This document shows positions 1 through 54,391 of a stretch of DNA of 54,391 bases, in pieces. Below the pieces are notes generated by a model that was given only the letters and a program-made list of their open reading frames with translations, made no database searches and was not told the DNA's origin. The DNA comes from Thermoplasmatota archaeon (GTDB lineage Archaea > Thermoplasmatota > Penumbrarchaeia > Penumbrarchaeales > Penumbrarchaeaceae), in contig JAFGLL010000104.1 in NCBI GenBank assembly GCA_016928095.1, positions 1-54,391 of the forward strand, in the 5' to 3' direction. Both the position numbers and the translations under genes were made by a program. The number at the start of each line of letters is the position of its first letter. Position 1 is the first letter of the stretch.

Positions 1-123
1 CCCATGTCACAGGGGCCGCCACGGGACCGGCACTACCCGGACAACCTGCTTCGGAAATGTCGGCACTACCACCAATGGAAGAAGGACGATGATCTCCGGC
101 GAAGCATCATGCTGATAAAATCA

Positions 124-177
124 CCTCCCTGCAGGAATATTCTCCTGTATTCCTGACCTAGGTAGCAAAAAGGGAGG
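124..177 (+). ncRNA. Possible structured RNA element (nested hairpins)
   Basis: CCTCCCT at 124-130 is exactly complementary to AGGGAGG at 171-177. Inside this closing stem an 8-bp hairpin pairs CAGGAATA (132-139) with TATTCCTG (148-155) around an 8-nt loop. A much stronger hairpin ends at 203 and is followed by T-rich DNA, so 124-203 could be a small structured RNA or the structured 3' end of a transcript from upstream. It matches no RNA family I recognise and the strand is assumed from the terminator-like hairpin. Confidence 0.25.
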
Positions 178-180
178 CCA

Positions 181-213
181 CTCCCCCCTCGTCGAGGGGG
201 GAGACTTTTCTTT
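181..213 (+). terminator. GC-rich hairpin followed by T-rich tract
   Basis: An 11-bp perfect inverted repeat (181-191 with 193-203, six consecutive G:C pairs in the middle) is followed by ACTTTTCTTT. On the plus strand this resembles an intrinsic terminator for a gene or RNA transcribed from the left. The innermost pairs must open to leave a loop. Archaeal termination needs mainly the T tract, so the role of the hairpin is inference. Confidence 0.45.
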
Positions 214-375
214 ATTTGAACAGATCCTGAAATGGGTTCATTACCCGTACGCCTTCGCGGTCAGCAAGCAGTTCTTTATTAGAGAATCATCCATGGAACA
301 ATGTACTAGAGGGAACGCTATCCATTTAAGAAAGCATCAATACCGGAATTTTTTAGTTGACATCTCCAGACCCAG

Positions 376-1644
376 CTAACCGCCTCTGATATCCTTAATG
401 ATGTCATCCCTTGCCATGGCCGCCTCCCTGAAATTGGGGTTCAAAGCCAGGGCCCTGTCGAATGCTTCCTTGGCACGGATCAATCTACCCTTCTCGTAAA
501 GGAGAACTCCCTTGTTGTAATAGTATTCAAAATTGTTCGGTTCCAGGGTAATGGCCCGGTCGAAACACTGTATGGCCTTTCTGAACTTGCCAACAGCATC
601 ATAGGAGTTCCCGAGGTTGAACCATGCAAGTGAGTTCTTTGGATTGTGCTCCAGGACCTTTTCATACACCGCTATCGCTTCCTCTATCCTGCCGAGATTC
701 TTCAGAGCGGCCCCCTTGTTCGCCAGGGCATCCCATTTATGGGGATTCAAAGCAATGGATTTATCGAAGCATTCGATGGCCTTGTGGAGTTTTTTCAGGT
801 CCATGAAAACATTTCCCATATTGTACCAGGTCTCGGATTTCTTGGGACGCAACTGCAGCGACCTCTTGAAACACTCCAGAGATTCCTCGAGCTTTCCTAT
901 CTGATGCATGGCATTCCCGTAGGCAAACCATGCATCGGGATTTTCCGGGTTGAGCTCCAGTGCCTTGTTGAAGCAGAATATGGCCCTGTCGATATCGTTG
1001 TCTAGTTGGAACTTGGACCCTCTGTCAAGCCACTCGATGTCGGAGATCAGCCTGCCTTCTTCGTCGGTGTCGTGCATCGAGAACACGTCCACCGAATATC
1101 TTTTGTAAGAATCCTCGTCGATCGTCACTTTTTCGGAGAGAGCTCTTTCGAACCAGTTCTCTGCTTCCGGCTTGTTTCCCTGTGCTTCCAGGATGACCCC
1201 TTTGTTGTACATGGTCTCCGTATCCCTGGGGTCCAACTTGAGAACGGCATCGAAACAGACAAGCGCGTCATTGACACGTCCATATTTTGATAGAAGGATA
1301 CCCTTATTGAACCAGGCATTCACACATGAACCGTCCAGATCGGTGGCCTTATCAAGACACCTCATAGCATCCTTAGGTTCCTGCATCTTGGCAAGAACGG
1401 CCCCCAGATTGGTCCAGGCTTTGATGTTCTTCTTTTCCAGTTTGATCGCCTGTTTGTAGGCTTCAACAGCTTCCTCATCCCTCATAAGGTTCTGAAGTGT
1501 CACAGCCTTGTTGAACCAGGCATCAGCGTCGTTCTCGTTCTCCTTCACGGCTCCATTGTATTCCTCCAGAGCCTTGAAGAAATCCTGGTTATTGAAGGCC
1601 ATTCCACCCCTGGCCATTTTGGCTTCGTACTCGGAAGAAGGCAT
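376..1644 (-). CDS. Tetratricopeptide repeat protein
   Basis: A 422-residue soluble protein built almost entirely from 34-residue TPR units: repeated A-W-(F/Y)-N-K-G/L-G and A-(I/L)-x-C-F-D-(R/K)-A-(I/L)-x-L-(D/N)-P patterns run from about residue 10 to the C terminus, interrupted near residues 170-200 by a less regular Asp/Glu-rich linker. TPR arrays form superhelical scaffolds for protein-protein contacts; no catalytic domain is visible. The ATG at 1644 is preferred over a start 63 nt upstream because a GGTGGAGTGA ribosome binding site directly precedes it and the repeats begin soon after. It lies 72 nt downstream of the METTL5-like gene on the same strand and may share its transcript. Partner proteins cannot be guessed. 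Confidence 0.9.
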   Translation of the reverse strand: MPSSEYEAKMARGGMAFNNQDFFKALEEYNGAVKENENDADAWFNKAVTLQNLMRDEEAVEAYKQAIKLEKKNIKAWTNLGAVLAKMQEPKDAMRCLDKATDLDGSCVNAWFNKGILLSKYGRVNDALVCFDAVLKLDPRDTETMYNKGVILEAQGNKPEAENWFERALSEKVTIDEDSYKRYSVDVFSMHDTDEEGRLISDIEWLDRGSKFQLDNDIDRAIFCFNKALELNPENPDAWFAYGNAMHQIGKLEESLECFKRSLQLRPKKSETWYNMGNVFMDLKKLHKAIECFDKSIALNPHKWDALANKGAALKNLGRIEEAIAVYEKVLEHNPKNSLAWFNLGNSYDAVGKFRKAIQCFDRAITLEPNNFEYYYNKGVLLYEKGRLIRAKEAFDRALALNPNFREAAMARDDIIKDIRGG

Positions 1645-1716
1645 TTCACTCCACCCGAACAACCGAAGGCTGTGATTGGTATTTAATTTTAGGGTGTATG
1701 CAAGCAAACATGAGCA

Positions 1717-2352
1717 TTATCTCCTTACACAAGCCCTCACAAGAAGGACCGGGACCTTCCCTTTCTCCGACCGGTGGAAATGGAAGCGATGGGGTAGTTC
1801 CATGATGGCCTTGACCATCTCCACATCAGATGCACCCATCCTTCCATATTCGGAACGGACGAACCTATCGGTACCACCGTTATGAATACTGTAGATGACC
1901 GAGCTACTATGACATGCCTTCTTTATGAAATCCCTGTCCGCATGTCTGTTCTGGGCACCGAACGGTGGGTTCATGAACACTGTATCCGATCCTGGCACCG
2001 ATAAAGAAGGGTCCGAGATATCTCCCTCCATGAGACAGAGGTCCGTGTTCCCGTCGAGATAACCCTCTTTTACGCATCCTTCGAAGTTCTTCCAGGCTAT
2101 CTCCAAACATCTGGGATCTATATCCACCCCCACTGCCGAATCGGCTCCAAGCATCAACGCTCCCAACGCGAAAGGTGCCCCCCCACACCCAAGCTCCAGG
2201 ATGGACCTGCCTGCCACATCGCCTCTATCCAGAGCATCCCACAGGATGTCCGCAACCATGGATGCCGGGGTCCTGTACTGCTCCAGAGAAGCTATTGGTC
2301 CTTCGATATCCCTCATTTCGGAAATGGACATTTCCAGGTGCCTCTTCTTCAT
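1717..2352 (-). CDS. METTL5-like N6-adenine methyltransferase
   Basis: A 211-residue class I SAM-dependent methyltransferase. The N terminus contains LEQYRTP (about residues 23-29), typical of the METTL5 family; the SAM-binding motif I is LELGCGGAP (52-60), the acidic loop is VGVDIDP (74-80), and the catalytic NPPFG (128-132) is the motif of N6-adenine methyltransferases. In eukaryotes METTL5 modifies one adenine of small-subunit rRNA, and archaeal homologues are expected to act on 16S rRNA; the target here is inferred. The gene begins at the stop codon of the thiolase gene upstream (ATG/TGA overlap). Two adjacent ATGs (2355 and 2352) follow GGGGGTGA; the second has better spacing. Close coupling to a tRNA thiolase suggests an RNA-modification operon. 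Confidence 0.88.
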   Translation of the reverse strand: MKKRHLEMSISEMRDIEGPIASLEQYRTPASMVADILWDALDRGDVAGRSILELGCGGAPFALGALMLGADSAVGVDIDPRCLEIAWKNFEGCVKEGYLDGNTDLCLMEGDISDPSLSVPGSDTVFMNPPFGAQNRHADRDFIKKACHSSSVIYSIHNGGTDRFVRSEYGRMGASDVEMVKAIMELPHRFHFHRSEKGKVPVLLVRACVRR

Positions 2353-3275
2353 CATTTCACCCCCATATCCTGGAGGAGCTGACAGGCCTTGCATGGAACA
2401 CCGGAACCATTCTCCGCCACCGATTCGGAACATGTCGGACATTTTCCGAAAACAACGTTGGCCCTATGGATCAAAGGTGTGATCTGCTCGTGGAACCGAA
2501 GAAGGGAGTGCCTGGTTCCAGGGGTCTCTCGTTCTGCCTCCAACAATATGTTCTGGAACACCCTTCGGTGTGCAACCTCCGAATAGGGGCATTCTGGTTC
2601 ATGTACGGGAAGACCGAGAAGCAAGGCAGCAAGGTAGGTCTCGGTCTCGGGAGTGGTTCGAAGGACCATCGAACGCGGGACAAGACCGGGGATCCTTTCC
2701 TGGTGTGGCCCCATCCTTGCCAATCTGTGCATATCGGCGCTCATCACGTTCATGAGGACGGTCTGTGCCATATCATCAAGGTTATGACCGGTCACCAGAA
2801 CGTCCGCGTCAACCAGTCGAGCTGCACGGTTCAGGGCATGCCTCCTCAATATCCCGCATATCGTACAGGGACCCAGCTCGGATAGCTCGACCATCCTGTC
2901 CAGGTCGGCACCGTACAGGTCCCTGAACGATCGCAGCTCCAATGGTATCCCAAGCTCCCCTGTTATTTTCCTGGATATCTCCACGGAAGAGGGACGATAA
3001 CCGGATATACCCTCGTCAATGGTTATCGCCACCAGCTCCCGTCCCCTGCAAGATCGCAACATTTCCGAGACCAGTTTAAGGGTGAGGATGGAATCCTTTC
3101 CACCGGAGAGTGCGACGGCAATCCTTTTTCGGCTATCGAGCAGCCTCTGGGACCTTGCCTCTTTCCTGACCCTCCGTCTGATCAGGTCGAGAAAATGATC
3201 GGCGCAGAGATGCTGCCCGCTGTATCGGATGAATATCTGTGGCCTCTTCTTGCATCTGTCGCACACGAACGACAT
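2352..3275 (-). CDS. tRNA 2-thiolation enzyme, Ncs6/CTU1/TtuA family
   Basis: A 307-residue PP-loop ATPase of the family that replaces the 2-oxygen of uridine in tRNA with sulfur (U34 for Ncs6/CTU1, U54 for TtuA). Visible features: an N-terminal zinc finger (C5, C8, C24, H27), the adenylating PP loop SGGKDS (57-62), the CTIC pair (C137, C140) and the Cys of ECPYSE (C229), which in TtuA-like enzymes hold a [4Fe-4S] cluster, and a C-terminal zinc ribbon (C279, C282, C295, C298). GHNLDDMAQT is the conserved nucleotide-binding segment. I cannot separate the U34 from the U54 enzyme by eye. The ATG at 3275 gives an N terminus that begins just before the zinc finger; a TTG at 3284 is the alternative. 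It overlaps the downstream methyltransferase gene. Confidence 0.92.
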   Translation of the reverse strand: MSFVCDRCKKRPQIFIRYSGQHLCADHFLDLIRRRVRKEARSQRLLDSRKRIAVALSGGKDSILTLKLVSEMLRSCRGRELVAITIDEGISGYRPSSVEISRKITGELGIPLELRSFRDLYGADLDRMVELSELGPCTICGILRRHALNRAARLVDADVLVTGHNLDDMAQTVLMNVMSADMHRLARMGPHQERIPGLVPRSMVLRTTPETETYLAALLLGLPVHEPECPYSEVAHRRVFQNILLEAERETPGTRHSLLRFHEQITPLIHRANVVFGKCPTCSESVAENGSGVPCKACQLLQDMGVK

Positions 3276-3315
3276 GAGTGACAAGATGTGGGATGATTAC
3301 TTAATCATTTGTCAG

Positions 3316-3993
3316 CTATCCCTCTTCTGGGCCTTCCGGGATCTGATAGTTGCACCATGTGCAACGATGGTTCCACAGATTCGAGAACGAGCTGTCTTCG
3401 GGGCGCAGGACCCGATAGGGATGGCCGCATCTTGGACAGTACCCCACTACCCTGGTCTTTCTATGGTCCAGGACCACCTTCTCCCGGGGTTCGGGTCTGG
3501 CTCTACCATCCCTTACGGAGGCTGTTCTTCTTGCTGTCATCTCCGGAATGTCCTCTATGACAAGGGTCCCCGATATACTGTCGAACAGTTTTTGCCTTCC
3601 ATCATTGGCGACGGCATTCCCAAGAGCGTAATCCAGAAGAGGTAATACTACCGGAACCATCTGGAACAGGTTCCTTAAAAGCGACTCTCCTAAAGTCACA
3701 GGTCCGTATGCATCGATGACTCTGAGACCCATCATGCCCTTTCCGATGGATTCTCCCCTCATCCCCTCCATGACAGATTTGACCAACCAGTTGAATATCC
3801 CTGCAATGATCAGTACCATCAACCATGTCTTGTAACCGGACAGGTCAACGGAGAGAAGCAGAGCTACAAAAACGACGCCAAGGAGGACCACTACCAGATC
3901 GATGATGTAAGCAAGCGCTCTCTTCAGCTCGTAATTCTCCGTTTTGAGGTATCTCCCGGGATCCAGGTGAACCTTCTCCATACCGTATTCCAT
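3316..3993 (-). CDS. RDD-family membrane protein with C-terminal zinc ribbon
   Basis: A 225-residue protein. Residues 20-130 form an RDD domain: an initial segment with Lys-Arg-Ala and an Asp in the first membrane helix (KRALAYIIDL), a second helix near 55-75, the characteristic polar SIGKGMMGLRVID segment near 82-94, and a third hydrophobic stretch near 108-128. RDD proteins are small polytopic membrane proteins, some tied to ion or osmotic homeostasis; no activity can be assigned. The C-terminal 70 residues are cytosolic-looking and end in CPRC...CTWC, a zinc ribbon that is an unusual addition to an RDD protein. A TATA-like box lies about 33 nt before the ATG. Confidence 0.8.
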   Translation of the reverse strand: MEYGMEKVHLDPGRYLKTENYELKRALAYIIDLVVVLLGVVFVALLLSVDLSGYKTWLMVLIIAGIFNWLVKSVMEGMRGESIGKGMMGLRVIDAYGPVTLGESLLRNLFQMVPVVLPLLDYALGNAVANDGRQKLFDSISGTLVIEDIPEMTARRTASVRDGRARPEPREKVVLDHRKTRVVGYCPRCGHPYRVLRPEDSSFSNLWNHRCTWCNYQIPEGPEEG

Positions 3994-4025
3994 GGAATAT
4001 ACCCATCAGAGATATCCAAATGCCA

Positions 4026-4035
4026 GATATTTAAT
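4026..4035 (-). promoter_or_regulatory. TATA-like box of the RDD gene
   Basis: Read on the minus strand this is ATTAAATATC, 33 nt before the ATG at 3993. That spacing fits an archaeal promoter with a short leader. Confidence 0.45.
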
Positions 4036-4059
4036 GGATTTGGAATGGAAAAAACATGT

Positions 4060-5337
4060 TCAGCTTTCAGAACCCCGGTCCTGTCCGTTGTAATTCCTCT
4101 GTAGTTCAAAGAGAAGCTCTTGTTCCAGTTTGTCCGTTTCTTCCTCCAATTCAAGATCGCGATCCGAGTATGGGCTCTTGGAGGGATAAAGAACCGTTGG
4201 TTGGGTTTTTTCTTCCTTCGTATCCTCCGTCATTTCCCGACCGGGAGGCCTCTTCAGAATTACCCCTTCCAGGACCTTTCTGACGAGAGATACGGTAACG
4301 GGCTCCTTCATGAGGGCGGCATACGCCGTAACACGATTGAAACCTCCTTCCAATTCCCTCACGCTCGAATCGAGATAGAAGGCAAGATAGTCCAGGACCT
4401 CCGAGGTGAAGGAATATCCCTCATTTGCCGACAGGTTCTGAAGGACCTGCCTCCTTCCATCAAAGGTCGGGACCTTGATATCTATTATCAATCCCCCCTC
4501 GAACCTGGACCTCAATCTCCCTTCAAGCTCCCTTATATCAATAGGTGGCCTGTCCGAACACAGGACTATCTGCTTACCGGAATTGTATAGCTGGTTGAAC
4601 ATGTGAAAGAACTCTGTCTGGGTCGCTTCCTTCCCAGAAAGCATCTGGATATCGTCGACAAGGAGAACATCTATGTTTCGATAACGGGACCTGAAACCTT
4701 CAAGGTCGTCCCTCTCGAGGGCCTTCAGGAGCTCGTCCGTGAACTTCTCGGTGGATGAATAGAGTATGGTCTTGGCGGGTTCGATCTCATGGACCTTGTT
4801 TGCGATCGCATGGAGGATGTGGGTCTTTCCGACTCCGACATTCCCGTAGATGAAGAGCGGATTGTACCTTTTTCCTTTTCCGGTCGCCACTGCCTCGGCG
4901 GCCAGATACGGGAAGCGGTTAGCCTCGTCCACAACGAAGTTATCGAAATTCTTGTCCTCGAGGATAGGGTTCGACAATGCTGCAACTATTTCCACGTTCG
5001 GAGCTTTCCTCTTCATCTGGTCCGCTTTCCCTGGATGCTCCAGAGACTGTTCGAGGGGGGACGATCTCTCGGACATCAGTCTTTCTATCGCCATCTGCTG
5101 CTTTTCCACCATCCCCGAGAAGTTCTCCTGCATCCGGGCGAACCTGCTCTCCATCTCCTTTATCTTCCTCTCCTGTTCCAGGTTTAAAAGCCTTTCCCTC
5201 TTGAGGTCATGCAATACTTCATCATACCTATCGGACCCGGAATCATCGGAGGTTCGGACCTTCTCGGATCCTTTGGAGGCCTGGCTATCCGATCTTTTAT
5301 TCTTACGACCGCCCTTGAACCAATCAAGAAAACCCAT
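4060..5337 (-). CDS. DnaA-type AAA+ ATPase with coiled coil, no DnaA domain IV
   Basis: A 425-residue protein whose residues 128-360 read as a bacterial DnaA AAA+ module: FDNFVVDEANRF, YNPLFIYGNVGVGKTH (Walker A 165-172), an initiator-specific region KFTDELLKAL followed by FRSRYRN (198-221), Walker B VLLVDDIQ (224-231), sensor I LCSDRPP (259-265), box VII GRLRSRF with its arginine finger (273-279), and sensor II Arg in SSVRELEG (324-331). Domains I and II of DnaA are replaced by a basic, Ser-rich segment (1-35) and a predicted coiled coil (about 38-95). After residue 365 there is only an acidic, Glu-rich tail, so the helix-turn-helix domain IV that binds DnaA boxes is missing. Archaea start replication with Orc1/Cdc6, so this is unlikely to be a standard initiator. 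Hda, another reduced DnaA relative, is shorter and lacks the initiator-specific region. Function unknown. Confidence 0.9.
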   Translation of the reverse strand: MGFLDWFKGGRKNKRSDSQASKGSEKVRTSDDSGSDRYDEVLHDLKRERLLNLEQERKIKEMESRFARMQENFSGMVEKQQMAIERLMSERSSPLEQSLEHPGKADQMKRKAPNVEIVAALSNPILEDKNFDNFVVDEANRFPYLAAEAVATGKGKRYNPLFIYGNVGVGKTHILHAIANKVHEIEPAKTILYSSTEKFTDELLKALERDDLEGFRSRYRNIDVLLVDDIQMLSGKEATQTEFFHMFNQLYNSGKQIVLCSDRPPIDIRELEGRLRSRFEGGLIIDIKVPTFDGRRQVLQNLSANEGYSFTSEVLDYLAFYLDSSVRELEGGFNRVTAYAALMKEPVTVSLVRKVLEGVILKRPPGREMTEDTKEEKTQPTVLYPSKSPYSDRDLELEEETDKLEQELLFELQRNYNGQDRGSES

Positions 5338-5427
5338 GATGCATCCCTTATCAAGTTCTTAAACGGACCTCAATGGTCATATTCTTCATCTACCCATCGG
5401 TCTATTAATTGTTTCCTTCAGATTCTA

Positions 5428-5447
5428 CAACGTATAAAATAAACGTT
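5428..5447. repeat. Small inverted repeat between the DnaA-like gene and fni
   Basis: AACGT (5429-5433) and ACGTT (5443-5447) flank an A/T-only 9-nt loop in the 122-nt gap between the 5' end of the DnaA-like gene and the 3' end of fni. It may be the terminator hairpin of the fni transcript or a protein site; a short arm makes either weak. Confidence 0.25.
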
Positions 5448-5459
5448 CATACACGAAAT

Positions 5460-6524
5460 TCAATATCTCGACAGGAATTCCAGGTATTCCCCGGTGTGTC
5501 CGGTGATCACACTTTCCGGTCTGACAATGTCGGCGGCGGACCGACATCCGGTGAGGAATAGGCCTATCCGGATCTCCTCGATGATGAAAGATATCTCGCG
5601 CTTCAGTTCAGCAAACCCCTTTGATGCAGCAGAGAGAAGAGGCCAGGCCATGCCGCCAATATCGGCCCCAAGAGATATCGCCTTCACGACATCCTGACCA
5701 TTCCTCAATCCCCCGGTAGCGATCAGAGGAAGCCCGACATTCGCCAGTTTGAGGGAGACCGGTGTGGGTATACCCCAATCCCAGTAAGTGGTCCCTATCC
5801 TCTTCGCTCTACCAGAGCCACCACTGTCCCTGTAGGATTCGACAGCGGAAAATGATGTACCGGATGCGCCTCCTACATCTATGGCAGCCACTCCTGCTTC
5901 TTTCAGGGAAAGGGCGGCTTTTCGTGATATTCCCGCTCCCGTTTCCTTGGCCACGACCTTGACCTCCTTCGTCAGGTCACCAAGGTTGTCAAGGAACCCG
6001 CAAATATGGGTCTCTCCCTCTGGTTGCACTACCTCCTGAAGATAGTTCAGATGGAGGCATATCGCATCTCCGTTTATCATCTGAAGCGCCCTTGCGACAT
6101 CCTCGAGGGAGTATCTGGAGATACCTTTCCCTCTACTGTCGGAGAACTGGGGTGCACCCAGGTTCCCCAGGACAAGCGGTACATTGAACTCCTTGATCAC
6201 GGAATAGGAACCTTCAAGAGACGCTTTTTCCAGACCGGCCCTCTGAGAACCGACCCCTAGACCGATCCCGAACTCCTCCGCCGCCCGGGCGAGGATACGG
6301 TTGTACTCCTGGGCTTGATCACTGCCTCCTGTCATGGCGGAGATGATCAACGGAGCGGACAGCTCCTTCCCCAGGAAGTCCACCGCGAGATCGATATCCT
6401 CCAGATCGCAGGATGGGATCGCCTGATGAACAAGATGAACTTCATCCCAATGGTCCTTTGATACCCTTACCCTTTCACTCAGACAGATGTCTATATGATC
6501 GTTCTTCCTTCCATCTATCGTCAT
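5460..6524 (-). CDS. fni: Type 2 isopentenyl-diphosphate isomerase
   Basis: A 354-residue FMN-dependent enzyme that interconverts isopentenyl and dimethylallyl diphosphate in the cytosol, the step that gives archaea the starter unit for isoprenoid lipids. The N terminus RKNDHIDICL is the family hallmark, followed by the FMN-barrel motifs MTGG (near 64-67), GLGVGSQRAGLE, the LHLNYLQE segment with the active-site Gln region, IDVGGASGTSF, and the phosphate-binding ATGGLRNGQDV. Length matches the family. The gene overlaps the end of the isopentenyl phosphate kinase gene by 4 nt (ATGA), so the two are translationally coupled and form a mevalonate-pathway operon. Confidence 0.96.
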   Translation of the reverse strand: MTIDGRKNDHIDICLSERVRVSKDHWDEVHLVHQAIPSCDLEDIDLAVDFLGKELSAPLIISAMTGGSDQAQEYNRILARAAEEFGIGLGVGSQRAGLEKASLEGSYSVIKEFNVPLVLGNLGAPQFSDSRGKGISRYSLEDVARALQMINGDAICLHLNYLQEVVQPEGETHICGFLDNLGDLTKEVKVVAKETGAGISRKAALSLKEAGVAAIDVGGASGTSFSAVESYRDSGGSGRAKRIGTTYWDWGIPTPVSLKLANVGLPLIATGGLRNGQDVVKAISLGADIGGMAWPLLSAASKGFAELKREISFIIEEIRIGLFLTGCRSAADIVRPESVITGHTGEYLEFLSRY

Positions 6525-7420
6525 TCTCCATCAACCTCCCGGACCATGCAACCACCATCCCTGCATCCTGCATCCCCGTCAAACGCTCTGAACAATGTTC
6601 CTGACCCTTTTCCCGAGAGGGCAAGCTCGATCGATCCCTCCAGCGGGTCTCCAACCAACCACACATCGCATTCCTGGGCTGCGATCCGGTGGCATGATCG
6701 GACCTTCCTCAGTATCCCACCGGTAACATCATGCGTATCATTGTTTCCGTTGATACCCGCCATCCAGACGGGGAGAGAATTGTGAAAATCATTGGGCCCG
6801 ATCTCCCGGATGAGCTCCTGGTCCTTCCCACCATAATTCCTGTAGAAACCGTCAACATCCAGGCACATTACCGCCTGGTCCACTCTCGGTATTGAACCCT
6901 CATTACCCTTCCTGATGAGCTCGATCATGATCTCATCGCCCGAAACCACTGACCAGCTTCCATCATCTCCCGGAGCGAGATCTCCCCTGAGTACCGGTAC
7001 GCATCCGATCCTCAGGATGTCCGATATGGGACCGGTCTCGAAGGAGTCTATGGCACTCCCGGACATCCTGATGACATCCGAAGGTGAGACCGATACGGCC
7101 GGTAAACCATTCTCACCAAGCAACTTTACAATGGCAGCCGTTAGCTGTAGCATCCTCCACTTCACCTCCCAGATCCTCCTCTGCTCACTCCCCTTCACCG
7201 CACCGACCGACCACCTTCTCACGGTCCTGTGACCGTGGGTCCCTCCTCCATGTATAAGTATGACCCCTTCGGCCAGATAAGGACGGAGCTGTAAGGCCGT
7301 TGCCCTTACCGCATTCTCCTTGACCCTGTAGGTAAGGTCCGTTTCTTTCCATCGATACGGGGGTCTCGCATCGGATGATTTGTATGTTATCATCGACCCG
7401 CCAAGTTTGATGACCCTCAT
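6521..7420 (-). CDS. Isopentenyl phosphate kinase
   Basis: A 299-residue amino-acid-kinase-fold enzyme that phosphorylates isopentenyl phosphate to isopentenyl diphosphate, the last step of the modified archaeal mevalonate route. Visible motifs: IKLGGSMIT at the N terminus (ATP phosphate binding), IHGGGTHGH (near 55-63) with the catalytic His region that distinguishes this kinase from others of the fold, VSGDEI (near 159-164) and DVTGGI (near 229-234). It is a little longer than the usual 245-265 residues, with a Cys/Gly-rich tail. A TATA-like box 32 nt upstream gives a short leader. It is coupled to fni, which uses its product. Confidence 0.93.
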   Translation of the reverse strand: MRVIKLGGSMITYKSSDARPPYRWKETDLTYRVKENAVRATALQLRPYLAEGVILIHGGGTHGHRTVRRWSVGAVKGSEQRRIWEVKWRMLQLTAAIVKLLGENGLPAVSVSPSDVIRMSGSAIDSFETGPISDILRIGCVPVLRGDLAPGDDGSWSVVSGDEIMIELIRKGNEGSIPRVDQAVMCLDVDGFYRNYGGKDQELIREIGPNDFHNSLPVWMAGINGNNDTHDVTGGILRKVRSCHRIAAQECDVWLVGDPLEGSIELALSGKGSGTLFRAFDGDAGCRDGGCMVREVDGE

Positions 7421-7451
7421 GAAGCTACCTATTTGTCTGATTGACCTCTCT

Positions 7452-7462
7452 ATGATATAAGG
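7452..7462 (-). promoter_or_regulatory. TATA-like box of the IPK-fni operon
   Basis: Minus-strand CCTTATATCAT, 32 nt before the ATG at 7420, in the 60-nt gap behind the HemK2-like gene. The placement suggests IPK and fni have their own promoter. Confidence 0.45.
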
Positions 7463-7480
7463 ATTATCAAGAATGCGGGA

Positions 7481-8095
7481 TCATCGCTTGGATGAGAGAC
7501 TTAATATCTCCATGACCTCACCATCGATATCCCGGACCTCGGACCTATCGCGTGAGATCCCAAGGGACATATCTTCCATGGTCCGGGATATTGACCATCC
7601 CCTGCAGGAAAGAAGCAGTACCGATCCTCCATTTACCAGAAAATTCCCGCAACCCCGAAGGAACCTTGCAGAGACCTCCCATCCCTCAGATCCTCCACCC
7701 AGTGCCATATCTTCCCTCCTGGACATTGGACCCGGGAGCGCCTTTAGATAAGGGGGATTGAACACCATCAGATCGAAAGAATGAGCGAACCTCCCTGGAA
7801 GGCCCTGGAAGAGGTCGCTGAGGTACTGCTCTCCTCTCAGACCGTTGAGCTTCAGGTTCTTCCTTGTCAGCCACAACGCTTTTGGTTCTCTATCGACGGA
7901 AACGACATCCCATCCGCTCGATGACGCCACAAGTGTGGCAAGTCCCGTCCCGCATCCCATATCCAGCATTTTCCCACTTGACCCGCTAACGATGCGCTTT
8001 ATCGATGGGATGAGCGACAGTGTATCCTCCCTTACGGGATAGACCCCCTCACATTCCCTGTAAAGAATGCCCTCATGGTCGTATGTTATGACCAT
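7481..8095 (-). CDS. HemK2-like N5-glutamine (release factor type) methyltransferase
   Basis: A 204-residue SAM-dependent methyltransferase of the HemK/PrmC group, similar to the short archaeal/eukaryotic HemK2 (N6AMT1/Mtq2) form that methylates the Gln of the GGQ motif in the class I release factor and works with a Trm112-like partner. Motifs: GVYPVREDTLSL near the N terminus (equivalent to YxPxEDT), MLDMGCGTGLA (SAM motif I), VDREP, and the catalytic NPPYL. An in-frame ATG at 8164 would add 23 residues that are Lys-rich and encoded by very A-rich DNA; a TATA-like sequence sits about 25 nt before that ATG, so a leaderless longer form cannot be excluded. I favour 8095, which follows AAAGGA and starts where homology begins. 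Confidence 0.82.
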   Translation of the reverse strand: MVITYDHEGILYRECEGVYPVREDTLSLIPSIKRIVSGSSGKMLDMGCGTGLATLVASSSGWDVVSVDREPKALWLTRKNLKLNGLRGEQYLSDLFQGLPGRFAHSFDLMVFNPPYLKALPGPMSRREDMALGGGSEGWEVSARFLRGCGNFLVNGGSVLLLSCRGWSISRTMEDMSLGISRDRSEVRDIDGEVMEILSLSSKR

Positions 8096-8181
8096 ATTTC
8101 CTTTGAAAGGTCTTTTACTATTTTTTTTCTTTTGGGGAGCTACCGAGCCGGGTTGCAATATCATTTATCGCCTTTGGTCGA

Positions 8182-8198
8182 TAAAACTTATATTCAAC
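8182..8198. promoter_or_regulatory. Shared A/T-rich promoter between divergent genes
   Basis: TAAAACTTATATTCAAC lies between the divergent HemK2-like (minus) and UbiA (plus) genes. It reads as a TATA-like element on both strands (GAATATAAGT on the minus strand). It is the only such element in this short gap, so it may serve one or both genes. Confidence 0.35.
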
Positions 8199-8243
8199 GA
8201 CAACCTGACCACATAGGGAAAGCTCTTGTGCGCCAAGCTCTTC

Positions 8244-9203
8244 ATGAAGGACCCCCTGAACAAGGCGGAATATACCCCAAGACGGTTCAGGGCTTTCATA
8301 GACCTGGTAAGACCTTTCACGCTCCTCGCACCGGCGCTTGGTGCCATTACCGGGTCGTTAATGGCATTACTGGTCCAAGGTGACCTTTCAAGACCTTTCT
8401 TCTCTGCTGAATGGCCTTTTCTTTACATACCCGGTCTTCCCTTTTTCACAATGATATCAGGGATCACCTCACTGGTGTTCCTGAATGCGGCATCCAATAC
8501 GCTCAATCAAGTGTATGACCGGGATATAGATATCATCAACAAGGCTTACCGGCCGATCCCAATGGGTGTCGTGACCCCTCGTGAAGGAATATGGATATCC
8601 GTGGTCCTGTACGGTATAGCTTTATGGCGCGCCGCCATGGTGAACAGGTACTTCCTTCTGATGGTTGTTGTCCTTATACTGTTCACGATATCCTATTCCG
8701 TGCCGCCCTTACGTTTCAAGAAGCGACTGTGGATCTCGAATATATCTGTCGCCCTGCCTCGAGGGATGCTCGGGATCGTTGCCGCCTGGTCGATCACTGG
8801 GAGTATCACTGATCCCCTTCCATGGGTGATCGGTTCCATAATGGCGGTGTTCCTTGTAGGCTCTACGACAACCAAGGACCTGACCGATGTTCCAGGAGAT
8901 GCAAGATTCGGGATCAGGACCCTTCCGGTCCATTACGGGAAGAGGAAAGCGATAGCACTCTCCTCCCCGTTCTTCATCCTACCTTTCATCATGATGGGAA
9001 TCTACTGGTACCTCGACCTCCTGCCCAAATACTCTCTGGTCATGGCCGTTGTATTCATGGTATGGTCCGGATTCGTGATATATCTGATATACAAGGAAGG
9101 GGACCGGGAGGACGAGCATTTCGAGAACTCGCCGGCATGGAAGCAGATGTACCTGATGCTCATGGGTATGCAGATGGGATTCCTCACATTGTTCGTGTTA
9201 TGA
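8244..9203 (+). CDS. UbiA-family prenyltransferase
   Basis: A 319-residue integral membrane enzyme with about nine hydrophobic segments. The two Asp-rich motifs that bind Mg-diphosphate are clear: NQVYDRDID with a following RPIP near residue 95-110, and DLTDVPGD followed by G(I/x)RTLPVHYG near 217-235. UbiA enzymes join a prenyl diphosphate to an acceptor at the membrane. In archaea the essential member makes the second ether bond of lipids (DGGGP synthase), but the NQxxD form is also found in quinone and porphyrin branches, so the acceptor is uncertain. The ATG at 8244 is used; an upstream TTG at 8226 is possible. Neighbouring IPK and fni, across a divergent promoter, supply prenyl precursors. 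Confidence 0.88.
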   Translation: MKDPLNKAEYTPRRFRAFIDLVRPFTLLAPALGAITGSLMALLVQGDLSRPFFSAEWPFLYIPGLPFFTMISGITSLVFLNAASNTLNQVYDRDIDIINKAYRPIPMGVVTPREGIWISVVLYGIALWRAAMVNRYFLLMVVVLILFTISYSVPPLRFKKRLWISNISVALPRGMLGIVAAWSITGSITDPLPWVIGSIMAVFLVGSTTTKDLTDVPGDARFGIRTLPVHYGKRKAIALSSPFFILPFIMMGIYWYLDLLPKYSLVMAVVFMVWSGFVIYLIYKEGDREDEHFENSPAWKQMYLMLMGMQMGFLTLFVL

Positions 9204-9215
9204 ACCCAAAGCAAG

Positions 9216-9226
9216 GATTATATTGG
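9216..9226 (+). promoter_or_regulatory. TATA-like box of the Pus10-L21e operon
   Basis: GATTATATTGG lies 36 nt before the Pus10 ATG, just after the UbiA stop codon. Confidence 0.45.
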
Positions 9227-9261
9227 TATTACCCTTCCCTGGTCCTGAAGGTGTTCTAAAG

Positions 9262-10689
9262 ATGGATGACCCATCCTGGCTTTACAAGAACGGAAACGAG
9301 ATATTTCGGACCGCCTTCGTTGCACTTCGATCCGAGCTATGCGACAGATGTCTTGGACGATTGTTCGGCCGTTGTGGTTTCGGTCTATCGAATAGGGAAA
9401 GAGGCAGCTCTGTGAGGACCATGCTAGCCATGTCGCAAGAACTGCTGACCGAAGAGAACGCCGATATGGAGCTACCCTTCTCGGACCGCCTGCCAGTGCA
9501 CCGATCGAAAAAGGTCATTGAAAAAAAGGAGCATCTCCCTGAAGAAGAAGAAGGATGGATTACAACTGTGACCCCTTCGATGAGGGGGCATCCTGAATTG
9601 GAAGGTCCTCATGAAGGATGCTGGTTGTGCCATGACATGTTCGATACAATTGATCGGATGGCCACCTCGGTCCTTGCCGCGTCCAAACAACAGGAATTCT
9701 CCACATTCCTGATCGGATGCAGGATGGACCCGGGATCCCTCGAAAGAGAGAGGACCCTCTGGAAGGCGACCGAACCATCCTCAGCAGAACCCCTCAAGGA
9801 AGAGTTGAACCGAGAGATCGGAAAAGCCTATTCCGAGCTGGACCCGGATAAGACCTTCGACAGGGACAGCCCTGACGTGACGTTTCTGGTGGACCCGTTG
9901 TTCCAGACGGTGGATGTGACGATAAAACCTGTTTTCATCAAAGGCAGGTACATAAAAAAGGTGAGGGGGATCCCGCAGACCAGATGGACATGCACCAGAT
10001 GCGATGGCAAAGGTTGCGAAAGATGCGGTGGGAAGGGGAAGATGTACGAGACCTCGGTCGAGGAGCTCATCGGGACACCTGTTAAAGAAGCCCTCGACGG
10101 AGCGGACTTCAAGCTCCATGGGATGGGGAGGGAAGATATAGATGTGAGGACGCTTGGCCGGGGAAGACCATTCGTGCTCGAGATCCCTTCGCCAAGGAAA
10201 AGGCATCCGGACATGGAAGTGCTGACCGATATGATAAATAAGAACGGTGCGGGAATGGTGGAAGTGACCGAACTTGCCCCATCGTCAAGGAACGAGGTCC
10301 CTTTCGTGAAGGAAGGTACATCTCTCAAGAGGTACAGGGCCAGAATCGTCATCGAAGGGGGCGTGGATGAGGAAACCCTTAAATACAATATCTCTTTACT
10401 TGCCCAAAGTCCCATCAATCAGAGGACCCCGTGGCGGGTTTCGCACCGCAGGGCTGACAAGATACGGGTTCGAAGGATACACGAGGCTTCCGTAACCTTT
10501 GAAGGGAACGGTGTTGCGATCGTCGACCTTCTGACGGATGGAGGCATGTATATCAAGGAGCTCCTCCATGGGGACGAGGGAAGGACCGTTCCCTCTCTCG
10601 CATCTCTGATCGGCCGGAACGTGAGGGTTGAAACCCTTGATGTCACGGATGTGCTGGATGATGAACGGTCCAGGAACGTCCAGGGGTGA
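9262..10689 (+). CDS. pus10: tRNA pseudouridine synthase Pus10
   Basis: A 475-residue enzyme that makes pseudouridine 54 and/or 55 in the T loop of archaeal tRNA, replacing bacterial TruB for this job. An N-terminal zinc-binding part (CDRC near 27-30, then CWLC near 113-116) is followed by a THUMP-type RNA-binding region and a C-terminal catalytic fold. GREDIDVRTLGRGRPF (around 295-310) contains the catalytic Asp and the family signature. The segment CTRCDGKGCERCGGKGK near 250 is an extra Cys cluster typical of archaeal members. The ATG at 9262 is chosen because a TATA-like box lies 36 nt upstream; upstream in-frame codons overlap that box. The stop overlaps the L21e region by a few bases, indicating an operon. 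Confidence 0.95.
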   Translation: MDDPSWLYKNGNEIFRTAFVALRSELCDRCLGRLFGRCGFGLSNRERGSSVRTMLAMSQELLTEENADMELPFSDRLPVHRSKKVIEKKEHLPEEEEGWITTVTPSMRGHPELEGPHEGCWLCHDMFDTIDRMATSVLAASKQQEFSTFLIGCRMDPGSLERERTLWKATEPSSAEPLKEELNREIGKAYSELDPDKTFDRDSPDVTFLVDPLFQTVDVTIKPVFIKGRYIKKVRGIPQTRWTCTRCDGKGCERCGGKGKMYETSVEELIGTPVKEALDGADFKLHGMGREDIDVRTLGRGRPFVLEIPSPRKRHPDMEVLTDMINKNGAGMVEVTELAPSSRNEVPFVKEGTSLKRYRARIVIEGGVDEETLKYNISLLAQSPINQRTPWRVSHRRADKIRVRRIHEASVTFEGNGVAIVDLLTDGGMYIKELLHGDEGRTVPSLASLIGRNVRVETLDVTDVLDDERSRNVQG

Positions 10690-10694
10690 ACAAG

Positions 10695-10988
10695 ATGGTA
10701 AAGAGATCCAAGGGAACGATGGTCAAGACCCGGAATATTCTGAAGAAGAGACCAAGGGACAGGGGCATACCCCCTGTGACGAGCTTTGTCAAGGAGTTCG
10801 AGATAGGGGAGAGGGCAAATATCGTCATAGAACCCTCGAGCCAGAAAGGCCAGCCTCACAGAAGGTTCCAGGGCCATGTCGGAACCGTGATCGATAGAAG
10901 GGGAGACGCATTCGTCGTCAGGGTTGACCTGGAAAGATCGCACAAGGACCTTGTGATAAGACCCGAGCACCTCAGGAAGATCCGTTGA
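10695..10988 (+). CDS. rpl21e: Large ribosomal subunit protein L21e
   Basis: A 97-residue basic protein of the archaeal/eukaryotic 60S-type subunit. It has the usual N-terminal basic extension (MVKRSKGTMVKTRN), an SH3-like core around EFEIGERANIVIEPS and the RRFQGHVGTVIDRRGDAFVV loop. GGGGTGA, which overlaps the stop of pus10, is the ribosome binding site for this ATG; a GTG at 10686 is therefore not the start. The order Pus10, L21e, RpoF, DUF655 is a common euryarchaeal arrangement. Confidence 0.97.
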   Translation: MVKRSKGTMVKTRNILKKRPRDRGIPPVTSFVKEFEIGERANIVIEPSSQKGQPHRRFQGHVGTVIDRRGDAFVVRVDLERSHKDLVIRPEHLRKIR

Positions 10989-11004
10989 GACCGGGACCAT
11001 GATC

Positions 11005-11019
11005 CCATCCGAAGGATGG
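11005..11019. repeat. Short hairpin after L21e
   Basis: CCATCC (11005-11010), GAA loop, GGATGG (11014-11019): a perfect 6-bp stem 17 nt after the L21e stop. No T tract follows, so it may be a processing or stability hairpin rather than a terminator. Confidence 0.3.
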
Positions 11020-11083
11020 TTCAACCGGCAAAGGATTTAATAATGACCTGCCTACTATACCGAAATCCTGCCATCTGGGTTTG

Positions 11084-11098
11084 AAATATCATATATAT
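11084..11098 (+). promoter_or_regulatory. TATA-like region of the rpoF operon
   Basis: A run of A/T-only and CAT steps (AAATATCATATATAT) ends 6 nt before the first rpoF ATG. A start site 25 nt downstream would fall on or just after the ATGs at 11104 and 11110, suggesting a leaderless or near-leaderless transcript. Confidence 0.4.
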
Positions 11099-11103
11099 GA
11101 GGC

Positions 11104-11550
11104 ATGAAAATGACATCCGTTGATGAGAACGAGAAACTGCTGACCCATTCCGAGGTCAAGATCGTGATGGATGAGGCTCTGGAAAAACCCAGTGTCATCT
11201 ATACTGGCCCCGAGGATGATGGCCTCACCCCGCGCTATAATCGTCCCGCGGAAGTTACAGGGGACCCCACGGCCGAGGCATCGGACCCTCTTGAGGAATT
11301 GAGCTTTGAAAAGAGAGCCACCATCGAGCATGTGAACAATTTCCAGAGGATACAAAAGGAAAAAGCATCCCTTATGATAGAGGAGCTTTTGAAGATCGAC
11401 AGATTGAACGAGGTCCATGCTTACAAGATCGCCGAGATCATGCCTCGTGACGAGACCGAGCTCAGGGTTGTTTTTGCGAAGGATAGGTTCACTCTCACTC
11501 CGGAAGAATTAAAACAGATATTGGATATTATAGATTCGCACGTGAATTGA
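11104..11550 (+). CDS. rpoF: DNA-directed RNA polymerase subunit F (Rpb4)
   Basis: A 148-residue homologue of Rpb4, which pairs with RpoE (Rpb7) to form the polymerase stalk that binds nascent RNA. The core (residues about 60-148) shows the Rpb4 pattern of helices ending in the HRDC-like DRLNEVHAYKIAEIMP and FTLTPEELKQILDIID. The segment between about residues 28 and 55 (Pro/Asp/Glu-rich) is an insertion relative to the usual 110-120 residue archaeal subunit. The start could be the ATG at 11104 or the one at 11110. It is followed 20 nt later by the DUF655 gene. Confidence 0.93.
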   Translation: MKMTSVDENEKLLTHSEVKIVMDEALEKPSVIYTGPEDDGLTPRYNRPAEVTGDPTAEASDPLEELSFEKRATIEHVNNFQRIQKEKASLMIEELLKIDRLNEVHAYKIAEIMPRDETELRVVFAKDRFTLTPEELKQILDIIDSHVN

Positions 11551-11570
11551 ACATCCAATAGATCGGAGGA

Positions 11571-12125
11571 ATGACCTTGGAGGACTACGCTTACATTCTG
11601 GACTATCTGCCTCAGGGTCACCCCGATAGAAAGACCTTCAAGAGAGAAGCCATTGCATACGGTCTGGGAGAGTTCGAGTTCAAACTCCTGGAGCTCTCAC
11701 CCAGGCCCGGTGTGATGATGAACATCGGTGAAAAGGTCTACATCGGGAAGGAAATGGACGACCGCCACAAGATACAGCATGTGAAGAGAAGGATAAATTA
11801 TTCGGACCTCACCGCTGCTGCGCAGTCGGAGCTTTCGTTCATTCTTGAGGAGATCATAAAATTGAACGAGGAGCGTTTCATCAAGTTCTTCAACGAAGCC
11901 CAGGCGATCACCACCAGACAACACATGCTGGAGCTTATCCCGGGACTCGGGAAGAAGACCATGTGGCATATCATCAATGAGAGGAAGAATCGACCCTTTG
12001 CGAGCTTCAATGATCTGACGGAAAGGATCAATACGATCCATCAGCCGGAGAAGCTCATCACGAAGAGGATAATCGAGGAGATGGAGGATCCATCCATAAA
12101 ATATCATCTCTTCATTAAAAGGTGA
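11571..12125 (+). CDS. DUF655 helix-hairpin-helix protein
   Basis: A 184-residue archaeal protein of the DUF655 family, regularly located next to rpoF and the dimethyladenosine transferase gene. N-terminal half: small beta-rich domain (YAYILDYLPQGHP, then VYIGKEMDDRHKI) resembling an OB/S1-like fold. C-terminal half: helix-hairpin-helix motif LELIPGLGKKTMWHIINERK (near 121-140) for sequence-independent nucleic-acid binding. An RNA-related role in translation or transcription is likely, but no reaction is known. GGAGG lies just before the ATG. No rRNA dimethyladenosine transferase follows here, which breaks the common gene order. Confidence 0.9.
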   Translation: MTLEDYAYILDYLPQGHPDRKTFKREAIAYGLGEFEFKLLELSPRPGVMMNIGEKVYIGKEMDDRHKIQHVKRRINYSDLTAAAQSELSFILEEIIKLNEERFIKFFNEAQAITTRQHMLELIPGLGKKTMWHIINERKNRPFASFNDLTERINTIHQPEKLITKRIIEEMEDPSIKYHLFIKR

Positions 12126-12270
12126 GGCCGTCCCGATCAGCCCCCTCTATTGATCTAGTTTTTGTCCGACCTTATAGTACTAAAAATACATTCAGTGACC
12201 CCATATATAAGGGGAAGGGCAATATTTATCTATGTTAGAAGGGTTGTAAGGGTCAGACATTGTCATACCA

Positions 12271-12345
12271 ATGATGATGTCCGGAATATGGGATGCACTG
12301 TGGGGGTCCAACGGCCCGTCTCCAAGACCGGCTGACCAAAGGTGA
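12271..12345 (+). CDS. Possible 24-codon leader ORF
   Basis: Three consecutive ATGs open a 24-residue frame (Met-rich start, then a Trp- and Pro-containing stretch) whose TGA lies inside the GGTGA ribosome binding site of the next gene. A TATA-like AATATTTAT lies about 45 nt upstream, at 12222-12230. Such overlap could couple translation of the two. There is no ribosome binding site before the triple ATG and no homology I recognise, so it may be chance. Confidence 0.2.
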   Translation: MMMSGIWDALWGSNGPSPRPADQR

Positions 12346-12349
12346 AGCC

Positions 12350-12781
12350 ATGCCAAAGATGACCAGCAAGATAACCATGAAGATCGAGCCAAAGCTCCTC
12401 GAAAGGATCCAGGAAAAAGCGGATTCCGAGGGTCTTGCGCTCAGCAGCTATATCAGAAAAGCAGTCATCAGTTACATCGGGGGACGGAAGGAAGACAACC
12501 AGTGGGTCATAAGGTTCGAGATGACTCCTCAAGAGATAAGGGCGATCAACAAACTAAGGGGGTTAGGCGTTGTGAAGAACAGAGAGGACGCGTTCCACAA
12601 TGCTTTTGACGTTTACCTCAAACAGGAGTACGACAATGCAGTTTCTCGTGCCAAGGAGCTGATAGTCGAGGATCATCTCATCAGAGGGATCGACCTTGGA
12701 GGCCTTCCAGCCGCAAGCACCCGGTACAACCCGGAAGAACGGGCCGATATGGACCTCGTCCTCGAAGATGAGGATATATGA
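12350..12781 (+). CDS. Ribbon-helix-helix (CopG-like) DNA-binding protein
   Basis: A 143-residue protein. Residues 5-48 fit a ribbon-helix-helix fold: a beta strand ITMKIEPKLL, helix LERIQEKADSEG, and a second helix SSYIRKAVISYI. A second strand-helix-helix pattern begins at WVIRFEMTPQEIRAINKL (about 55-72), so the protein may contain two such units. The C terminus is acidic. These proteins bind operator DNA as dimers; the target is unknown. GGTGA 5 nt before the ATG sets the start, and an in-frame ATG at 12293 is rejected. A strong terminator-like hairpin follows the gene. Confidence 0.75.
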   Translation: MPKMTSKITMKIEPKLLERIQEKADSEGLALSSYIRKAVISYIGGRKEDNQWVIRFEMTPQEIRAINKLRGLGVVKNREDAFHNAFDVYLKQEYDNAVSRAKELIVEDHLIRGIDLGGLPAASTRYNPEERADMDLVLEDEDI

Positions 12782-12783
12782 AC

Positions 12784-12840
12784 GAGTGGGGGTGGAAAAC
12801 GGGAGCCATTCCGGGGAACGGCTCCCGTCCCCGCTCTTTA
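12784..12840 (+). terminator. Two-tier hairpin terminator
   Basis: ACGGGAGCC (12799-12807) pairs with GGCTCCCGT (12820-12828), and outside it GAGTGGGG (from 12784) pairs with CCCCGCTC (12829-12836) with one G-U. The T-rich CTCTTTAT follows. It separates the ribbon-helix-helix gene from the diadenylate cyclase gene. Confidence 0.6.
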
Positions 12841-12871
12841 TCATGGTCCCTATCTATCAGGGGGGTTGAGC

Positions 12872-13546
12872 ATGCAGGCAGCCTTAGAGGATAAGACGGA
12901 TATACCACCCGAGGCGGGAGAGGTTGAGGAGAGGGCCATCCAGATGCTGTGCATGGAGGGGGACATTGATCATATCATCAACAGGGTCATGTCCGGTCAG
13001 GTGAGCAAGAAGAGGGTTCTTCGACGGACACTTGACATATTGATCGGTCTGTCGTTGAAAGGATATGAAGGTAAACCGGTCGGCGCGATCTTCCTGATCG
13101 GTGATATCGAAGGTATAAGAAGGCATACTAGCCAGATGATCATTAATCCCTTCAAGGGATGGAGGGACATAAACATCCTGGATGAGAAGCAGATGCCCAC
13201 CTTCGAAGCCTTCTGTCAGCTTGATGGCGCATTCGTTCTGGACCATCGGGGTTTTGCACACTATGCCGGGAGAATGATCCAGGTCAGGGGAGAAACGGAC
13301 TGCGGTAAAGAAGACCCGGGGAAACACCCCATCGACCGGAACGGTACAGGTACCAGGTCCAGGGCTTCGAGGTACATCACTGAAAGGACCAAGACCATCG
13401 CCGTATCCCTTTCCCACAGTGGTGAGATAACCCTTTTCGAGAGAGGGAAGGAGATCGGTCGGATCACAAGAAAGGTCGTTCATGTCGATCCGAAGATGCT
13501 GAAGAACCTCGTTCTAGCCGGTCCGAAGATCGATAATAAGGGTTAG
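12872..13546 (+). CDS. dacZ: Diadenylate cyclase (DisA_N/DacZ type)
   Basis: A 224-residue protein with a DAC domain that condenses two ATP to cyclic di-AMP, a second messenger that controls osmolytes and potassium uptake in several archaea and bacteria. The catalytic LDGAFVLD (DGA at 118-120) is present, followed by the glycine-rich GTGTRSRASRYITERT. The second motif normally reads RHR; here it is RSR (162-164), a change at a nucleotide-binding position. The N-terminal 45 residues are helical. The ATG at 12872 follows GGGGGGTTGA; a TTG two codons earlier is the alternative. The gap after the gene contains competing inverted repeats. Confidence 0.87.
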   Translation: MQAALEDKTDIPPEAGEVEERAIQMLCMEGDIDHIINRVMSGQVSKKRVLRRTLDILIGLSLKGYEGKPVGAIFLIGDIEGIRRHTSQMIINPFKGWRDINILDEKQMPTFEAFCQLDGAFVLDHRGFAHYAGRMIQVRGETDCGKEDPGKHPIDRNGTGTRSRASRYITERTKTIAVSLSHSGEITLFERGKEIGRITRKVVHVDPKMLKNLVLAGPKIDNKG

Positions 13547-13621
13547 TTCGAAGAAATCAACATTAATAAGGAAAAGAATATAACCCTTGTAAAGAACATG
13601 GGTTGGGGGCACTTTTCTTTT
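13538..13621 (+). promoter_or_regulatory. Competing stems between dacZ and the coiled-coil gene
   Basis: TAACCCTT (13581-13588) can pair with AAGGGTTA upstream (13538-13545, covering the dacZ stop) or its AACCC can pair with GGGTT downstream (13600-13604), which is followed by a T-rich stretch (13612-13621). The two pairings exclude one another, as in an attenuator. A TATA-like GAATATAACC at 13577-13586 overlaps the same bases, so a simple promoter is an equally good explanation. Confidence 0.3.
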
Positions 13622-13640
13622 ACATCGGCAGGTGAGCGGA

Positions 13641-16079
13641 TTGACCAAAGAGGAAAGAAGCAAGGAACAGGAAAAGGTCACACCGGAGGAAGAAGAAGCC
13701 GTGTTCGAGAAGGGCGAAATGGCCACCGAACCCATCGAGGCCTTCGATGAGGACGAGAAGGACCTCTTCGAGAAGCTCATGAAGAAGATCGTGGATGCAG
13801 GTGACCTTGAGAAGGAGCTCGATAACGATCTGGAATCCTTCGAGGAGAGGGTCGGTTCCGTTGTAGATTCCGTTGACAGGATAGAAAAGTTCGAGAAGGC
13901 CTCCATCGAGAGCCTCATCTACAAACATGATGAAGAGGAGATCGACATCGGTCAGACCACGGAGGGTCCGGAAAAAAAGGTTTCAAGAACGGACCGGAAA
14001 AAAGGACCCGTTGTTAAGCCGACCCCGGTTCCCGAAGGAGAGAAGGTATTCCCTATCAAAGAGGACCCTGGTTTCGGGCATATCTACCTCCCAACAGATA
14101 GCCCTTACGACCAGATCAAGAAGGGCGAGATCGGGTTCGATCATAAGGGTGAATTCCTGGACACCTACGGGACAGAGGTCATATCTGTCCTTCAGAATAT
14201 ATTCAAACTCATCAAGTTGAAGATCGAAAAGGAGGACCTTGACAAGGCCCGGGAACTCTTCATGTTGTCTGCCAGCATTGGAGGGGGTTCCGATTACTTC
14301 CAGAGTGATTTCGTCCCATTGGCCGATATTCTCGATGTTGAACTGCCCTTGGACCATCTCAAAAAGGAAAAAACGGAGGCCAATGTCCCATCCATAGATG
14401 AAAAGGATGAGACCGAGGTGCTCGAACCCGAACTTGTTGGCGAGATCGAGAGCCTGCAAAAGAAAGCATCCTCCGCGATCAAACAACTCGAGAAATTGAT
14501 AGAGACCTCGGACCTGATAGATGATGAACTGAAACGGATAAAGGTTCAGCATTTGAGATCGGTGGACCTTTACAGGGAGAAGAGGTTCCATAAATCGTAC
14601 GGACTCGCCCTGGAAGCACTGGGAACCCTGAAGAACCACATCGCCGACGGTATAGATAACCGACTACAGAACGATCTTTACCGCACAAAGGAGATGCTGG
14701 AGGATTACTCCAGAGAAGGGGGAGCCTCGGACCCTGATAACATCGAGGAGCTTCGGACAACATTGGACAGGGCTATGAAGGCATACCTAACCAATGAGTT
14801 CGAAAAGGCGACCCTCCTTGCAAAGAAAGTGATGAACACGATTTTGGACTCCAAGGGGGACACATCAGAACCTCTGAGGAAGGAGGTGGAGGAGCTGAAA
14901 AAGGAGCTCAACTCCCTCAAGGAGCTCAACATCCCGATACCGGAGATCAACCTCATGATAGATGCCATCAGATCGGTGGAGCATCTCCTCGATCGGCATG
15001 ATCTCCAGAACGCTGAAAGGACGTTCCTTAGGATCAAGGACCTCACCAGGGAAACAAGGGAAAAGAGCCAGAAGTTCATCTCCGCAAGGGAGCTCAATAT
15101 CAAACTCAACAACAGGATGGAACGGCTCAGGTCCTCGGGGTTCGATCTCTCCCATCTCAAGAAGAAGATCGATTTCGTCCACCAGTACTTCAAGGAGGAA
15201 AGGTACGACGACATACTGGTGATCGGTCTCGAGATCGAGCATGAACTTGATGTTATCGAAGATAACCAGAGAGAGAATATCTCCAAGAACATCCTCGAAA
15301 GCCTGGAGGAAGTGATGGTCAGGGTCGTGGAACTGGATGATCCGGATACCTACAAGAATGCCTACGACGAGCTCATGGAAACGGCCAACAACGGGGATAT
15401 ACAATATCTGAGGACCAAAGGTCAGGAACTGATAGACACCATCAAGGGCAAACTGAGGACGGTCAAGGTGGAAAGGGCCAAGAGGATCACAAGTTCTGTT
15501 GTCGAAGGGCGCATACTGTCAGGCAAGCTCAGGTCATTCAAGATAGATACCACGGACCACGACCGGAACCTGAGAAAGGCGCGTACCTTGATCAGGGAGG
15601 GTAAGCATCAGGAGGGCATCGACCTCATGGAGAGTACCATCGACCTCATGAAGAAGATAAGCATGGAGAAGGTCGAATATTTCAAGGAGTTCATGAACAT
15701 ATACAGGGATTCTCTCGAGGTGGTCATGGACCGCCACAAGGAAGAGCCGAGGGTATATTATATCAAGAGAAAACAGATACCCATCCTCAGGAAGATGGAG
15801 GAGCTGGGCAACTATCATAATGCCCTGGAGCATTACAGGACCCTCGAATCCAGATTTGCCGATGTGATCACCACCGAGGACAAGAAAGAGAGCGTCGAGA
15901 ACGATCTCAACAAGGTCAAGTTCGAGATATACAAGAAGAAGGAGGAGGGAATGGACATCTCGGAACCCCTCTCGCTTTATACCCTTGCCCAGAAGAGGTA
16001 CGGTGAAGGGCAGGTCGTCCCGGCCGAGTTCCTCATCGAGGTCGGAAGAAGATACTGCGAGACGTTCATGCTCAATTGA
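13641..16079 (+). CDS. Large coiled-coil / helical-repeat protein, unknown function
   Basis: An 812-residue, highly charged protein (rich in Glu, Lys, Asp, Leu) with no membrane segment or signal peptide. The first 100 residues are acidic and heptad-like; residues 100-160 form a Pro-containing linker with KVFPIKEDPGFGHIYLP; the rest is a long series of helices with repeated short motifs such as DLYREKRFHKSYGLALEAL, AYLTNEFEKATLLAKKV and HQYFKEERYDDILVIGLE, which resemble degenerate TPR-like helix pairs (KA(Y/L)..(E/R)F.KA). It is probably a scaffold or structural protein. GGTGA at 13631-13635 is placed 5 nt before the TTG at 13641, so TTG rather than the overlapping GTG at 13632 is taken as the start. 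Confidence 0.8.
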   Translation: MTKEERSKEQEKVTPEEEEAVFEKGEMATEPIEAFDEDEKDLFEKLMKKIVDAGDLEKELDNDLESFEERVGSVVDSVDRIEKFEKASIESLIYKHDEEEIDIGQTTEGPEKKVSRTDRKKGPVVKPTPVPEGEKVFPIKEDPGFGHIYLPTDSPYDQIKKGEIGFDHKGEFLDTYGTEVISVLQNIFKLIKLKIEKEDLDKARELFMLSASIGGGSDYFQSDFVPLADILDVELPLDHLKKEKTEANVPSIDEKDETEVLEPELVGEIESLQKKASSAIKQLEKLIETSDLIDDELKRIKVQHLRSVDLYREKRFHKSYGLALEALGTLKNHIADGIDNRLQNDLYRTKEMLEDYSREGGASDPDNIEELRTTLDRAMKAYLTNEFEKATLLAKKVMNTILDSKGDTSEPLRKEVEELKKELNSLKELNIPIPEINLMIDAIRSVEHLLDRHDLQNAERTFLRIKDLTRETREKSQKFISARELNIKLNNRMERLRSSGFDLSHLKKKIDFVHQYFKEERYDDILVIGLEIEHELDVIEDNQRENISKNILESLEEVMVRVVELDDPDTYKNAYDELMETANNGDIQYLRTKGQELIDTIKGKLRTVKVERAKRITSSVVEGRILSGKLRSFKIDTTDHDRNLRKARTLIREGKHQEGIDLMESTIDLMKKISMEKVEYFKEFMNIYRDSLEVVMDRHKEEPRVYYIKRKQIPILRKMEELGNYHNALEHYRTLESRFADVITTEDKKESVENDLNKVKFEIYKKKEEGMDISEPLSLYTLAQKRYGEGQVVPAEFLIEVGRRYCETFMLN

Positions 16080-16107
16080 TGCTGTACATCTTCGATAGAG
16101 TTAAGTA

Positions 16108-16116
16108 GATTTTATC
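16108..16116 (+). promoter_or_regulatory. TATA-like box of thrS
   Basis: GATTTTATC lies about 25 nt before the thrS ATG at 16139, so the message is probably leaderless or nearly so. Confidence 0.4.
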
Positions 16117-16138
16117 CTTGACTTCAATGGGGTTTGGC

Positions 16139-18034
16139 ATGAAGGTCCTCCTTATCCACTCAGACCACATGGAATACAACGTGACCAAGGCCATAAAGAA
16201 CCTGGCCGAGGATACGGACATGAAAGAGTACAGAATGGAAGAATGTCTCACCGTATTCTGCACAGTGGAGTCCAGGGACCGCGAGTTCATGGAGGAGGTC
16301 CTTGATAGGACAGCATCCATCATAAAGGAAACCGCCCGGAGCGTCAAGACAGAAAGGATAATGATCTACCCCTACGCGCACCTCAGCTCCGACCTCGGAC
16401 AACCTATCGATGCCGTGGAGGTGCTCAAGGGATTGGAGCGAAGGGTCATTGAAGACGGTTTCGAGGTGAAGAGGTCGCCCTTCGGATGGTACAAGGCCTT
16501 CGACATCAGATGCAAGGGGCATCCTCTATCCGAGCTGTCGAGGGAGGTCCGACCTTGGGTCGAGGGGAAGAAGAAGGTGGAGGAATCAAAGGCCTTGAAG
16601 GCCGAGAAGGAGACAAGGTCGGAGTGGTTCGTCCTGGACCTCCAGGGCGGTCTGCACCCGGTAAAGGAAGTGAACGGGATTATAGAAGGCTACGACCTGT
16701 CAGGGAACGAGAACCTGGAGAAATTCCTTCACTACGAGATCTCGAAATCCAGGGCAGTTACGGAAGAGCCTCCCCATGTCAGGTCCATGAGAGCCCTCGA
16801 GCTTGCAGATTACGAGCCCGGCTCGGACCCCGGGAACCTCCGCTTCTATCCAAAGGGAAGACTAGTCAAATCGCTTCTGGAGAGATACGTTACCAGAAGG
16901 GTGAAGGATTACGGCGGGATGGAGATAGAGAGTCCGATAATGTACGACCTCGAGCACCCTTCCCTGAAATCATACATGCACAGGTTCCCTGCCAGACAGT
17001 ACACCATAGATACACCGGATAAGAGGGTGTTCTTGCGGTTCGCCGCATGTTTCGGACAGTTCCTGATGGCGCATGACGCAACGATATCATACAAGCAGAT
17101 GCCCTTGAGATTGTACGAGCTTACAAGATACAGCTTCAGGGTCGAGCAGAGGGGAGAACTCTCCGGGCTGAGGAGATTGAGGGCCTTCACCATGCCGGAC
17201 TGCCATGCACTCTGCGCCGGTATGGACCAGGCCAAAGAGGAGATGATGGTCCGCTTCGACCTGGCAAGGAGCATCCTCTCAGGGACAGGTTTCAGTATGC
17301 CTCAGGACCTGCAGATGGCAATACGTGTCACAAGGGACTTTTACGAGGAGAACAAGGAGTTCGTTCACAACATGGCAAGGGAGTACGGCCAGCCCGTGGT
17401 CCTGGAGATGTGGAGGGAGCGCTTCTTCTATTTCCTGCTCAAGTATGAGTTCAACTTCGTGGATGCCATGGGCAAGGCATCCGCACTCACCACCGACCAG
17501 ATAGATATCGAGAACGGAGAGCGCTACGACATTACCTACACGGACCCGGAGGGGAACCCCCGGCATCCGTTCATACTGCATCTTTCCCCTTCAGGGGCCA
17601 TCGAGAGGAAGATCTATGCCCTCCTCGAGAAAGCGCATCTTAATTCCCTGAAGGGAGAACCGGCGTCCCTGCCTTACTGGCTCTCTCCCACTCAGTTGAG
17701 GTTGATACCGGTCTCGGAGGAATTTATCGGACTGTGCCAGGAGCTCGTCGGTAAGCTTTCCGGGGTCAGGGTCGATATAGAGGACTCCGACAGGACGGTG
17801 GGAAGGAAGATACGGGACGCGGAGAAGGAGTGGGTCCCTTACATCGCCGTCATCGGCGAGAAGGAGGCGGGCTCCGGCTTACTCACCATCAGGAAGAGGG
17901 AGGCCGGGAAACCGCAGGTGGAGATGTCCCTGGAGGCACTTTCCGCCGAGCTTTCCGGCAGGCAGCGGGACATGCCATGGGACACCCTCGGAATGCCTGT
18001 AATGGTCTCGAAGAGACCGAAGTTCGTGGGATAG
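16139..18034 (+). CDS. thrS: Threonyl-tRNA synthetase, archaeal type
   Basis: A 631-residue class II synthetase that charges tRNA-Thr. The N-terminal 140 residues (MKVLLIHSDHMEYNV, then YPYAHLSSDLG) are the archaea-specific editing domain related to D-Tyr deacylases, which removes mischarged Ser; it replaces the N2 domain of bacterial ThrRS. The catalytic core follows (ESPIMYD, RFAACFGQF, motif 2 ELTRYSFRVEQRGELSGLRR, FTMPDCHAL), and the C terminus is the anticodon-binding domain (about 530-631). A TATA-like box lies 25 nt before the ATG; the ORF extension to 16118 lacks support. Confidence 0.97.
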   Translation: MKVLLIHSDHMEYNVTKAIKNLAEDTDMKEYRMEECLTVFCTVESRDREFMEEVLDRTASIIKETARSVKTERIMIYPYAHLSSDLGQPIDAVEVLKGLERRVIEDGFEVKRSPFGWYKAFDIRCKGHPLSELSREVRPWVEGKKKVEESKALKAEKETRSEWFVLDLQGGLHPVKEVNGIIEGYDLSGNENLEKFLHYEISKSRAVTEEPPHVRSMRALELADYEPGSDPGNLRFYPKGRLVKSLLERYVTRRVKDYGGMEIESPIMYDLEHPSLKSYMHRFPARQYTIDTPDKRVFLRFAACFGQFLMAHDATISYKQMPLRLYELTRYSFRVEQRGELSGLRRLRAFTMPDCHALCAGMDQAKEEMMVRFDLARSILSGTGFSMPQDLQMAIRVTRDFYEENKEFVHNMAREYGQPVVLEMWRERFFYFLLKYEFNFVDAMGKASALTTDQIDIENGERYDITYTDPEGNPRHPFILHLSPSGAIERKIYALLEKAHLNSLKGEPASLPYWLSPTQLRLIPVSEEFIGLCQELVGKLSGVRVDIEDSDRTVGRKIRDAEKEWVPYIAVIGEKEAGSGLLTIRKREAGKPQVEMSLEALSAELSGRQRDMPWDTLGMPVMVSKRPKFVG

Positions 18035-18133
18035 ACCGGAACATGATTTCATTTTATGTCCAATATCTAAATGTAGATAAAGCTTTGATAACCGGTCAAT
18101 CCTGAATTGGGTATTTTACGATAGAGGTGAGAT

Positions 18134-19456
18134 ATGATGGAGAGAAGGACAACGATCATCATAGCTTCGGTTGCCGTTGTTATCATCCTGCTTGGATCCC
18201 TTGGTTTCTATCTCCTGTTCATTCACGACTGGGAGCCCCTCTATCCTCTGAACATCAGCGACAAGGACCTCATAGAGCTCGGGTCCACGGATGATGGGAT
18301 GGAGAAGGTTGTACTGGCCCACAACCAGTTCGCCTTCGAGCTGTACATGGAACTTGCCCGCAACAGCACGGAGAACATAGTGTTCTCCCCTTTCAGCATA
18401 TACATAGCCCTTTCCATGGTCTGTGAGGGGGCACAGGGCGGAACATGGGAGGAATTGAAGGAGGCCCTGCACTTCATCGACGACAATCAGACCAGGAAAG
18501 GGTCCTTCGCAGCGGTCCAGAACGATCTAAACGACAGGAAAGGGCGAGTGGAGGTGAGCCTTGCCAACAAGCTATGGTCACAGGAGGGCATGACCGTCAA
18601 GGACGATTTTGCGGGGAATGTGAACGACTACTACTTCGCGGATATCGAGAGCAAGGACATCAGCGGAGATCCGGAAGGGTCCAGACAGGAGATCAATGAT
18701 TGGGTCGAGGAACAGACCAGGGGAAAGATCAAGGACCTTCTGCCACCCGACGCACTGGACCCCTCAACCGTCATGGCCATCGTGAATGCGATATATTTCT
18801 CGGGAGAGTGGGAAACGGCCTTTGATAAGGATGATACGAGGGACGGGACCTTCTATACCTTGGACAATGGGACCGTTTCAGTCCCGATGATGTACCTGGA
18901 CCCGGAGGACCTCAGGGAAACCGTCGAGTTCCCCGAGTACATGGACAACGAGGTCCATGCCCTGGAGCTGACGTACAAGGGAAGGTCCCTATCCATGCTC
19001 CTCATGCTGCCGATGGACGGAGAACATTGGGATCCGGCAACCCCGGAAAAGATATTCGACCTTGAGAAAAGTATGTCAGCTGAGAGACTTCAGGGGATAA
19101 ATCAGGGTCTCGAACCAGCCGAGATGCCCCTAAGCCTGCCTAAGTGGGAGTTCGAGACGGAGTTCCCCCTCGAGGAGAAGCTTGGGGATCTCGGTATTGT
19201 GAAAGCGTTCGATCCCGTCGAAGCGGATCTCTCTGGTATTATAGATGATGCCTCGCTTTTCATTGGAGAGGGCTATCATAAAGCGTATATCAAGGTCGAC
19301 GAGAAGGGAACGACCGCTGCAGCTGCAACGGCTTTCACCGCGGATTGCGGGGCTGCCATGTCCTTCGATGCGGACAGACCCTTCATGTACGTTATTCAGG
19401 ACAGGGAGACTGGGCTCATCCTGTTCATGGGCAGGGTCATGGACCCCTCGAAATGA
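18134..19456 (+). CDS. Membrane-anchored serpin
   Basis: A 440-residue serine (or cysteine) protease inhibitor of the serpin fold. A single membrane helix at 8-30 anchors it with the serpin body outside. Core motifs: FAFELYMEL, NIVFSPFSIYIALSMV, NAIYFSGEWETAF, VDEKGTTAAAATA (hinge, 388-400), FDADRPFMYVI and the C-terminal LFMGRVMDP. The alanine-rich hinge with small residues indicates an inhibitory, loop-inserting serpin. Counting 17 residues from the hinge Glu390 places P1 near Gly406 and P2 at Cys405, so specificity is not for trypsin-like enzymes. GGTGAGAT precedes the ATG. The organism carries surface cysteine peptidases of the clostripain and gingipain families nearby, plausible reasons to need protection. 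Confidence 0.93.
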   Translation: MMERRTTIIIASVAVVIILLGSLGFYLLFIHDWEPLYPLNISDKDLIELGSTDDGMEKVVLAHNQFAFELYMELARNSTENIVFSPFSIYIALSMVCEGAQGGTWEELKEALHFIDDNQTRKGSFAAVQNDLNDRKGRVEVSLANKLWSQEGMTVKDDFAGNVNDYYFADIESKDISGDPEGSRQEINDWVEEQTRGKIKDLLPPDALDPSTVMAIVNAIYFSGEWETAFDKDDTRDGTFYTLDNGTVSVPMMYLDPEDLRETVEFPEYMDNEVHALELTYKGRSLSMLLMLPMDGEHWDPATPEKIFDLEKSMSAERLQGINQGLEPAEMPLSLPKWEFETEFPLEEKLGDLGIVKAFDPVEADLSGIIDDASLFIGEGYHKAYIKVDEKGTTAAAATAFTADCGAAMSFDADRPFMYVIQDRETGLILFMGRVMDPSK

Positions 19457-19521
19457 TCATTTCCCTAATTTTTTACCTTGTAAGAGAAATAGATCATACC
19501 GACCGCTTTCCGAAAGCCTGT

Positions 19522-20619
19522 TCATCCGACAGCTTCACTGTATTCAGCGGCAAGGATGTCGATTAGTTCCTGGACAGTGTAGAGCCTGTCCACCCTGTAA
19601 GCGTTCGCTCCCGCGAAGGCGAACCCCCTGTCAAGCCTCCCCTCCTTCGCGGAGACCAGAGCCATTGCGATGCAGTAAGGGGATGTCCTGTAATCACAGG
19701 TCCTCAAACATTTCCAGTTGCAGCTGAACGGCATCTTCTCCCCCTTGGAGACCGCATCAAGGAAATCGTTCCTCAGCGCCCTCCCGGGCATTCCCACGGG
19801 GCTCTGGATAATCGTAATGTCCTCCTTCCTGCAGTCGATGTACATCTGCTTGAACTTGATGGAAGCGTCGCATTCATGCGTCGCCACGAACCTTGTGGCC
19901 ATCTGGACGCCTTCGGCTCCCATATCAAGATACTTCTTGATGTCCGCTCCTGTGTAGATCCCACCTGCAGCGATCACAGGGATGCTCTTGCTGTAACGCT
20001 CCCTGTAGGGGTTTACCTCCTCTATCACCTGGGGGACGAGGTTCTCCAGTGCGTAGGCGGGGTCGTCCAGCATCTCCGTTGTGAACCCCAGGTGGCCCCC
20101 TGCCATGGGTCCTTCCACCACAACTGCGTCGGGAACGTGATCGTAGAACCTGGACCAGTACTTGAACATCACGCTGACACCTTTGGGCGAGGATATTATC
20201 GGGACGATCTTGGTCTTCGATGACCTGATATCCTCAATCTTCACCATCTCAGGAAGCCTGAGCAGGAGTCCTGCTCCGATGAAGATGAAATCAACACCCT
20301 CGTCGATGGATATCCTCATCATGGCATCGTAATCCGAAAGGGCCATCATTATATTGACACCGATGAGCCCGTTGGTGTTCCTTCTCGCTATCCTTATCTC
20401 CCGCTGCAGTCCTCTCTTGTTCGCCGTTGCGTAATCAGAATGGACATCGGGTTCCATGGAACCTATTCCCGCCGTCCCGATGATCCCTATACCTCCGGCA
20501 TCGGCCACGGCTTTCGCCAGACCCGCCAGGGAAACCCCGACGCTCATCCCGCCCTGGATTATCGGAACCCGGGCCGTCTTCTCACCTATCCTCAGAGGCG
20601 GCAACTCGTTTCTGTTCAA
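19522..20619 (-). CDS. Nitronate monooxygenase / NPD-family flavoprotein
   Basis: A 365-residue FMN-binding TIM-barrel protein of the 2-nitropropane dioxygenase family. Motifs: VPIIQGGMSVGVS at the N terminus, GGIGIIGTAG, VEGPMAGGHLGF with the conserved His, IPVIAAGGIYTGADI and GAEGVQMATRF (FMN phosphate). Beyond the barrel there is a Cys-rich stretch (CNWKCLRTCDYRTSPYC, about 305-321) that could hold a metal or iron-sulfur cluster and is seen in a subgroup of anaerobe proteins. True substrates of most members are unknown; enoyl reductase or nitronate oxidation are possibilities. The open frame extends to a TTG at 20664, but the segment between is A/T-rich with a TATA-like run, so the TTG at 20619 after AAGGTCA is preferred. 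Confidence 0.85.
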   Translation of the reverse strand: MNRNELPPLRIGEKTARVPIIQGGMSVGVSLAGLAKAVADAGGIGIIGTAGIGSMEPDVHSDYATANKRGLQREIRIARRNTNGLIGVNIMMALSDYDAMMRISIDEGVDFIFIGAGLLLRLPEMVKIEDIRSSKTKIVPIISSPKGVSVMFKYWSRFYDHVPDAVVVEGPMAGGHLGFTTEMLDDPAYALENLVPQVIEEVNPYRERYSKSIPVIAAGGIYTGADIKKYLDMGAEGVQMATRFVATHECDASIKFKQMYIDCRKEDITIIQSPVGMPGRALRNDFLDAVSKGEKMPFSCNWKCLRTCDYRTSPYCIAMALVSAKEGRLDRGFAFAGANAYRVDRLYTVQELIDILAAEYSEAVG

Positions 20620-20779
20620 GATAATGACCTTTTTAATTATTTTTGGAACGACCCATCGGTGCAAATATTGATGTCCTTAAAAAACCTACTATTATTTGAT
20701 TTCTCCCCATAAGATGTTCGAGGGGGATCATATAAGGAAAGGGTAAAGCTATATCGAGCTATTGTAATATTGGAAACTG

Positions 20780-20802
20780 GTTTGTATCACAAACTATATT
20801 AT
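20780..20802 (+). promoter_or_regulatory. Promoter with adjoining inverted repeat
   Basis: GTTTG (20780-20784) and CAAAC (20790-20794) flank TATCA and run directly into a TATA-like CTATATTATC (20794-20803) about 20 nt before the ATG at 20818. An operator placed against the TATA box is typical of archaeal repression by competition with TBP. The winged-helix protein encoded as second gene of this operon is the obvious candidate to bind it. Confidence 0.35.
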
Positions 20803-20817
20803 CATGCAGACCTATAA

Positions 20818-21420
20818 ATGCATGTCGTGATGAAGATGTCGGATAACAGGGATCTCAAAAGGATCGAGGCAAAGCTCTTCTCATCGTATTTCCAGGATGG
20901 GGCCTGGGATGTCATGATCGGGATCATGATGGTCACCATGGCACTGAGGACCTTTATCGACCACTGGACAGTATCCTTTCTCGCACTTGGCGGTGTCATC
21001 TACGTATTTATCATACGGAAGTACCTGACCGTGAAGAGGCTTGGATACGCGAGGTTCTCATCCTCCAGAAAGAAGAAACGGGTCACCATGTTCCTGATCA
21101 TACTGGCAGCGAACATTGTCACACTTTGCCTGCTGATCGCCTCGCTCCTCGGTGCAGATCCTTCCTTTGCCTTGAGAACAACGGTCATCGCAGCACTGGT
21201 CATCAGCACATTCTCCATCGTTGCATATTACATGGACTACTGGAGGTTCTTCATCTGGGGGATATTCCTTACCGGATCGATACTAGTGACCGAGATGTTC
21301 GGTCTCGGACCGGGAAGCATGGTGTCCATGACGATGGGGGCTTGCATCACTATCGTGGGTCTCTATTTTCTTTACATATTCATCAAAAAATATCCTTCAT
21401 CCGGGGGGGACCGGGATTGA
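20818..21420 (+). CDS. Small polytopic membrane protein
   Basis: A 200-residue protein with an amphipathic start (RIEAKLFSSYFQDG) and about six hydrophobic helices arranged in pairs (near 30-50, 53-68, 90-112, 120-142, 143-163 and 170-190), with a basic cytosolic loop RFSSSRKKKRV near 82-92. I do not recognise the family. It overlaps the next gene, which encodes a winged-helix DNA-binding protein, and such pairs of membrane protein plus winged-helix regulator recur in bacteria and archaea. The first ATG is adopted since the TATA-like box is only about 20 nt upstream; ATGs at 20830 and 20836 are possible. Confidence 0.75.
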   Translation: MHVVMKMSDNRDLKRIEAKLFSSYFQDGAWDVMIGIMMVTMALRTFIDHWTVSFLALGGVIYVFIIRKYLTVKRLGYARFSSSRKKKRVTMFLIILAANIVTLCLLIASLLGADPSFALRTTVIAALVISTFSIVAYYMDYWRFFIWGIFLTGSILVTEMFGLGPGSMVSMTMGACITIVGLYFLYIFIKKYPSSGGDRD

Positions 21421-21734
21421 AGAACGTCTCCCGAAATGCAGTGAACTGGTCCGTGGATGATATCGACCGCATGGTCCACGAGCCTGCAAGGTACATGATA
21501 CTATCCATACTATATGTCTTAGATACCGGGGACTTCCTATTCATACAGACACAGACAGCCCTGACCAAGGGAAACCTTTCATCGCATATTTCCAAACTGG
21601 AAGAAGCGGGATATGTCAAGGTGGTGAAGGAGTTCATCGGTAAGAGACCGCATACCATGATCAGGATCACCAAGACAGGTAAAAAGGCTTTCGAGGAATA
21701 TCGGGGGACTATGTCCCGGATCATCGGAAGGTGA
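21417..21734 (+). CDS. Winged-helix transcriptional regulator (PF13601-like)
   Basis: A 105-residue DNA-binding protein. The order helix VHEPARYMILSILYVL, helix TALTKGNLSSHISKLEEAGYV and the wing VVKEFIGKRPHTMIRITKTGKKAFEEY is that of the small ArsR/MarR-like winged-helix group often paired with a membrane protein. It has no ligand domain. The start is a TTG at 21417 that overlaps the TGA of the membrane protein gene, so the two are translationally coupled; no ATG precedes the conserved region. It probably represses its own operon through the inverted repeat at 20780-20794 (inference). Confidence 0.82.
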   Translation: MKNVSRNAVNWSVDDIDRMVHEPARYMILSILYVLDTGDFLFIQTQTALTKGNLSSHISKLEEAGYVKVVKEFIGKRPHTMIRITKTGKKAFEEYRGTMSRIIGR

Positions 21735-21860
21735 TACCGGAGATGTATCCATGATGAGCATACAGATTTTTCACGGTTCAATGAAAAAGCTTAAAATGTC
21801 CATTCCAGTATATTCAATTGGGGACCTATTCGTGAGCTGACGGTCTCCCGAGGACAATTG

Positions 21861-23867
21861 ATGGCAATGGGCGAGCATCGATCGGGGAAGAATCGTATCA
21901 TCAGCATCTTTGACCCCCTGAAGGACAGGGTCGTTATTTCACTGATAGCGGTGGGTGTGATGGTGATACTCCTCCTGACATCCATCGGGATCTTCTTCAT
22001 CGACAGCCCCGCAGGCGTGGACCACGGGGGCGGTGGGAGTGACAATGAAAAGATGGGGCTCGAGATCACATATCTACCTGCTGAACTGAGGTCGGGGATG
22101 CAGCAGGAGATCAGAGGCATGATCACGGATGACAAAGGCATCCCTGTCCCCGATGCACTGGTGACCATCAACTTCACCAACGACCCAGATGATATATACA
22201 GGACCACGAGCGGTCCCGACGGTCAGTTCACTCTCCCATTCTGGTCACCGGAGACCGAATCGGACTCCACATACGATTTCGACATAACGGGTTCGAAAAA
22301 TGGTTACGACACTAAAAGCATCCCTCTCGAACTGGAGATCGTCACCCCGGACGACTGGACCTTTATGATCTACATGAGCGACTGCGACCTGGAGGAGTTC
22401 GCCCTGAATGACATCAACGAGATGGAAAGCATTCCCCATGGCGATCATCTGAACATCATAGCCCAACTTGACCGATGGGAGAGCTTATCCCCCAAGGACG
22501 ACAGGTCCGACGGGAACTGGACCAGTGCAAGAAGATACCTCATAGAACCGGATAGCGACACGAGATCGATCGGGTCAAGGCTTCTCGAGGAGCTCGGGGA
22601 GATCAACACGGCAGATCCCATGGAACTGGTGGATTTCGCAACGTGGGCGATGGAGGGATATCCGGCGGACAGGTATGCCCTGGTCCTCTGGAACCACGGT
22701 TCAGGTATAGACGGTATATGCTGGGAGCAGTCCATGGAGGAGGACGATGTGATAACCATCAAGGAGCTCGGGGAGGCCCTTGACAGTATCACAGGGAATA
22801 TCGGGAGGCCCCTGGACATCATTGGGTTCGATGCATGCCTCATGTCCACCATTGAAGTCGCCTACGAGATAGCCCCTTATTCCAGATACATGTTGGGCTC
22901 CGAGATCACCGAACCGACGTTCGGATGGGACTACGGTGTCCTTGACGAGCTGATCAAGGACCCTTTCCTGACGGAGATGGAACTGGCTGAGGAGATAATA
23001 GGGGGATATATCTCCCAGACGGACCTCACACAATCCAAACGGTCCCTTTCCATGGGAGTTCTGGACCTCATCATGGCCGATGGGACGGTATCCCGTCTCG
23101 ACAACCTCTCCAATGCCATCAACAGTGCGGGCTCGGCCGAGATATACAATATGAGGATCGCAAGGAAATATTCCCAACCCATCAGCAACGGCTACAGTTC
23201 GGACGCCGTCGATCTCAAGGACTACGTCGAGAAAATAATGGACCTGTCAGCAAGCCAGCAGGTCAAGGAGAGCGCGCAGCTGCTGCTGGATTCCTTGACC
23301 GGTATGATCGCCGGGTTCGACAGGGTCCAGGGTATCAGCGACATCGATACGAACGGGCTCAACGGCATATCCATCTATTCCCCTGACTTCAAGGATGTCA
23401 TGGACCAAAATGAGGATTACGACGATCTCAAGTTCGTGGAGGACACCAGCTGGAAGCAGACACTGCTCTCATATTACGAGAACATGGGTACGTATATGGA
23501 GGAGCGGGTCGTCTCCTTCCAGGACGATCTTCTTTCCTGCAAGGTCAAGGACGAGGACGGGGACCTCCTTCCCGACACCATGGTCTACCAGTTCAGGGTG
23601 GTCTCCGAGATCGATGAAGTCGATGTCTTTCTTGGTATCAACGTTTACGACCTGAGGGGGGACTACATAAATTCGACATGGTTGGAACTTAACCTGAGCT
23701 CCAGCGAGGACATGGACCTCATGGTCAAATTCCAGCCGAGAGGAGAGGACCGGGAGCCCGGGATGTACCGGATAGTCGCCTATCTGTGCCTCGGACCAGA
23801 ATTCGACCCATTATCGCTCCAGGACTACACCAGAAGCGGTTACCGTTGGCTCGAGATATACGGGTAA
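21861..23867 (+). CDS. Anchored clostripain-family (C11) cysteine peptidase
   Basis: A 668-residue extracellular peptidase. A single membrane helix near 24-45 (VVISLIAVGVMVILLLTSIG) acts as signal anchor. Residues about 65-155 form an Ig-like or carboxypeptidase-regulatory-like beta domain (VPDALVTINFTNDPDD, DGQFTLPFWSP). The C11 catalytic domain begins at DWTFMIYMSDCDLEEFALNDINEM; the catalytic dyad is His279 in NHGSG and Cys326 in GFDACLMS. A beta-rich C-terminal domain follows from about 530. Clostripains cleave after Arg, and proteins of this kind have been reported in Marine Benthic Group D archaea as tools for degrading detrital protein. Adjacent ATGs at 21861 and 21867 are both possible starts. 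Confidence 0.92.
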   Translation: MAMGEHRSGKNRIISIFDPLKDRVVISLIAVGVMVILLLTSIGIFFIDSPAGVDHGGGGSDNEKMGLEITYLPAELRSGMQQEIRGMITDDKGIPVPDALVTINFTNDPDDIYRTTSGPDGQFTLPFWSPETESDSTYDFDITGSKNGYDTKSIPLELEIVTPDDWTFMIYMSDCDLEEFALNDINEMESIPHGDHLNIIAQLDRWESLSPKDDRSDGNWTSARRYLIEPDSDTRSIGSRLLEELGEINTADPMELVDFATWAMEGYPADRYALVLWNHGSGIDGICWEQSMEEDDVITIKELGEALDSITGNIGRPLDIIGFDACLMSTIEVAYEIAPYSRYMLGSEITEPTFGWDYGVLDELIKDPFLTEMELAEEIIGGYISQTDLTQSKRSLSMGVLDLIMADGTVSRLDNLSNAINSAGSAEIYNMRIARKYSQPISNGYSSDAVDLKDYVEKIMDLSASQQVKESAQLLLDSLTGMIAGFDRVQGISDIDTNGLNGISIYSPDFKDVMDQNEDYDDLKFVEDTSWKQTLLSYYENMGTYMEERVVSFQDDLLSCKVKDEDGDLLPDTMVYQFRVVSEIDEVDVFLGINVYDLRGDYINSTWLELNLSSSEDMDLMVKFQPRGEDREPGMYRIVAYLCLGPEFDPLSLQDYTRSGYRWLEIYG

Positions 23868-23913
23868 GGAATTAACCCCATGCAGGAACCGGACCGAACA
23901 CTTCCTGGCGGAC

Positions 23914-24600
23914 CTAACTTACCTTCAACATCCCGGGGACGATACCCTTCTCGGAATCCTCCCATTTGATATCCTGGACCCCCTTTATCCTTCTGATATC
24001 CTCTATCAGCTCGATGACGCTCCTCTTCCTCTTCAGGTAGATGTCCGTCCTCAACAGCTCCTCCGACCTCGAGTTATCCAGGTCTATCGACCGGATCTCA
24101 ATACCCTTCTCTTCGATGAGACGGACCACCTTGAATGCACCCGAGCCGCCCCTTTTCAGTATAACCATCAGTGTACCCCCGGCCGGTTTCAGATGGAATA
24201 GCCTTTCGACCAGGGCGAAAACGGACAGTACCAGCATTGTGAGAATGAGGGTAGATATACCTATCATGTAAGACCCAAGGCCTATGGCCGCACCGATCGC
24301 TGCATTCACCCATATGGTAGCAGCAGTGGTCAAGCCCTTCACGTTGAGGCCTTCCTTCATTATGGCCCCCGCACCAAGGAAACCTATGCCGGTGGCTATC
24401 CCGGCGATCATCCGGGCCGTCTCATCCAACTTCATGTCGTTATGAACACCCAGCATTACCAGCGTGGTGGAACCTAACCCCACAAGGATCTGTGTCCTGA
24501 TGCCGGCCTTGTGGCCCGTGATCTCTCTCTCAAGCCCTATCAATCCGCTTGCTCCAAGGATGATGAGGAGCTTGAGGAGGATCAGAAGCCATTCCTCCAT
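23914..24600 (-). CDS. MgtC/SapB-family membrane protein
   Basis: A 228-residue protein with four to five N-terminal membrane helices and the family signature GLIGLEREITGHKAGIRTQ (about 20-38), then GIATGIGFLGAGAIMKEG (68-85) and VKGLTTAATIWVNAAIG. The C-terminal 80 residues are soluble and fold-like to an ACT domain, as in full-length MgtC. MgtC proteins affect magnesium limitation tolerance and membrane energetics, at least in bacteria; the transport role remains unclear. It converges on the clostripain gene with a 46-nt gap. Confidence 0.92.
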   Translation of the reverse strand: MEEWLLILLKLLIILGASGLIGLEREITGHKAGIRTQILVGLGSTTLVMLGVHNDMKLDETARMIAGIATGIGFLGAGAIMKEGLNVKGLTTAATIWVNAAIGAAIGLGSYMIGISTLILTMLVLSVFALVERLFHLKPAGGTLMVILKRGGSGAFKVVRLIEEKGIEIRSIDLDNSRSEELLRTDIYLKRKRSVIELIEDIRRIKGVQDIKWEDSEKGIVPGMLKVS

Positions 24601-24642
24601 GAGGCAAGGATGGTCGTCTATGTAGAAATCTCTGTCGGAACC

Positions 24643-25758
24643 TCAATCCACATTGAGCCCGAAGGTCTCCCGGATCAGGGGATGGTATTCGAACCTCTTG
24701 ATCCATATGGTCTCGGGAAGAGAGTGCATCCTCAATATGGGCAGACCTCTCTGGAGATCGTTCATCTTCAGATACTGGTTGAACTCGCTGCGACCCCTGT
24801 TGTACTGGACATAATCCTTGTATGCACCCAGCATGATCAGCTCCCTGGGCCTCGATACCATAAAGATCGAGTCATCCGAAAGAAGGTGACGGTCCCTTGC
24901 CATCTCCAGGTCCAGGGGGTTCCCGGGTTCAATATTGACATTGAACAGGGCTAGTATGGTATAATCCAGTTTCGAGAGGTCCGGGATACGGAGCGAGCAC
25001 AGGTAGCCGTTCTCTATCAGGTTCTCCTTTACCCTGGAAATGGTATGTCTGGAATAGGGGACCCTCGAGGAAAGCTTCGATGATGAGAGGTGGGGATACT
25101 TCACGATATAGTACATTATCTCCAGTTGCTTTTCGGATATCTCCACATCCCTGAGGCTCTTGACCAGGTCCCTGGGTTCGACCAGGAATATACCGTCCTT
25201 ACGGTAGAGGTCCTCCTCCCTGAGGCCTGAATTCTCCATCAACCCGGGATCATCGCTCGAGAAGTCGCGATAGAGCAGGGGTGCCATATTGAAGTACCTC
25301 AATACCCAGGATATCTCGAACGGGAACAGGACCTCCTTGGGCAGCTCTATCTCAAGCAGGTTTAGCTTTGCCAGAAGGCCCAACCTCTCGTGGGATATCC
25401 TCATGATCCGGGTCACGTTCCTTGCGATCGAGATAGAGAAACCTCTGTGGGATTCACCTAGGGACATCAGTATCTCCGGATAGACCTCAACTGACCTCCT
25501 GGAATGCTCCACCCTCTCCTCCACCCTGATGGAGGGATTGAAATCGCTGTAAACCGTTGCCAGGAGCTCCATCCCCAGTTTCGGAAAGACCGGTACGAAG
25601 GTCTCCTGAATGAACCCGGATCCGGTAAGCCTTGCCTTGGCGGATGCGAAGGTCGAATTGGGGATCGACAATCTTTCGGCGATGTCACGGTCCTTGTCAT
25701 CGGAATAGGCGACAAGCCCGATGAACGCCAGTTTCTCTGTCCTTGATAGACCCTTCAT
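24643..25758 (-). CDS. Two-HTH transcriptional regulator beside the citrate operon
   Basis: A 371-residue protein. N-terminal HTH: KLAFIGLVAYSDDKDRDIAE followed by RLSIPNSTFASAKARLTGSG (about 7-50). A central alpha/beta region of about 160 residues shows no catalytic motif and may sense a ligand. A second winged HTH lies near 212-260 (SEKQLEIMYYIVKYPHLSSS, then RHTISRVKENLIENGYL), and a C-terminal alpha/beta domain follows. I do not recognise the family. It is transcribed divergently from the aconitase-CitDEF-IDH operon, and a perfect 13-bp palindrome sits between the two promoters, so control of that operon is a reasonable inference. ATG 25758 is chosen: a TATA-like box lies about 35 nt upstream, within the longer ORF extension. 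Confidence 0.8.
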   Translation of the reverse strand: MKGLSRTEKLAFIGLVAYSDDKDRDIAERLSIPNSTFASAKARLTGSGFIQETFVPVFPKLGMELLATVYSDFNPSIRVEERVEHSRRSVEVYPEILMSLGESHRGFSISIARNVTRIMRISHERLGLLAKLNLLEIELPKEVLFPFEISWVLRYFNMAPLLYRDFSSDDPGLMENSGLREEDLYRKDGIFLVEPRDLVKSLRDVEISEKQLEIMYYIVKYPHLSSSKLSSRVPYSRHTISRVKENLIENGYLCSLRIPDLSKLDYTILALFNVNIEPGNPLDLEMARDRHLLSDDSIFMVSRPRELIMLGAYKDYVQYNRGRSEFNQYLKMNDLQRGLPILRMHSLPETIWIKRFEYHPLIRETFGLNVD

Positions 25759-25791
25759 ACGTTTGACCTGAGACCCATATCCATCATCAAC

Positions 25792-25804
25792 TATTTTATA
25801 ATTA
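25792..25804 (-). promoter_or_regulatory. TATA-like box of the two-HTH regulator
   Basis: Minus-strand ATAATTATAAAAT lies about 35-45 nt before the ATG at 25758, with its upstream side toward the palindrome at 25828-25840. Confidence 0.4.
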
Positions 25805-25827
25805 TGAAAAATAGAGCATAATAATTG

Positions 25828-25840
25828 TGGACATTGTCCA
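25828..25840. promoter_or_regulatory. Candidate operator palindrome TGGACA-T-TGTCCA
   Basis: A perfect 13-bp inverted repeat lies between the regulator TATA box (25792-25804) and the aconitase TATA box (25881-25892). It is GC-containing in an otherwise A/T-rich 188-nt gap, which makes it stand out. The divergently encoded two-HTH regulator is the likely binder. Confidence 0.45.
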
Positions 25841-25880
25841 TTATTCCTGTAAATTAAAGGAATATTCAAAATTTAGTAAT

Positions 25881-25892
25881 GTATATATAATT
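25881..25892 (+). promoter_or_regulatory. TATA-like box of the aconitase operon
   Basis: GTATATATAATT lies 55-66 nt before the ATG, predicting a leader of about 30 nt that contains the hairpin at 25907-25940. Confidence 0.5.
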
Positions 25893-25906
25893 AAACCCGT
25901 TTTCAC

Positions 25907-25940
25907 CCTCCAGCTCTAAAGGAGCATATCTTCCTGGAGG
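25907..25940 (+). promoter_or_regulatory. Leader hairpin that covers the aconitase ribosome binding site
   Basis: CCTCCAG (25907-25913) is exactly complementary to CTGGAGG (25934-25940), which contains the ribosome binding site 6 nt before the ATG at 25947. A small inner hairpin (GCTC 25913-25916, GAGC 25922-25925) can alternate with it. If transcription starts near 25910-25917, part of the upstream arm might be missing, so a role in translational control is tentative. Confidence 0.3.
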
Positions 25941-25946
25941 AATAAC

Positions 25947-27866
25947 ATGGGACTGACCCTGGCTCAGAGGATCTTGAAGGAGCATCTTGTCGAAGGAACG
26001 GAAAAGATAGGAGACTCCATCGCCATAAGGATGGACCATACATTGACCCAGGATGCCACCGGAACGATGGCATACCTGCAGTTCGAGGCTATGGGCCTCG
26101 ACAGGGTCCAGACCGATCTGTCGGTCTCCTTCATAGACCACAACATGCTCCAGACGGATTTCATGAATGCTGACGATCATCTCTATCTGCAGTCCATTGC
26201 ACAAAGATACGGTATAACGCTTTCCAAGGCCGGGAACGGGATCTGCCACCAGGTCTTCTTCGAGAGGTTCGCCAGACCGGGAAAGACACTCATTGGTTCC
26301 GATTCCCATACGCCGACGGCCGGAGGAATGGGGCAGCTGGCCATCGGGGCCGGCGGACTTGATGTCGCCGTCGCCATGGCGGGCGGACCCTTCGAGCTCA
26401 AGTACCCGAAGATCATGGGGATCAAGGTAACAGGAAAGCTGACCCCCGGAGTGAGCGGCAAGGATGTCATCCTGGAGGTCCTGAGACGGCTTGACGTCAA
26501 GGGAGGACGCGGCTATATCCTTGAATATTTCGGTCCCGGTGTCAGTAACCTGTCGGTTCCTGACAGAGCCACCATTACCAACATGGGGACAGAGACCGGA
26601 GCTACCACCTCCATCTTCCCCTCGGATGAGGCCACAAAGGCTTACATGGAAGCCATGGGACGGGGCGATCAGTGGATCGAAATGAAAGCGGACAGTGACG
26701 CCGTTTACGACGAGGTCCTGGACCTCGACCTCTCGAAAATAGAGCCCCTCGTCGCCAGACCGCACTCCCCCGGAAACGTCTCCCCTGTCAGAGAACTCCT
26801 CGGGACCAGAGTGAACCAGGTCTGCGTGGGATCATGCACCAATTCGTCCTACCGGGACCTCATGACCGTCGCCAACATGGTGAAGGGGAAGAAGGTCCAC
26901 CAGGACGTTTCCGCCACGATCTCCCCCGGCTCCAGGACCATAATCAAGGAGATGATCAGGACCGGTGCCTATTCGGACCTTGTGGAGGCGGGTTTCAGGA
27001 TACTGGAATCCGGATGCGGCCCGTGCATCGGCATGGGGCTTGCCCCGTCCTCGGGTGCGGTTTCCGTGAGGACGTTCAACCGGAATTTCGAGGGAAGGAG
27101 CGGGACCAAGGACGCCCAGGTCTATCTGGTATCCCCCGAAGTGGCCGCTGCAACCGCCTTGAAGGGTGAGATGGCAGATCCGAGGGAGTTCAAGGGCATC
27201 GAACCCGTAAGGGAGCCCTCAAGATATTCTACTGACGACAATCTCTTCGTCGCCCCCCTCCCGCCAGAGGAGGCAGGGGGGGTGGTGATCGTACGCGGCC
27301 CGAACATCAAACCGCTTCCGGCCTTCCATCCCCTACCGGAGAAGGAGGAGGGAGAGGTCCTGATAAAGGTGGGTGACAACATCACCACCGATCATATCAT
27401 GCCTGCCGGGGCGAAGATACTACCCCTCAGGTCCAATATCCCCAAGATATCGGAGTTCGTCTTCAACTCCGTCGACCCGGGCTTCCCCAAGAGGGCGATC
27501 GAAAAGGGTGGCGGGTTCATCATAGGCGGGGAAAATTATGGACAGGGGTCCTCAAGGGAGCATGCTGCGCTCGCCCCGAAATATCTCGGGGTGAAGGCCG
27601 TGATCGTCAGGTCCTTCGCAAGGATACACCGGGCCAATCTGGTCAACTTCGGTATCCTCCCTCTCACATTCAAGGATCCCGCCGATCTCGATCTTATAGA
27701 GATGGGCGACAGACTGAAGCTGGTCATCGGGGACCTCAGCGACCTTGTTCTGGAGGTCGAGAACAAGGGTTTGAAGATACCTCTCCTTCACGATCTTTCC
27801 GAGAGGGAGATCGAGGTCATGAAGCAGGGGGGAACGCTGAACTATACCCGGTCCCAGCTATCCTGA
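25947..27866 (+). CDS. Aconitate hydratase (monomeric, about 640-residue type)
   Basis: A 639-residue [4Fe-4S] enzyme that interconverts citrate and isocitrate. DHTLTQDATG and GSDSHTPTAGGMG are active-site segments; the cluster Cys ligands are in GSCTNSS (about 293-299) and SGCGPCIG (about 354-361). The C-terminal swivel domain starts near 470 (DNITTDHIMPAG) and contains the catalytic Ser in GQGSSREHAA. Length and the DHTLTQD start resemble the short bacterial aconitases close to the isopropylmalate isomerase line rather than the 890-residue AcnA. GGAGG precedes the ATG. It is first in a tight operon with citD, citE, citF and isocitrate dehydrogenase, supporting a role in citrate metabolism rather than leucine or lysine synthesis. 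Confidence 0.95.
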   Translation: MGLTLAQRILKEHLVEGTEKIGDSIAIRMDHTLTQDATGTMAYLQFEAMGLDRVQTDLSVSFIDHNMLQTDFMNADDHLYLQSIAQRYGITLSKAGNGICHQVFFERFARPGKTLIGSDSHTPTAGGMGQLAIGAGGLDVAVAMAGGPFELKYPKIMGIKVTGKLTPGVSGKDVILEVLRRLDVKGGRGYILEYFGPGVSNLSVPDRATITNMGTETGATTSIFPSDEATKAYMEAMGRGDQWIEMKADSDAVYDEVLDLDLSKIEPLVARPHSPGNVSPVRELLGTRVNQVCVGSCTNSSYRDLMTVANMVKGKKVHQDVSATISPGSRTIIKEMIRTGAYSDLVEAGFRILESGCGPCIGMGLAPSSGAVSVRTFNRNFEGRSGTKDAQVYLVSPEVAAATALKGEMADPREFKGIEPVREPSRYSTDDNLFVAPLPPEEAGGVVIVRGPNIKPLPAFHPLPEKEEGEVLIKVGDNITTDHIMPAGAKILPLRSNIPKISEFVFNSVDPGFPKRAIEKGGGFIIGGENYGQGSSREHAALAPKYLGVKAVIVRSFARIHRANLVNFGILPLTFKDPADLDLIEMGDRLKLVIGDLSDLVLEVENKGLKIPLLHDLSEREIEVMKQGGTLNYTRSQLS

Positions 27867-27882
27867 TAGGGAAGGTATCATC

Positions 27883-28170
27883 ATGGTGGAGATCGTCAGA
27901 TTGAGAAGGGAGGGTTCGGCCGGTACCGAAGAGAGGGAGGACTGTATGGTCAGGCTCTCCCCCGCGGAGCCGGGGTCCGGGATAAGGATAGAGATCGAGG
28001 GGAAATCCCGGGATTTCTTCAGGGATGAGGTCTTCAAGGTCTTCGAAACCACCCTTAAAGGTATGGGAATTGTCGATGCGAACGTTTGGAGCAAGGGTCA
28101 GAGCCCCTTGAACTTCACAATAATAGCCAGGACAAAAGCGGCAGCCATCAAGGCGGGTGCGTTCGAATGA
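27883..28170 (+). CDS. citD: Citrate lyase acyl carrier protein (gamma subunit)
   Basis: A 95-residue acyl carrier subunit. GSAGTEERED at the N terminus contains Ser12, equivalent to the Ser of CitD that carries the 2'-(5''-triphosphoribosyl)-3'-dephospho-CoA-derived arm; the rest matches the CitD fold (IEIEGKSRDFF, VFETTLKGMGI, LNFTIIARTKAA). During catalysis the acetyl group on this arm is exchanged for citrate by CitF, and the resulting citryl group is cleaved by CitE. The gene lies 16 nt after aconitase and its stop overlaps the citE start. The enzymes that build, attach and acetylate the prosthetic group (CitG, CitX, CitC) are not in this window. Confidence 0.9.
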   Translation: MVEIVRLRREGSAGTEEREDCMVRLSPAEPGSGIRIEIEGKSRDFFRDEVFKVFETTLKGMGIVDANVWSKGQSPLNFTIIARTKAAAIKAGAFE

Positions 28171-29117
28171 AGCTGAGAAGATCGAGGCTTTACGTCCCTG
28201 GCAACACTCCAAAGATGATCCCTCCGGCCGGCCTCTACGGTGCAGATGTCATCTCATTGGACCTGGAGGATGCCGTTGGGCCCGATTTCAAGGTGGATGC
28301 CAGGATGCTGGTCTCTGAAGCTCTCAAGATCGTTGATTTCGGCCCGGGAGTCGAGGTGACGGTTCGTATCAACCCGCTTTCCACCGAATGGGGTAGATGG
28401 GACATCAGGCAGATCGTCTGCAACAAGCTGGACGGGATATACATACCCAAGGTGGAATCCCCCGAGGACGTTATCCTTGTTGACGAGCTTGTTACCGACC
28501 TCGAGGAGAAGAAAGGACTACCCATCGGCAGGATCAAACTGTTCGCCACCATGGAGACGGCAAAGGGGATCCTCAACTCGTACGAGATAGCCCGATGCTC
28601 CAAGAGGCTCGAGGGGATCACCATCGGAGGCGAGGACCTTACAGCCGATCTCGGTGGAGAGAGAAGCTCCGATGGAATTGCCATACACACTGCCAGACAG
28701 TTGATAGTACTCGCTGCCAGAGCCGCGGGCATACAGGCCATTGACACGGTCTACGCCGATTTCAGGGATATGGAAGGGTTGAGGAAGGAGACCGAACTGG
28801 TAAGGAAGATGGGATACGATGGCAAAGCATGTATCCATCCCAACCAGATCGAGGTCATCCACGAGGTGTTCAATCCCACACCGGATGAGATCGTGCACGC
28901 GGTCAAGGTGACCAATGCCATCGAGGAAGCCAGGAAAAGGGGCTCCGGCGTCATTGCCCTTGGCAAGAAGATGGTGGACCGACCGATAGCTCTCAGGGCG
29001 GAGAAGGTGCTTGCGAGAGCCCATGCCGCGGAGCTTCCGATACCCACTATCGAGGAGATCAAGGCCATTGAAGAAACGACCAGCTCCGGGACCGGTAAAG
29101 GCGGAGGTGATGACTGA
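28167..29117 (+). CDS. citE: Citrate lyase beta subunit (citryl-ACP lyase)
   Basis: A 316-residue TIM-barrel lyase that splits citryl-ACP into oxaloacetate and acetyl-ACP. The start RRSRLYVPGNTPKM, then DVISLDLEDAV, VRINPLSTEWG, TMETAKGILNS and IGGEDLTADLG, are CitE hallmarks; Glu of METAKG and Asp of GGEDLTADLG bind Mg. CACIHPNQ-like KACIHPNQIEVIHEVFNPT near 245 closes the active site. Stand-alone CitE-like proteins have other substrates (malyl- or citramalyl-CoA), but location between citD and citF argues for true citrate lyase. ATG 28167 overlaps the citD stop (ATGA); the longer frame upstream is rejected. Confidence 0.93.
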   Translation: MKLRRSRLYVPGNTPKMIPPAGLYGADVISLDLEDAVGPDFKVDARMLVSEALKIVDFGPGVEVTVRINPLSTEWGRWDIRQIVCNKLDGIYIPKVESPEDVILVDELVTDLEEKKGLPIGRIKLFATMETAKGILNSYEIARCSKRLEGITIGGEDLTADLGGERSSDGIAIHTARQLIVLAARAAGIQAIDTVYADFRDMEGLRKETELVRKMGYDGKACIHPNQIEVIHEVFNPTPDEIVHAVKVTNAIEEARKRGSGVIALGKKMVDRPIALRAEKVLARAHAAELPIPTIEEIKAIEETTSSGTGKGGGDD

Positions 29118-30769
29118 TGGTGAACATCGATGAGCTGGAATGGGTCGAGAACGCCATAGGTCGAAAGGTCCCCAAAAGTTTACATGGTCAGGAACTTCAT
29201 CCCTATATCGGACCCTTCAAACACAGACCCACAAAGGACCACAAATACGGTCCGAAGCTCGGATATGTGGCTGACCAGACGAGCGAACTGGTCTCGTCCC
29301 TTTCGATGGCCATCGACAAGGTGGGGTTGAAGGACAATATGACCATTTCCTTCCACCACCACTTCAGGAACGGCGACCATGTCATGAACATGGTCCTGGA
29401 GGAGATAGAGAAGAAAGGGATCAAAAACCTCATTCTTGCCCCCAGCTCCACGTTCCCCTGCCAGGAGGAGACAATAATCAGATGCGTCAAGAACGGCACC
29501 ATCGCAAGTATAGAGGGAGGGTCCGCCCGGGGTGAGATCGGAAGGATGGTCTCCTCCGGAAATTATCTTGAGCATCCCATGAAGATCAGGTCCCACGGAG
29601 GAAGGGTCAGGGCGATCGAGGCGGGAGATATCAAGATAGATGTGGCATTCATAGGAGCCCCCTCCGCCGATGAGCTGGGGAACCTGAACGGAGTTATCGG
29701 TCCGTCAGCATGCGGGACCATAAATTTCTCATTCGTGGACGCCCGTTTCGCGGACAATGTGATCGCCATAACGGACCACCTTGTAGAGTATCCGAATTTC
29801 CCCATGTCCATTAGCCAGGAGCTTGTTGATTACATAGTGGTCGTGGACAAGATCGGGGACCCGAACAGGATCGCATCCGGTGAGCTCAAGATCACCAGCT
29901 CTCCGACCAGATTGAAGATCGCCAAGGATGCTGTGAGGATTGCGGACCTCCTAGGTTACGTTAAGGACGGGATGAGCTTCCAGGCAGGAGCGGGCGGTAT
30001 ATCCCTTGCCTTCACCGACTTCCTTCACGATCTCATGAAGGAGAAGAAGGTCGTTGCGAAATGGGCACAGGGTGGTACGACCAAATTCCTTGTGGACATG
30101 CTCAAGGACGGGACCGTCAGGAAGCTCATCACCGGGCAGGCCTTTGATATCGCTGCGATCGAGAGCATGAGGGATGACCCCAAGGACCATGTAGACCTAC
30201 CCATAGGGGCCTATGCCAATATACACGGAAAAGGATGCACGGTCAACAAATTGGACATAGTTGTGCTCGGAGCGTCCGAGGTGGATACCAGCTTCAATGT
30301 GAACACGGCAACACTCTCCAGCGGGTTGATAGCAGAGCCTGTCGGAGGACACTCTGATACTGCGGCGGGAGCGTCGCTCTGCATAATAACCGTGCCGCTG
30401 TTCAGAGGCAGGTATCCTGTGATAGTGGAGGACTGCACCACGGTGGTCACACCGGGCGAGACCGTCGATGTCATTGTGACGGAAAGAGGGATCGCCATCA
30501 ATCCTATGAGAAAGGACCTTCTGGAAAAGCTCGAGAAGGTCAAGGTCCCGCGAGACCTCCGTATCTGCACCATCAAGGAGCTCCAGGAGATGGCCTACAA
30601 TATCACCGGAGGGAAGGTCGAACCGAACTGGGGAGACAAGATAGTTGCGCTGATAGAGTACAGGGACGGGACCATCATTGATACGGTGAGGAACGTCCTG
30701 CCGAAGTACTATGATGACGCGATCTTCGTTGACAAGGAGGATTTGGATGTCGAACGCAGAGAAAATTAA
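29117..30769 (+). CDS. citF: Citrate lyase alpha subunit (citrate:acetyl-ACP transferase)
   Basis: A 550-residue CoA-transferase-fold protein that swaps acetate for citrate on the CitD arm. Motifs: [13 protein letters not shown] (near 75-87), SGGR-like [66 protein letters not shown] and [23 protein letters not shown], as in CitF. It is somewhat longer than the usual 505-520 residues. The ATG at 29117 overlaps the citE TGA and follows GGAGGTGA, so the citrate lyase subunits are likely made in balanced amounts. Its last 23 nt overlap the isocitrate dehydrogenase gene. Confidence 0.94.
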
Positions 30770-31970
30770 GGTTAGGACGCCGATAGTTGAGATAGACGGG
30801 GACGAGATGACCCGCGTGCTATGGAAGATGATCAAGGATAAGCTGATCCTGCCCTATCTGGACGTGGAGCTTATCTATTTTGACCTTCACCTCAAGAAGC
30901 GTGATGAGACCGATGACAGAATAACGCTGGAGGCAGCCGAGGCCATCAAGAATTACGGTGTGGGCGTGAAATGCGCCACCATCACCCCTAACGGCGCCAG
31001 GGTGAAGGAGTACGGGCTCAAGCAGGAGTGGAAGTCCCCCAACGGAACCATCAGGGCAGCCCTTGACGGAACGGTCTTCCGCAAACCGATAATGGTGAAG
31101 AACGTGAAACCGTCGGTGACGTTGTGGAAGAAACCCATCATCATAGGCAGGCATGCCTACGGGGACGTTTACAAGAACCAGGAGATACTCGTTCCCGGAC
31201 CCGGTAAGGGGGAGATCGTCTTCACGGATGCACAGGGTAACGAGACAAGGAAGTTGATCCAGGAGTTCAAAGGACCCGGTGTCCTTCAGGGGGTACACAA
31301 CACCGACAGGTCCATCAGATCTTTCGCGAAGGCCTGCATGGAATATGCCCTTGATCAGAAGGTCGACCTCTGGTTCGGAGCCAAGGATACCATATCCAAG
31401 ATCTACGATGCAAGGTTCAAGACCGTCTTCGAAGAAGTGTTCGAAAAGGATTACAGAAAAAGGTTCGAGGAGGCGGGGATCACCTTCTTCTACACGTTGA
31501 TCGACGATGCCGTTGCCAGGATCATGAGGTCCGAGGGCGGCGTACTCTGGGCATGCAAGAACTACGACGGCGATGTCATGTCCGATATGCTTGCATCCGC
31601 CTTCGGAAGTCTGGCAATGATGACATCCGTCCTGGTCTCACCGGAGGGGCTCTTCGAGTACGAGGCCGCCCACGGTACTGTCCAGAAGCACTACTACAAG
31701 CACCTCAGGGGAGAGTCGACCTCCACAAACTCGGTCGCCTCGATATTCGCATGGACGGGTGCGATCAGAAAGAGAGGTGAGCTCGACGGGACACCGGAGG
31801 TCTGCGAGTTCGCGGACCGTCTGGAGAAAGTGATCCTGGAAACCATAGAATCCGGCATCATGACCGGGGACCTCGCAAGGCTGTCGGAACCCAAACCCGA
31901 AAAGGTCTACCTTTCGGAAGAATGGATCGACGCGGTCAGGTCGCGGTTGGACCAAGAGATCAGAGGATGA
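30747..31970 (+). CDS. icd: Isocitrate dehydrogenase, NADP type (eukaryote-like subfamily)
   Basis: A 407-residue enzyme that interconverts isocitrate and 2-oxoglutarate plus CO2. [16 protein letters not shown] at the N terminus, [33 protein letters not shown], the catalytic Tyr/Lys regions, IDDAVARIM (Mg-binding Asp) and [12 protein letters not shown] are those of the homodimeric NADP enzymes found in eukaryotes and many bacteria, rather than the NAD/NADP type common in archaea. The start codon follows GGAGG inside the end of citF, so it is part of the same operon. The reaction can run as reductive carboxylation, which would feed citrate to the two cleavage systems. Confidence 0.95.
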
Positions 31971-31987
31971 ACATACGAATATATACC

Positions 31988-32028
31988 GGGTGCACCCGGA
32001 AGACCGGGGCACCCTTAACTTTTTTTTT
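31988..32028 (+). terminator. Terminator of the aconitase-CitDEF-IDH operon
   Basis: GGGTGC (31988-31993) pairs with GCACCC (32009-32014), and the inner CCGG copies (31996-31999, 32004-32007) pair around an AAGA loop; nine T residues follow (32020-32028). It lies 18 nt after the isocitrate dehydrogenase stop, between convergent operons, and looks like a bacterial-style intrinsic terminator. Confidence 0.65.
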
Positions 32029-32114
32029 CCCGGACCTGTCCGAACCTTTCAAGAAGAGCATCCTCGCTGCTTTATGGAATTGGACCGAGGACCCGGTCGT
32101 CGATCCGTTATATA

Positions 32115-33956
32115 TCATTCCTTTCTCTCTACCATGTAGAGGATGTCCTCCCACGGATGCCGATACAATCTCTCACCCATCCTTTTCTGGTCCAGTGCAT
32201 GTCCAATCAGTCCGATGGACCTTCCAAGGACGAAGAAACCGTTCAAGTATCCCAGGTTCACGATGTTCCTGACCTCTTCGTCATTGTAATGGCCCACCCC
32301 CCGCAGCATGTCCACCATGAGAACACCGATGGTCCCGTCCACGTTCAGTATGAGATTGGACTTCTTCTGGGTCGTAACCGTCTGTACACCGAGCGCGAAA
32401 TCCAGAAGATCGGTCCTGGGGAAGTTCTTCCTTGCATACTCTATTAGCAGGGTGACCCTGCCGTCCGGGTTCTCCAGCGATTTCACCCTGTGGCCGATAC
32501 CCGGGATCTTGACGTTCTTATCCTTCATCTCCTTGACGAAATCCCTGGGTACGATCCCGCGCCTGAACGCATCGCTCATGTACTTCGCACAATCGTCGAT
32601 GGCACCTCCGAACCTGGGTCCGATCGTAAGAAGACCCGAACAGAGGCATGAGATCAGGTCCTTTCCGGCCCTGGATGCGATTATGGCATTGTGAGCTCCC
32701 GATACGGCGGGGCCGTGGTCAGCAACTATCATCAAGGCCATCTCCATGAAATCGGTGGCCCATTTGGGGAACCTCCTACCGAACCATAGCAAGGATATCA
32801 CATCACCTATCTTTCCCCCGGAGTGGACTATCTCCGAGATCGGATATCCTCCGTAGTTGACCTCCTCCCCGCGGTCATCCGCGACAGTGCTGATGAATGA
32901 TGTGGGTTTGCGTATGATCCCGCGTTTTAATGCGTCCGCATAGTCCATCGGTATGTTGGGTACGTTCCTGGGCTCCTCTATCGGGGTGATCTTTCCCTCG
33001 TCCTTGAGCTTGATGAAGGTCCTTGCTATCTCCTCGCCCAGAGTATCGAATGAGTGCGGGACTATAACTCCGGCCTTCTTGAGTGTCTTGTTCTTGGCAT
33101 CGGCGGTCTCCGCTTCGGCCCCTGCCTTGGCCCCGGCATGACCGAACTGAACGCCCGCCGGGAACATCTTCGAGCAGGTACCCATCACCCAGAAAACAAT
33201 GGGTTTTGTAAGGAGCCCCTTATTTACAGCTTCAACGACCTTGTACTCCTCGTCCCCTCCGAGCTCTCCCAGGGCCACCATAATCTTGATCTTGGGATTG
33301 GCCTCGTACCTCAGCAGGTGGTCTATCAGGCTCGATCCCGGGTACTTGTCACCTCCTATTGCGACCCCCTCGAATATACCGTCAGTATTGTGAGATACTA
33401 TGTTGAACATCTCGTTGAGTAGACCCCCGGACTTCGTTACCAAACCCACGGAGCCTCTCCTGTAGAGCTTCTGCTCCCTTATGTTCTCTATCGTACCTCC
33501 GGTGTTGCCCACTTTGAAAGCCCCCGCCCCGATGGCCCCCACGGTTGCGGGTCCTATGATGATCTTCTTGAGCTTTTTGGACAGGTGGGCAAGTTCCCTG
33601 GCCTTCCTCTCGGGAACACCCTCCGCGATGACCGCGACAACCCTTATCTGTTTGTTCAGCAGGGCTTCCTTTGTGGTGGCGTAAGCAGATCTGAAGGAGG
33701 CGAAATTCACCATGACGTCAATATCGCCGTTGGCATCCGTAGCCGTTTGTATGGTGGGATATATGGGTATCAGGACCTCGCCTTTCCCCCAGTGTGCCTT
33801 GTGCGTTCCTGAATTACCCGGGTTCACTATGGCGGCCACGGAAGGCTTCTCCCTTCCGGAGAGATAATCGAAGTCCAGCATTCTCTGGACGGCCTTTGTC
33901 TGCATGTTGTACACTATCGATCTGGTATCTCTGGAGAAAAGCAGGTATGGTTCCAT
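32115..33956 (-). CDS. aclA: ATP-citrate lyase, large subunit (SCS-alpha plus citrate synthase-like)
   Basis: A 613-residue subunit closely similar to the C-terminal part of human ACLY. Residues 30-330 are the succinyl-CoA synthetase alpha-like CoA-ligase part (KPSVAAIVNPG, NFASFRSAY, IGPATVGAI, FKVGNTGG) with the phospho-accepting His273 in QFGHAGA. Residues about 345-613 are the citrate synthase-like cleavage module (ADHGPAVSGAHN, GIGHRVKSLENPDGR, NLILNVDGTIGV, LGRSIGLIGHALDQKR, YRHPWEDI). With the small subunit it converts citrate, ATP and CoA to acetyl-CoA and oxaloacetate, the key step of the reductive TCA cycle in bacteria such as Chlorobium. ATG 33956 overlaps the stop of the small-subunit gene. 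Confidence 0.97.
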   Translation of the reverse strand: MEPYLLFSRDTRSIVYNMQTKAVQRMLDFDYLSGREKPSVAAIVNPGNSGTHKAHWGKGEVLIPIYPTIQTATDANGDIDVMVNFASFRSAYATTKEALLNKQIRVVAVIAEGVPERKARELAHLSKKLKKIIIGPATVGAIGAGAFKVGNTGGTIENIREQKLYRRGSVGLVTKSGGLLNEMFNIVSHNTDGIFEGVAIGGDKYPGSSLIDHLLRYEANPKIKIMVALGELGGDEEYKVVEAVNKGLLTKPIVFWVMGTCSKMFPAGVQFGHAGAKAGAEAETADAKNKTLKKAGVIVPHSFDTLGEEIARTFIKLKDEGKITPIEEPRNVPNIPMDYADALKRGIIRKPTSFISTVADDRGEEVNYGGYPISEIVHSGGKIGDVISLLWFGRRFPKWATDFMEMALMIVADHGPAVSGAHNAIIASRAGKDLISCLCSGLLTIGPRFGGAIDDCAKYMSDAFRRGIVPRDFVKEMKDKNVKIPGIGHRVKSLENPDGRVTLLIEYARKNFPRTDLLDFALGVQTVTTQKKSNLILNVDGTIGVLMVDMLRGVGHYNDEEVRNIVNLGYLNGFFVLGRSIGLIGHALDQKRMGERLYRHPWEDILYMVERKE

Positions 33957-35239
33957 CAATTCACCCCCTTTCCTTCATCTCTGAGCGCCATCGGAATGAT
34001 CGAGGTCATGTGAAGCTCCGGACCATAGACCTTTATGGGGATGCCGATCTCGGAACCGACCTCCTTCATCTTCTCAAGGCCGGCCTTGAAGTTCGGACCG
34101 CCTCTCCTGACGTATATCCTGACCCCGACCTCCTTCATCTGGTCCGAATATTCCTTCATGGCCTGGATGATCCCCGTGAAGGTATTGGCGACATCCGTGA
34201 AGTTTGCGATGCCGCCCCCTATGATGAGGACCTTCTCCTTGCCGGACCTGTGTTTTGACCTCGTCATCATCGAGAGTATCGTCTTGGCATAGAGGTAGGT
34301 AAGTTCCGTTGATGGGTCCCCCGAATACTCGCCGTAGTTCGAGAGCTCCTTTCCGAAACCCATGTCGACAATGGTGTCCGCGTACACAACGGAAGCTCCT
34401 CCGCCCGCCACCATGGTCCATATCCTGCCCTCAGGGTTCAGGATGGTGAGCTTGAGGGATGCTCCGGTCTTCTCGTCCAGGGACTTGATGTAGGCCTCTT
34501 CCGGTGTCGGGTCCTTTCCGAAGGGTTCGGGGAACTCCCCGAAGTCCCAGACCCCCACGTTCTGGTATGCCGCCGTGTCATCGACCTTTGCCACCATGTC
34601 CAGTACCTTGATCTTCCTGTCCACGATGGTGAAGGGATTTATCTCGAAATAGACAAAATCGTGATTGAGGAAGAACTGGTATGTTCCCTTGAGGAAAGGT
34701 GCCAGAAGCTTCTTCTCTTCAGCGCTCAGTCCCTCAAGGAGCGGTTCGGAGTCGAACTCCTGATCTTCCAGCGGTGATACGCTGACCTCCTTGACGGTCT
34801 CCCAGACCGATTCGATATCCACACCGCCCTGGGTCGAGAAATAGATATGGTCTGCATCGGCCTCCATCTTTATCGCTACATAGTACTCACTGTCATGAGG
34901 AATGAACGGTTCGACAAGGAAATGTGTCAATTTTCCCTTGACCTGTCCTATCTTTGCGCTCTTTCCCATCTTCTGCCTGATGAAGTTGGCAGCCTCCTCG
35001 AAGGAGGCATCCAGCAGGACCAATCCCGATTTGCCCCTCTTTCCAAAGAGCTGGTCCGGTTTGACCACAAGCCTCATGTTATGGAGCCATGGGTTCTCTT
35101 CCGGTAGCTTCTCGATTTCGGTCCCTGGATCGACAAGGATCGGCATTATATCGAACTTGATCTTCTCCCCTGTATACTGGGGCATCATCCGGTAGAATAT
35201 CCTTTTTGCATCGTACTCACGAATTCCCCTTCGGGCCAT
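33956..35239 (-). CDS. aclB: ATP-citrate lyase, small subunit (ATP-grasp, citrate-binding)
   Basis: A 427-residue subunit matching the N-terminal part of human ACLY. Residues up to about 240 are the ATP-grasp fold (NMRLVVKPDQLFGKRGKSGL, LVEPFIPH, FEINPFTIVDRKIKVLDMVAKVDD); the rest is the citrate-binding region (PFGKDPTPEEAYI, GASLKLTILNPEGRIW, MVAGGGASVVYADTI, NYGEYSGDPS, GGGIANFTDVA, VRRGGPNFKAGLE). The split into two genes is the bacterial arrangement, here with the small-subunit gene first. The ATG at 35239 after GTGGTGGTC is chosen over upstream starts because homology begins at RRGIREYDAKRIF. A TATA-like box (minus strand GTTTATATC) lies about 35 nt upstream. Confidence 0.97.
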   Translation of the reverse strand: MARRGIREYDAKRIFYRMMPQYTGEKIKFDIMPILVDPGTEIEKLPEENPWLHNMRLVVKPDQLFGKRGKSGLVLLDASFEEAANFIRQKMGKSAKIGQVKGKLTHFLVEPFIPHDSEYYVAIKMEADADHIYFSTQGGVDIESVWETVKEVSVSPLEDQEFDSEPLLEGLSAEEKKLLAPFLKGTYQFFLNHDFVYFEINPFTIVDRKIKVLDMVAKVDDTAAYQNVGVWDFGEFPEPFGKDPTPEEAYIKSLDEKTGASLKLTILNPEGRIWTMVAGGGASVVYADTIVDMGFGKELSNYGEYSGDPSTELTYLYAKTILSMMTRSKHRSGKEKVLIIGGGIANFTDVANTFTGIIQAMKEYSDQMKEVGVRIYVRRGGPNFKAGLEKMKEVGSEIGIPIKVYGPELHMTSIIPMALRDEGKGVN

Positions 35240-35481
35240 GTTCGGACCACCACGGGTCCAATGCCATTTCATGATATAAACACATAGGTTCAATTTCGAA
35301 AAAAAGAGCGGCATGTTCCATCAATTAGCGCAAAATTCCTGAAAAATCACATCATTATCAATCATTTGTCCGATTTTATACCCCTAAGCTCGGTATCGCT
35401 CAGATGATCTTACCGAATAGGGAGGGACCCGACCGATCGTCGATGGGGACTTGAGTCCGTTGCCTATATCTAAAAAAAACC
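35240..35481. promoter_or_regulatory. Promoter region of the ATP-citrate lyase operon
   Basis: The 242-nt gap upstream of aclB. The TATA-like GTTTATATC (minus strand, 35273-35281) is the only clear signal. A small inverted repeat GGACT-TG-AGTCC (35447-35458) lies further upstream, close to the 3' end of the membrane protein gene. The TGGACA palindrome found before the aconitase gene does not recur here, so there is no sequence sign of shared control. Confidence 0.4.
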
Positions 35482-36636
35482 TCAGGGTGATGTTCCCTCT
35501 TCCACCTTCTTCATGAACCCCCATCTGCCGCAGAACCAGTGGTGGGTCAGGGGGATTATGGAAACCGTGAAATTGAAGTACAGGTCAAGCTGGTGATACC
35601 AACCTCCCTCCTGATGGAATATTCCCATTCCCTCATCCAGAAGGCCAGGGGATATCCAGTTGGGCAGGAGCTCCGGCTGGGCTATCACCAGATGGAAGAA
35701 GAAGTAGGAGAGTATTATTGCAGGTACCAGCACGAGCAGCCTCTTGACGACCCTCCAGCCGGCGGAGTTCGTGGACGAGAAATTGCTGGAATACAATCCG
35801 AGCAGGACGGCAGGCGTCAGAGGATAGGTCCCCATGTAAAGCACCCTGTGCCATCTCTCTCCTGTGGTGAGTGGCTCTTCCCAGGGTGCTATATGGGGGA
35901 GGACAGCATAGCACAGGTATGCAATTGCCGCTCCGATCACTATCGCGGCTGCGAAGAGGAACGCTCCGTACAGATAGTCGTTGCCCATCCTGAGCTTCTT
36001 CTGGAGAACGGGGAGCCAATCTTTGAACACCAGGGCATAGAGCAGGGACATGATTATCACCCACTGGCTTATGGCAAGGAGTTGGTCCATATCGCCTCCT
36101 TGGAACTTTTCGGCGGAATACCCATTCCCCACATATCCATAGAAAAGGAATGCCCAGAGGACCCATATGATGACATACCAGAAGAACGCCTTGGCCACAT
36201 CGTTCTTCATCCAGCCAACAAGTTTGCCCTTGAACATGAAATCGTCGAAACCGTATATGAAGAACCCGAAGACTATGAAGCTGAAATGCCCGGTCATTAT
36301 GATGCCGCCGTGATCAAGGACGGGATGTGCTATCTCTGGCACCCCGAATACGTTGATCATGATGGCCTGATTGACGAAGAAAATCACAACCGCGCCGAAT
36401 ATGGACACGAACTGTCTGAACAGACCCCCCATGTCCGGGATCGGCTGCCTCTTGAAATAATGGCTCTGGCAGATGGACAGGAGCACGTAATATCCCAGCA
36501 TTGGAGAATAGTAGTTGAGGAATGCGCCTTCTCCAAGCATCCGCCAGAATATCAGGAGCACTGCCATCCCGATACCCAGACCCAACAATGCACCCTTTAT
36601 CCAGGTCCCGTTTCCCCATTTTAACACGTAAGACAT
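35482..36636 (-). CDS. Polytopic membrane protein of unknown family
   Basis: A 384-residue protein with about nine to ten membrane helices. It is rich in Trp, Tyr, Phe and His at helix ends, for example CQSHYFKR, ITHHW-like PLTHHWFCGRWGF near the C terminus, HPVLDHGGIIMTGHFSF and TGERWHRVLYMGTYPLTP. Polar and charged residues (Asp, His, Glu) inside predicted helices suggest a transporter or a redox/ligand-binding membrane subunit, but no family signature is recognised. It lies upstream of the ATP-citrate lyase genes on the same strand, separated by a 242-nt gap with its own promoter. Involvement in citrate or organic-acid transport is a guess from location only. The opposite strand has a long shadow frame. 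Confidence 0.8.
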   Translation of the reverse strand: MSYVLKWGNGTWIKGALLGLGIGMAVLLIFWRMLGEGAFLNYYSPMLGYYVLLSICQSHYFKRQPIPDMGGLFRQFVSIFGAVVIFFVNQAIMINVFGVPEIAHPVLDHGGIIMTGHFSFIVFGFFIYGFDDFMFKGKLVGWMKNDVAKAFFWYVIIWVLWAFLFYGYVGNGYSAEKFQGGDMDQLLAISQWVIIMSLLYALVFKDWLPVLQKKLRMGNDYLYGAFLFAAAIVIGAAIAYLCYAVLPHIAPWEEPLTTGERWHRVLYMGTYPLTPAVLLGLYSSNFSSTNSAGWRVVKRLLVLVPAIILSYFFFHLVIAQPELLPNWISPGLLDEGMGIFHQEGGWYHQLDLYFNFTVSIIPLTHHWFCGRWGFMKKVEEGTSP

Positions 36637-36661
36637 AGGTGAACACCCCTGACCCCGTTAC

Positions 36662-36714
36662 ATGCAGGTAATTATCCTGCATCGGATCGACACCGGGCCG
36701 GTAGCGTTCACCGG
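36662..36714 (-). promoter_or_regulatory. Two hairpins in the membrane-protein leader
   Basis: ATGCAGG (36662-36668) and CCTGCAT (36676-36682) form a perfect 7-bp repeat with a 7-nt A/T loop, 26 nt before the ATG at 36636. A second repeat CCGGT/ACCGG (36698-36702, 36710-36714) lies just upstream. With a TATA-like run at about 36740-36755 on the minus strand, both would be in an RNA leader of roughly 80 nt. They could be an operator or a leader structure. Confidence 0.35.
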
Positions 36715-36901
36715 TCCGCGCATCCTAAGGCTCATTCCAATTAAAAATATTTCCACTGCCGACCTGTCCCACCAACCGGCAAAAAGCTAATTTAATGTAT
36801 GGTCGTTGAGGTGTGCAGTCTGTTCCATTCGGTCCGGGGTCTTGGTAATGGATCCTTGGTCAAAAGAGACAGGACGGGAAATTAGCAATGGAGGAGTCTG
36901 A

Positions 36902-38191
36902 TTGTTCCAGGAAAAAGAGCAGTTCATGATAAAAGAGGAGATCCAGGCCCTGCAGCTTGAAAGGATCAAGAGACAGGTGGAACACGCCTACAGGAACGTT
37001 CCCTTTTACAGGAAGAAGTTCGAGGAGGTCGGACTCAAGCCCGAGGACATCAGATCCCTGGAGGATGTGAGCAAGATACCGTTCACGGTGAAGGACGACC
37101 TGAGGGACCATTACCCTTACGGCATACTCGCCGTTCCAATAGAACGGGTCCACAGGCTCCACGCATCGTCGGGGACCACCGGCATCCCAACAGTTGTCTC
37201 CTACACGCAAAAAGACCTCGACACCTGGTCTAACCTCATGGCCAGATGCTATTCCTGTGCCGGTGTCACTCCGGACGATATCGTTCAGAACGCATACGGC
37301 TATGGACTGTTCACGGGGGGTCTCGGGTTCCACATGGGTGCCGAGAGGCTTGGAACGCTGGTCATCCCCACGGCCACCGGGAACACCAAGAGACAGATCA
37401 GCATGATGAAGGACATGAAGAGCACAGTATTGTGCTGCACCCCTTCCTATGCCCTTTACCTCATAGAGGCACTCAAGGAGGAGGGGGTGGACCCCTCTGA
37501 GCTCAGCATAAGGATCGGAATGTTCGGAGCGGAACCCTGGTCGGACGAGACCAGGAAGCATATTGAAAAGAGCCTCGGGATAAAAGCGCAGGACCTCTAC
37601 GGCATGTCCGAGCTTTACGGTCCCGGGGTAGCCGTGGAATGCCCACAGCAGAACGGCCTGCATATATGGGCAGATGAGTTCTACGTGGAGACCATCGATC
37701 CGGAGACAAAAGAGGTGCTCCCACCGGGCGAGAAAGGGGAGATTGTCTTCACCATGCTGTCCCGCGAGGCCATGCCCCTGCTCAGGTACAGGACCAAGGA
37801 CCTTGCGGTGATCAACTGGGAGAGATGTGCCTGCGGCCGGTCCCATCCCAGGATAATGAGGATCAAGGGTCGTTCCGACGATATGCTCATCGTGGGCGGG
37901 GTCAACGTTTTCCCGTCGCAGATCGAGGATATACTGGTGGGCATCCCCGAGCTCGGGGAGCAGTTCCAGATAGTGCTCGAGACAGCAAAGCTGGACCATC
38001 TCTTCGTCCAGGTGGAGGTCGCCCCTGAACACTGGGGTAAAGTGGATCTCAAGGAGCTTTCGCATAAGGTCGGCGCCAAGCTCCAGGCCTCCCTCACCCT
38101 GAGGGCGAGGATCGAGCTTCTTGAACCCGGGACCATTCCCAGGACCCAGGGCAAGGCCAAGAGGGTCATCGACAACCGTAAAAGGATCTGA
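36902..38191 (+). CDS. Phenylacetate-CoA ligase family (PaaK-like) enzyme
   Basis: A 429-residue adenylate-forming enzyme that activates an aromatic or other carboxylic acid to its CoA thioester with ATP. Motifs: PFYRKKFEEVGL and IPFTVKDDLRDHYPYG at the N terminus, the P loop LHASSGTTGIPT (about 79-90), YGLFTGGLGFHMGAERLG, the adenine-binding LYGMSELYGPG, YRTKDLAVI, RIKGRSDDMLIVGGVNVFP and a C-terminal PRTQGKAKRV with the catalytic Lys. In protein-fermenting archaea such enzymes may serve aryl acids from aromatic amino acids, either synthesis of the CoA ester or the reverse. The start is TTG, 5 nt after GGAGGAG. Confidence 0.93.
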   Translation: MFQEKEQFMIKEEIQALQLERIKRQVEHAYRNVPFYRKKFEEVGLKPEDIRSLEDVSKIPFTVKDDLRDHYPYGILAVPIERVHRLHASSGTTGIPTVVSYTQKDLDTWSNLMARCYSCAGVTPDDIVQNAYGYGLFTGGLGFHMGAERLGTLVIPTATGNTKRQISMMKDMKSTVLCCTPSYALYLIEALKEEGVDPSELSIRIGMFGAEPWSDETRKHIEKSLGIKAQDLYGMSELYGPGVAVECPQQNGLHIWADEFYVETIDPETKEVLPPGEKGEIVFTMLSREAMPLLRYRTKDLAVINWERCACGRSHPRIMRIKGRSDDMLIVGGVNVFPSQIEDILVGIPELGEQFQIVLETAKLDHLFVQVEVAPEHWGKVDLKELSHKVGAKLQASLTLRARIELLEPGTIPRTQGKAKRVIDNRKRI

Positions 38192-38233
38192 TGTCTGGGG
38201 GCTTCTCGCACAAAAGGGAATTCCTGCAGATAA

Positions 38234-38243
38234 GAATATAAAG
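38234..38243 (+). promoter_or_regulatory. TATA-like box before the C25 peptidase gene
   Basis: GAATATAAAG lies about 95 nt before the TTG start, predicting a leader of some 65 nt. A 9-codon ORF (38286-38315) in that leader is likely chance. Confidence 0.4.
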
Positions 38244-38335
38244 TACCTGGGGCGTCGATATACCACTAATAATATCTACGGGAACATGACTGACTGGATG
38301 GTTCCTGCAGAGTGATCCGTCATGGAGGACTTTCG

Positions 38336-41300
38336 TTGAGATCCCGGATGGTCGTGCCTATACTCGTTCTGTTCATGCTGCTTCCCTCTTCCATCCTTGC
38401 GGCAGCTGCTCCCGGACAGGTCCCCGCAGGGACGATGGACCTCACCTCCTTTGTCCTTGAAGGATGCGTGGAATTCCAATTCGGGTTCGAACCATCGGGT
38501 GTGGAATTCTACGATGTCGATGGATCCGTGGTTGTCAGTAAGGAGGGGATGGGGTCGACCGCTGTAACGGGAGAACCGTTGGTGCCTGTATCCCTCCACT
38601 CGTTCGTAATTGATCCTTACGCCTCCGAGGTGGAGATCGAGATCGTATCCTCCACCTTCGATATCATCCCTGCCCCGGGACCGATCATGGGCGTTCCCCG
38701 GCAGGTCCCCATCGGCCTCCCGGAAGATATACCTCCCACAGAATACTCGGTTCCGCTCGATGGTCCGCTCAGGACCCTTGCTACCGGATACGTCCGCGGT
38801 CACTTCATCCAGGATATTGCTTTCCAACCCGTTCTCCCGCTCTCCGACGGCACCTTGATGATATACAGTAGCGTGGAAGGAAGGATACGGTTCTCTTTCC
38901 CCGTGAACGGTGAGAGGACTTCCACCACCAGCAGGTCGACCTCTGTCTTCAGGAGCTACCTGGAGGGAAAGCTCGAGAACCCGGAGGACCTGGACAGGTT
39001 CGGGGCAAGACCCATTATTTCACCTGCCTCCTCTCGACTGCAAGAGGAAGACGTCCAGTATGTATTGGTCACCAACAGTACCCTGGTCGGCGACCACCTG
39101 ACGAAGATAAGGGACTGGAAACAGCAGAAAGGAGTTCCCTCAAGGATAGTGGAGATGTCCTTCATCACCTCGAACTACAACGGGACGGACGCTCAGGAAA
39201 AGGTCAGGAACTTCATAAAGGACGCCGTTTACTCCTGGGAGACCGAATATATCCTCCTGGGAGGGGACATCTCCGTGATCCCCTACAGGTCCACATATGT
39301 CAAGTCCGGAAGTTATGTGGAAACGGATTGTGCCGCGGACCTCTATTACTCGGACCTTGATGGGTCCTTCAACGATGACAACGACAGCTTATGGGGTGAG
39401 GTGGAGGACAATGTGGACCTGAGACCCGATGTCATTGTTGGAAGGGCTCCGGCCCAGACCTCCGAAGAGATGGATACCTTTGTGAAAAAGACACTGAAGT
39501 ACGAGATCGACCCGATCTCCGGTTACCTTGACAACGTGACCCTTGCCGGGGAATATCTGGATGCCAACACCAACTCTTCCCTGGGATTGGACCTTATCAA
39601 GAACAACCTCCTTCCGCCCAACATCAACGCAACCTCTCTCTATGACAGCGCTCAGGGTGTTTTCGGGAACCTCGACAGGCCGAACTTCATGGCCCAGGTG
39701 GACAGGGGCCTGTCCTATGCCTTCCATTCGGGCCATTCGAACTACAACGTCATGAGCGTTGGGACCGCCGGCCAGAGCTCTCTTTACAGCACGGATGTCC
39801 CCAGTTATAGCGGCGGATACCGGATCGGTGTCATGAACTCCCTTGGATGCATCGCCAACCGCTTCAGCGTGAACGACTGTATCGGCGAGCTCCATGTGAT
39901 GGAGTCCGACGGCGGTTCCGTGGTGTTCATCGGGAACAGCAGGTACGGCTGGTATGCCCCTTACAACCCCGGAATGGGCACCTCTGATGTATACATGTAC
40001 AGGATGGCGATAGAGCTGTTCTCGAACGGGAATACGAACATGGGAGCGCACTTCGCCCTTGCCAAAGATGCATTTACAGGTTATTCAGGGTCCGACGGCT
40101 CCTACCGATGGCTCCAGATGGCCCTCAACATGATGGGCGAACCAGAGATGCACGTCCGGACGGCCGAGCCTGGTCTGTTCAATATAACGCTTCCGGATAA
40201 CATCGGCAGGTCGTATACGGGTTTCAACATCACCGTGAACAATGCGAGCGGGAGCCCTGTGAAGAACGCACTGGTATGTCTCCAGCAGTCAGGGTACTAC
40301 GCATACAACCTCACCGGAAGCGACGGAAAGGCCTTCTTCGATATCTCCACCCAGAACTTCGATATTGTGAACGTGACGGTCACGGGATACAATTTCCTCC
40401 CCTTCACTGCCAACATTTCCATCGATATAAGACCGCCAAGCTTGATCATCAACTCTTGCGGGAATGCCACCACCGGGGATGATTACGAGTTCAACTGCAC
40501 TGCCATCGACGAGGCCGGGATACTGTCCGTGCTTCTGGACCTCAGAATGGAAGGTCAGGACTCCAATGACACGGTTACCTATCAAATGGTTAATGATGGA
40601 AGTTACTGGACGGTTCCCGTCGGGATACCTCAAGATTCCACGAAAGACCTGCTCTGCCGCTACAGGGGGAGAGACAATTCCGGGAACTGGAACGAGACCC
40701 TGTGGACCACCGTGAACGTCATTGACAACGATATGCCATGGATCATCGACGACATGACCGACCCCGTCTCGACCACGGGAGAGGTGATAGACTTCAATAT
40801 CACGGCTGGAGACAATATAGACGTCTCCTCCATTCAACTGTCCATATCCTGGAACGGCTCGGAAGGGACAGAGCACATAGATATGGTCCATGCTCCCGAC
40901 AGATGGGTCCTAGCATGGGATGTTCCTTCGGACAGGATCGGCACGCTCGATTACATCGCCGCCGTTCATGACGGGGCAGGCAATATCAACGCTTCCCATA
41001 TCGGGAGCGTCCTGGTCCTTGATAATGATGCTCCGGTCATCCTGCAGGACCTCTCGGACACCGTCGGCTCGACCTCGGACGACGTCAGGTTCATAGTATC
41101 TGTGGAGGACAACATAGGTCTGGAGGGGGTCTTCGTCGAGTTCTGGAGACTCGGTTACCCCGAACATGAGACCATACCGATGGTATCTGACGAAGAGTTG
41201 TGGACCCTATTCATCGAACTGTCCCCATCCGACCTCGGGACCATTTACCATATCTTCCATGCCATGGACACCTCGGGCAACTGGGTTCATTCCCTGGAAG

Positions 41301-42364
41301 GCAACTCGACGGTCATGGATGACGATCCACCTCTTCTTTTAATGGACAGATCCCCCCTCAATGCCACGACCGGCGACCCTCTGGAGTTCAGGGTCTCGGT
41401 ATCCGACAACATACAGGTTGGCTCGGTGGTGGTCTACAGTTCCATCGCCCCGGACCCTCTTGATATGGAACCCGATCCCGACGGGGTCAACTGGACTGTC
41501 GTGGTGAACGCACCTTCGGATTCGATCCTACCCGTCACCTATTCTTTCCAGGCATGGGACACATCGGACAATACGAACATGTCCGGGGACAGGACCCTTT
41601 CCATCCTGGACAATGACGGGCCGACCTTCGGGAACCTTACATCCGCCGGAGTGATAGATGCAGGCGGAAACCTTTCAGTCACGATCGGGATATCCGACAA
41701 TATTGGCGTGGAACGAGCGCAAATGGAATGGTGGATCGGGGGTAGTGCTAAAAAGGACCTCATAGAAATGGTGGATGATACAAGCGGATACTCTGGCTCC
41801 TTCGGAGTCCCGCTGGAAGCCTTCGGGACCGTCTATTTCAGGGTCCGCGCTTGGGACCTTGCAGGGAACTCGATGGTCTCTCAGCGTTATGAAGCCTCGA
41901 TAATAGAGTATGATCCTGAAGGTCCAGGGGACGATGATGAGCCTATTCCGGGAGACGACGACTACGTGGAGCCTGTTGACGACGACATCTCCGACGACGA
42001 TGACAACATCCCGGCGGAGGGAGTTGATGAAGATCTGGACGGGATGGACGACCTTTGGGAGTACATCAACGGTCTGGACACATCCAGGGACGACTCCCTG
42101 TCCGACCTTGATGGGGATGGATACCGCAATATAGATGAGTACAGGGCCGGCAGCGACCCTGGGGACATATCAAGCTTCCCTCGACCATCGGATGACGACG
42201 GCATATATGGTGGATCGAACCTCCTGCTGCTCATCCTGATCGGGACTGCGGCACTGTGCCTAATCATCCTGATAGTCGTGGCCGTTGTTATCGCCGTCAG
42301 AAGGTCCAGGGAGGCCACCGATGTCTGGGATCTCGATGAGGACGAAGTGATGTCCTGGGATTAG
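38336..42364 (+). CDS. Gingipain-family (C25) surface cysteine peptidase
   Basis: A 1342-residue secreted and membrane-anchored protease. Signal peptide at 1-27 (VVPILVLFMLLPSSILAAAA). Residues 40-230 resemble the gingipain propeptide. The C25 domain starts near VQYVLVTNSTLVGDHLTKIRDW; IILGG-like YILLGGDISVIPYR is a core strand, and the catalytic pair is likely His467 in HSGHSN and Cys505 in SLGCIANRF. After about 630 come an Ig-like domain and then five related beta-sandwich repeats of about 100 residues, each with a T(T/S)G(D/E) strand and SDNI(G/x)V. An acidic Asp/Glu/Pro linker, a calcium-binding DGMDD...DLDGDGYRN segment and one C-terminal membrane helix (LLLILIGTAALCLIILIVVA) complete it. 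TTG 38336 follows GGAGG. Confidence 0.93.
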   Translation: MRSRMVVPILVLFMLLPSSILAAAAPGQVPAGTMDLTSFVLEGCVEFQFGFEPSGVEFYDVDGSVVVSKEGMGSTAVTGEPLVPVSLHSFVIDPYASEVEIEIVSSTFDIIPAPGPIMGVPRQVPIGLPEDIPPTEYSVPLDGPLRTLATGYVRGHFIQDIAFQPVLPLSDGTLMIYSSVEGRIRFSFPVNGERTSTTSRSTSVFRSYLEGKLENPEDLDRFGARPIISPASSRLQEEDVQYVLVTNSTLVGDHLTKIRDWKQQKGVPSRIVEMSFITSNYNGTDAQEKVRNFIKDAVYSWETEYILLGGDISVIPYRSTYVKSGSYVETDCAADLYYSDLDGSFNDDNDSLWGEVEDNVDLRPDVIVGRAPAQTSEEMDTFVKKTLKYEIDPISGYLDNVTLAGEYLDANTNSSLGLDLIKNNLLPPNINATSLYDSAQGVFGNLDRPNFMAQVDRGLSYAFHSGHSNYNVMSVGTAGQSSLYSTDVPSYSGGYRIGVMNSLGCIANRFSVNDCIGELHVMESDGGSVVFIGNSRYGWYAPYNPGMGTSDVYMYRMAIELFSNGNTNMGAHFALAKDAFTGYSGSDGSYRWLQMALNMMGEPEMHVRTAEPGLFNITLPDNIGRSYTGFNITVNNASGSPVKNALVCLQQSGYYAYNLTGSDGKAFFDISTQNFDIVNVTVTGYNFLPFTANISIDIRPPSLIINSCGNATTGDDYEFNCTAIDEAGILSVLLDLRMEGQDSNDTVTYQMVNDGSYWTVPVGIPQDSTKDLLCRYRGRDNSGNWNETLWTTVNVIDNDMPWIIDDMTDPVSTTGEVIDFNITAGDNIDVSSIQLSISWNGSEGTEHIDMVHAPDRWVLAWDVPSDRIGTLDYIAAVHDGAGNINASHIGSVLVLDNDAPVILQDLSDTVGSTSDDVRFIVSVEDNIGLEGVFVEFWRLGYPEHETIPMVSDEELWTLFIELSPSDLGTIYHIFHAMDTSGNWVHSLEGNSTVMDDDPPLLLMDRSPLNATTGDPLEFRVSVSDNIQVGSVVVYSSIAPDPLDMEPDPDGVNWTVVVNAPSDSILPVTYSFQAWDTSDNTNMSGDRTLSILDNDGPTFGNLTSAGVIDAGGNLSVTIGISDNIGVERAQMEWWIGGSAKKDLIEMVDDTSGYSGSFGVPLEAFGTVYFRVRAWDLAGNSMVSQRYEASIIEYDPEGPGDDDEPIPGDDDYVEPVDDDISDDDDNIPAEGVDEDLDGMDDLWEYINGLDTSRDDSLSDLDGDGYRNIDEYRAGSDPGDISSFPRPSDDDGIYGGSNLLLLILIGTAALCLIILIVVAVVIAVRRSREATDVWDLDEDEVMSWD

Positions 42365-42981
42365 GATCTCCTCTCAAAGGATCCCTTAAGCTCTTCCCAG
42401 CCCACGGTCCTCCCCCAGAAAATGAAAGGTGCAGTTGATAAGAACCTTCTCTTCTCATCCTGATCGGCGGACCTGACATCCGTTGCTTCGGATAGTACAT
42501 GGACATCATATCCCCTCCACCTGAGCTCCTGGACTGTGGACAGGACACAACAATCCGCTGTCAAGCCGAACAGGACCACCACGACCTCGTCCCTTTTGCC
42601 GACATGTTCATCAAGCCACCTCTCGAAACCCGCCGGATCGGGGAACGGCGACCCAGGCACCACCGACGGATCCCCTATCCCCTTCCTTGTCCAGACGGGC
42701 GAGTTCATGGACTTCACCCATTGTCGGCCTTTCCTCAAGGCCGGTGGGACCAGGCTTTCGTATCCCCATTCTCCAGGCCTGCAGCAGTCCCTGTCGTCCC
42801 CGGGTCTGGGCTGACGGTAGTCCGACACTATCTCCGCGATACTGATGCCGTACTCCATCAAAAAAGGGAACATGATATTGACCATGAGATCTATCGATGG
42901 TCCGGGAATCTGGTATCTACCTCCTCTGGTTGCGAAATCGTTCTGGAGATCGATGCAGACAAGAGCAGTTCTTCTTGACAT
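42361..42981 (-). CDS. Isochorismatase-fold (cysteine) hydrolase
   Basis: A 206-residue cytosolic hydrolase of the isochorismatase/nicotinamidase superfamily. The triad is Asp11 (VCIDLQNDF), Lys100 (VWTRKGIGDPS) and a Cys in TADCCV (Cys144 or Cys145). The usual cis-peptide segment GL-TADCC is present. Nicotinamidase, biuret/ureidoacrylate hydrolase or similar amide cleavage are all possible; the CC pair and the Cys-containing DDRDCCRPGEWG loop (metal-binding region) do not settle it. It converges with and overlaps the C25 gene by 4 nt. A TATA-like box (minus strand GATTTTAAAAGG, 43004-43015) about 25 nt upstream predicts a near-leaderless message. Confidence 0.88.
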   Translation of the reverse strand: MSRRTALVCIDLQNDFATRGGRYQIPGPSIDLMVNIMFPFLMEYGISIAEIVSDYRQPRPGDDRDCCRPGEWGYESLVPPALRKGRQWVKSMNSPVWTRKGIGDPSVVPGSPFPDPAGFERWLDEHVGKRDEVVVVLFGLTADCCVLSTVQELRWRGYDVHVLSEATDVRSADQDEKRRFLSTAPFIFWGRTVGWEELKGSFERRS

Positions 42982-43062
42982 CCTTCTTGACGAGAGGGTA
43001 CGGACCTTTTAAAATCCTTTGCAGCGGACCACTTGTCAGTCGATGACATCGTTTGGGGCTGT

Positions 43063-43620
43063 TCATATGATATTGTCCATGAGTACCTTTATCCCTATGC
43101 CTATGAGGACCAGCCCGGCGATCAGCTCCGCAACTCTGTCGAACCTACCCTTCAGACGATCCCCTATTAGGACCCCTATCAGCGACATCAGGAACGTCAC
43201 GGTACCCAAGATGAAAATGGAAATAGCCACCGGCATGTCAAGAAGAGGAAATGTTATACCGACGGCAAGGGCATCTACAGAGGTAGCGACGGAGAGCATC
43301 ATAAGCATCCTGGTGTCGACTATCCTGCATTCCCTTGGTCCCTTCCAGTTCCTGAGAGACTCCCATATCATCTTGACCCCTATCGATACCAGAAGTATGA
43401 AGGCCATCCATGGACCGGCCCTGGAGATGATCGGACCTATCAGGTGGCCGAAGAGGAAACCGACCCCGAAGAACAGTGCCTGCACTCCACCGAACAGGAA
43501 CGATGACCTGAGACAGAACCTCCAGTCTATCTTTGAATGCGACATGCCGCAGGCCACCGATGCCGCGAAAGCATCGACCGCGAGCACAAAGGACACCACC
43601 AGGATGAACAGTATCTCCAT
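43063..43620 (-). CDS. mntP: Manganese efflux pump MntP
   Basis: A 185-residue membrane protein with six helices that exports Mn2+. The two-fold repeat each with an Asp in the first helix is visible: LAVDAFAASVACG (about 15-27) and TSVDALAVGITF (about 111-122), together with the conserved Gly-rich GGVQALFFGVGFLFG and LIGDRLKGRFDRVAELIAG. ATG 43620 follows AGGTGTG; a TATA-like ATTATTATTAAAT region (43651-43665) lies about 35 nt upstream on its 5' side. I see no yybP-ykoY type riboswitch in the short leader. Confidence 0.95.
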   Translation of the reverse strand: MEILFILVVSFVLAVDAFAASVACGMSHSKIDWRFCLRSSFLFGGVQALFFGVGFLFGHLIGPIISRAGPWMAFILLVSIGVKMIWESLRNWKGPRECRIVDTRMLMMLSVATSVDALAVGITFPLLDMPVAISIFILGTVTFLMSLIGVLIGDRLKGRFDRVAELIAGLVLIGIGIKVLMDNII

Positions 43621-43699
43621 GCCACACACCTGCCGCCTTTCCAACGCCTCATTATTATTAAATCTGTTGAACAGGGAGCTCCTGCAAGAGATCAGATCA

Positions 43700-44749
43700 T
43701 CAGGGATCCTGCTGGATGGGCTTTCCCATCCCGGTAGGTTTTCGATCCCTGTTCATGGACCTGGTAACCTCTCGGACCATCTGGGCCTGCTCTTCCGAGC
43801 AGACCAGCAGCCCGATGTCAGTATCGATGATGATCACACCGTTCAGTCCCACAACACCTACGGGCTTCTTTATGTTCGAGTGAACGTAGATCCTGCTGCA
43901 TCCCTCAAGGATGATATCCCCGGTGCTTTCCGAATACCCCTCGAGCTCGATCATGGAAGCCCAGTTGCCCACATCGGACCAACCGAATCCGCCCTCTATC
44001 ATGAAGACCTTTGACGATCTCTCCATGACAGCATAGTCGATGCTCCTTGCCGGAAGGTCGGAATATACATTTTTCAGCTCATCGGCATCCCGGGGGTCCA
44101 GTCCCTGAAGGGGACCGCCAATGTCAGGGGAGCAACTTCCAAGCTCTTCGAGAAGTGTGGATGACCTCCAGAGGAACATACCGGAGTTCCAGTAGTAACC
44201 ACCATCGTCGATGAACTCACGGGCAGTCGCGATGTCCGGCTTCTCCCTGAACCTCCTCACCTCGAAAACCCCGGTTCCCGAAGGCTTTCCCGCCTCTATG
44301 TAACCGTAACCGGTCTCCGGTCTTGTCGGGTGTATCCCGAACGTGTAGAGGCCGTCTCTCTCCCTCAAGGCCCGAACTCCTCTATCAAAGGCATCCCAGA
44401 ACTGCTTCGCATCCGGGATCCGATGATCGGCAGGGACGACAAGGTCCAGCTCATCCTCTCCGCTCAGAATGGCTCCTAGAGCACAGGCAGGGGCGGTGTT
44501 CCGTCTGAAGGGTTCCCCGATGATGTTCCTATGGGGTAACGAAGGGAGGAGTTCCCGGGTCCTGTCAACCTGATCGGAGGAGGTTATGACCAGGACATCT
44601 TCCGGAGAGAACCGTGCAAAAAGGCGATGACACGTATTCTCTATCAGGGTCCGATCACCAAAGAGCTTCAGGAACTGCTTGGGATGGTCCATGGTGGAGA
44701 GAGGCCAGAACCTCTCGCCCGAACCACCAGCAAGGACTATGGCTTTCAT
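43700..44749 (-). CDS. manC: Mannose-1-phosphate guanylyltransferase
   Basis: A 349-residue nucleotidyltransferase making GDP-mannose from mannose-1-phosphate and GTP, the donor for protein glycosylation and polysaccharides. The signature GGSGERFWPLSTMDHPKQFL is at the N terminus, followed by EPFRRNTAPACALGAI, PADHRIPD, RPETGYGYIEAG, FREKPD, YYWNSGMFLWR and GGFGWSDVGNW. It lacks the C-terminal phosphomannose isomerase domain of bifunctional bacterial proteins and matches the short archaeal/ManC form. Substrate could be another hexose-1-phosphate, but NTAPA and FGWSDVG are typical of the mannose enzymes. Confidence 0.95.
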   Translation of the reverse strand: MKAIVLAGGSGERFWPLSTMDHPKQFLKLFGDRTLIENTCHRLFARFSPEDVLVITSSDQVDRTRELLPSLPHRNIIGEPFRRNTAPACALGAILSGEDELDLVVPADHRIPDAKQFWDAFDRGVRALRERDGLYTFGIHPTRPETGYGYIEAGKPSGTGVFEVRRFREKPDIATAREFIDDGGYYWNSGMFLWRSSTLLEELGSCSPDIGGPLQGLDPRDADELKNVYSDLPARSIDYAVMERSSKVFMIEGGFGWSDVGNWASMIELEGYSESTGDIILEGCSRIYVHSNIKKPVGVVGLNGVIIIDTDIGLLVCSEEQAQMVREVTRSMNRDRKPTGMGKPIQQDP

Positions 44750-45122
44750 GCAGGGACCTCACATATCTGTTCCCTTATTCAATTTTCTCATTGTTTGGGG
44801 ACCTTGCATGTAATTTCCACACGAAAAATGTGCGTATATCACCTGGGTCACGGTTCCTGGTAAAAAGGATGCGGCGAGGGGGTATAAAAAACATATTCCT
44901 TATCAAACACTACGTTGGTCCCAACCAAACAATCATCCTCCCTTCCCAAATGGCAATGAAAATAGTGGCTGCTATCAAACTGTACACTCAATCCCCCTTC
45001 CAACCCCACCCATTGGTGTTGCATCCTATCATAATATTTAAAATGGGCATACATGTTGGTACACCTATCAACTCTTATATTTATATATATGCCTTGCATT
45101 AATGCATATCATAAGTGTGGCC
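44750..45122. other. Long intergenic region between manC and the PAS regulator
   Basis: This 373-nt stretch serves divergent genes. On the plus strand a good TATA-like GGTATAAAAAA lies at 44881-44891 with no convincing gene behind it; a 50-codon frame (44950-45102) has no homology or ribosome binding site. GTTGG-TC-CCAAC (44914-44925) is a small inverted repeat. The promoter of the PAS gene lies at the right end. A small RNA from the 44881 promoter is possible but unsupported. Confidence 0.4.
45076..45106 (+). promoter_or_regulatory. TATA box and start-site palindrome of the PAS regulator
   Basis: TATATTTATATATAT (45076-45090) is a strong TATA-like region. A perfect 12-bp palindrome TGCATTAATGCA (45095-45106) covers the expected transcription start about 25 nt downstream and the first possible ATG. 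A repressor bound there would block initiation; autoregulation by the encoded winged-helix protein is plausible. Confidence 0.4.
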
Positions 45123-47240
45123 ATGGACGATCCGCAAAAACAGACAGGCAGTATATTGAGGGCGCTCAGGTCCAGTCCACGCGGTCTTTCCATAACGGAG
45201 ATATCCAGGTCCATAGGGCTCAACCGGAACTCTACAGCCAAGTATCTCGATGTACTTCTATATACCGGAAGGATAGAGGTCAGGAACATGGGGAGAGCCA
45301 AGCTCTATTACCTCTCACAGAGGGTTCCGATCTCTGCTCTCCTTGATTTCTCTTCGGACCTCATCATCGGCCTGGACGGTCAGTTGAGGGTTATCGACGC
45401 CAACGATAACTTCCTAAGATTCTTCAATGTGAAGAAGGATATGCTCATTGACAGAAAGATCACGACCATAGACCTCCCCATATTCAACACCCCCGAACAG
45501 ATCTCTCATCTACAGAACGCGGTGAAGGGGACCGACGCTAACCTTGGTCTCGAGATACCCCTTGGTGAGGATGTCCACTTCTTCAGGTCCAAGCTCATAC
45601 CGACCATAATGGGGGACGGCAAGAAAGGTGTCACAGCCATCCTCGAGAACGTGGACGAGCAGAAGTTCGCCCAGAGATTGGTGCATGAGAGCGAGATGAA
45701 GTTCAGGGCCATCTACGAATCGGCCATGGATGCGATGATCTTGACCGATAATGAGACCTTCTTCGAATGCAACGATGCCACCAAGAATATGTTCGGGATC
45801 ACGGATGTGGAGTTCATACAGAAGAAATATCATTTCTTCTCACCGCCGACACAACCCCATGGAGAGGAATCCCAGGTGATCCTGTCCCGTCATATGGAAA
45901 CTGCCCGGCATAACGGTCTCGCAAGGTTCGACTGGGTCCATAGAAGGTTCGATGGTACGAACTTCCAGACGGAGACCATCATCACGCCCATGAACCTCTA
46001 TGGCAAGGAATCCCTCCTCATCGTCATCAGGGACATCTCCGAGAGGAAGGAGATGGAATCCGCCCTCAGGGAAAAAGAGGAGATCTACAGGACGCTTTTC
46101 GAATCACTTCCCGACGCGGTGATGATACTGGAAGACGGAAAGGTGATACAATGTAACGAGTCCACACTGAAGATCTTCGGAGTCTCGTCCAGGGATGAGA
46201 TCATAGGTAAGAGGCCGTCGGACCTGTCCCCACCATTCCAACCAGGGGGGGAGGTCTCCAGGACGATGGCCACCAGGCTTCTGGACGAAGCGGATGAGAA
46301 GGGCTTACTGAAATTCGAATGGGAGCACCTCAGAAGAGGTGACCCCTTCCTGGCGGAGGTCTCTCTGGTAAGGACCAAGCTCAACGACAGGCCGGTGATA
46401 CAGGCCACGTTGAGGGATGTAACGGAATTGAGATACATACAGGAGAACCTCCGACAGAACGAGGAAAGACTGAACAACATCCTCTCCTCCCTTCATGGTG
46501 CTTTTATTGGAGTGATGGACGAGAACTATGTGTATCAGGGATTCTGGGGGGCGCAGGAACTGGATGATATCTACGGGTTGAAGGCCTCCCAACTTGTTGG
46601 CAGGTCGGCGCTGGAGTTCCCTCCGCCGGATAAGGTCCCTCAGATGAAAGCACTGATAGACAGGGTGATCCTGACCGGCGAGTCCGTGACCTTCGAGGTC
46701 GAGGGGAGGTTGCCGAGCGGGACCTTCTTCCAGGATATGACGCTATCACCTTACAGGACACCGAACGGACATATACAGGGGGTCGTCCAGTTCAGCACTG
46801 ATACGACCGAAAAGCATCGTGTCCTTGGAAAATTGAAGGAAACGGAGCGTATGTACCATCTGTTGGACGATAATATATCCGATGTCATTTTCATGACAGA
46901 TCGGGAACTCAACTTCACGTACCTGAGCTCCTCCATAAAGAACCTCACCGGTCACGATCCGAAGGAATTGATCGGAAAGAACGTCAAGGACCGTATCACC
47001 ACCGCCTCTTTCGATATCCTCATGGAAGGACATGGTGATGAGATGAGAGATCTCATTTCCGGAAGGAGACGGGGGTTCGCATCCGTAAAGCTCGAAATGG
47101 ATATCATCAGGAAGGATGGTTCCACGGTTCTAACGGAGATCATCATCAACGTACTGACGGGGCCTGACAGGACACCTCTGGGTGTCATAGGTATCTCCAG
47201 GGAGATCGGGAGGGGTATCTCGATCTCCATTGCCTCGTGA
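45123..47240 (+). CDS. Winged-helix protein with five PAS domains
   Basis: A 705-residue cytosolic one-component regulator. A winged HTH occupies residues 8-65 (ILRALRSSPRGLSITEISRS, then NRNSTAKYLDVLLYTGRIEV and a wing ending in KLYYLSQR). Five PAS/PAC modules follow, starting near 73 (LDFSSDLIIGLDGQL), 197 (YESAMDAMILTD), 320 (FESLPDAVMILEDG), 445 (LSSLHGAFIGVMDENY) and 575 (LLDDNISDVIFMTD); the second and third share the pattern FF.PPTQP/LSPPFQP. No histidine kinase, response regulator or diguanylate cyclase domain is present, so signals sensed by the PAS array probably act directly on DNA binding. ATG 45123 is preferred to 45102, which lies upstream of the expected transcript start. Confidence 0.88.
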   Translation: MDDPQKQTGSILRALRSSPRGLSITEISRSIGLNRNSTAKYLDVLLYTGRIEVRNMGRAKLYYLSQRVPISALLDFSSDLIIGLDGQLRVIDANDNFLRFFNVKKDMLIDRKITTIDLPIFNTPEQISHLQNAVKGTDANLGLEIPLGEDVHFFRSKLIPTIMGDGKKGVTAILENVDEQKFAQRLVHESEMKFRAIYESAMDAMILTDNETFFECNDATKNMFGITDVEFIQKKYHFFSPPTQPHGEESQVILSRHMETARHNGLARFDWVHRRFDGTNFQTETIITPMNLYGKESLLIVIRDISERKEMESALREKEEIYRTLFESLPDAVMILEDGKVIQCNESTLKIFGVSSRDEIIGKRPSDLSPPFQPGGEVSRTMATRLLDEADEKGLLKFEWEHLRRGDPFLAEVSLVRTKLNDRPVIQATLRDVTELRYIQENLRQNEERLNNILSSLHGAFIGVMDENYVYQGFWGAQELDDIYGLKASQLVGRSALEFPPPDKVPQMKALIDRVILTGESVTFEVEGRLPSGTFFQDMTLSPYRTPNGHIQGVVQFSTDTTEKHRVLGKLKETERMYHLLDDNISDVIFMTDRELNFTYLSSSIKNLTGHDPKELIGKNVKDRITTASFDILMEGHGDEMRDLISGRRRGFASVKLEMDIIRKDGSTVLTEIIINVLTGPDRTPLGVIGISREIGRGISISIAS

Positions 47241-47345
47241 TGTTCGATGGGAACCCTAACCTGGTCCGGACCGGATATCGAGGTCCATCCCTGTAGTATG
47301 ATATTACGGACAATCTTCCCTACTGGACATGACCCCAGAACGATA

Positions 47346-47427
47346 GGAGCAGGAGGCCATCTTGGGAAGAGAGGAGAATAGATGAGTTAAAACTAAATGC
47401 CCTATATACCAGGGCACCTCCTGCTCC
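47346..47427. ncRNA. Possible structured RNA between the PAS and AbrB genes
   Basis: GGAGCAGGAGG (47346-47356) and CCTCCTGCTCC (47417-47427) are perfect 11-nt complements 60 nt apart. Directly inside the right arm is a second stem TGCCC/GGGCA (47398-47402, 47412-47416) with an A/T-rich loop. TATA-like sequences occur on both strands (CTATATACC at 47402; CTATATATG on the minus strand at 47430-47438). It matches no RNA family I know. Strand and function are open; it could also be a long DNA inverted repeat. Confidence 0.3.
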
Positions 47428-47528
47428 ATATATAGTATTGCCCTCCTTATTATTAAGGTTATTGCTAAAAATAACAGCCGGGGCAGATCGATGTGCTGTT
47501 CCCATTTTCCGGGCTGATCTGGAAGGCC

Positions 47529-47720
47529 TTATGTTCTGTCGTCGTTGACCTTCCTGATCAGTATCGATCCATCCTTGAACACGATCCATCTTATCTTGCT
47601 GCCGTTGGACAGGCCCAGCCTGTCCACGATCGTTTTTGGAACCGTGGTCCTCCTCCGGGTCCCCCTTATGGTCATGGACGTCTCGGTGATGTAACGAACC
47701 TGATCTATATCGATTTCCAT
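47529..47720 (-). CDS. AbrB/SpoVT-type DNA-binding protein
   Basis: A 63-residue swapped-hairpin DNA-binding protein: TSMTIRGTRRRTTVPKTIVDRLGLSNGSKIRW is the SpoVT-AbrB fold (beta hairpin, TVPK(T/E)I, LGL.(N/K)GSK). Such proteins are transition-state regulators or antitoxins; no toxin-like ORF (for example PIN) is adjacent, so a free-standing regulator is more likely. GGTGA lies 4 nt before the ATG. The target is unknown; the ABC operon 49 nt downstream on the same strand (47769 end) is not its promoter neighbour. Confidence 0.85.
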   Translation of the reverse strand: MEIDIDQVRYITETSMTIRGTRRRTTVPKTIVDRLGLSNGSKIRWIVFKDGSILIRKVNDDRT

Positions 47721-47768
47721 AACGTCACCGAGGTAGTATGCACCTCCAATATATATTGATGCGCTCCC

Positions 47769-48563
47769 TCAATTGACATCCTTGATGCTCATCGCCATGG
47801 CGCCTATTACCAGCAGAACTGCCGATACAAAGAGCAGGAATATAAAGGAGAAAACGGGATCGATCATCCGCTCCAGGCCCATCATGGAATCCGCGGTCGG
47901 GTCACCGCTGAATATCGACCTCACGTAGTGCATCGCCGTCACGTACTGGATGTTGAAAGGGAGGTTCACCATTATTATCTCCCAGAAGAAGGCATACAGC
48001 AGGCCTGCCATCAACGGTCTCTTGAAGAGCACTCCCATAAGGGAAAAGAGTGCTGTATAGATGATTATCCCACCATAGGCGGCACAGAGGAGGGCCAGAA
48101 GCATACCGGTCTTTGCGATCATGGTATGGATCGACCCGTGGGCGGCCAGTACCAGATATGTTGTCACAATGGATATGCTGACCATTATCAGCAGGGAGAG
48201 AACGGTCCCGATATATTTCCATATGAATATCTCGGCCTTCCTGGCACCCCTTACAGCCAGGTAGGTCATCGTTCGGTTCTCGATATCCTCGTTTATCATG
48301 GAGGAGCCGTATATGAGTGAATATATCAGTACCAGGATCTGCAGATAGATCAGCAGCCCGAACGGAACGAACATACTCCACCATTCCTTCATTCCTTCCG
48401 AAGGGTCCAGCAAAGAATAGATGGAAATGAAGGTGGGGACCATCAGGAAGAACATGGCGAATATCATGCCTTTGGTCAGGAAAATGTCCCTGGTCGTCCT
48501 GCCTATAACGGCAGCGGCACGTCCGGGCATCCCCTTCAAGCAGCCATCTCCTTTCTGTCTCAT
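47769..48563 (-). CDS. ABC-2 type permease (last gene of ABC operon)
   Basis: A 264-residue membrane protein with six helices in the ABC-2 pattern: a cytosolic amphipathic start (RAAAVIGRTTRDIFLTKG), first helix near 32-50, then SSMINEDIENRTMTYLAVRG, the typical E-x-(R/K)-T-x-x-Y-L coupling segment, and four further helices. It is the membrane partner of the ATPase encoded just upstream, whose stop lies 1 nt before this ATG region. GGTGGACTGA precedes the ATG. The substrate cannot be read from sequence. Confidence 0.88.
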   Translation of the reverse strand: MRQKGDGCLKGMPGRAAAVIGRTTRDIFLTKGMIFAMFFLMVPTFISIYSLLDPSEGMKEWWSMFVPFGLLIYLQILVLIYSLIYGSSMINEDIENRTMTYLAVRGARKAEIFIWKYIGTVLSLLIMVSISIVTTYLVLAAHGSIHTMIAKTGMLLALLCAAYGGIIIYTALFSLMGVLFKRPLMAGLLYAFFWEIIMVNLPFNIQYVTAMHYVRSIFSGDPTADSMMGLERMIDPVFSFIFLLFVSAVLLVIGAMAMSIKDVN

Positions 48564-48564
48564 T

Positions 48565-49491
48565 TCAGTCCACCAGGTATTTGAAGATCGCATCCAGATT
48601 ATCGTCTGGACTGTCTATGGAATGTAGCTCTATGGCCTCATTGACCACCATCTTCTGCAGCATCGGGAAGAACCTCACCGGTGAGGAGCTCCTGACAAGG
48701 ACCTCGGTCGGGTCCTCGCCCATGGTTATCGAAGAAACACTGGGCAGGTCCATGATGGACTTCGCCAGCCTTGTCCTCTCATGCGTCCTTATCCTGATGG
48801 TCAGGGGGTACTTGTCCATGGAATCCCTGATATCGTGCATGTTCCCTTCCGCCACAAGCCGGCCTTTGTTGACCAGTACTATATTGGATGTCAGTCTCTC
48901 GATCTCATACAGCACATGGGATGAGACTATGATGTCCTTGCCCTCCCGTGTCAGGTCGTGCATGAGTTCCATGAGCTGGACCCTTCCTATGGGGTCCGTT
49001 CCGGAAAGCGGCTCGTCAAGGAAGAGGAGCCTGGGATCATCAACCAGCGCCTGGGCGACCTTGATCCTCTGCCTCATGCCCTTTGAATACCCGTCGACCG
49101 ACCTTTTCGCCTCCTTGACAAGGTCGACCCTCTTTATGGCCTTCCATGCAAGCCTTGATGCCTCCCTCTGTGAATGCCCGTTCAACCTGGCACAATATGT
49201 TACGAAACCGAGCCCGGTCATTCCTCTGAAGAAGGTATCCTGCTCAGGGCAGTAACCGAACATCCGGTTTAACACGGGGTTGTCCCATGGCCTGTGTCCA
49301 AGCACCTCGACCTTCCCCTTCGAGGGCCTGATCTGACCGGTCAGGACCTTCAGCATTGTGGATTTCCCGGCACCGTTGGGGCCCAGTAGACCGGTCAGCC
49401 CTCTTGGGAAATCTACGGAGATATCGTTGAGACCCATGACATTACCGTAGAACTTCGATACGTTGACGATCGAGGCAAGGGGGGTGCTCAT
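48565..49491 (-). CDS. ABC transporter ATPase (second in operon)
   Basis: A 308-residue nucleotide-binding subunit. Walker A GPNGAGKST (about 38-46), Q-loop region YCPEQDTFF, signature YSKGMRQRIKVAQAL, Walker B LLFLDEPLSG and switch His in SSHVLYEIERL are intact, so it should hydrolyse ATP. The signature YSKGM (instead of LSGGQ) is usual for ABC-2 exporters. A C-terminal 85-residue domain (YPLTIRIRTHERTR onward) is the regulatory extension found in such exporters. It overlaps the large permease gene upstream by 4 nt (ATGA) after GGTGGTGA. Confidence 0.94.
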   Translation of the reverse strand: MSTPLASIVNVSKFYGNVMGLNDISVDFPRGLTGLLGPNGAGKSTMLKVLTGQIRPSKGKVEVLGHRPWDNPVLNRMFGYCPEQDTFFRGMTGLGFVTYCARLNGHSQREASRLAWKAIKRVDLVKEAKRSVDGYSKGMRQRIKVAQALVDDPRLLFLDEPLSGTDPIGRVQLMELMHDLTREGKDIIVSSHVLYEIERLTSNIVLVNKGRLVAEGNMHDIRDSMDKYPLTIRIRTHERTRLAKSIMDLPSVSSITMGEDPTEVLVRSSSPVRFFPMLQKMVVNEAIELHSIDSPDDNLDAIFKYLVD

Positions 49492-51386
49492 TTCACCACC
49501 TCCCTGTTGTTGAACTTCAAGTAGATCACAGCCCACGAGGCAAGCAGGACCGCGGTGCAGACCAGTACCACGAACTCGAAGCCGAACCCCATGGTACTTT
49601 CATTGTAGGGGATCCCGAAAAGGGGTTTGATCAGGTTCTTCATCATGAGGTTGATGTTCAAGAGTTTCACCACATCGCTGTCAAAGATATCGGCCAGTAT
49701 GTCCGAGACCAGCGGAGTGAATATGAAAAAACCGAATATCCCGACACCTGCGAATATCCCTCGTTTTGTCATAGACGAAAGCGCCATCGCTATGGATGTG
49801 AACAAGATTATTGCTACCATATAGGCAAGCAACATGCCTCCGAGAAGCCACAGATACCCCAGAACGAACGAGAACGGCTCGTTGACAAAGGCCATCCTTG
49901 TGATGAATACCAGAGCTGCCGGGATAAGCGTGATGATGGACAAAGTCGCAGCAAGGCCAAGGAATTTTCCCGCAGCGTAATCGACCCACGTGATAGGCCT
50001 CGACAGATAAAGCGTCAATGTATTGTTCCGAAGGTCATTGGCTATGAGCCCTGAACCGCATACTGCGGTCAGGAGGATCAACCACAGGAACCTTTCATAG
50101 TTGAAACCGCCCCCCCAGAACGTTCTGAACAACTTGTCTTCCAGTGAGACACCTTTTGGAGGTCCCGTGATCTCGATGATCACCTGCTCCACAGTGACCT
50201 CCCGGTAATACTGATCTGAAAATTCGGTCCCCACGATGAGAACATTGTAGGGCATTTTCATCTGATAATAACCGGAACTGATCGATATTATGAAGACCAT
50301 TTCCTCTCCTGGGGCAAGCCCCCTGTCCGCCTCTGGACCGAAACCCTCGGGAGACCATATCTCCACATACATGGACGGGTCAGCGATGGGCATTATCAAT
50401 GCTTCCACTCTGAACCTCAGGGTCTCCGTTCCATTATTGCGGATGACCAAGGTCAACTCCTCATAGTCCTGAGAGGTCATACTCTTCCGGTTTGGACCCT
50501 CATCCCCCTTCAATCTCATCTCGAGCGAGGGGGTCCGTGCCGAAATGAGACGCTCCGGTGAAAGCGAGCATTCGGATGGGTCTAGGGACACCATGGAGGC
50601 AAGGGAGGATATCCTCGGGTCCAACGGGTTCGGAGAGTCTTTCACTGAAAGCTCCAGGTCGATGTCCCCGGGCATTACTACCAGCATGATAGGCCGGGAA
50701 AAAACGCTCTGATAGACCTCGGCTTCCGGAAAGAGATCGTAGGGTGAGCTGATGGATGAAAGGTCAAGACCATAGGATCCGCCAGGGAGGATCTGGTCCA
50801 TACCCTCGCTAGTGTAGAAAGCCTGCTCCTTGCTTCTAGGTTCCACTATCTCCCCATTCTCCCCGTCATCGGTCTTCTCATCGATCGGGCTCCTTTTTGG
50901 AACATAGCTGAAGTTCTGCCAGGTGGACGGAACAGTTATCAGGACATCCAGCTGCAAGGATTCCCCCGGACCGAGGGCCCCGGGTACCATATCATATTCA
51001 GCTTCCCAGTATCCGTTCGGCAGCAGCATCAAGCAGAGCGGGGTCGTACCGTTGCTGCCGACATTTTTCACGCTGTAGGAGACCTCGAAGGTCGAGTTCA
51101 GGGGAGCGACGATGTCCAGATCGTTTCGGTCTATGGTGATGATATCGAAATATACCTTGCTGAAAAGATCCTCTGTGATGTCGCTTTCGGCCTCCTCGAT
51201 AGGGGCCGAGAATACTATCTCGAGCATCGAGAAGAACAGGAACAGGAAGGAGAAGGACATCACTATTATGGTCCATTTATTCCTTACAAGCGATGACATG
51301 GTATTGGAAAATATCCTGAAGATCCTGTAACCTCTACCTTTGTGTTCCTTAGTGTAAGGGCGGTAGTCCTCCGTACGTATCGGCAT
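49488..51386 (-). CDS. ABC-2 permease with large extracytoplasmic domain
   Basis: A 632-residue protein. One N-terminal membrane helix near 37-60 leads to an external region of about 370 residues (62-430) made of beta-rich segments: FEVSYSVKNVGSNGTTPLCL and ELTLVIRNNGTETLRFRVEAL look like two CARDB/NEAT-like beta-sandwich units. Six helices follow (432-630) with LRNNTLTLYLSRPITWVDY, the ABC-2 coupling segment, at the cytosolic side. The external domain may bind a substrate or cell-surface partner. Overlaps with both flanking ATPase genes indicate tight co-translation. Two ATPases and two permeases in one operon allow one heteromeric exporter or two related ones. Confidence 0.88.
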   Translation of the reverse strand: MPIRTEDYRPYTKEHKGRGYRIFRIFSNTMSSLVRNKWTIIVMSFSFLFLFFSMLEIVFSAPIEEAESDITEDLFSKVYFDIITIDRNDLDIVAPLNSTFEVSYSVKNVGSNGTTPLCLMLLPNGYWEAEYDMVPGALGPGESLQLDVLITVPSTWQNFSYVPKRSPIDEKTDDGENGEIVEPRSKEQAFYTSEGMDQILPGGSYGLDLSSISSPYDLFPEAEVYQSVFSRPIMLVVMPGDIDLELSVKDSPNPLDPRISSLASMVSLDPSECSLSPERLISARTPSLEMRLKGDEGPNRKSMTSQDYEELTLVIRNNGTETLRFRVEALIMPIADPSMYVEIWSPEGFGPEADRGLAPGEEMVFIISISSGYYQMKMPYNVLIVGTEFSDQYYREVTVEQVIIEITGPPKGVSLEDKLFRTFWGGGFNYERFLWLILLTAVCGSGLIANDLRNNTLTLYLSRPITWVDYAAGKFLGLAATLSIITLIPAALVFITRMAFVNEPFSFVLGYLWLLGGMLLAYMVAIILFTSIAMALSSMTKRGIFAGVGIFGFFIFTPLVSDILADIFDSDVVKLLNINLMMKNLIKPLFGIPYNESTMGFGFEFVVLVCTAVLLASWAVIYLKFNNREVVK

Positions 51387-52321
51387 CAGGGACCACCCCC
51401 GGTAACATTCTTGAAGAAGATGTCCTCCAGGGTCTGCCTGTGTCTCGTTGCATGCCTGATCTGGATGTCCTTGTTCCCTATCGCTTTGTACAGGTCCTTC
51501 AGTATGTCATCCCCGGAGCGGACGTGGAAAAAAACACCACTCTTCTCCCATTTCATTCCCATTCCGTCAAGGACCTTCCGAAACAGTTTCTCATCGCCCC
51601 TGACCCTTATCTCGTACTCCTCCCCGGGTCGTATGAGGTCCTTGAGGTCCCCCTGGACCAGGACATTGCCGAAGTTCAATATTATAACATGGTCACAGAT
51701 GTACTCCACATCCGGAAGAAGGTGAGAGGAGAGGAGTATGTTCTTCCCGTGGTTCCGCGACACGTCCTTTATCAGATCGAGCATCTCCTGGCGTCCCTTC
51801 GGGTCCATGCCGTTCGTGGGTTCGTCGAGCACTATGAATTCCGGGTCATGGACCAGTGCCTGTGCAAGCTTGATCTTTTGCTTCATACCGGTGGAATAGG
51901 TATCGATCCTGCGGTACCTCTCGTCGCCGATGCCCACGTAATGCAGGACCTCGTGAGCCCTCTGCATGGCGTCCATGGCCGGCAGTCCCGAGATCTCTCC
52001 CATGTATCTCACATAGGTGACCGCGTCCATGTCGGGTATCAGACAGTCGTTCTCCGGGACGTAACCGATCCTGGAACGGGCTTCGCGGGCCTCCCCGAGC
52101 TTATGTGATGAATGACCCAGGATGAGAGAGGTACCGGATGATGGCCTGACCAGTCCCAGCAGGCATTTTATCAGGGTGGACTTGCCGGCCCCGTTCGGCC
52201 CCAGAAGGCCTATCGGACCGCGTGGAATGTCCAGGTCCACACCGTTCAGGGCGATAAGGCCCTTATAGAGCTTGGTCAAACCTCTTGTGACGACCACGCT
52301 TCCCTCATTCTTTGCTTCCAT
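51386..52321 (-). CDS. ABC transporter ATPase (first in operon)
   Basis: A 311-residue nucleotide-binding subunit with Walker A GPNGAGKST, Q-loop YVPENDCLIP, signature YSTGMKQKIKLAQALVHDP, Walker B FIVLDEPTNGMDP and switch His in SSHLLPDVEYI. The C-terminal extension (from YEIRVRGDEK) is like that of the second ATPase. ATG 52321 is taken because a TATA-like box lies about 30-40 nt upstream and lies inside the longer open frame. First gene of a four-gene minus-strand operon, divergent from the sulfotransferase gene. Confidence 0.95.
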   Translation of the reverse strand: MEAKNEGSVVVTRGLTKLYKGLIALNGVDLDIPRGPIGLLGPNGAGKSTLIKCLLGLVRPSSGTSLILGHSSHKLGEAREARSRIGYVPENDCLIPDMDAVTYVRYMGEISGLPAMDAMQRAHEVLHYVGIGDERYRRIDTYSTGMKQKIKLAQALVHDPEFIVLDEPTNGMDPKGRQEMLDLIKDVSRNHGKNILLSSHLLPDVEYICDHVIILNFGNVLVQGDLKDLIRPGEEYEIRVRGDEKLFRKVLDGMGMKWEKSGVFFHVRSGDDILKDLYKAIGNKDIQIRHATRHRQTLEDIFFKNVTGGGP

Positions 52322-52348
52322 CGATCTCCCGACGGGATGTCCGCTGGT

Positions 52349-52363
52349 CTTATTTATATTATG
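52349..52363 (-). promoter_or_regulatory. TATA-like box of the ABC operon
   Basis: Minus-strand TAATATAAATAAGAC region, about 30-40 nt before the ATG at 52321. Confidence 0.45.
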
Positions 52364-52423
52364 GTCGTATACGATGAAAAAAAAGCAGCATATCTTCCTC
52401 AGGTGACCTCCCGGAACAAGTTT

Positions 52424-52433
52424 CTTATATCTT
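52424..52433 (+). promoter_or_regulatory. TATA-like box of the sulfotransferase gene
   Basis: CTTATATCTT about 30 nt before the ATG at 52462, divergent from the ABC promoter. Confidence 0.4.
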
Positions 52434-52461
52434 GATAATATCGACCATCCGGGGACTCCGA

Positions 52462-53034
52462 ATGGACCAAGACATCGTCTATATCGTTTCCGGACTTCCG
52501 AGGTCCGGGACATCTCTGATGATGAAGATGCTGAAGGAGGGGGGCATGACGCTCCTTGTGGACAATATCAGAGAGGCGGACGCGGACAACCCCAAGGGTT
52601 ATTTCGAGTTCGAGAGGGTCAAGAAGCTTCCCCGGGACGCGTCCTGGCTACCCGTGGCGAGAGGCAAGGTGGTGAAGGTACTCGCGGAACTCATAAAGCA
52701 CCTTCCTGACGACCAGGCTTACAAGATAGTGTTCATGATGAGGGACATAGATGAGATAGTTGTATCCCAGAAGAAGATGATGGTCAGGAGAGGGGAGGAC
52801 CCGGAAAAGGTCCACGATGAGGAGATGAGGGCGCTCCTCAGGTCCTATCTCAAGAACCTCAAGATCTTCGTTGGCAGGAAGAACAACATGGATGTTTGCT
52901 ACATCTCCTACAACGATCTCATGAGGGAGCCGGACCTTTCCATAGAGGAGATCGTCGAGTTCTTCGATGGTGGTCTCGACCCACAGAAGATGAGAGAGGC
53001 CATTGATGAGGACCTCTACAGAAACAGGGTATGA
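52462..53034 (+). CDS. Sulfotransferase-like P-loop protein
   Basis: A 190-residue protein. The N terminus VYIVSGLPRSGTSLMMKML is the 5'-phosphosulfate (PAPS) binding loop of sulfotransferases, and FMMRDIDEIVVSQKKMM is the second (3'-phosphate) motif with its Arg. It is shorter than most sulfotransferases (250-300 residues), and the acceptor-binding part is reduced. Proximity to the ATP sulfurylase gene, which makes the sulfate donor precursor APS, supports use of activated sulfate; the acceptor is unknown. A kinase-like P-loop role is the alternative. Confidence 0.8.
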   Translation: MDQDIVYIVSGLPRSGTSLMMKMLKEGGMTLLVDNIREADADNPKGYFEFERVKKLPRDASWLPVARGKVVKVLAELIKHLPDDQAYKIVFMMRDIDEIVVSQKKMMVRRGEDPEKVHDEEMRALLRSYLKNLKIFVGRKNNMDVCYISYNDLMREPDLSIEEIVEFFDGGLDPQKMREAIDEDLYRNRV

Positions 53035-53036
53035 CC

Positions 53037-53053
53037 ATTGGTCTGGAACCAAT
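53037..53053. repeat. Small hairpin after the sulfotransferase gene
   Basis: ATTGGT (53037-53042) and ACCAAT (53048-53053) form a perfect 6-bp stem immediately after the stop codon. No T tract follows. It may mark the transcript end or be an operator for the next gene. Confidence 0.3.
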
Positions 53054-53189
53054 ATAACATATATACAATGGTTCTGCATTATCGATATCAAATATAGATT
53101 TTTTCTCGTTAATGTAAAAGGTATCGCACCAAGATTTATATATCTGCATTAAATATCATTAAATGACATTATAAAAGGAGGCCCCCAAG

Positions 53190-53417
53190 ATGGCTGAAGA
53201 AAGGAAACACACAACGGTTTCGATCCCTCTTCCGCTCTATCGGAAGATCAAGAAAAGGATCGAGGGGACCGGCTTCACGTCGGTCTCGGACTATGTCACC
53301 TACGTCCTCAGAGAGGTCCTGGCATCCCTCGAGGAGGACGAGAAGGAAGAGGTCTTCTCCGCTGAGGAGGAGGAGAAGGTCAAGGACAGGCTCAGAGCGC
53401 TGGGGTACCTGGACTGA
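53190..53417 (+). CDS. Ribbon-helix-helix (CopG-like) protein next to sat
   Basis: A 75-residue protein: TVSIPLPLYRKIKKRIEGTG and VSDYVTYVLREVLASL are the strand and two helices of a ribbon-helix-helix DNA-binding domain, followed by an acidic helix (DEKEEVFSAEEEEKVKDRLRAL). Small proteins of this type are found directly before sat in other archaea, suggesting a regulatory or accessory role in sulfate activation; this is association only. GGAGG lies 8 nt before the ATG. Several TATA-like runs (53133-53144, 53147-53157) precede it. 21 nt separate it from sat. Confidence 0.85.
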   Translation: MAEERKHTTVSIPLPLYRKIKKRIEGTGFTSVSDYVTYVLREVLASLEEDEKEEVFSAEEEEKVKDRLRALGYLD

Positions 53418-53438
53418 GAGATTAGGAGCGTTGATCAT

Positions 53439-54391
53439 ATGGTGAACAGACCACATGGCGGAAGGCTCATCAACCGGACCCTCTCCCAGAAAGCAACGGA
53501 CAGGGTAATCGAGGAACTCGGAGAATACGGCAGAATGGACATAAAGGAGGTCAATGCCGTAGACATCGGGTCCATCGCTGACGGTACATATTCCCCGCTG
53601 ACGGGGTTCATGACCTCCGACGAGCTCGGATCGGTCCTGTCGAACATGAGACTGCCCGACGACGTCCCGTGGACCATCCCGGTGGTCCTTGATATCGACA
53701 GGGAACTGTTGGACTTCGATGAGGGGGACACGATCATACTTCATTACAACGGTGTCCCCTTGGCAAGGATGCACGTGGATGACATCTATTCCTTCGACAG
53801 GATGGAATACGCCCGTTCCGTCTTCGGAACGATGGACAAGGCGCATCCCGGCGTGAAACGTGTAATGGAACTTCAGGACACCCTTGTGGGAGGTGAGGTC
53901 GAGATGATGGGAGAGCTTCCCAACCCTTACAAGGAATACACCCTTTCCCCACGGGAGACAAGGATACTGTTCAAAGAGAGGGGGTGGAAGACCATCGTCG
54001 CCTTCCAGACCAGGAACGTTTCCCACGTGGGGCACGAGTTCCTGCAAAAGACAGCTGCCACCTTCGTTGACGGCCTGTTCATCAATCCGGTCATAGGGAA
54101 GAAGAAGGCCGGGGACTTCAGGGACGACGTCATCCTCAGGACCTACGATGAGCTCATCAAAAACTACTATCCAAAGGCCATGACCCACATGTCCATTCTC
54201 CGCTACGAGATGAAATACGCCGGTCCGAAGGAGGCCATTCACCATGCCATCATGAGGAAGAACTTTGGCTGCACGCATATCATTATCGGCAGGGACCATG
54301 CCGGCGTGGGCAACTATTACGGGCCGTTCGATGCCCAGGAGATCTTCAAGGAATTCCCCGACCTGGGGATGGAGCCGATGGCCTTCCAGGC
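53439..54391 (+). CDS. sat: Sulfate adenylyltransferase (ATP sulfurylase), 3' end cut
   Basis: The first 317 residues of a cytosolic enzyme that makes adenosine 5'-phosphosulfate from ATP and sulfate; roughly 70 C-terminal residues lie beyond the window edge. N-terminal PUA-like domain with SPLTGFMT (52-59), then the catalytic QTRNVSHVGHE (190-200, the QxRNxxHxxH active site) and GRDHAGVG (284-291). RDDVILRTYDELI and HMSILRYEMKYAGPKEAIHHA are also conserved. AGGAG precedes the ATG. It may serve sulfate assimilation or, in sulfate reducers, dissimilation; the neighbouring sulfotransferase points to assimilation or sulfation. The frame is intact to the last base. Confidence 0.95.
   Translation, partial: MVNRPHGGRLINRTLSQKATDRVIEELGEYGRMDIKEVNAVDIGSIADGTYSPLTGFMTSDELGSVLSNMRLPDDVPWTIPVVLDIDRELLDFDEGDTIILHYNGVPLARMHVDDIYSFDRMEYARSVFGTMDKAHPGVKRVMELQDTLVGGEVEMMGELPNPYKEYTLSPRETRILFKERGWKTIVAFQTRNVSHVGHEFLQKTAATFVDGLFINPVIGKKKAGDFRDDVILRTYDELIKNYYPKAMTHMSILRYEMKYAGPKEAIHHAIMRKNFGCTHIIIGRDHAGVGNYYGPFDAQEIFKEFPDLGMEPMAFQ

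Follow-up and report, generated by a model that had tools for sequence, protein, structure and literature searches.

A DnaA-type AAA+ core without the origin-binding domain in Thermoplasmatota archaea, possibly re-used as an ATP-switched oligomer

DnaA is regarded as a hallmark of bacterial replication, and Orc1/Cdc6 as its archaeal counterpart. The IstB, DnaC and DnaI helicase-loader ATPases belong to the same initiator-loader group of AAA+ proteins, and Hda, the regulatory inactivator of DnaA, combines a DnaA-type AAA+ core with the absence of domain IV. From their description, the SSV 'DnaA-like' AAA+ proteins of archaeal viruses (arCOG07960, PMC4158269) are set apart as virus-associated, whereas the gene analyzed here is chromosomal and lies in a conserved housekeeping locus.

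This gene belongs to a Thermoplasmatota archaeon and is located in a window of 54,391 nucleotides, by which we mean the whole stretch of DNA that was analyzed. Compared with bacterial DnaA (TIGR00362; B. subtilis 8btg/8bv3, A. aeolicus 3r8f), its product has a similar domain III (46-48% identity to B. subtilis in the fold search) and keeps the nucleotide-sensing residues, the arginine finger and the base-capture pocket, but lacks domain IV and any recognizable domain I, and carries a new N-terminal peptide, a coiled coil and a C-terminal helix; moreover, its host uses Orc1/Cdc6. The likeness to Hda lies in the domain composition of the core: the coiled coil and the tail are both missing in Hda, the clamp-binding motif is missing in the window protein, and the identity to Hda in the fold search is ~20% as opposed to 48% for DnaA.

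A bacterial-type core in an archaeal gene

The gene reads as follows.

4060..5337, minus strand: gene for the DnaA-type AAA+ protein, 425 amino acids, with an ATG start at 5337 and the stop at 4060
4264..4956, minus strand: DnaA domain III (AAA+ core and lid), residues 128-358, from PF00308 and the fold match to 8bv3_A

The first-pass annotation gave no strand for 4060-5337; a plus-strand reading is ruled out because stops break the translation. The core is under purifying selection (dN 0.08 and dS 1.80 between the window and G003), and a profile search in archaeal genomes, the check that the first-pass annotation of this DNA had proposed, recovered the gene in all ten genomes of the window's order (10/10), together with related cores without domain IV across the phylum. 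Taken together, selection on the core and presence throughout the order indicate that the gene is real. It encodes the single DnaA-type core found by genome search in its genome. A mobile element or contamination is ruled out, given that the gene keeps its place among housekeeping genes in several related genomes; archaea-specific genes in the window, such as that for the archaeal ThrRS editing domain, also speak against contamination.

The assignment to DnaA is consistent across methods. The protein matches Pfam Bac_DnaA (PF00308) over residues 129-286 with E=1.4e-59 and 201.4 bits, and the NCBIfam DnaA model TIGR00362 with 307.8 bits, the match covering positions 36-341 of the model's 437 and ending about where domain IV starts. 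The latter score falls below the equivalog cut-off (343.9 bits), as the lack of domain IV would lead one to expect. The best sequence match among solved structures is B. subtilis DnaA (E=1.6e-69), and the best fold match of the AlphaFold2 model in Foldseek is the same protein (8bv3_A, E=1.1e-25, 48% identity, rmsd 1.7), the top ranks being taken entirely by DnaA structures (8btg, 8bv3, 2z4r, 3r8f). The model was built from a six-row alignment and has a mean pLDDT of 71.9, with core blocks mostly at 85-93 and low confidence at residues 1-34, 92-124 and 362-391; the other rows of the alignment were DnaA from viral contigs, which are informative for the core and not for the ends. Accordingly, the first-pass claim of a bacterial-type DnaA core in an archaeon stands. 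A closer kinship to IstB/DnaC-type ATPases, which that annotation had named as the finding that would overturn its claim, is ruled out by the fold search and by the profile scores, which amount to 33.7 bits (E=3.3e-08) for IstB versus 201.4 for Bac_DnaA in Pfam, and to 55.4 bits for the IS21 helper (IstB/DnaC-type) model versus 307.8 for DnaA in NCBIfam. Identity with Orc1/Cdc6 is likewise ruled out (14.3 bits against a family cut-off of 181.3).

Domain IV (Bac_DnaA_C, PF08299) is absent from the window protein by both Pfam and the AlphaFold2 model, was not found by genome search in the window's genome or its class, and exceeds the family cut-off in none of the 295 phylum genomes, which agrees with the earlier statement that the box-binding HTH is gone. 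Neither the AlphaFold2 model nor Pfam reveals an HTH or another hidden DNA-binding domain in the C-terminal tail, a possibility raised at the same time; the tail consists of one helix. The Pfam DnaA N-terminal domain (domain I) has no match in the protein either, residues 34-90 forming one helix.

Conserved motor and pocket, new ends

Within domain III, the functional elements of DnaA were located by alignment.

4822..4845, minus strand: Walker A motif GNVGVGKT, residues 165-172 (K171/T172), by motif alignment
4651..4656, minus strand: Walker B, D228/D229, by motif alignment
4624..4758, minus strand: initiator-specific region, residues 194-238, with the single-stranded DNA (ssDNA) base-capture residues, 9/9 pocket positions kept
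4504..4506, minus strand: R278, box VII arginine finger, equivalent to R264 of B. subtilis DnaA, by alignment
4357..4359, minus strand: R327, sensor 2, equivalent to R313 of B. subtilis DnaA, by alignment

Sensor 1 is present as well (S261-D262-R263), so that all the residues of Walker A and B, sensors I and II and the arginine finger that had been reported at first pass are indeed in place. The numbering is offset by 14 from that of B. subtilis DnaA, in which R264 is the published arginine finger (PMC10721633); from its retention, ATP-dependent filament formation appears plausible. The pocket was compared with the AAA+ residues through which DNA is contacted or captured in the origin complex of B. 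subtilis (PMC10721633). Their equivalents, E197, D201, L204, L207, D210, R216, K236, E237 and E242 (the last just outside the initiator-specific span, at 4612-4614), are identical in five cases and conservatively replaced in four, which bears out the earlier claim that the region contacting ssDNA has been kept. The window clade keeps the ATPase and arginine-finger sites as well as the pocket, which is complete (9/9) in five orthologues from genera g1, g3 and g4 and nearly so in family f2 (8/9), whereas only 4/9 positions remain in a short paralogue of genus g2, where the Walker B motif has also undergone a D-to-N change, and 4/9 in a transmembrane version of the protein (L068). Because the pocket was lost in some relatives, its retention in the window clade is not imposed by the fold. 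However, the pocket residues also serve protein contacts and are conserved in DnaA generally, so that retention is no proof of ssDNA binding; the window protein may perhaps still be able to hold ssDNA.

Three further elements flank the core.

5302..5337, minus strand: conserved N-terminal peptide MGFLDWFKGGRK, residues 1-12, hydrophobic then basic, a possible amphipathic membrane anchor, from the orthologue alignment
5068..5238, minus strand: single long helix, predicted coiled coil, residues 34-90, from AlphaFold2 and a heptad shuffle
4078..4164, minus strand: conserved C-terminal helix LEEETDKLEQELLFELQ, residues 392-420, from AlphaFold2 and the orthologue alignment

In the alignment of ten orthologues, the consensus MG[FLI][FL][DN]W[FLI] followed by basic residues holds throughout family f1, and a looser version of the peptide occurs in family f2 and in the G010 / family f3 relative (L057, MGIFDRLFKKKK). 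The pattern MG[LIFVM][LFIM][DN]x[LFIVM] matches these proteins and no other ORF in the fetched loci. The first-pass proposal that a coiled coil replaces domains I-II gains support from the heptad shuffle, which gave p = 0.006-0.026 in five orthologues. The 'acidic tail' of the same annotation holds in part: the tail is mildly acidic (17 D/E versus 10 K/R), but its conserved part is the helix, with E398, E405, L408, E411 and L412 invariant in 10 orthologues. Pairwise identity to the window protein is 71-87% in the core, 50-75% in the N-terminal peptide (8-21% in the adjoining linker), 30-61% in the coil and 58-76% in the C-terminal helix (17-34% in the linker before it), as opposed to 8-39% over the three linkers. 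The modules exceed the linkers in every pair, the margin being narrow for the G004 and G009 coils, a pattern suggesting four functional modules joined by flexible linkers.

The N-terminal peptide may be an amphipathic anchor, and the protein is probably tethered to the membrane. Its hydrophobic moment ranges among the orthologues from ordinary to extreme (51st to 99.6th percentile), and residues 1-34 are disordered in the AlphaFold2 model. Archaeal SepF, the N-terminal helix of which (~12 residues) binds membranes (PMC8178401), offers an architectural analogy, in that this short helix is followed by a flexible linker; the core of SepF is unrelated, and for the window protein anchoring is a prediction.

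Relatives across the phylum and the conserved locus

A Bac_DnaA match above a low Pfam cut-off was detected in 99 of the 295 phylum genomes; about 22 of these are strong (roughly at least 80 bits), another large group is diverged, and some of the weak matches are probably other AAA+ proteins. A partner of these cores elsewhere in the phylum, by fusion or operon-like adjacency, is DUF835, which PMC5847659 lists among the domains of archaeal response regulators as an inactivated KaiC. We identified 13 proteins in which a DnaA-type core is fused to DUF835, and in L057 the DnaA-type gene directly precedes a separate DUF835 gene, a split form of the fusion. The window protein is without DUF835; its genome encodes a separate SAP and DUF835 protein on another contig (L098), and a partnership between the two can be put forward as a hypothesis. 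Another architecture joins a giant coiled coil, the DnaA-type core and zinc ribbons, and a single protein, the transmembrane version mentioned above (L068:10352-11953, minus strand), has a signal-like segment, a fibronectin/phosphatase-N-like extracellular region and a transmembrane helix before the core. The g2 short paralogue (L058, L060, L062) occupies the same locus as the window gene, has the same ends, and keeps the arginine finger, sensor 2 and the N- and C-terminal motifs; the g2 genomes additionally carry the giant zinc-ribbon version.

Two other genes were observed in the course of the search. In L067 (7836-9392, plus strand), a DnaA-type core comes after a stretch with several CxxC motifs and a region of acidic repeats, and the genome search reported stops within the match. 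On a Deferribacter desulfuricans megaplasmid (L109:1057-2664, plus strand), a DnaA/Hda-family gene with a very long tree branch is found just upstream of parA and parB.

Core trees place the window protein in a group with seven family members, the diverged g2 forms included, with support of 99/94 for all rows and 100/100 when four long rows are left out. This grouping agrees with the synteny and thus indicates vertical descent within the family. With the four long rows left out, a single archaeal group of cores is not rejected (AU p = 0.173), and the deeper branches are poorly supported. The literature search returned no description of chromosomally encoded DnaA-type ATPases in archaea or of DnaA-DUF835 fusions; absence from a search is no proof, but the family is apparently undescribed.

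The nearest neighbor of the gene is the following.

3316..3993, minus strand: RDD-family membrane protein gene (PF06271, E=5.5e-14), 66 nt downstream of the DnaA-type gene on the same strand

The RDD gene is a constant downstream neighbor in family f1 (L051, L052, L053, L058, L060, L062), and on that side is followed by a TtuA-like gene, a methyltransferase and a TPR protein; genes of the isopentenyl-diphosphate isomerase/isopentenyl phosphate kinase type lie on the other flank. Related genomes in the family retain this order wherever their contigs extend far enough. Because the neighbors are mostly housekeeping genes, they indicate no pathway. On the far side of the TPR gene, at a distance of a few kilobases from the DnaA-type gene, genera g4 and g3 carry a HerA/DUF87-type ATPase of >1,200 amino acids (L052:1-3648, minus strand, and L053:16128-19856, plus strand, respectively), with DUF835 detected by Pfam in the former and by genome search in the latter; the window contig ends before that position. 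Elsewhere in the window, we observed a clostripain-family (C11) peptidase of 669 amino acids (21858-23867, plus strand), a protein combining a CoA-ligase with a citrate synthase domain, an arrangement known from ATP-citrate lyase (32115-33959, minus strand), a 1,350-amino-acid protein with a gingipain-type peptidase C25 domain (38312-42364, plus strand), and a protein in which several PAS domains accompany an N-terminal HTH-like match and no kinase domain was found (45102-47240, plus strand).

Possible roles of the protein

We propose that the window protein represents a DnaA-derived AAA+ ATPase re-used in archaea as an ATP-switched oligomer and not as an initiator, a reading to which we assign a probability of about 0.45. 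In broader terms, the sequence evidence supports a new role for the DnaA core outside replication initiation. Under the proposed mechanism, the N-terminal peptide would lie against the membrane, perhaps together with the RDD protein encoded by the next gene, and the coiled coil would pair or bundle the subunits; ATP would then drive head-to-tail assembly through the arginine finger, the residue by which adjacent protomers of DnaA are coupled, and the assembly would display the C-terminal helix to partners and might hold ssDNA without sequence preference. In related lineages this ATPase module is joined to DUF835, and ties to signaling domains are frequent in the family, so that its general role is probably that of a signal-dependent assembly platform.

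The first alternative, which we consider unlikely, is that of a Hda-like replication regulator acting on Orc1/Cdc6 or the archaeal clamp. It would accord with the shared domain logic (a core without domain IV), with a detectable match to the Hda profile (103.7 bits), with the retained ssDNA pocket and with the presence of Orc1/Cdc6 in every genome of the class. However, the Hda score is far under the cut-off of 194.8, neither an Hda-type clamp motif nor a PIP-like motif was found in the window protein, and the DUF835 and transmembrane fusions of its relatives do not suggest replication. The genomic context is no more favorable. The host does use Orc1/Cdc6, as had been assumed, but its two Orc1/Cdc6 genes are on other contigs; a search for a linked orc1/cdc6 or origin found neither, the neighbors being housekeeping genes and the RDD gene, and DnaA-box-like sites within the window are at chance level (3 versus 2.03 expected), so that the replication role or origin link entertained at first pass was not borne out.

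A second alternative, to which we give similarly little weight, is a membrane-tethered ssDNA handler that might serve, for instance, DNA uptake, transfer or repair, with the filament holding incoming or exposed strands at the membrane. The complete pocket of the window clade and the nearly complete one of family f2, the anchor-like peptide and the adjoining membrane protein gene all fit this role, but no uptake, transfer or repair genes were recognized beside the DnaA-type gene. Moreover, the g2 short forms, with their altered Walker B motif, keep both ends and have lost the pocket; hence the common role of the module needs no ssDNA.

The least probable of the alternatives, a purely structural or signaling scaffold in which the core would be an ATP-dependent polymer and the pocket an inherited remnant, is suggested by that same g2 paralogue, which retains the arginine finger, sensor 2 and end motifs without the pocket or a full Walker B, and by the DUF835, zinc-ribbon and coiled-coil fusions of the relatives, but sits poorly with a window-clade pocket as complete as that of B. 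subtilis DnaA in a region about as conserved as the remaining core.

Returning to the ATP-switched oligomer, an extended version of this proposal, which we regard as speculative and rather improbable, is that a phylum-wide archaeal family has turned the ATP filament of the bacterial initiator into a membrane-bound, signal-controlled platform, with DUF835 as its usual partner, and that in the window's order the platform still captures ssDNA. If so, ssDNA capture by these proteins would link the state of the membrane or of a signal to DNA. 

An intact DnaA motor without the origin-binding domain in a conserved archaeal family shows that the motor is separable from initiation and can be re-used, and this family amounts to a natural experiment on the DnaA filament acting by itself, with a natural contrast between the window clade, which kept the pocket, and the sister-genus protein, which has the same ends and lost it. 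The family also bears on when and how often DnaA crossed between the domains of life.

Follow-up and report, generated by a model that had tools for sequence, protein, structure and literature searches.

Why would an archaeon keep two different citrate-splitting enzymes side by side, next to the aconitase and isocitrate dehydrogenase (IDH) that connect citrate with 2-oxoglutarate, and in which direction would such a block of genes operate? The question is raised by a stretch of 54,391 nucleotides (contig JAFGLL010000104.1; hereafter the window) from a metagenome-assembled genome (MAG) of the Thermoplasmatota, in which the genes of a citrate lyase (CitDEF) face those of an ATP-citrate lyase (ACL). 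The analysis described below suggests that the block points to an undescribed amino-acid fermentation in this uncultured archaeon.

Organization of the locus and authenticity of the junction

HMM scans located every gene of the overlapping operon aconitase-citD-citE-citF-icd that had been claimed for this DNA, and the two-subunit ACL operon said to converge on it proved to be intact, with 144 nt between the ends of the IDH and AclA genes (Table 1). Within the aconitase-citD-citE-citF-IDH operon the successive spacings are 16, -4, -1 and about -59/-23 nt. Both iron-sulfur cysteine motifs of aconitase, CVGSC and SGCGPC, were found. CitF exceeded the curated cut-off of its model (501 bits) and has relatives in the PDB (2hj0 and 1xr4). 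CitE, for which TIGR01588 was the best match (324.5 bits, under the cut-off of 443.4), contains the motifs ETAKG and GGEDL that align with CLYBL. CitD passed the cut-off of PF06857 (44 bits, cut-off 25.1) and remained under that of TIGR01608 (52.6 bits, cut-off 63.5). Both ACL subunits are full length, with the domains PF24948, PF16114, PF00549 and PF00285 (AclB ATP-grasp plus Citrate_bind, 286 bits). The AclA motifs GHAGA, GIGHRVKS and LDQKR are present, which we take to be the catalytic histidines and aspartate of ACL, as their roles are known from human ACLY.

Table 1. Features of the citrate block and its flanks, in window coordinates
Feature	Position	Strand	Evidence or remark
TrmB-like helix-turn-helix regulator	24643..25869	-	PF01978 1.9e-7; divergent from operon
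Aconitase, one-chain, 639 aa	25947..27866	+	NF005558 951 bits
citD, citrate lyase gamma (carrier) subunit without cofactor serine	27883..28170	+	PF06857 2.7e-11
Arg18 codon at position of cofactor-bearing serine	27934..27936	+	Alignment with 7 bacterial CitDs, all Ser
citE, citryl-thioester lyase (beta) subunit	28167..29117	+	PF03328 5.3e-60, 203 bits
citF, CoA-transferase (alpha) subunit	29117..30769	+	TIGR01584 590 bits
NADP-IDH, eukaryote-type	30747..31970 (open frame from 30711)	+	NF006156 653 bits, TIGR00127 539.5 bits
AclA, ACL subunit with citryl-CoA lyase domain	32115..33959	-	Ligase_CoA + Citrate_synt domains
AclB, ACL ATP-grasp/citrate-binding subunit	33956..35239 (likely start; open frame to 35314)	-	PF16114 1.2e-85, PF24948 2.9e-70
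Hydrophobic membrane-like protein, directly upstream of aclB	35482..36636	-	No family match in HMM scans

The flanks are partly conserved as well. Both the position and the strand of the TrmB-like gene are retained in L033-L038 (47-71% identity), and a TrmB-like gene is also found upstream of the Acn-AclBA-IDH run of L122. The membrane-like protein, which is possibly part of the acl operon, is kept beside aclB in L110 (84%) and L112 (56%). The window also contains C11/C25 peptidase genes.

A joint between two genomes made by misassembly had been named as a finding that would overturn the original prediction. It was excluded, because an independent MAG of the same genus (G072, contig C127, locus L110) carries the identical convergent layout (PaaK / ORF401 / AclB-AclA / IDH) and aligns across the IDH/AclA junction at 83% nucleotide identity.

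A citrate lyase carrier subunit without the cofactor serine

In the alignment, Ser14 of E. coli CitD corresponds to Arg18 of the window CitD. The cofactor serine is missing from all 18 Thermoplasmatota CitDs that possess the region and is present in 7/7 bacterial CitDs; an Arg or Lys often takes its position in the archaeal proteins. This loss in Thermoplasmatota is a new observation, which the original prediction had missed. A thiol carrier on a CitD cysteine is unlikely, given that other families replace the cysteine of the window's family by Leu, Val or Ala, and neither a serine nor a cysteine is conserved across the archaeal CitDs. The proposed genome search for CitC and CitG returned neither protein: CitC (PF08218) was found in 0/27 genomes, and CitG (PF01874) was not found in the window's own genome or in the genomes of its family. 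The loss of the serine together with the missing CitG and CitC implies that the enzyme is not a canonical citrate lyase and probably works with free CoA thioesters. With the AlphaFold model of the window CitD (pLDDT 85, pTM 0.78) as query, Foldseek retrieved generic ribosomal-S5/EF-G-like matches from the PDB and no solved CitD.

Alternatively, the cofactor might be attached elsewhere or be bound non-covalently, in which case CitDEF would still be a classical carrier-dependent lyase. The joint retention of CitD, CitE and CitF fits this idea, and the basic residue (Arg or Lys) that often replaces the serine could bind a phosphate of CoA. With CitG and CitC missing and no conserved serine or cysteine shared by the archaeal CitDs, we consider it unlikely. 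A second CitF (contig C41, L039) was rejected as a real citrate lyase, since it is solitary, with no CitD or CitE alongside.

Conservation of the block and its genomic context

The gene-order comparison across Thermoplasmatota that had been suggested revealed that the steps between 2-oxoglutarate and citrate are tied to citrate cleavage throughout the phylum. The block is modular and consists of aconitase (Acn), either CitDEF or ACL or both, and IDH. Acn is the first gene in every variant with enough flanking sequence, except in L121. The slot after CitF or AclA is occupied by three unrelated types of IDH: the eukaryote-type NADP enzyme (the window, L060, L072, L079, L085 and L087), the monomeric NADP enzyme (L033-L038, L068 and others; TIGR00178 1295 bits) and the archaeal type (L049, L050, L065 and others). 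IDH adjoins the acl genes in 24/29 ACL loci, and contig ends account for three of the five exceptions. That a slot so regularly occupied beside acl is filled by three unrelated enzymes indicates that selection keeps IDH with citrate cleavage. Genes for oxaloacetate decarboxylation can belong to the same run, as in L049 (Acn-CitD-CitE-CitF-AclB-AclA-IDH-OadA-OadB-BirA) and L152 (Acn-AclB-AclA-IDH-...-OadA-OadB), and in L057 OadB/PycB homologues lie ~1.6 kb from CitDEF. In many relatives the block contains ACL without CitDEF, and in four genomes CitD and CitE are fused. The claim that the arrangement is especially unusual in an archaeon was overstated, as ACL is present in 62/293 sampled Thermoplasmatota genomes and had already been reported in this phylum (PMC9802188). 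In the literature covered on citrate lyase and ACL in Thermoplasmatota, Aciduliprofundum, Thermoprofundales and glutamate fermentation, a coverage that leaves aside most subscription papers, the block was not found described.

The predicted absence of citrate synthase (CS) extends to the whole genome of the window, where a search with PF00285 yielded AclA as the sole match and no Si-citrate synthase. Contig C112 carries two proteins of the HMGL family, to which Re-citrate synthase belongs; they adjoin LeuC/LeuD and lysine genes and, among the models compared, match LeuA-like and homocitrate/isopropylmalate synthase models. The MAG has a completeness of 96%, so one gene missing by itself may reflect a gap in the assembly; the absence of CS recurs in relatives. 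True CS occurs in none of the 62 ACL genomes and in 3/74 genomes with CitF versus 161/219 without it, counts that ignore shared ancestry. The CitDEF-bearing relative G034 has a CS.

The original prediction had offered two uses for a reductive branch, a redox sink in a glutamate fermenter and a reductive TCA cycle, and the gene content of the genome favours the former. It contains two GDHs on contigs C73 and C71, a complete Na+-pumping oxaloacetate decarboxylase set, PFOR, IORs and ACDs, besides the C11/C25 peptidases. The decarboxylase genes OadA-OadG-OadB lie on a different contig (C105) from the window; OadG (TIGR01195 39, cut-off 36) and OadB (TIGR01109 428, cut-off 191) passed their cut-offs and OadA was just under (TIGR01108 719 bits, cut-off 756). 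The POR_N matches comprised PFOR, PorA and three IOR alpha subunits, PorB was also found, and there are two ACDs. A reductive TCA cycle through 2-oxoglutarate:ferredoxin oxidoreductase and fumarate reductase found no backing. In the window's genome KorA was not found (best TIGR03710 match 47 bits versus a cut-off of 483), nor was an SdhA/FrdA-type flavoprotein, with FAD-motif fragments of up to 32.5 bits as the only matches; the PF13607 matches were two ACD-length proteins and AclA, none of the size of SucD. The absence of KorA is not fully repeated, as a KorA (477 bits) occurs in G020, which belongs to the window's family.

Direction of carbon flow and comparison with known systems

We favour the reading, at a probability of roughly 0.57, that the block encodes the citrate-containing half of the TCA cycle, which an organism devoid of CS would operate reductively in order to ferment. 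More tentatively, and at somewhat less than even odds, we propose a complete, previously undescribed and redox-closed glutamate fermentation through citrate in Thermoplasmatota that have lost CS. The sequences themselves show which genes are present or absent, the operon, its conservation and the lost CitD serine; enzyme activities, direction of flux and coenzyme matching are inferred. Glutamate would be converted to 2-oxoglutarate by GDH or transamination, reductively carboxylated to isocitrate by NADP-IDH and turned into citrate by aconitase. Citrate could then be split in two ways, and ACL would back up the cofactor-less lyase. The original prediction had supposed that energy state would choose between the two exits. 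In the ATP-free split by CitDEF, whose carrier subunit is devoid of the attachment serine, citrate would receive CoA from acetyl-CoA through CitF, CitE would cleave the citryl-CoA into acetyl-CoA and oxaloacetate, and the role left to CitD would be structural, so that citrate would yield acetate and oxaloacetate. In the split by ACL, the two-carbon unit would be retained as acetyl-CoA. The Na+-pumping OadAGB would decarboxylate oxaloacetate, and PFOR and ACD would form acetate and ATP from the resulting pyruvate. The net result of the lyase branch would be glutamate -> 2 acetate + CO2 + NH4+ + reduced ferredoxin. The NAD(P)H from GDH would be consumed by IDH, closing the redox balance, and the CO2 fixed by IDH would be released again by Oad. 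In principle OadAGB, ACL and citrate lyase can each work in either direction.

The main rival is the opposite, biosynthetic direction, in which the reverse reactions of CitDEF and/or ACL would join oxaloacetate with acetate or acetyl-CoA to give citrate, and Acn and IDH would supply 2-oxoglutarate for glutamate and lysine. The near mutual exclusion of ACL/CitF and CS is what a replacement predicts, the loss of CS being equally expected if CitDEF or ACL had replaced CS in citrate synthesis; moreover, contig C112 carries a lysine cluster requiring 2-oxoglutarate (LysX/LysJ/LysK-like genes, by inspection), and Oad can be reversed in vitro. However, at realistic concentrations of oxaloacetate the equilibrium of citrate lyase yields hardly any citrate, and the normal use of ACL is cleavage. 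The co-operonic OadA-OadB is a catabolic consumer of oxaloacetate, and an ATP-free lyase retained alongside an enzyme that makes citrate would drain the product away. These points make biosynthesis improbable, though it stands ahead of the other rivals. Fermentation of external citrate as in Klebsiella, by CitDEF to acetate and oxaloacetate and by OadAGB to pyruvate, with Acn and IDH providing NADPH and 2-oxoglutarate, would account for the presence of CitDEF with Oad, a known citrate-fermenting set, and for their proximity in L057. It would leave Acn and IDH unneeded, yet these are the most constant part of the block, the Acn-AclBA-IDH form included; no recognised citrate carrier gene adjoins any examined locus, and CitD has no cofactor serine. 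We judge it quite unlikely.

The adjacency of citrate-splitting enzymes of opposite energy cost would be explained if ACL ran backwards (acetyl-CoA + oxaloacetate + ADP -> citrate + ATP) and together with CitDEF conserved ATP in place of ACD. A role as stand-in for a missing ACD is weakened by the two ACDs of the genome; the many relatives with ACL and no CitDEF in the block, and the IDH that would be left without a role, make such a shuttle very improbable. Slightly more improbable still is a reductive TCA cycle for CO2 fixation. ACL is present, and the cycle was put forward for two further MAGs of the Thermoplasmatota (PMC9802188), but KorA, the fumarate reductase flavoprotein and a SucD-type subunit are missing from the window's genome, and the cycle was rejected for it, save in the case that all three lie in the missing 4%.

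Should the fermentative reading hold, glutamate fermentation would gain a route built solely from TCA-type enzymes working in reverse, and the presence of ACL without a reductive TCA cycle in many Thermoplasmatota would be explained, so that ACL alone would be a poor marker of autotrophy in archaea. CitDEF would then be an example from nature of a three-subunit citrate lyase that does without the covalently bound cofactor by which this enzyme has long been defined.

Several known systems resemble parts of the block. With the bacterial citrate lyase (EC 4.1.3.6; E. coli, Klebsiella) it shares three subunits in the order D-E-F, a CitF above the curated cut-off and the catalytic motifs of CitE; it differs in the missing carrier serine, CitC and CitG, in CitD and CitE scores under the equivalog cut-offs and in being embedded with aconitase and IDH. 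Its ACL resembles the Chlorobium-type AclBA in being encoded at full length by two genes, with no domain or catalytic motif missing, but its neighbours are Acn, IDH and citrate lyase, and its genome has no reductive TCA cycle. Klebsiella also combines citrate lyase with a Na+-pumping decarboxylase (OadGAB), whereas the citrate proposed here would come from intracellular 2-oxoglutarate. The clostridial methylaspartate pathway, in which citramalate from a B12 mutase is split by citramalate lyase of the citrate-lyase family, likewise converts glutamate to acetate and pyruvate in a redox-closed manner; the proposed route would use citrate from reductive carboxylation instead. Finally, reductive glutamine carboxylation in hypoxic animal cells (IDH1 / aconitase / ACLY) takes the same path from 2-oxoglutarate via isocitrate and citrate to oxaloacetate and acetyl-CoA, and the window even has a eukaryote-type NADP-IDH; in the anaerobic archaeon, by contrast, the block forms one operon, with a second, ATP-free split and a Na+-pumping decarboxylase.

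Citrate-cleaving genes and their junction in the window

All eight genes predicted from the sequence were recovered at their original coordinates. On the plus strand, aconitase (Acn), CitD, CitE and CitF (gamma, beta and alpha subunits of citrate lyase) and isocitrate dehydrogenase (IDH) are separated by intergenic gaps of 16, -4, -1 and about -23 to -59 nt. The aclB-aclA genes for ATP-citrate lyase (ACL) lie on the minus strand, with the end of aclA 144 nt beyond that of IDH. Aconitase, CitE and ACL all have intact catalytic motifs. HMM scans placed CitF above the curated family cut-off; CitD and CitE matched their families with scores under the equivalog cut-offs.

This window makes up contig 29 in a MAG of 2.8 Mb (completeness 96%, contamination 1.4%), whose named relatives are uncultured Thermoplasmatota MAGs. 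The genus has a further MAG, G072, whose CitF and AclA are 93% identical to those of the window; its locus L110 repeats the convergent layout, with PaaK, the membrane-like gene, aclB-aclA and the end of IDH. The junction DNA of the two could be aligned continuously at 83% identity. On the strength of this recurrence, the misassembly that had been considered for the joint is rejected.

Coordinates of further genes in the window and its genome
Position	Strand	Feature	Remarks
4060-5337	-	425-aa protein with bacterial DnaA ATPase domain (PF00308, 1.4e-59) in an archaeal genome	TIGR00362 DnaA 308 bits vs cut-off 344; DnaA C-terminal DNA-binding domain absent from Pfam matches; adjoins archaeal isopentenyl phosphate kinase and type-2 IPP isomerase genes
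12866-13546	+	DisA/DacZ-like diadenylate cyclase domain (PF02457; NF041371 53 bits)	suggests putative c-di-AMP signalling
18134-19456	+	complete archaeal serpin (PF00079, 5.7e-108)	same window as the two peptidases below
21858-23867		clostripain-type C11 peptidase	
35482-36636	-	hydrophobic membrane-like protein directly upstream of aclB	matches neither Pfam nor NCBIfam families; retained at this place in the relatives L110 and L112; may serve the acl operon as a carrier
38312-42364		gingipain-type C25 peptidase	
contig C41, 13214-14788 (L039 9218-10822)		second CitF paralogue, 45% identical	no citD or citE; lone CitF copies also in family members L040-L044
contig C112 (L115 2119-3372)		LeuD-like and threonylcarbamoyl-adenylate-synthase-like domains	apparently fused in one 417-aa frame

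A citrate lyase gamma subunit lacking the cofactor serine

The gamma subunit of bacterial citrate lyase bears phosphoribosyl-dephospho-CoA; CitG and CitX build this cofactor and CitC acetylates it (PMC10798043). In an alignment the cofactor serine was kept in the CitDs of E. coli, Klebsiella, Enterococcus, Melissococcus, Gluconobacter, Azospirillum and Lelliottia, whereas none of the 18 Thermoplasmatota CitDs covering the region has it, mostly showing Arg or Lys there. CitG was not found in the window's genome or those of its family, nor CitC in any of 27 relatives searched. The window's CitD is predicted to fold as a compact alpha/beta domain with fair confidence (pLDDT 85, pTM 0.78), and in four genomes (L027, L139, L026, L012) CitD and CitE form one open reading frame. 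The simplest reading of these sequences is that CitF and CitE would use free acetyl-CoA and citryl-CoA, CitD being structural. From older biochemistry, isolated alpha and beta subunits of bacterial citrate lyase can act on CoA thioesters. Genome G034 (L028; 1,486,778 bp, one contig) encodes CitDEF with a serine-less CitD alongside a true citrate synthase (CS), defined as a full-length match with E < 1e-70.

Linkage of isocitrate dehydrogenase with citrate cleavage

CitF and AclA were used to search 293 Thermoplasmatota genomes. Comparison of the neighbourhoods of the matches, as proposed with the original prediction, revealed five forms in which citrate cleavage is linked with IDH: a TrmB-like regulator with Acn-CitD-CitE-CitF-IDH (L033, L035, L038; also L050, where no sequence precedes Acn); Acn-AclB-AclA-IDH (L122, L123, L138, L150-L153); Acn-CitD-CitE-CitF-AclB-AclA-IDH-OadA-OadB-BirA (L049), where the Na+-pumping oxaloacetate decarboxylase (Oad) genes directly follow IDH; the convergent arrangement of the window; and CitF-IDH-AclB-AclA (L154). 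OadA and OadB also occur a few genes past IDH in L152, and an ADP-forming acyl-CoA synthetase (ACD) follows AclA in L114.

The IDH of the block is of three unrelated kinds, i.e. eukaryote-type NADP, monomeric NADP (TIGR00178, 1295 bits) and archaeal type. Excluding the window's locus, IDH adjoins the acl genes at 24 of 29 ACL loci, being of archaeal type at 9, monomeric at 10 and eukaryote-type at 5; three of the other five are contig ends. Because the enzyme type was swapped while the IDH slot was kept, this is strong evidence that IDH activity goes together with citrate cleavage.

In other Thermoplasmatota families (L013-L023, L058, L144, L145) a CitF homologue directly adjoins a dehydratase resembling LeuC (about 37% against LeuC of the window's genome); this pair possibly serves another hydroxy acid, e.g. 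citramalate.

Proposed route and its direction

The predicted absence of CS held genome-wide, AclA being the sole PF00285 match. True CS occurred in none of 62 ACL genomes, and in 3/74 CitF genomes vs 161/219 lacking CitF. For 'ACL or CitF' against CS (table 3/91/161/38) Fisher's test gave 1.5e-40, uncorrected for shared ancestry and with noise from incomplete MAGs. The window's genome further encodes two glutamate dehydrogenase-family proteins, consecutive OadA, OadG and OadB (C105), a one-chain pyruvate:ferredoxin oxidoreductase, a partial PorA with PorB, three indolepyruvate oxidoreductases and two ACD-size acyl-CoA synthetases. Profile searches of this genome revealed no KorA (2-oxoglutarate:ferredoxin oxidoreductase), and neither an SdhA/FrdA-type flavoprotein nor SucD-size ligases were found in it. 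Therefore no oxidative exit from 2-oxoglutarate is visible, and the reductive TCA cycle, one of two options originally offered, is unable to close.

The sequence shows gene content and linkage, and we infer direction, activities and regulation of the most likely route, which would run from glutamate through citrate to its cleavage. Glutamate and NAD(P)+ would give 2-oxoglutarate, which with CO2 and NADPH would be converted to isocitrate and then citrate. CitDEF would split citrate into acetate and oxaloacetate, and ACL, with ATP and CoA, into acetyl-CoA and oxaloacetate. Oxaloacetate would be decarboxylated to pyruvate and CO2, coupled to Na+ export, pyruvate would yield acetyl-CoA, CO2 and reduced ferredoxin, and ACD would make acetate and ATP. 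Its main competitor runs the other way, CitDEF or ACL standing in for CS in biosynthesis. The exclusion of CS fits this and cleavage equally well, but cleavage is the likelier direction in view of the linkage to Oad and of where the citrate lyase equilibrium lies.

ACL has been reported in Thermoplasmatota, with a possible rTCA cycle (PMC9802188); aclAB and frdAB were not found in a study of MBG-D/Thermoprofundales MAGs (PMC6461988). In the open-access literature no account was found of the Acn-CitDEF-ACL-IDH-Oad block, the serine-less CitD or the proposed glutamate route. The enzymes themselves are known; the novelty is their combination and the carrier loss. In its net products the proposed CitDEF branch would be identical to the clostridial methylaspartate pathway.
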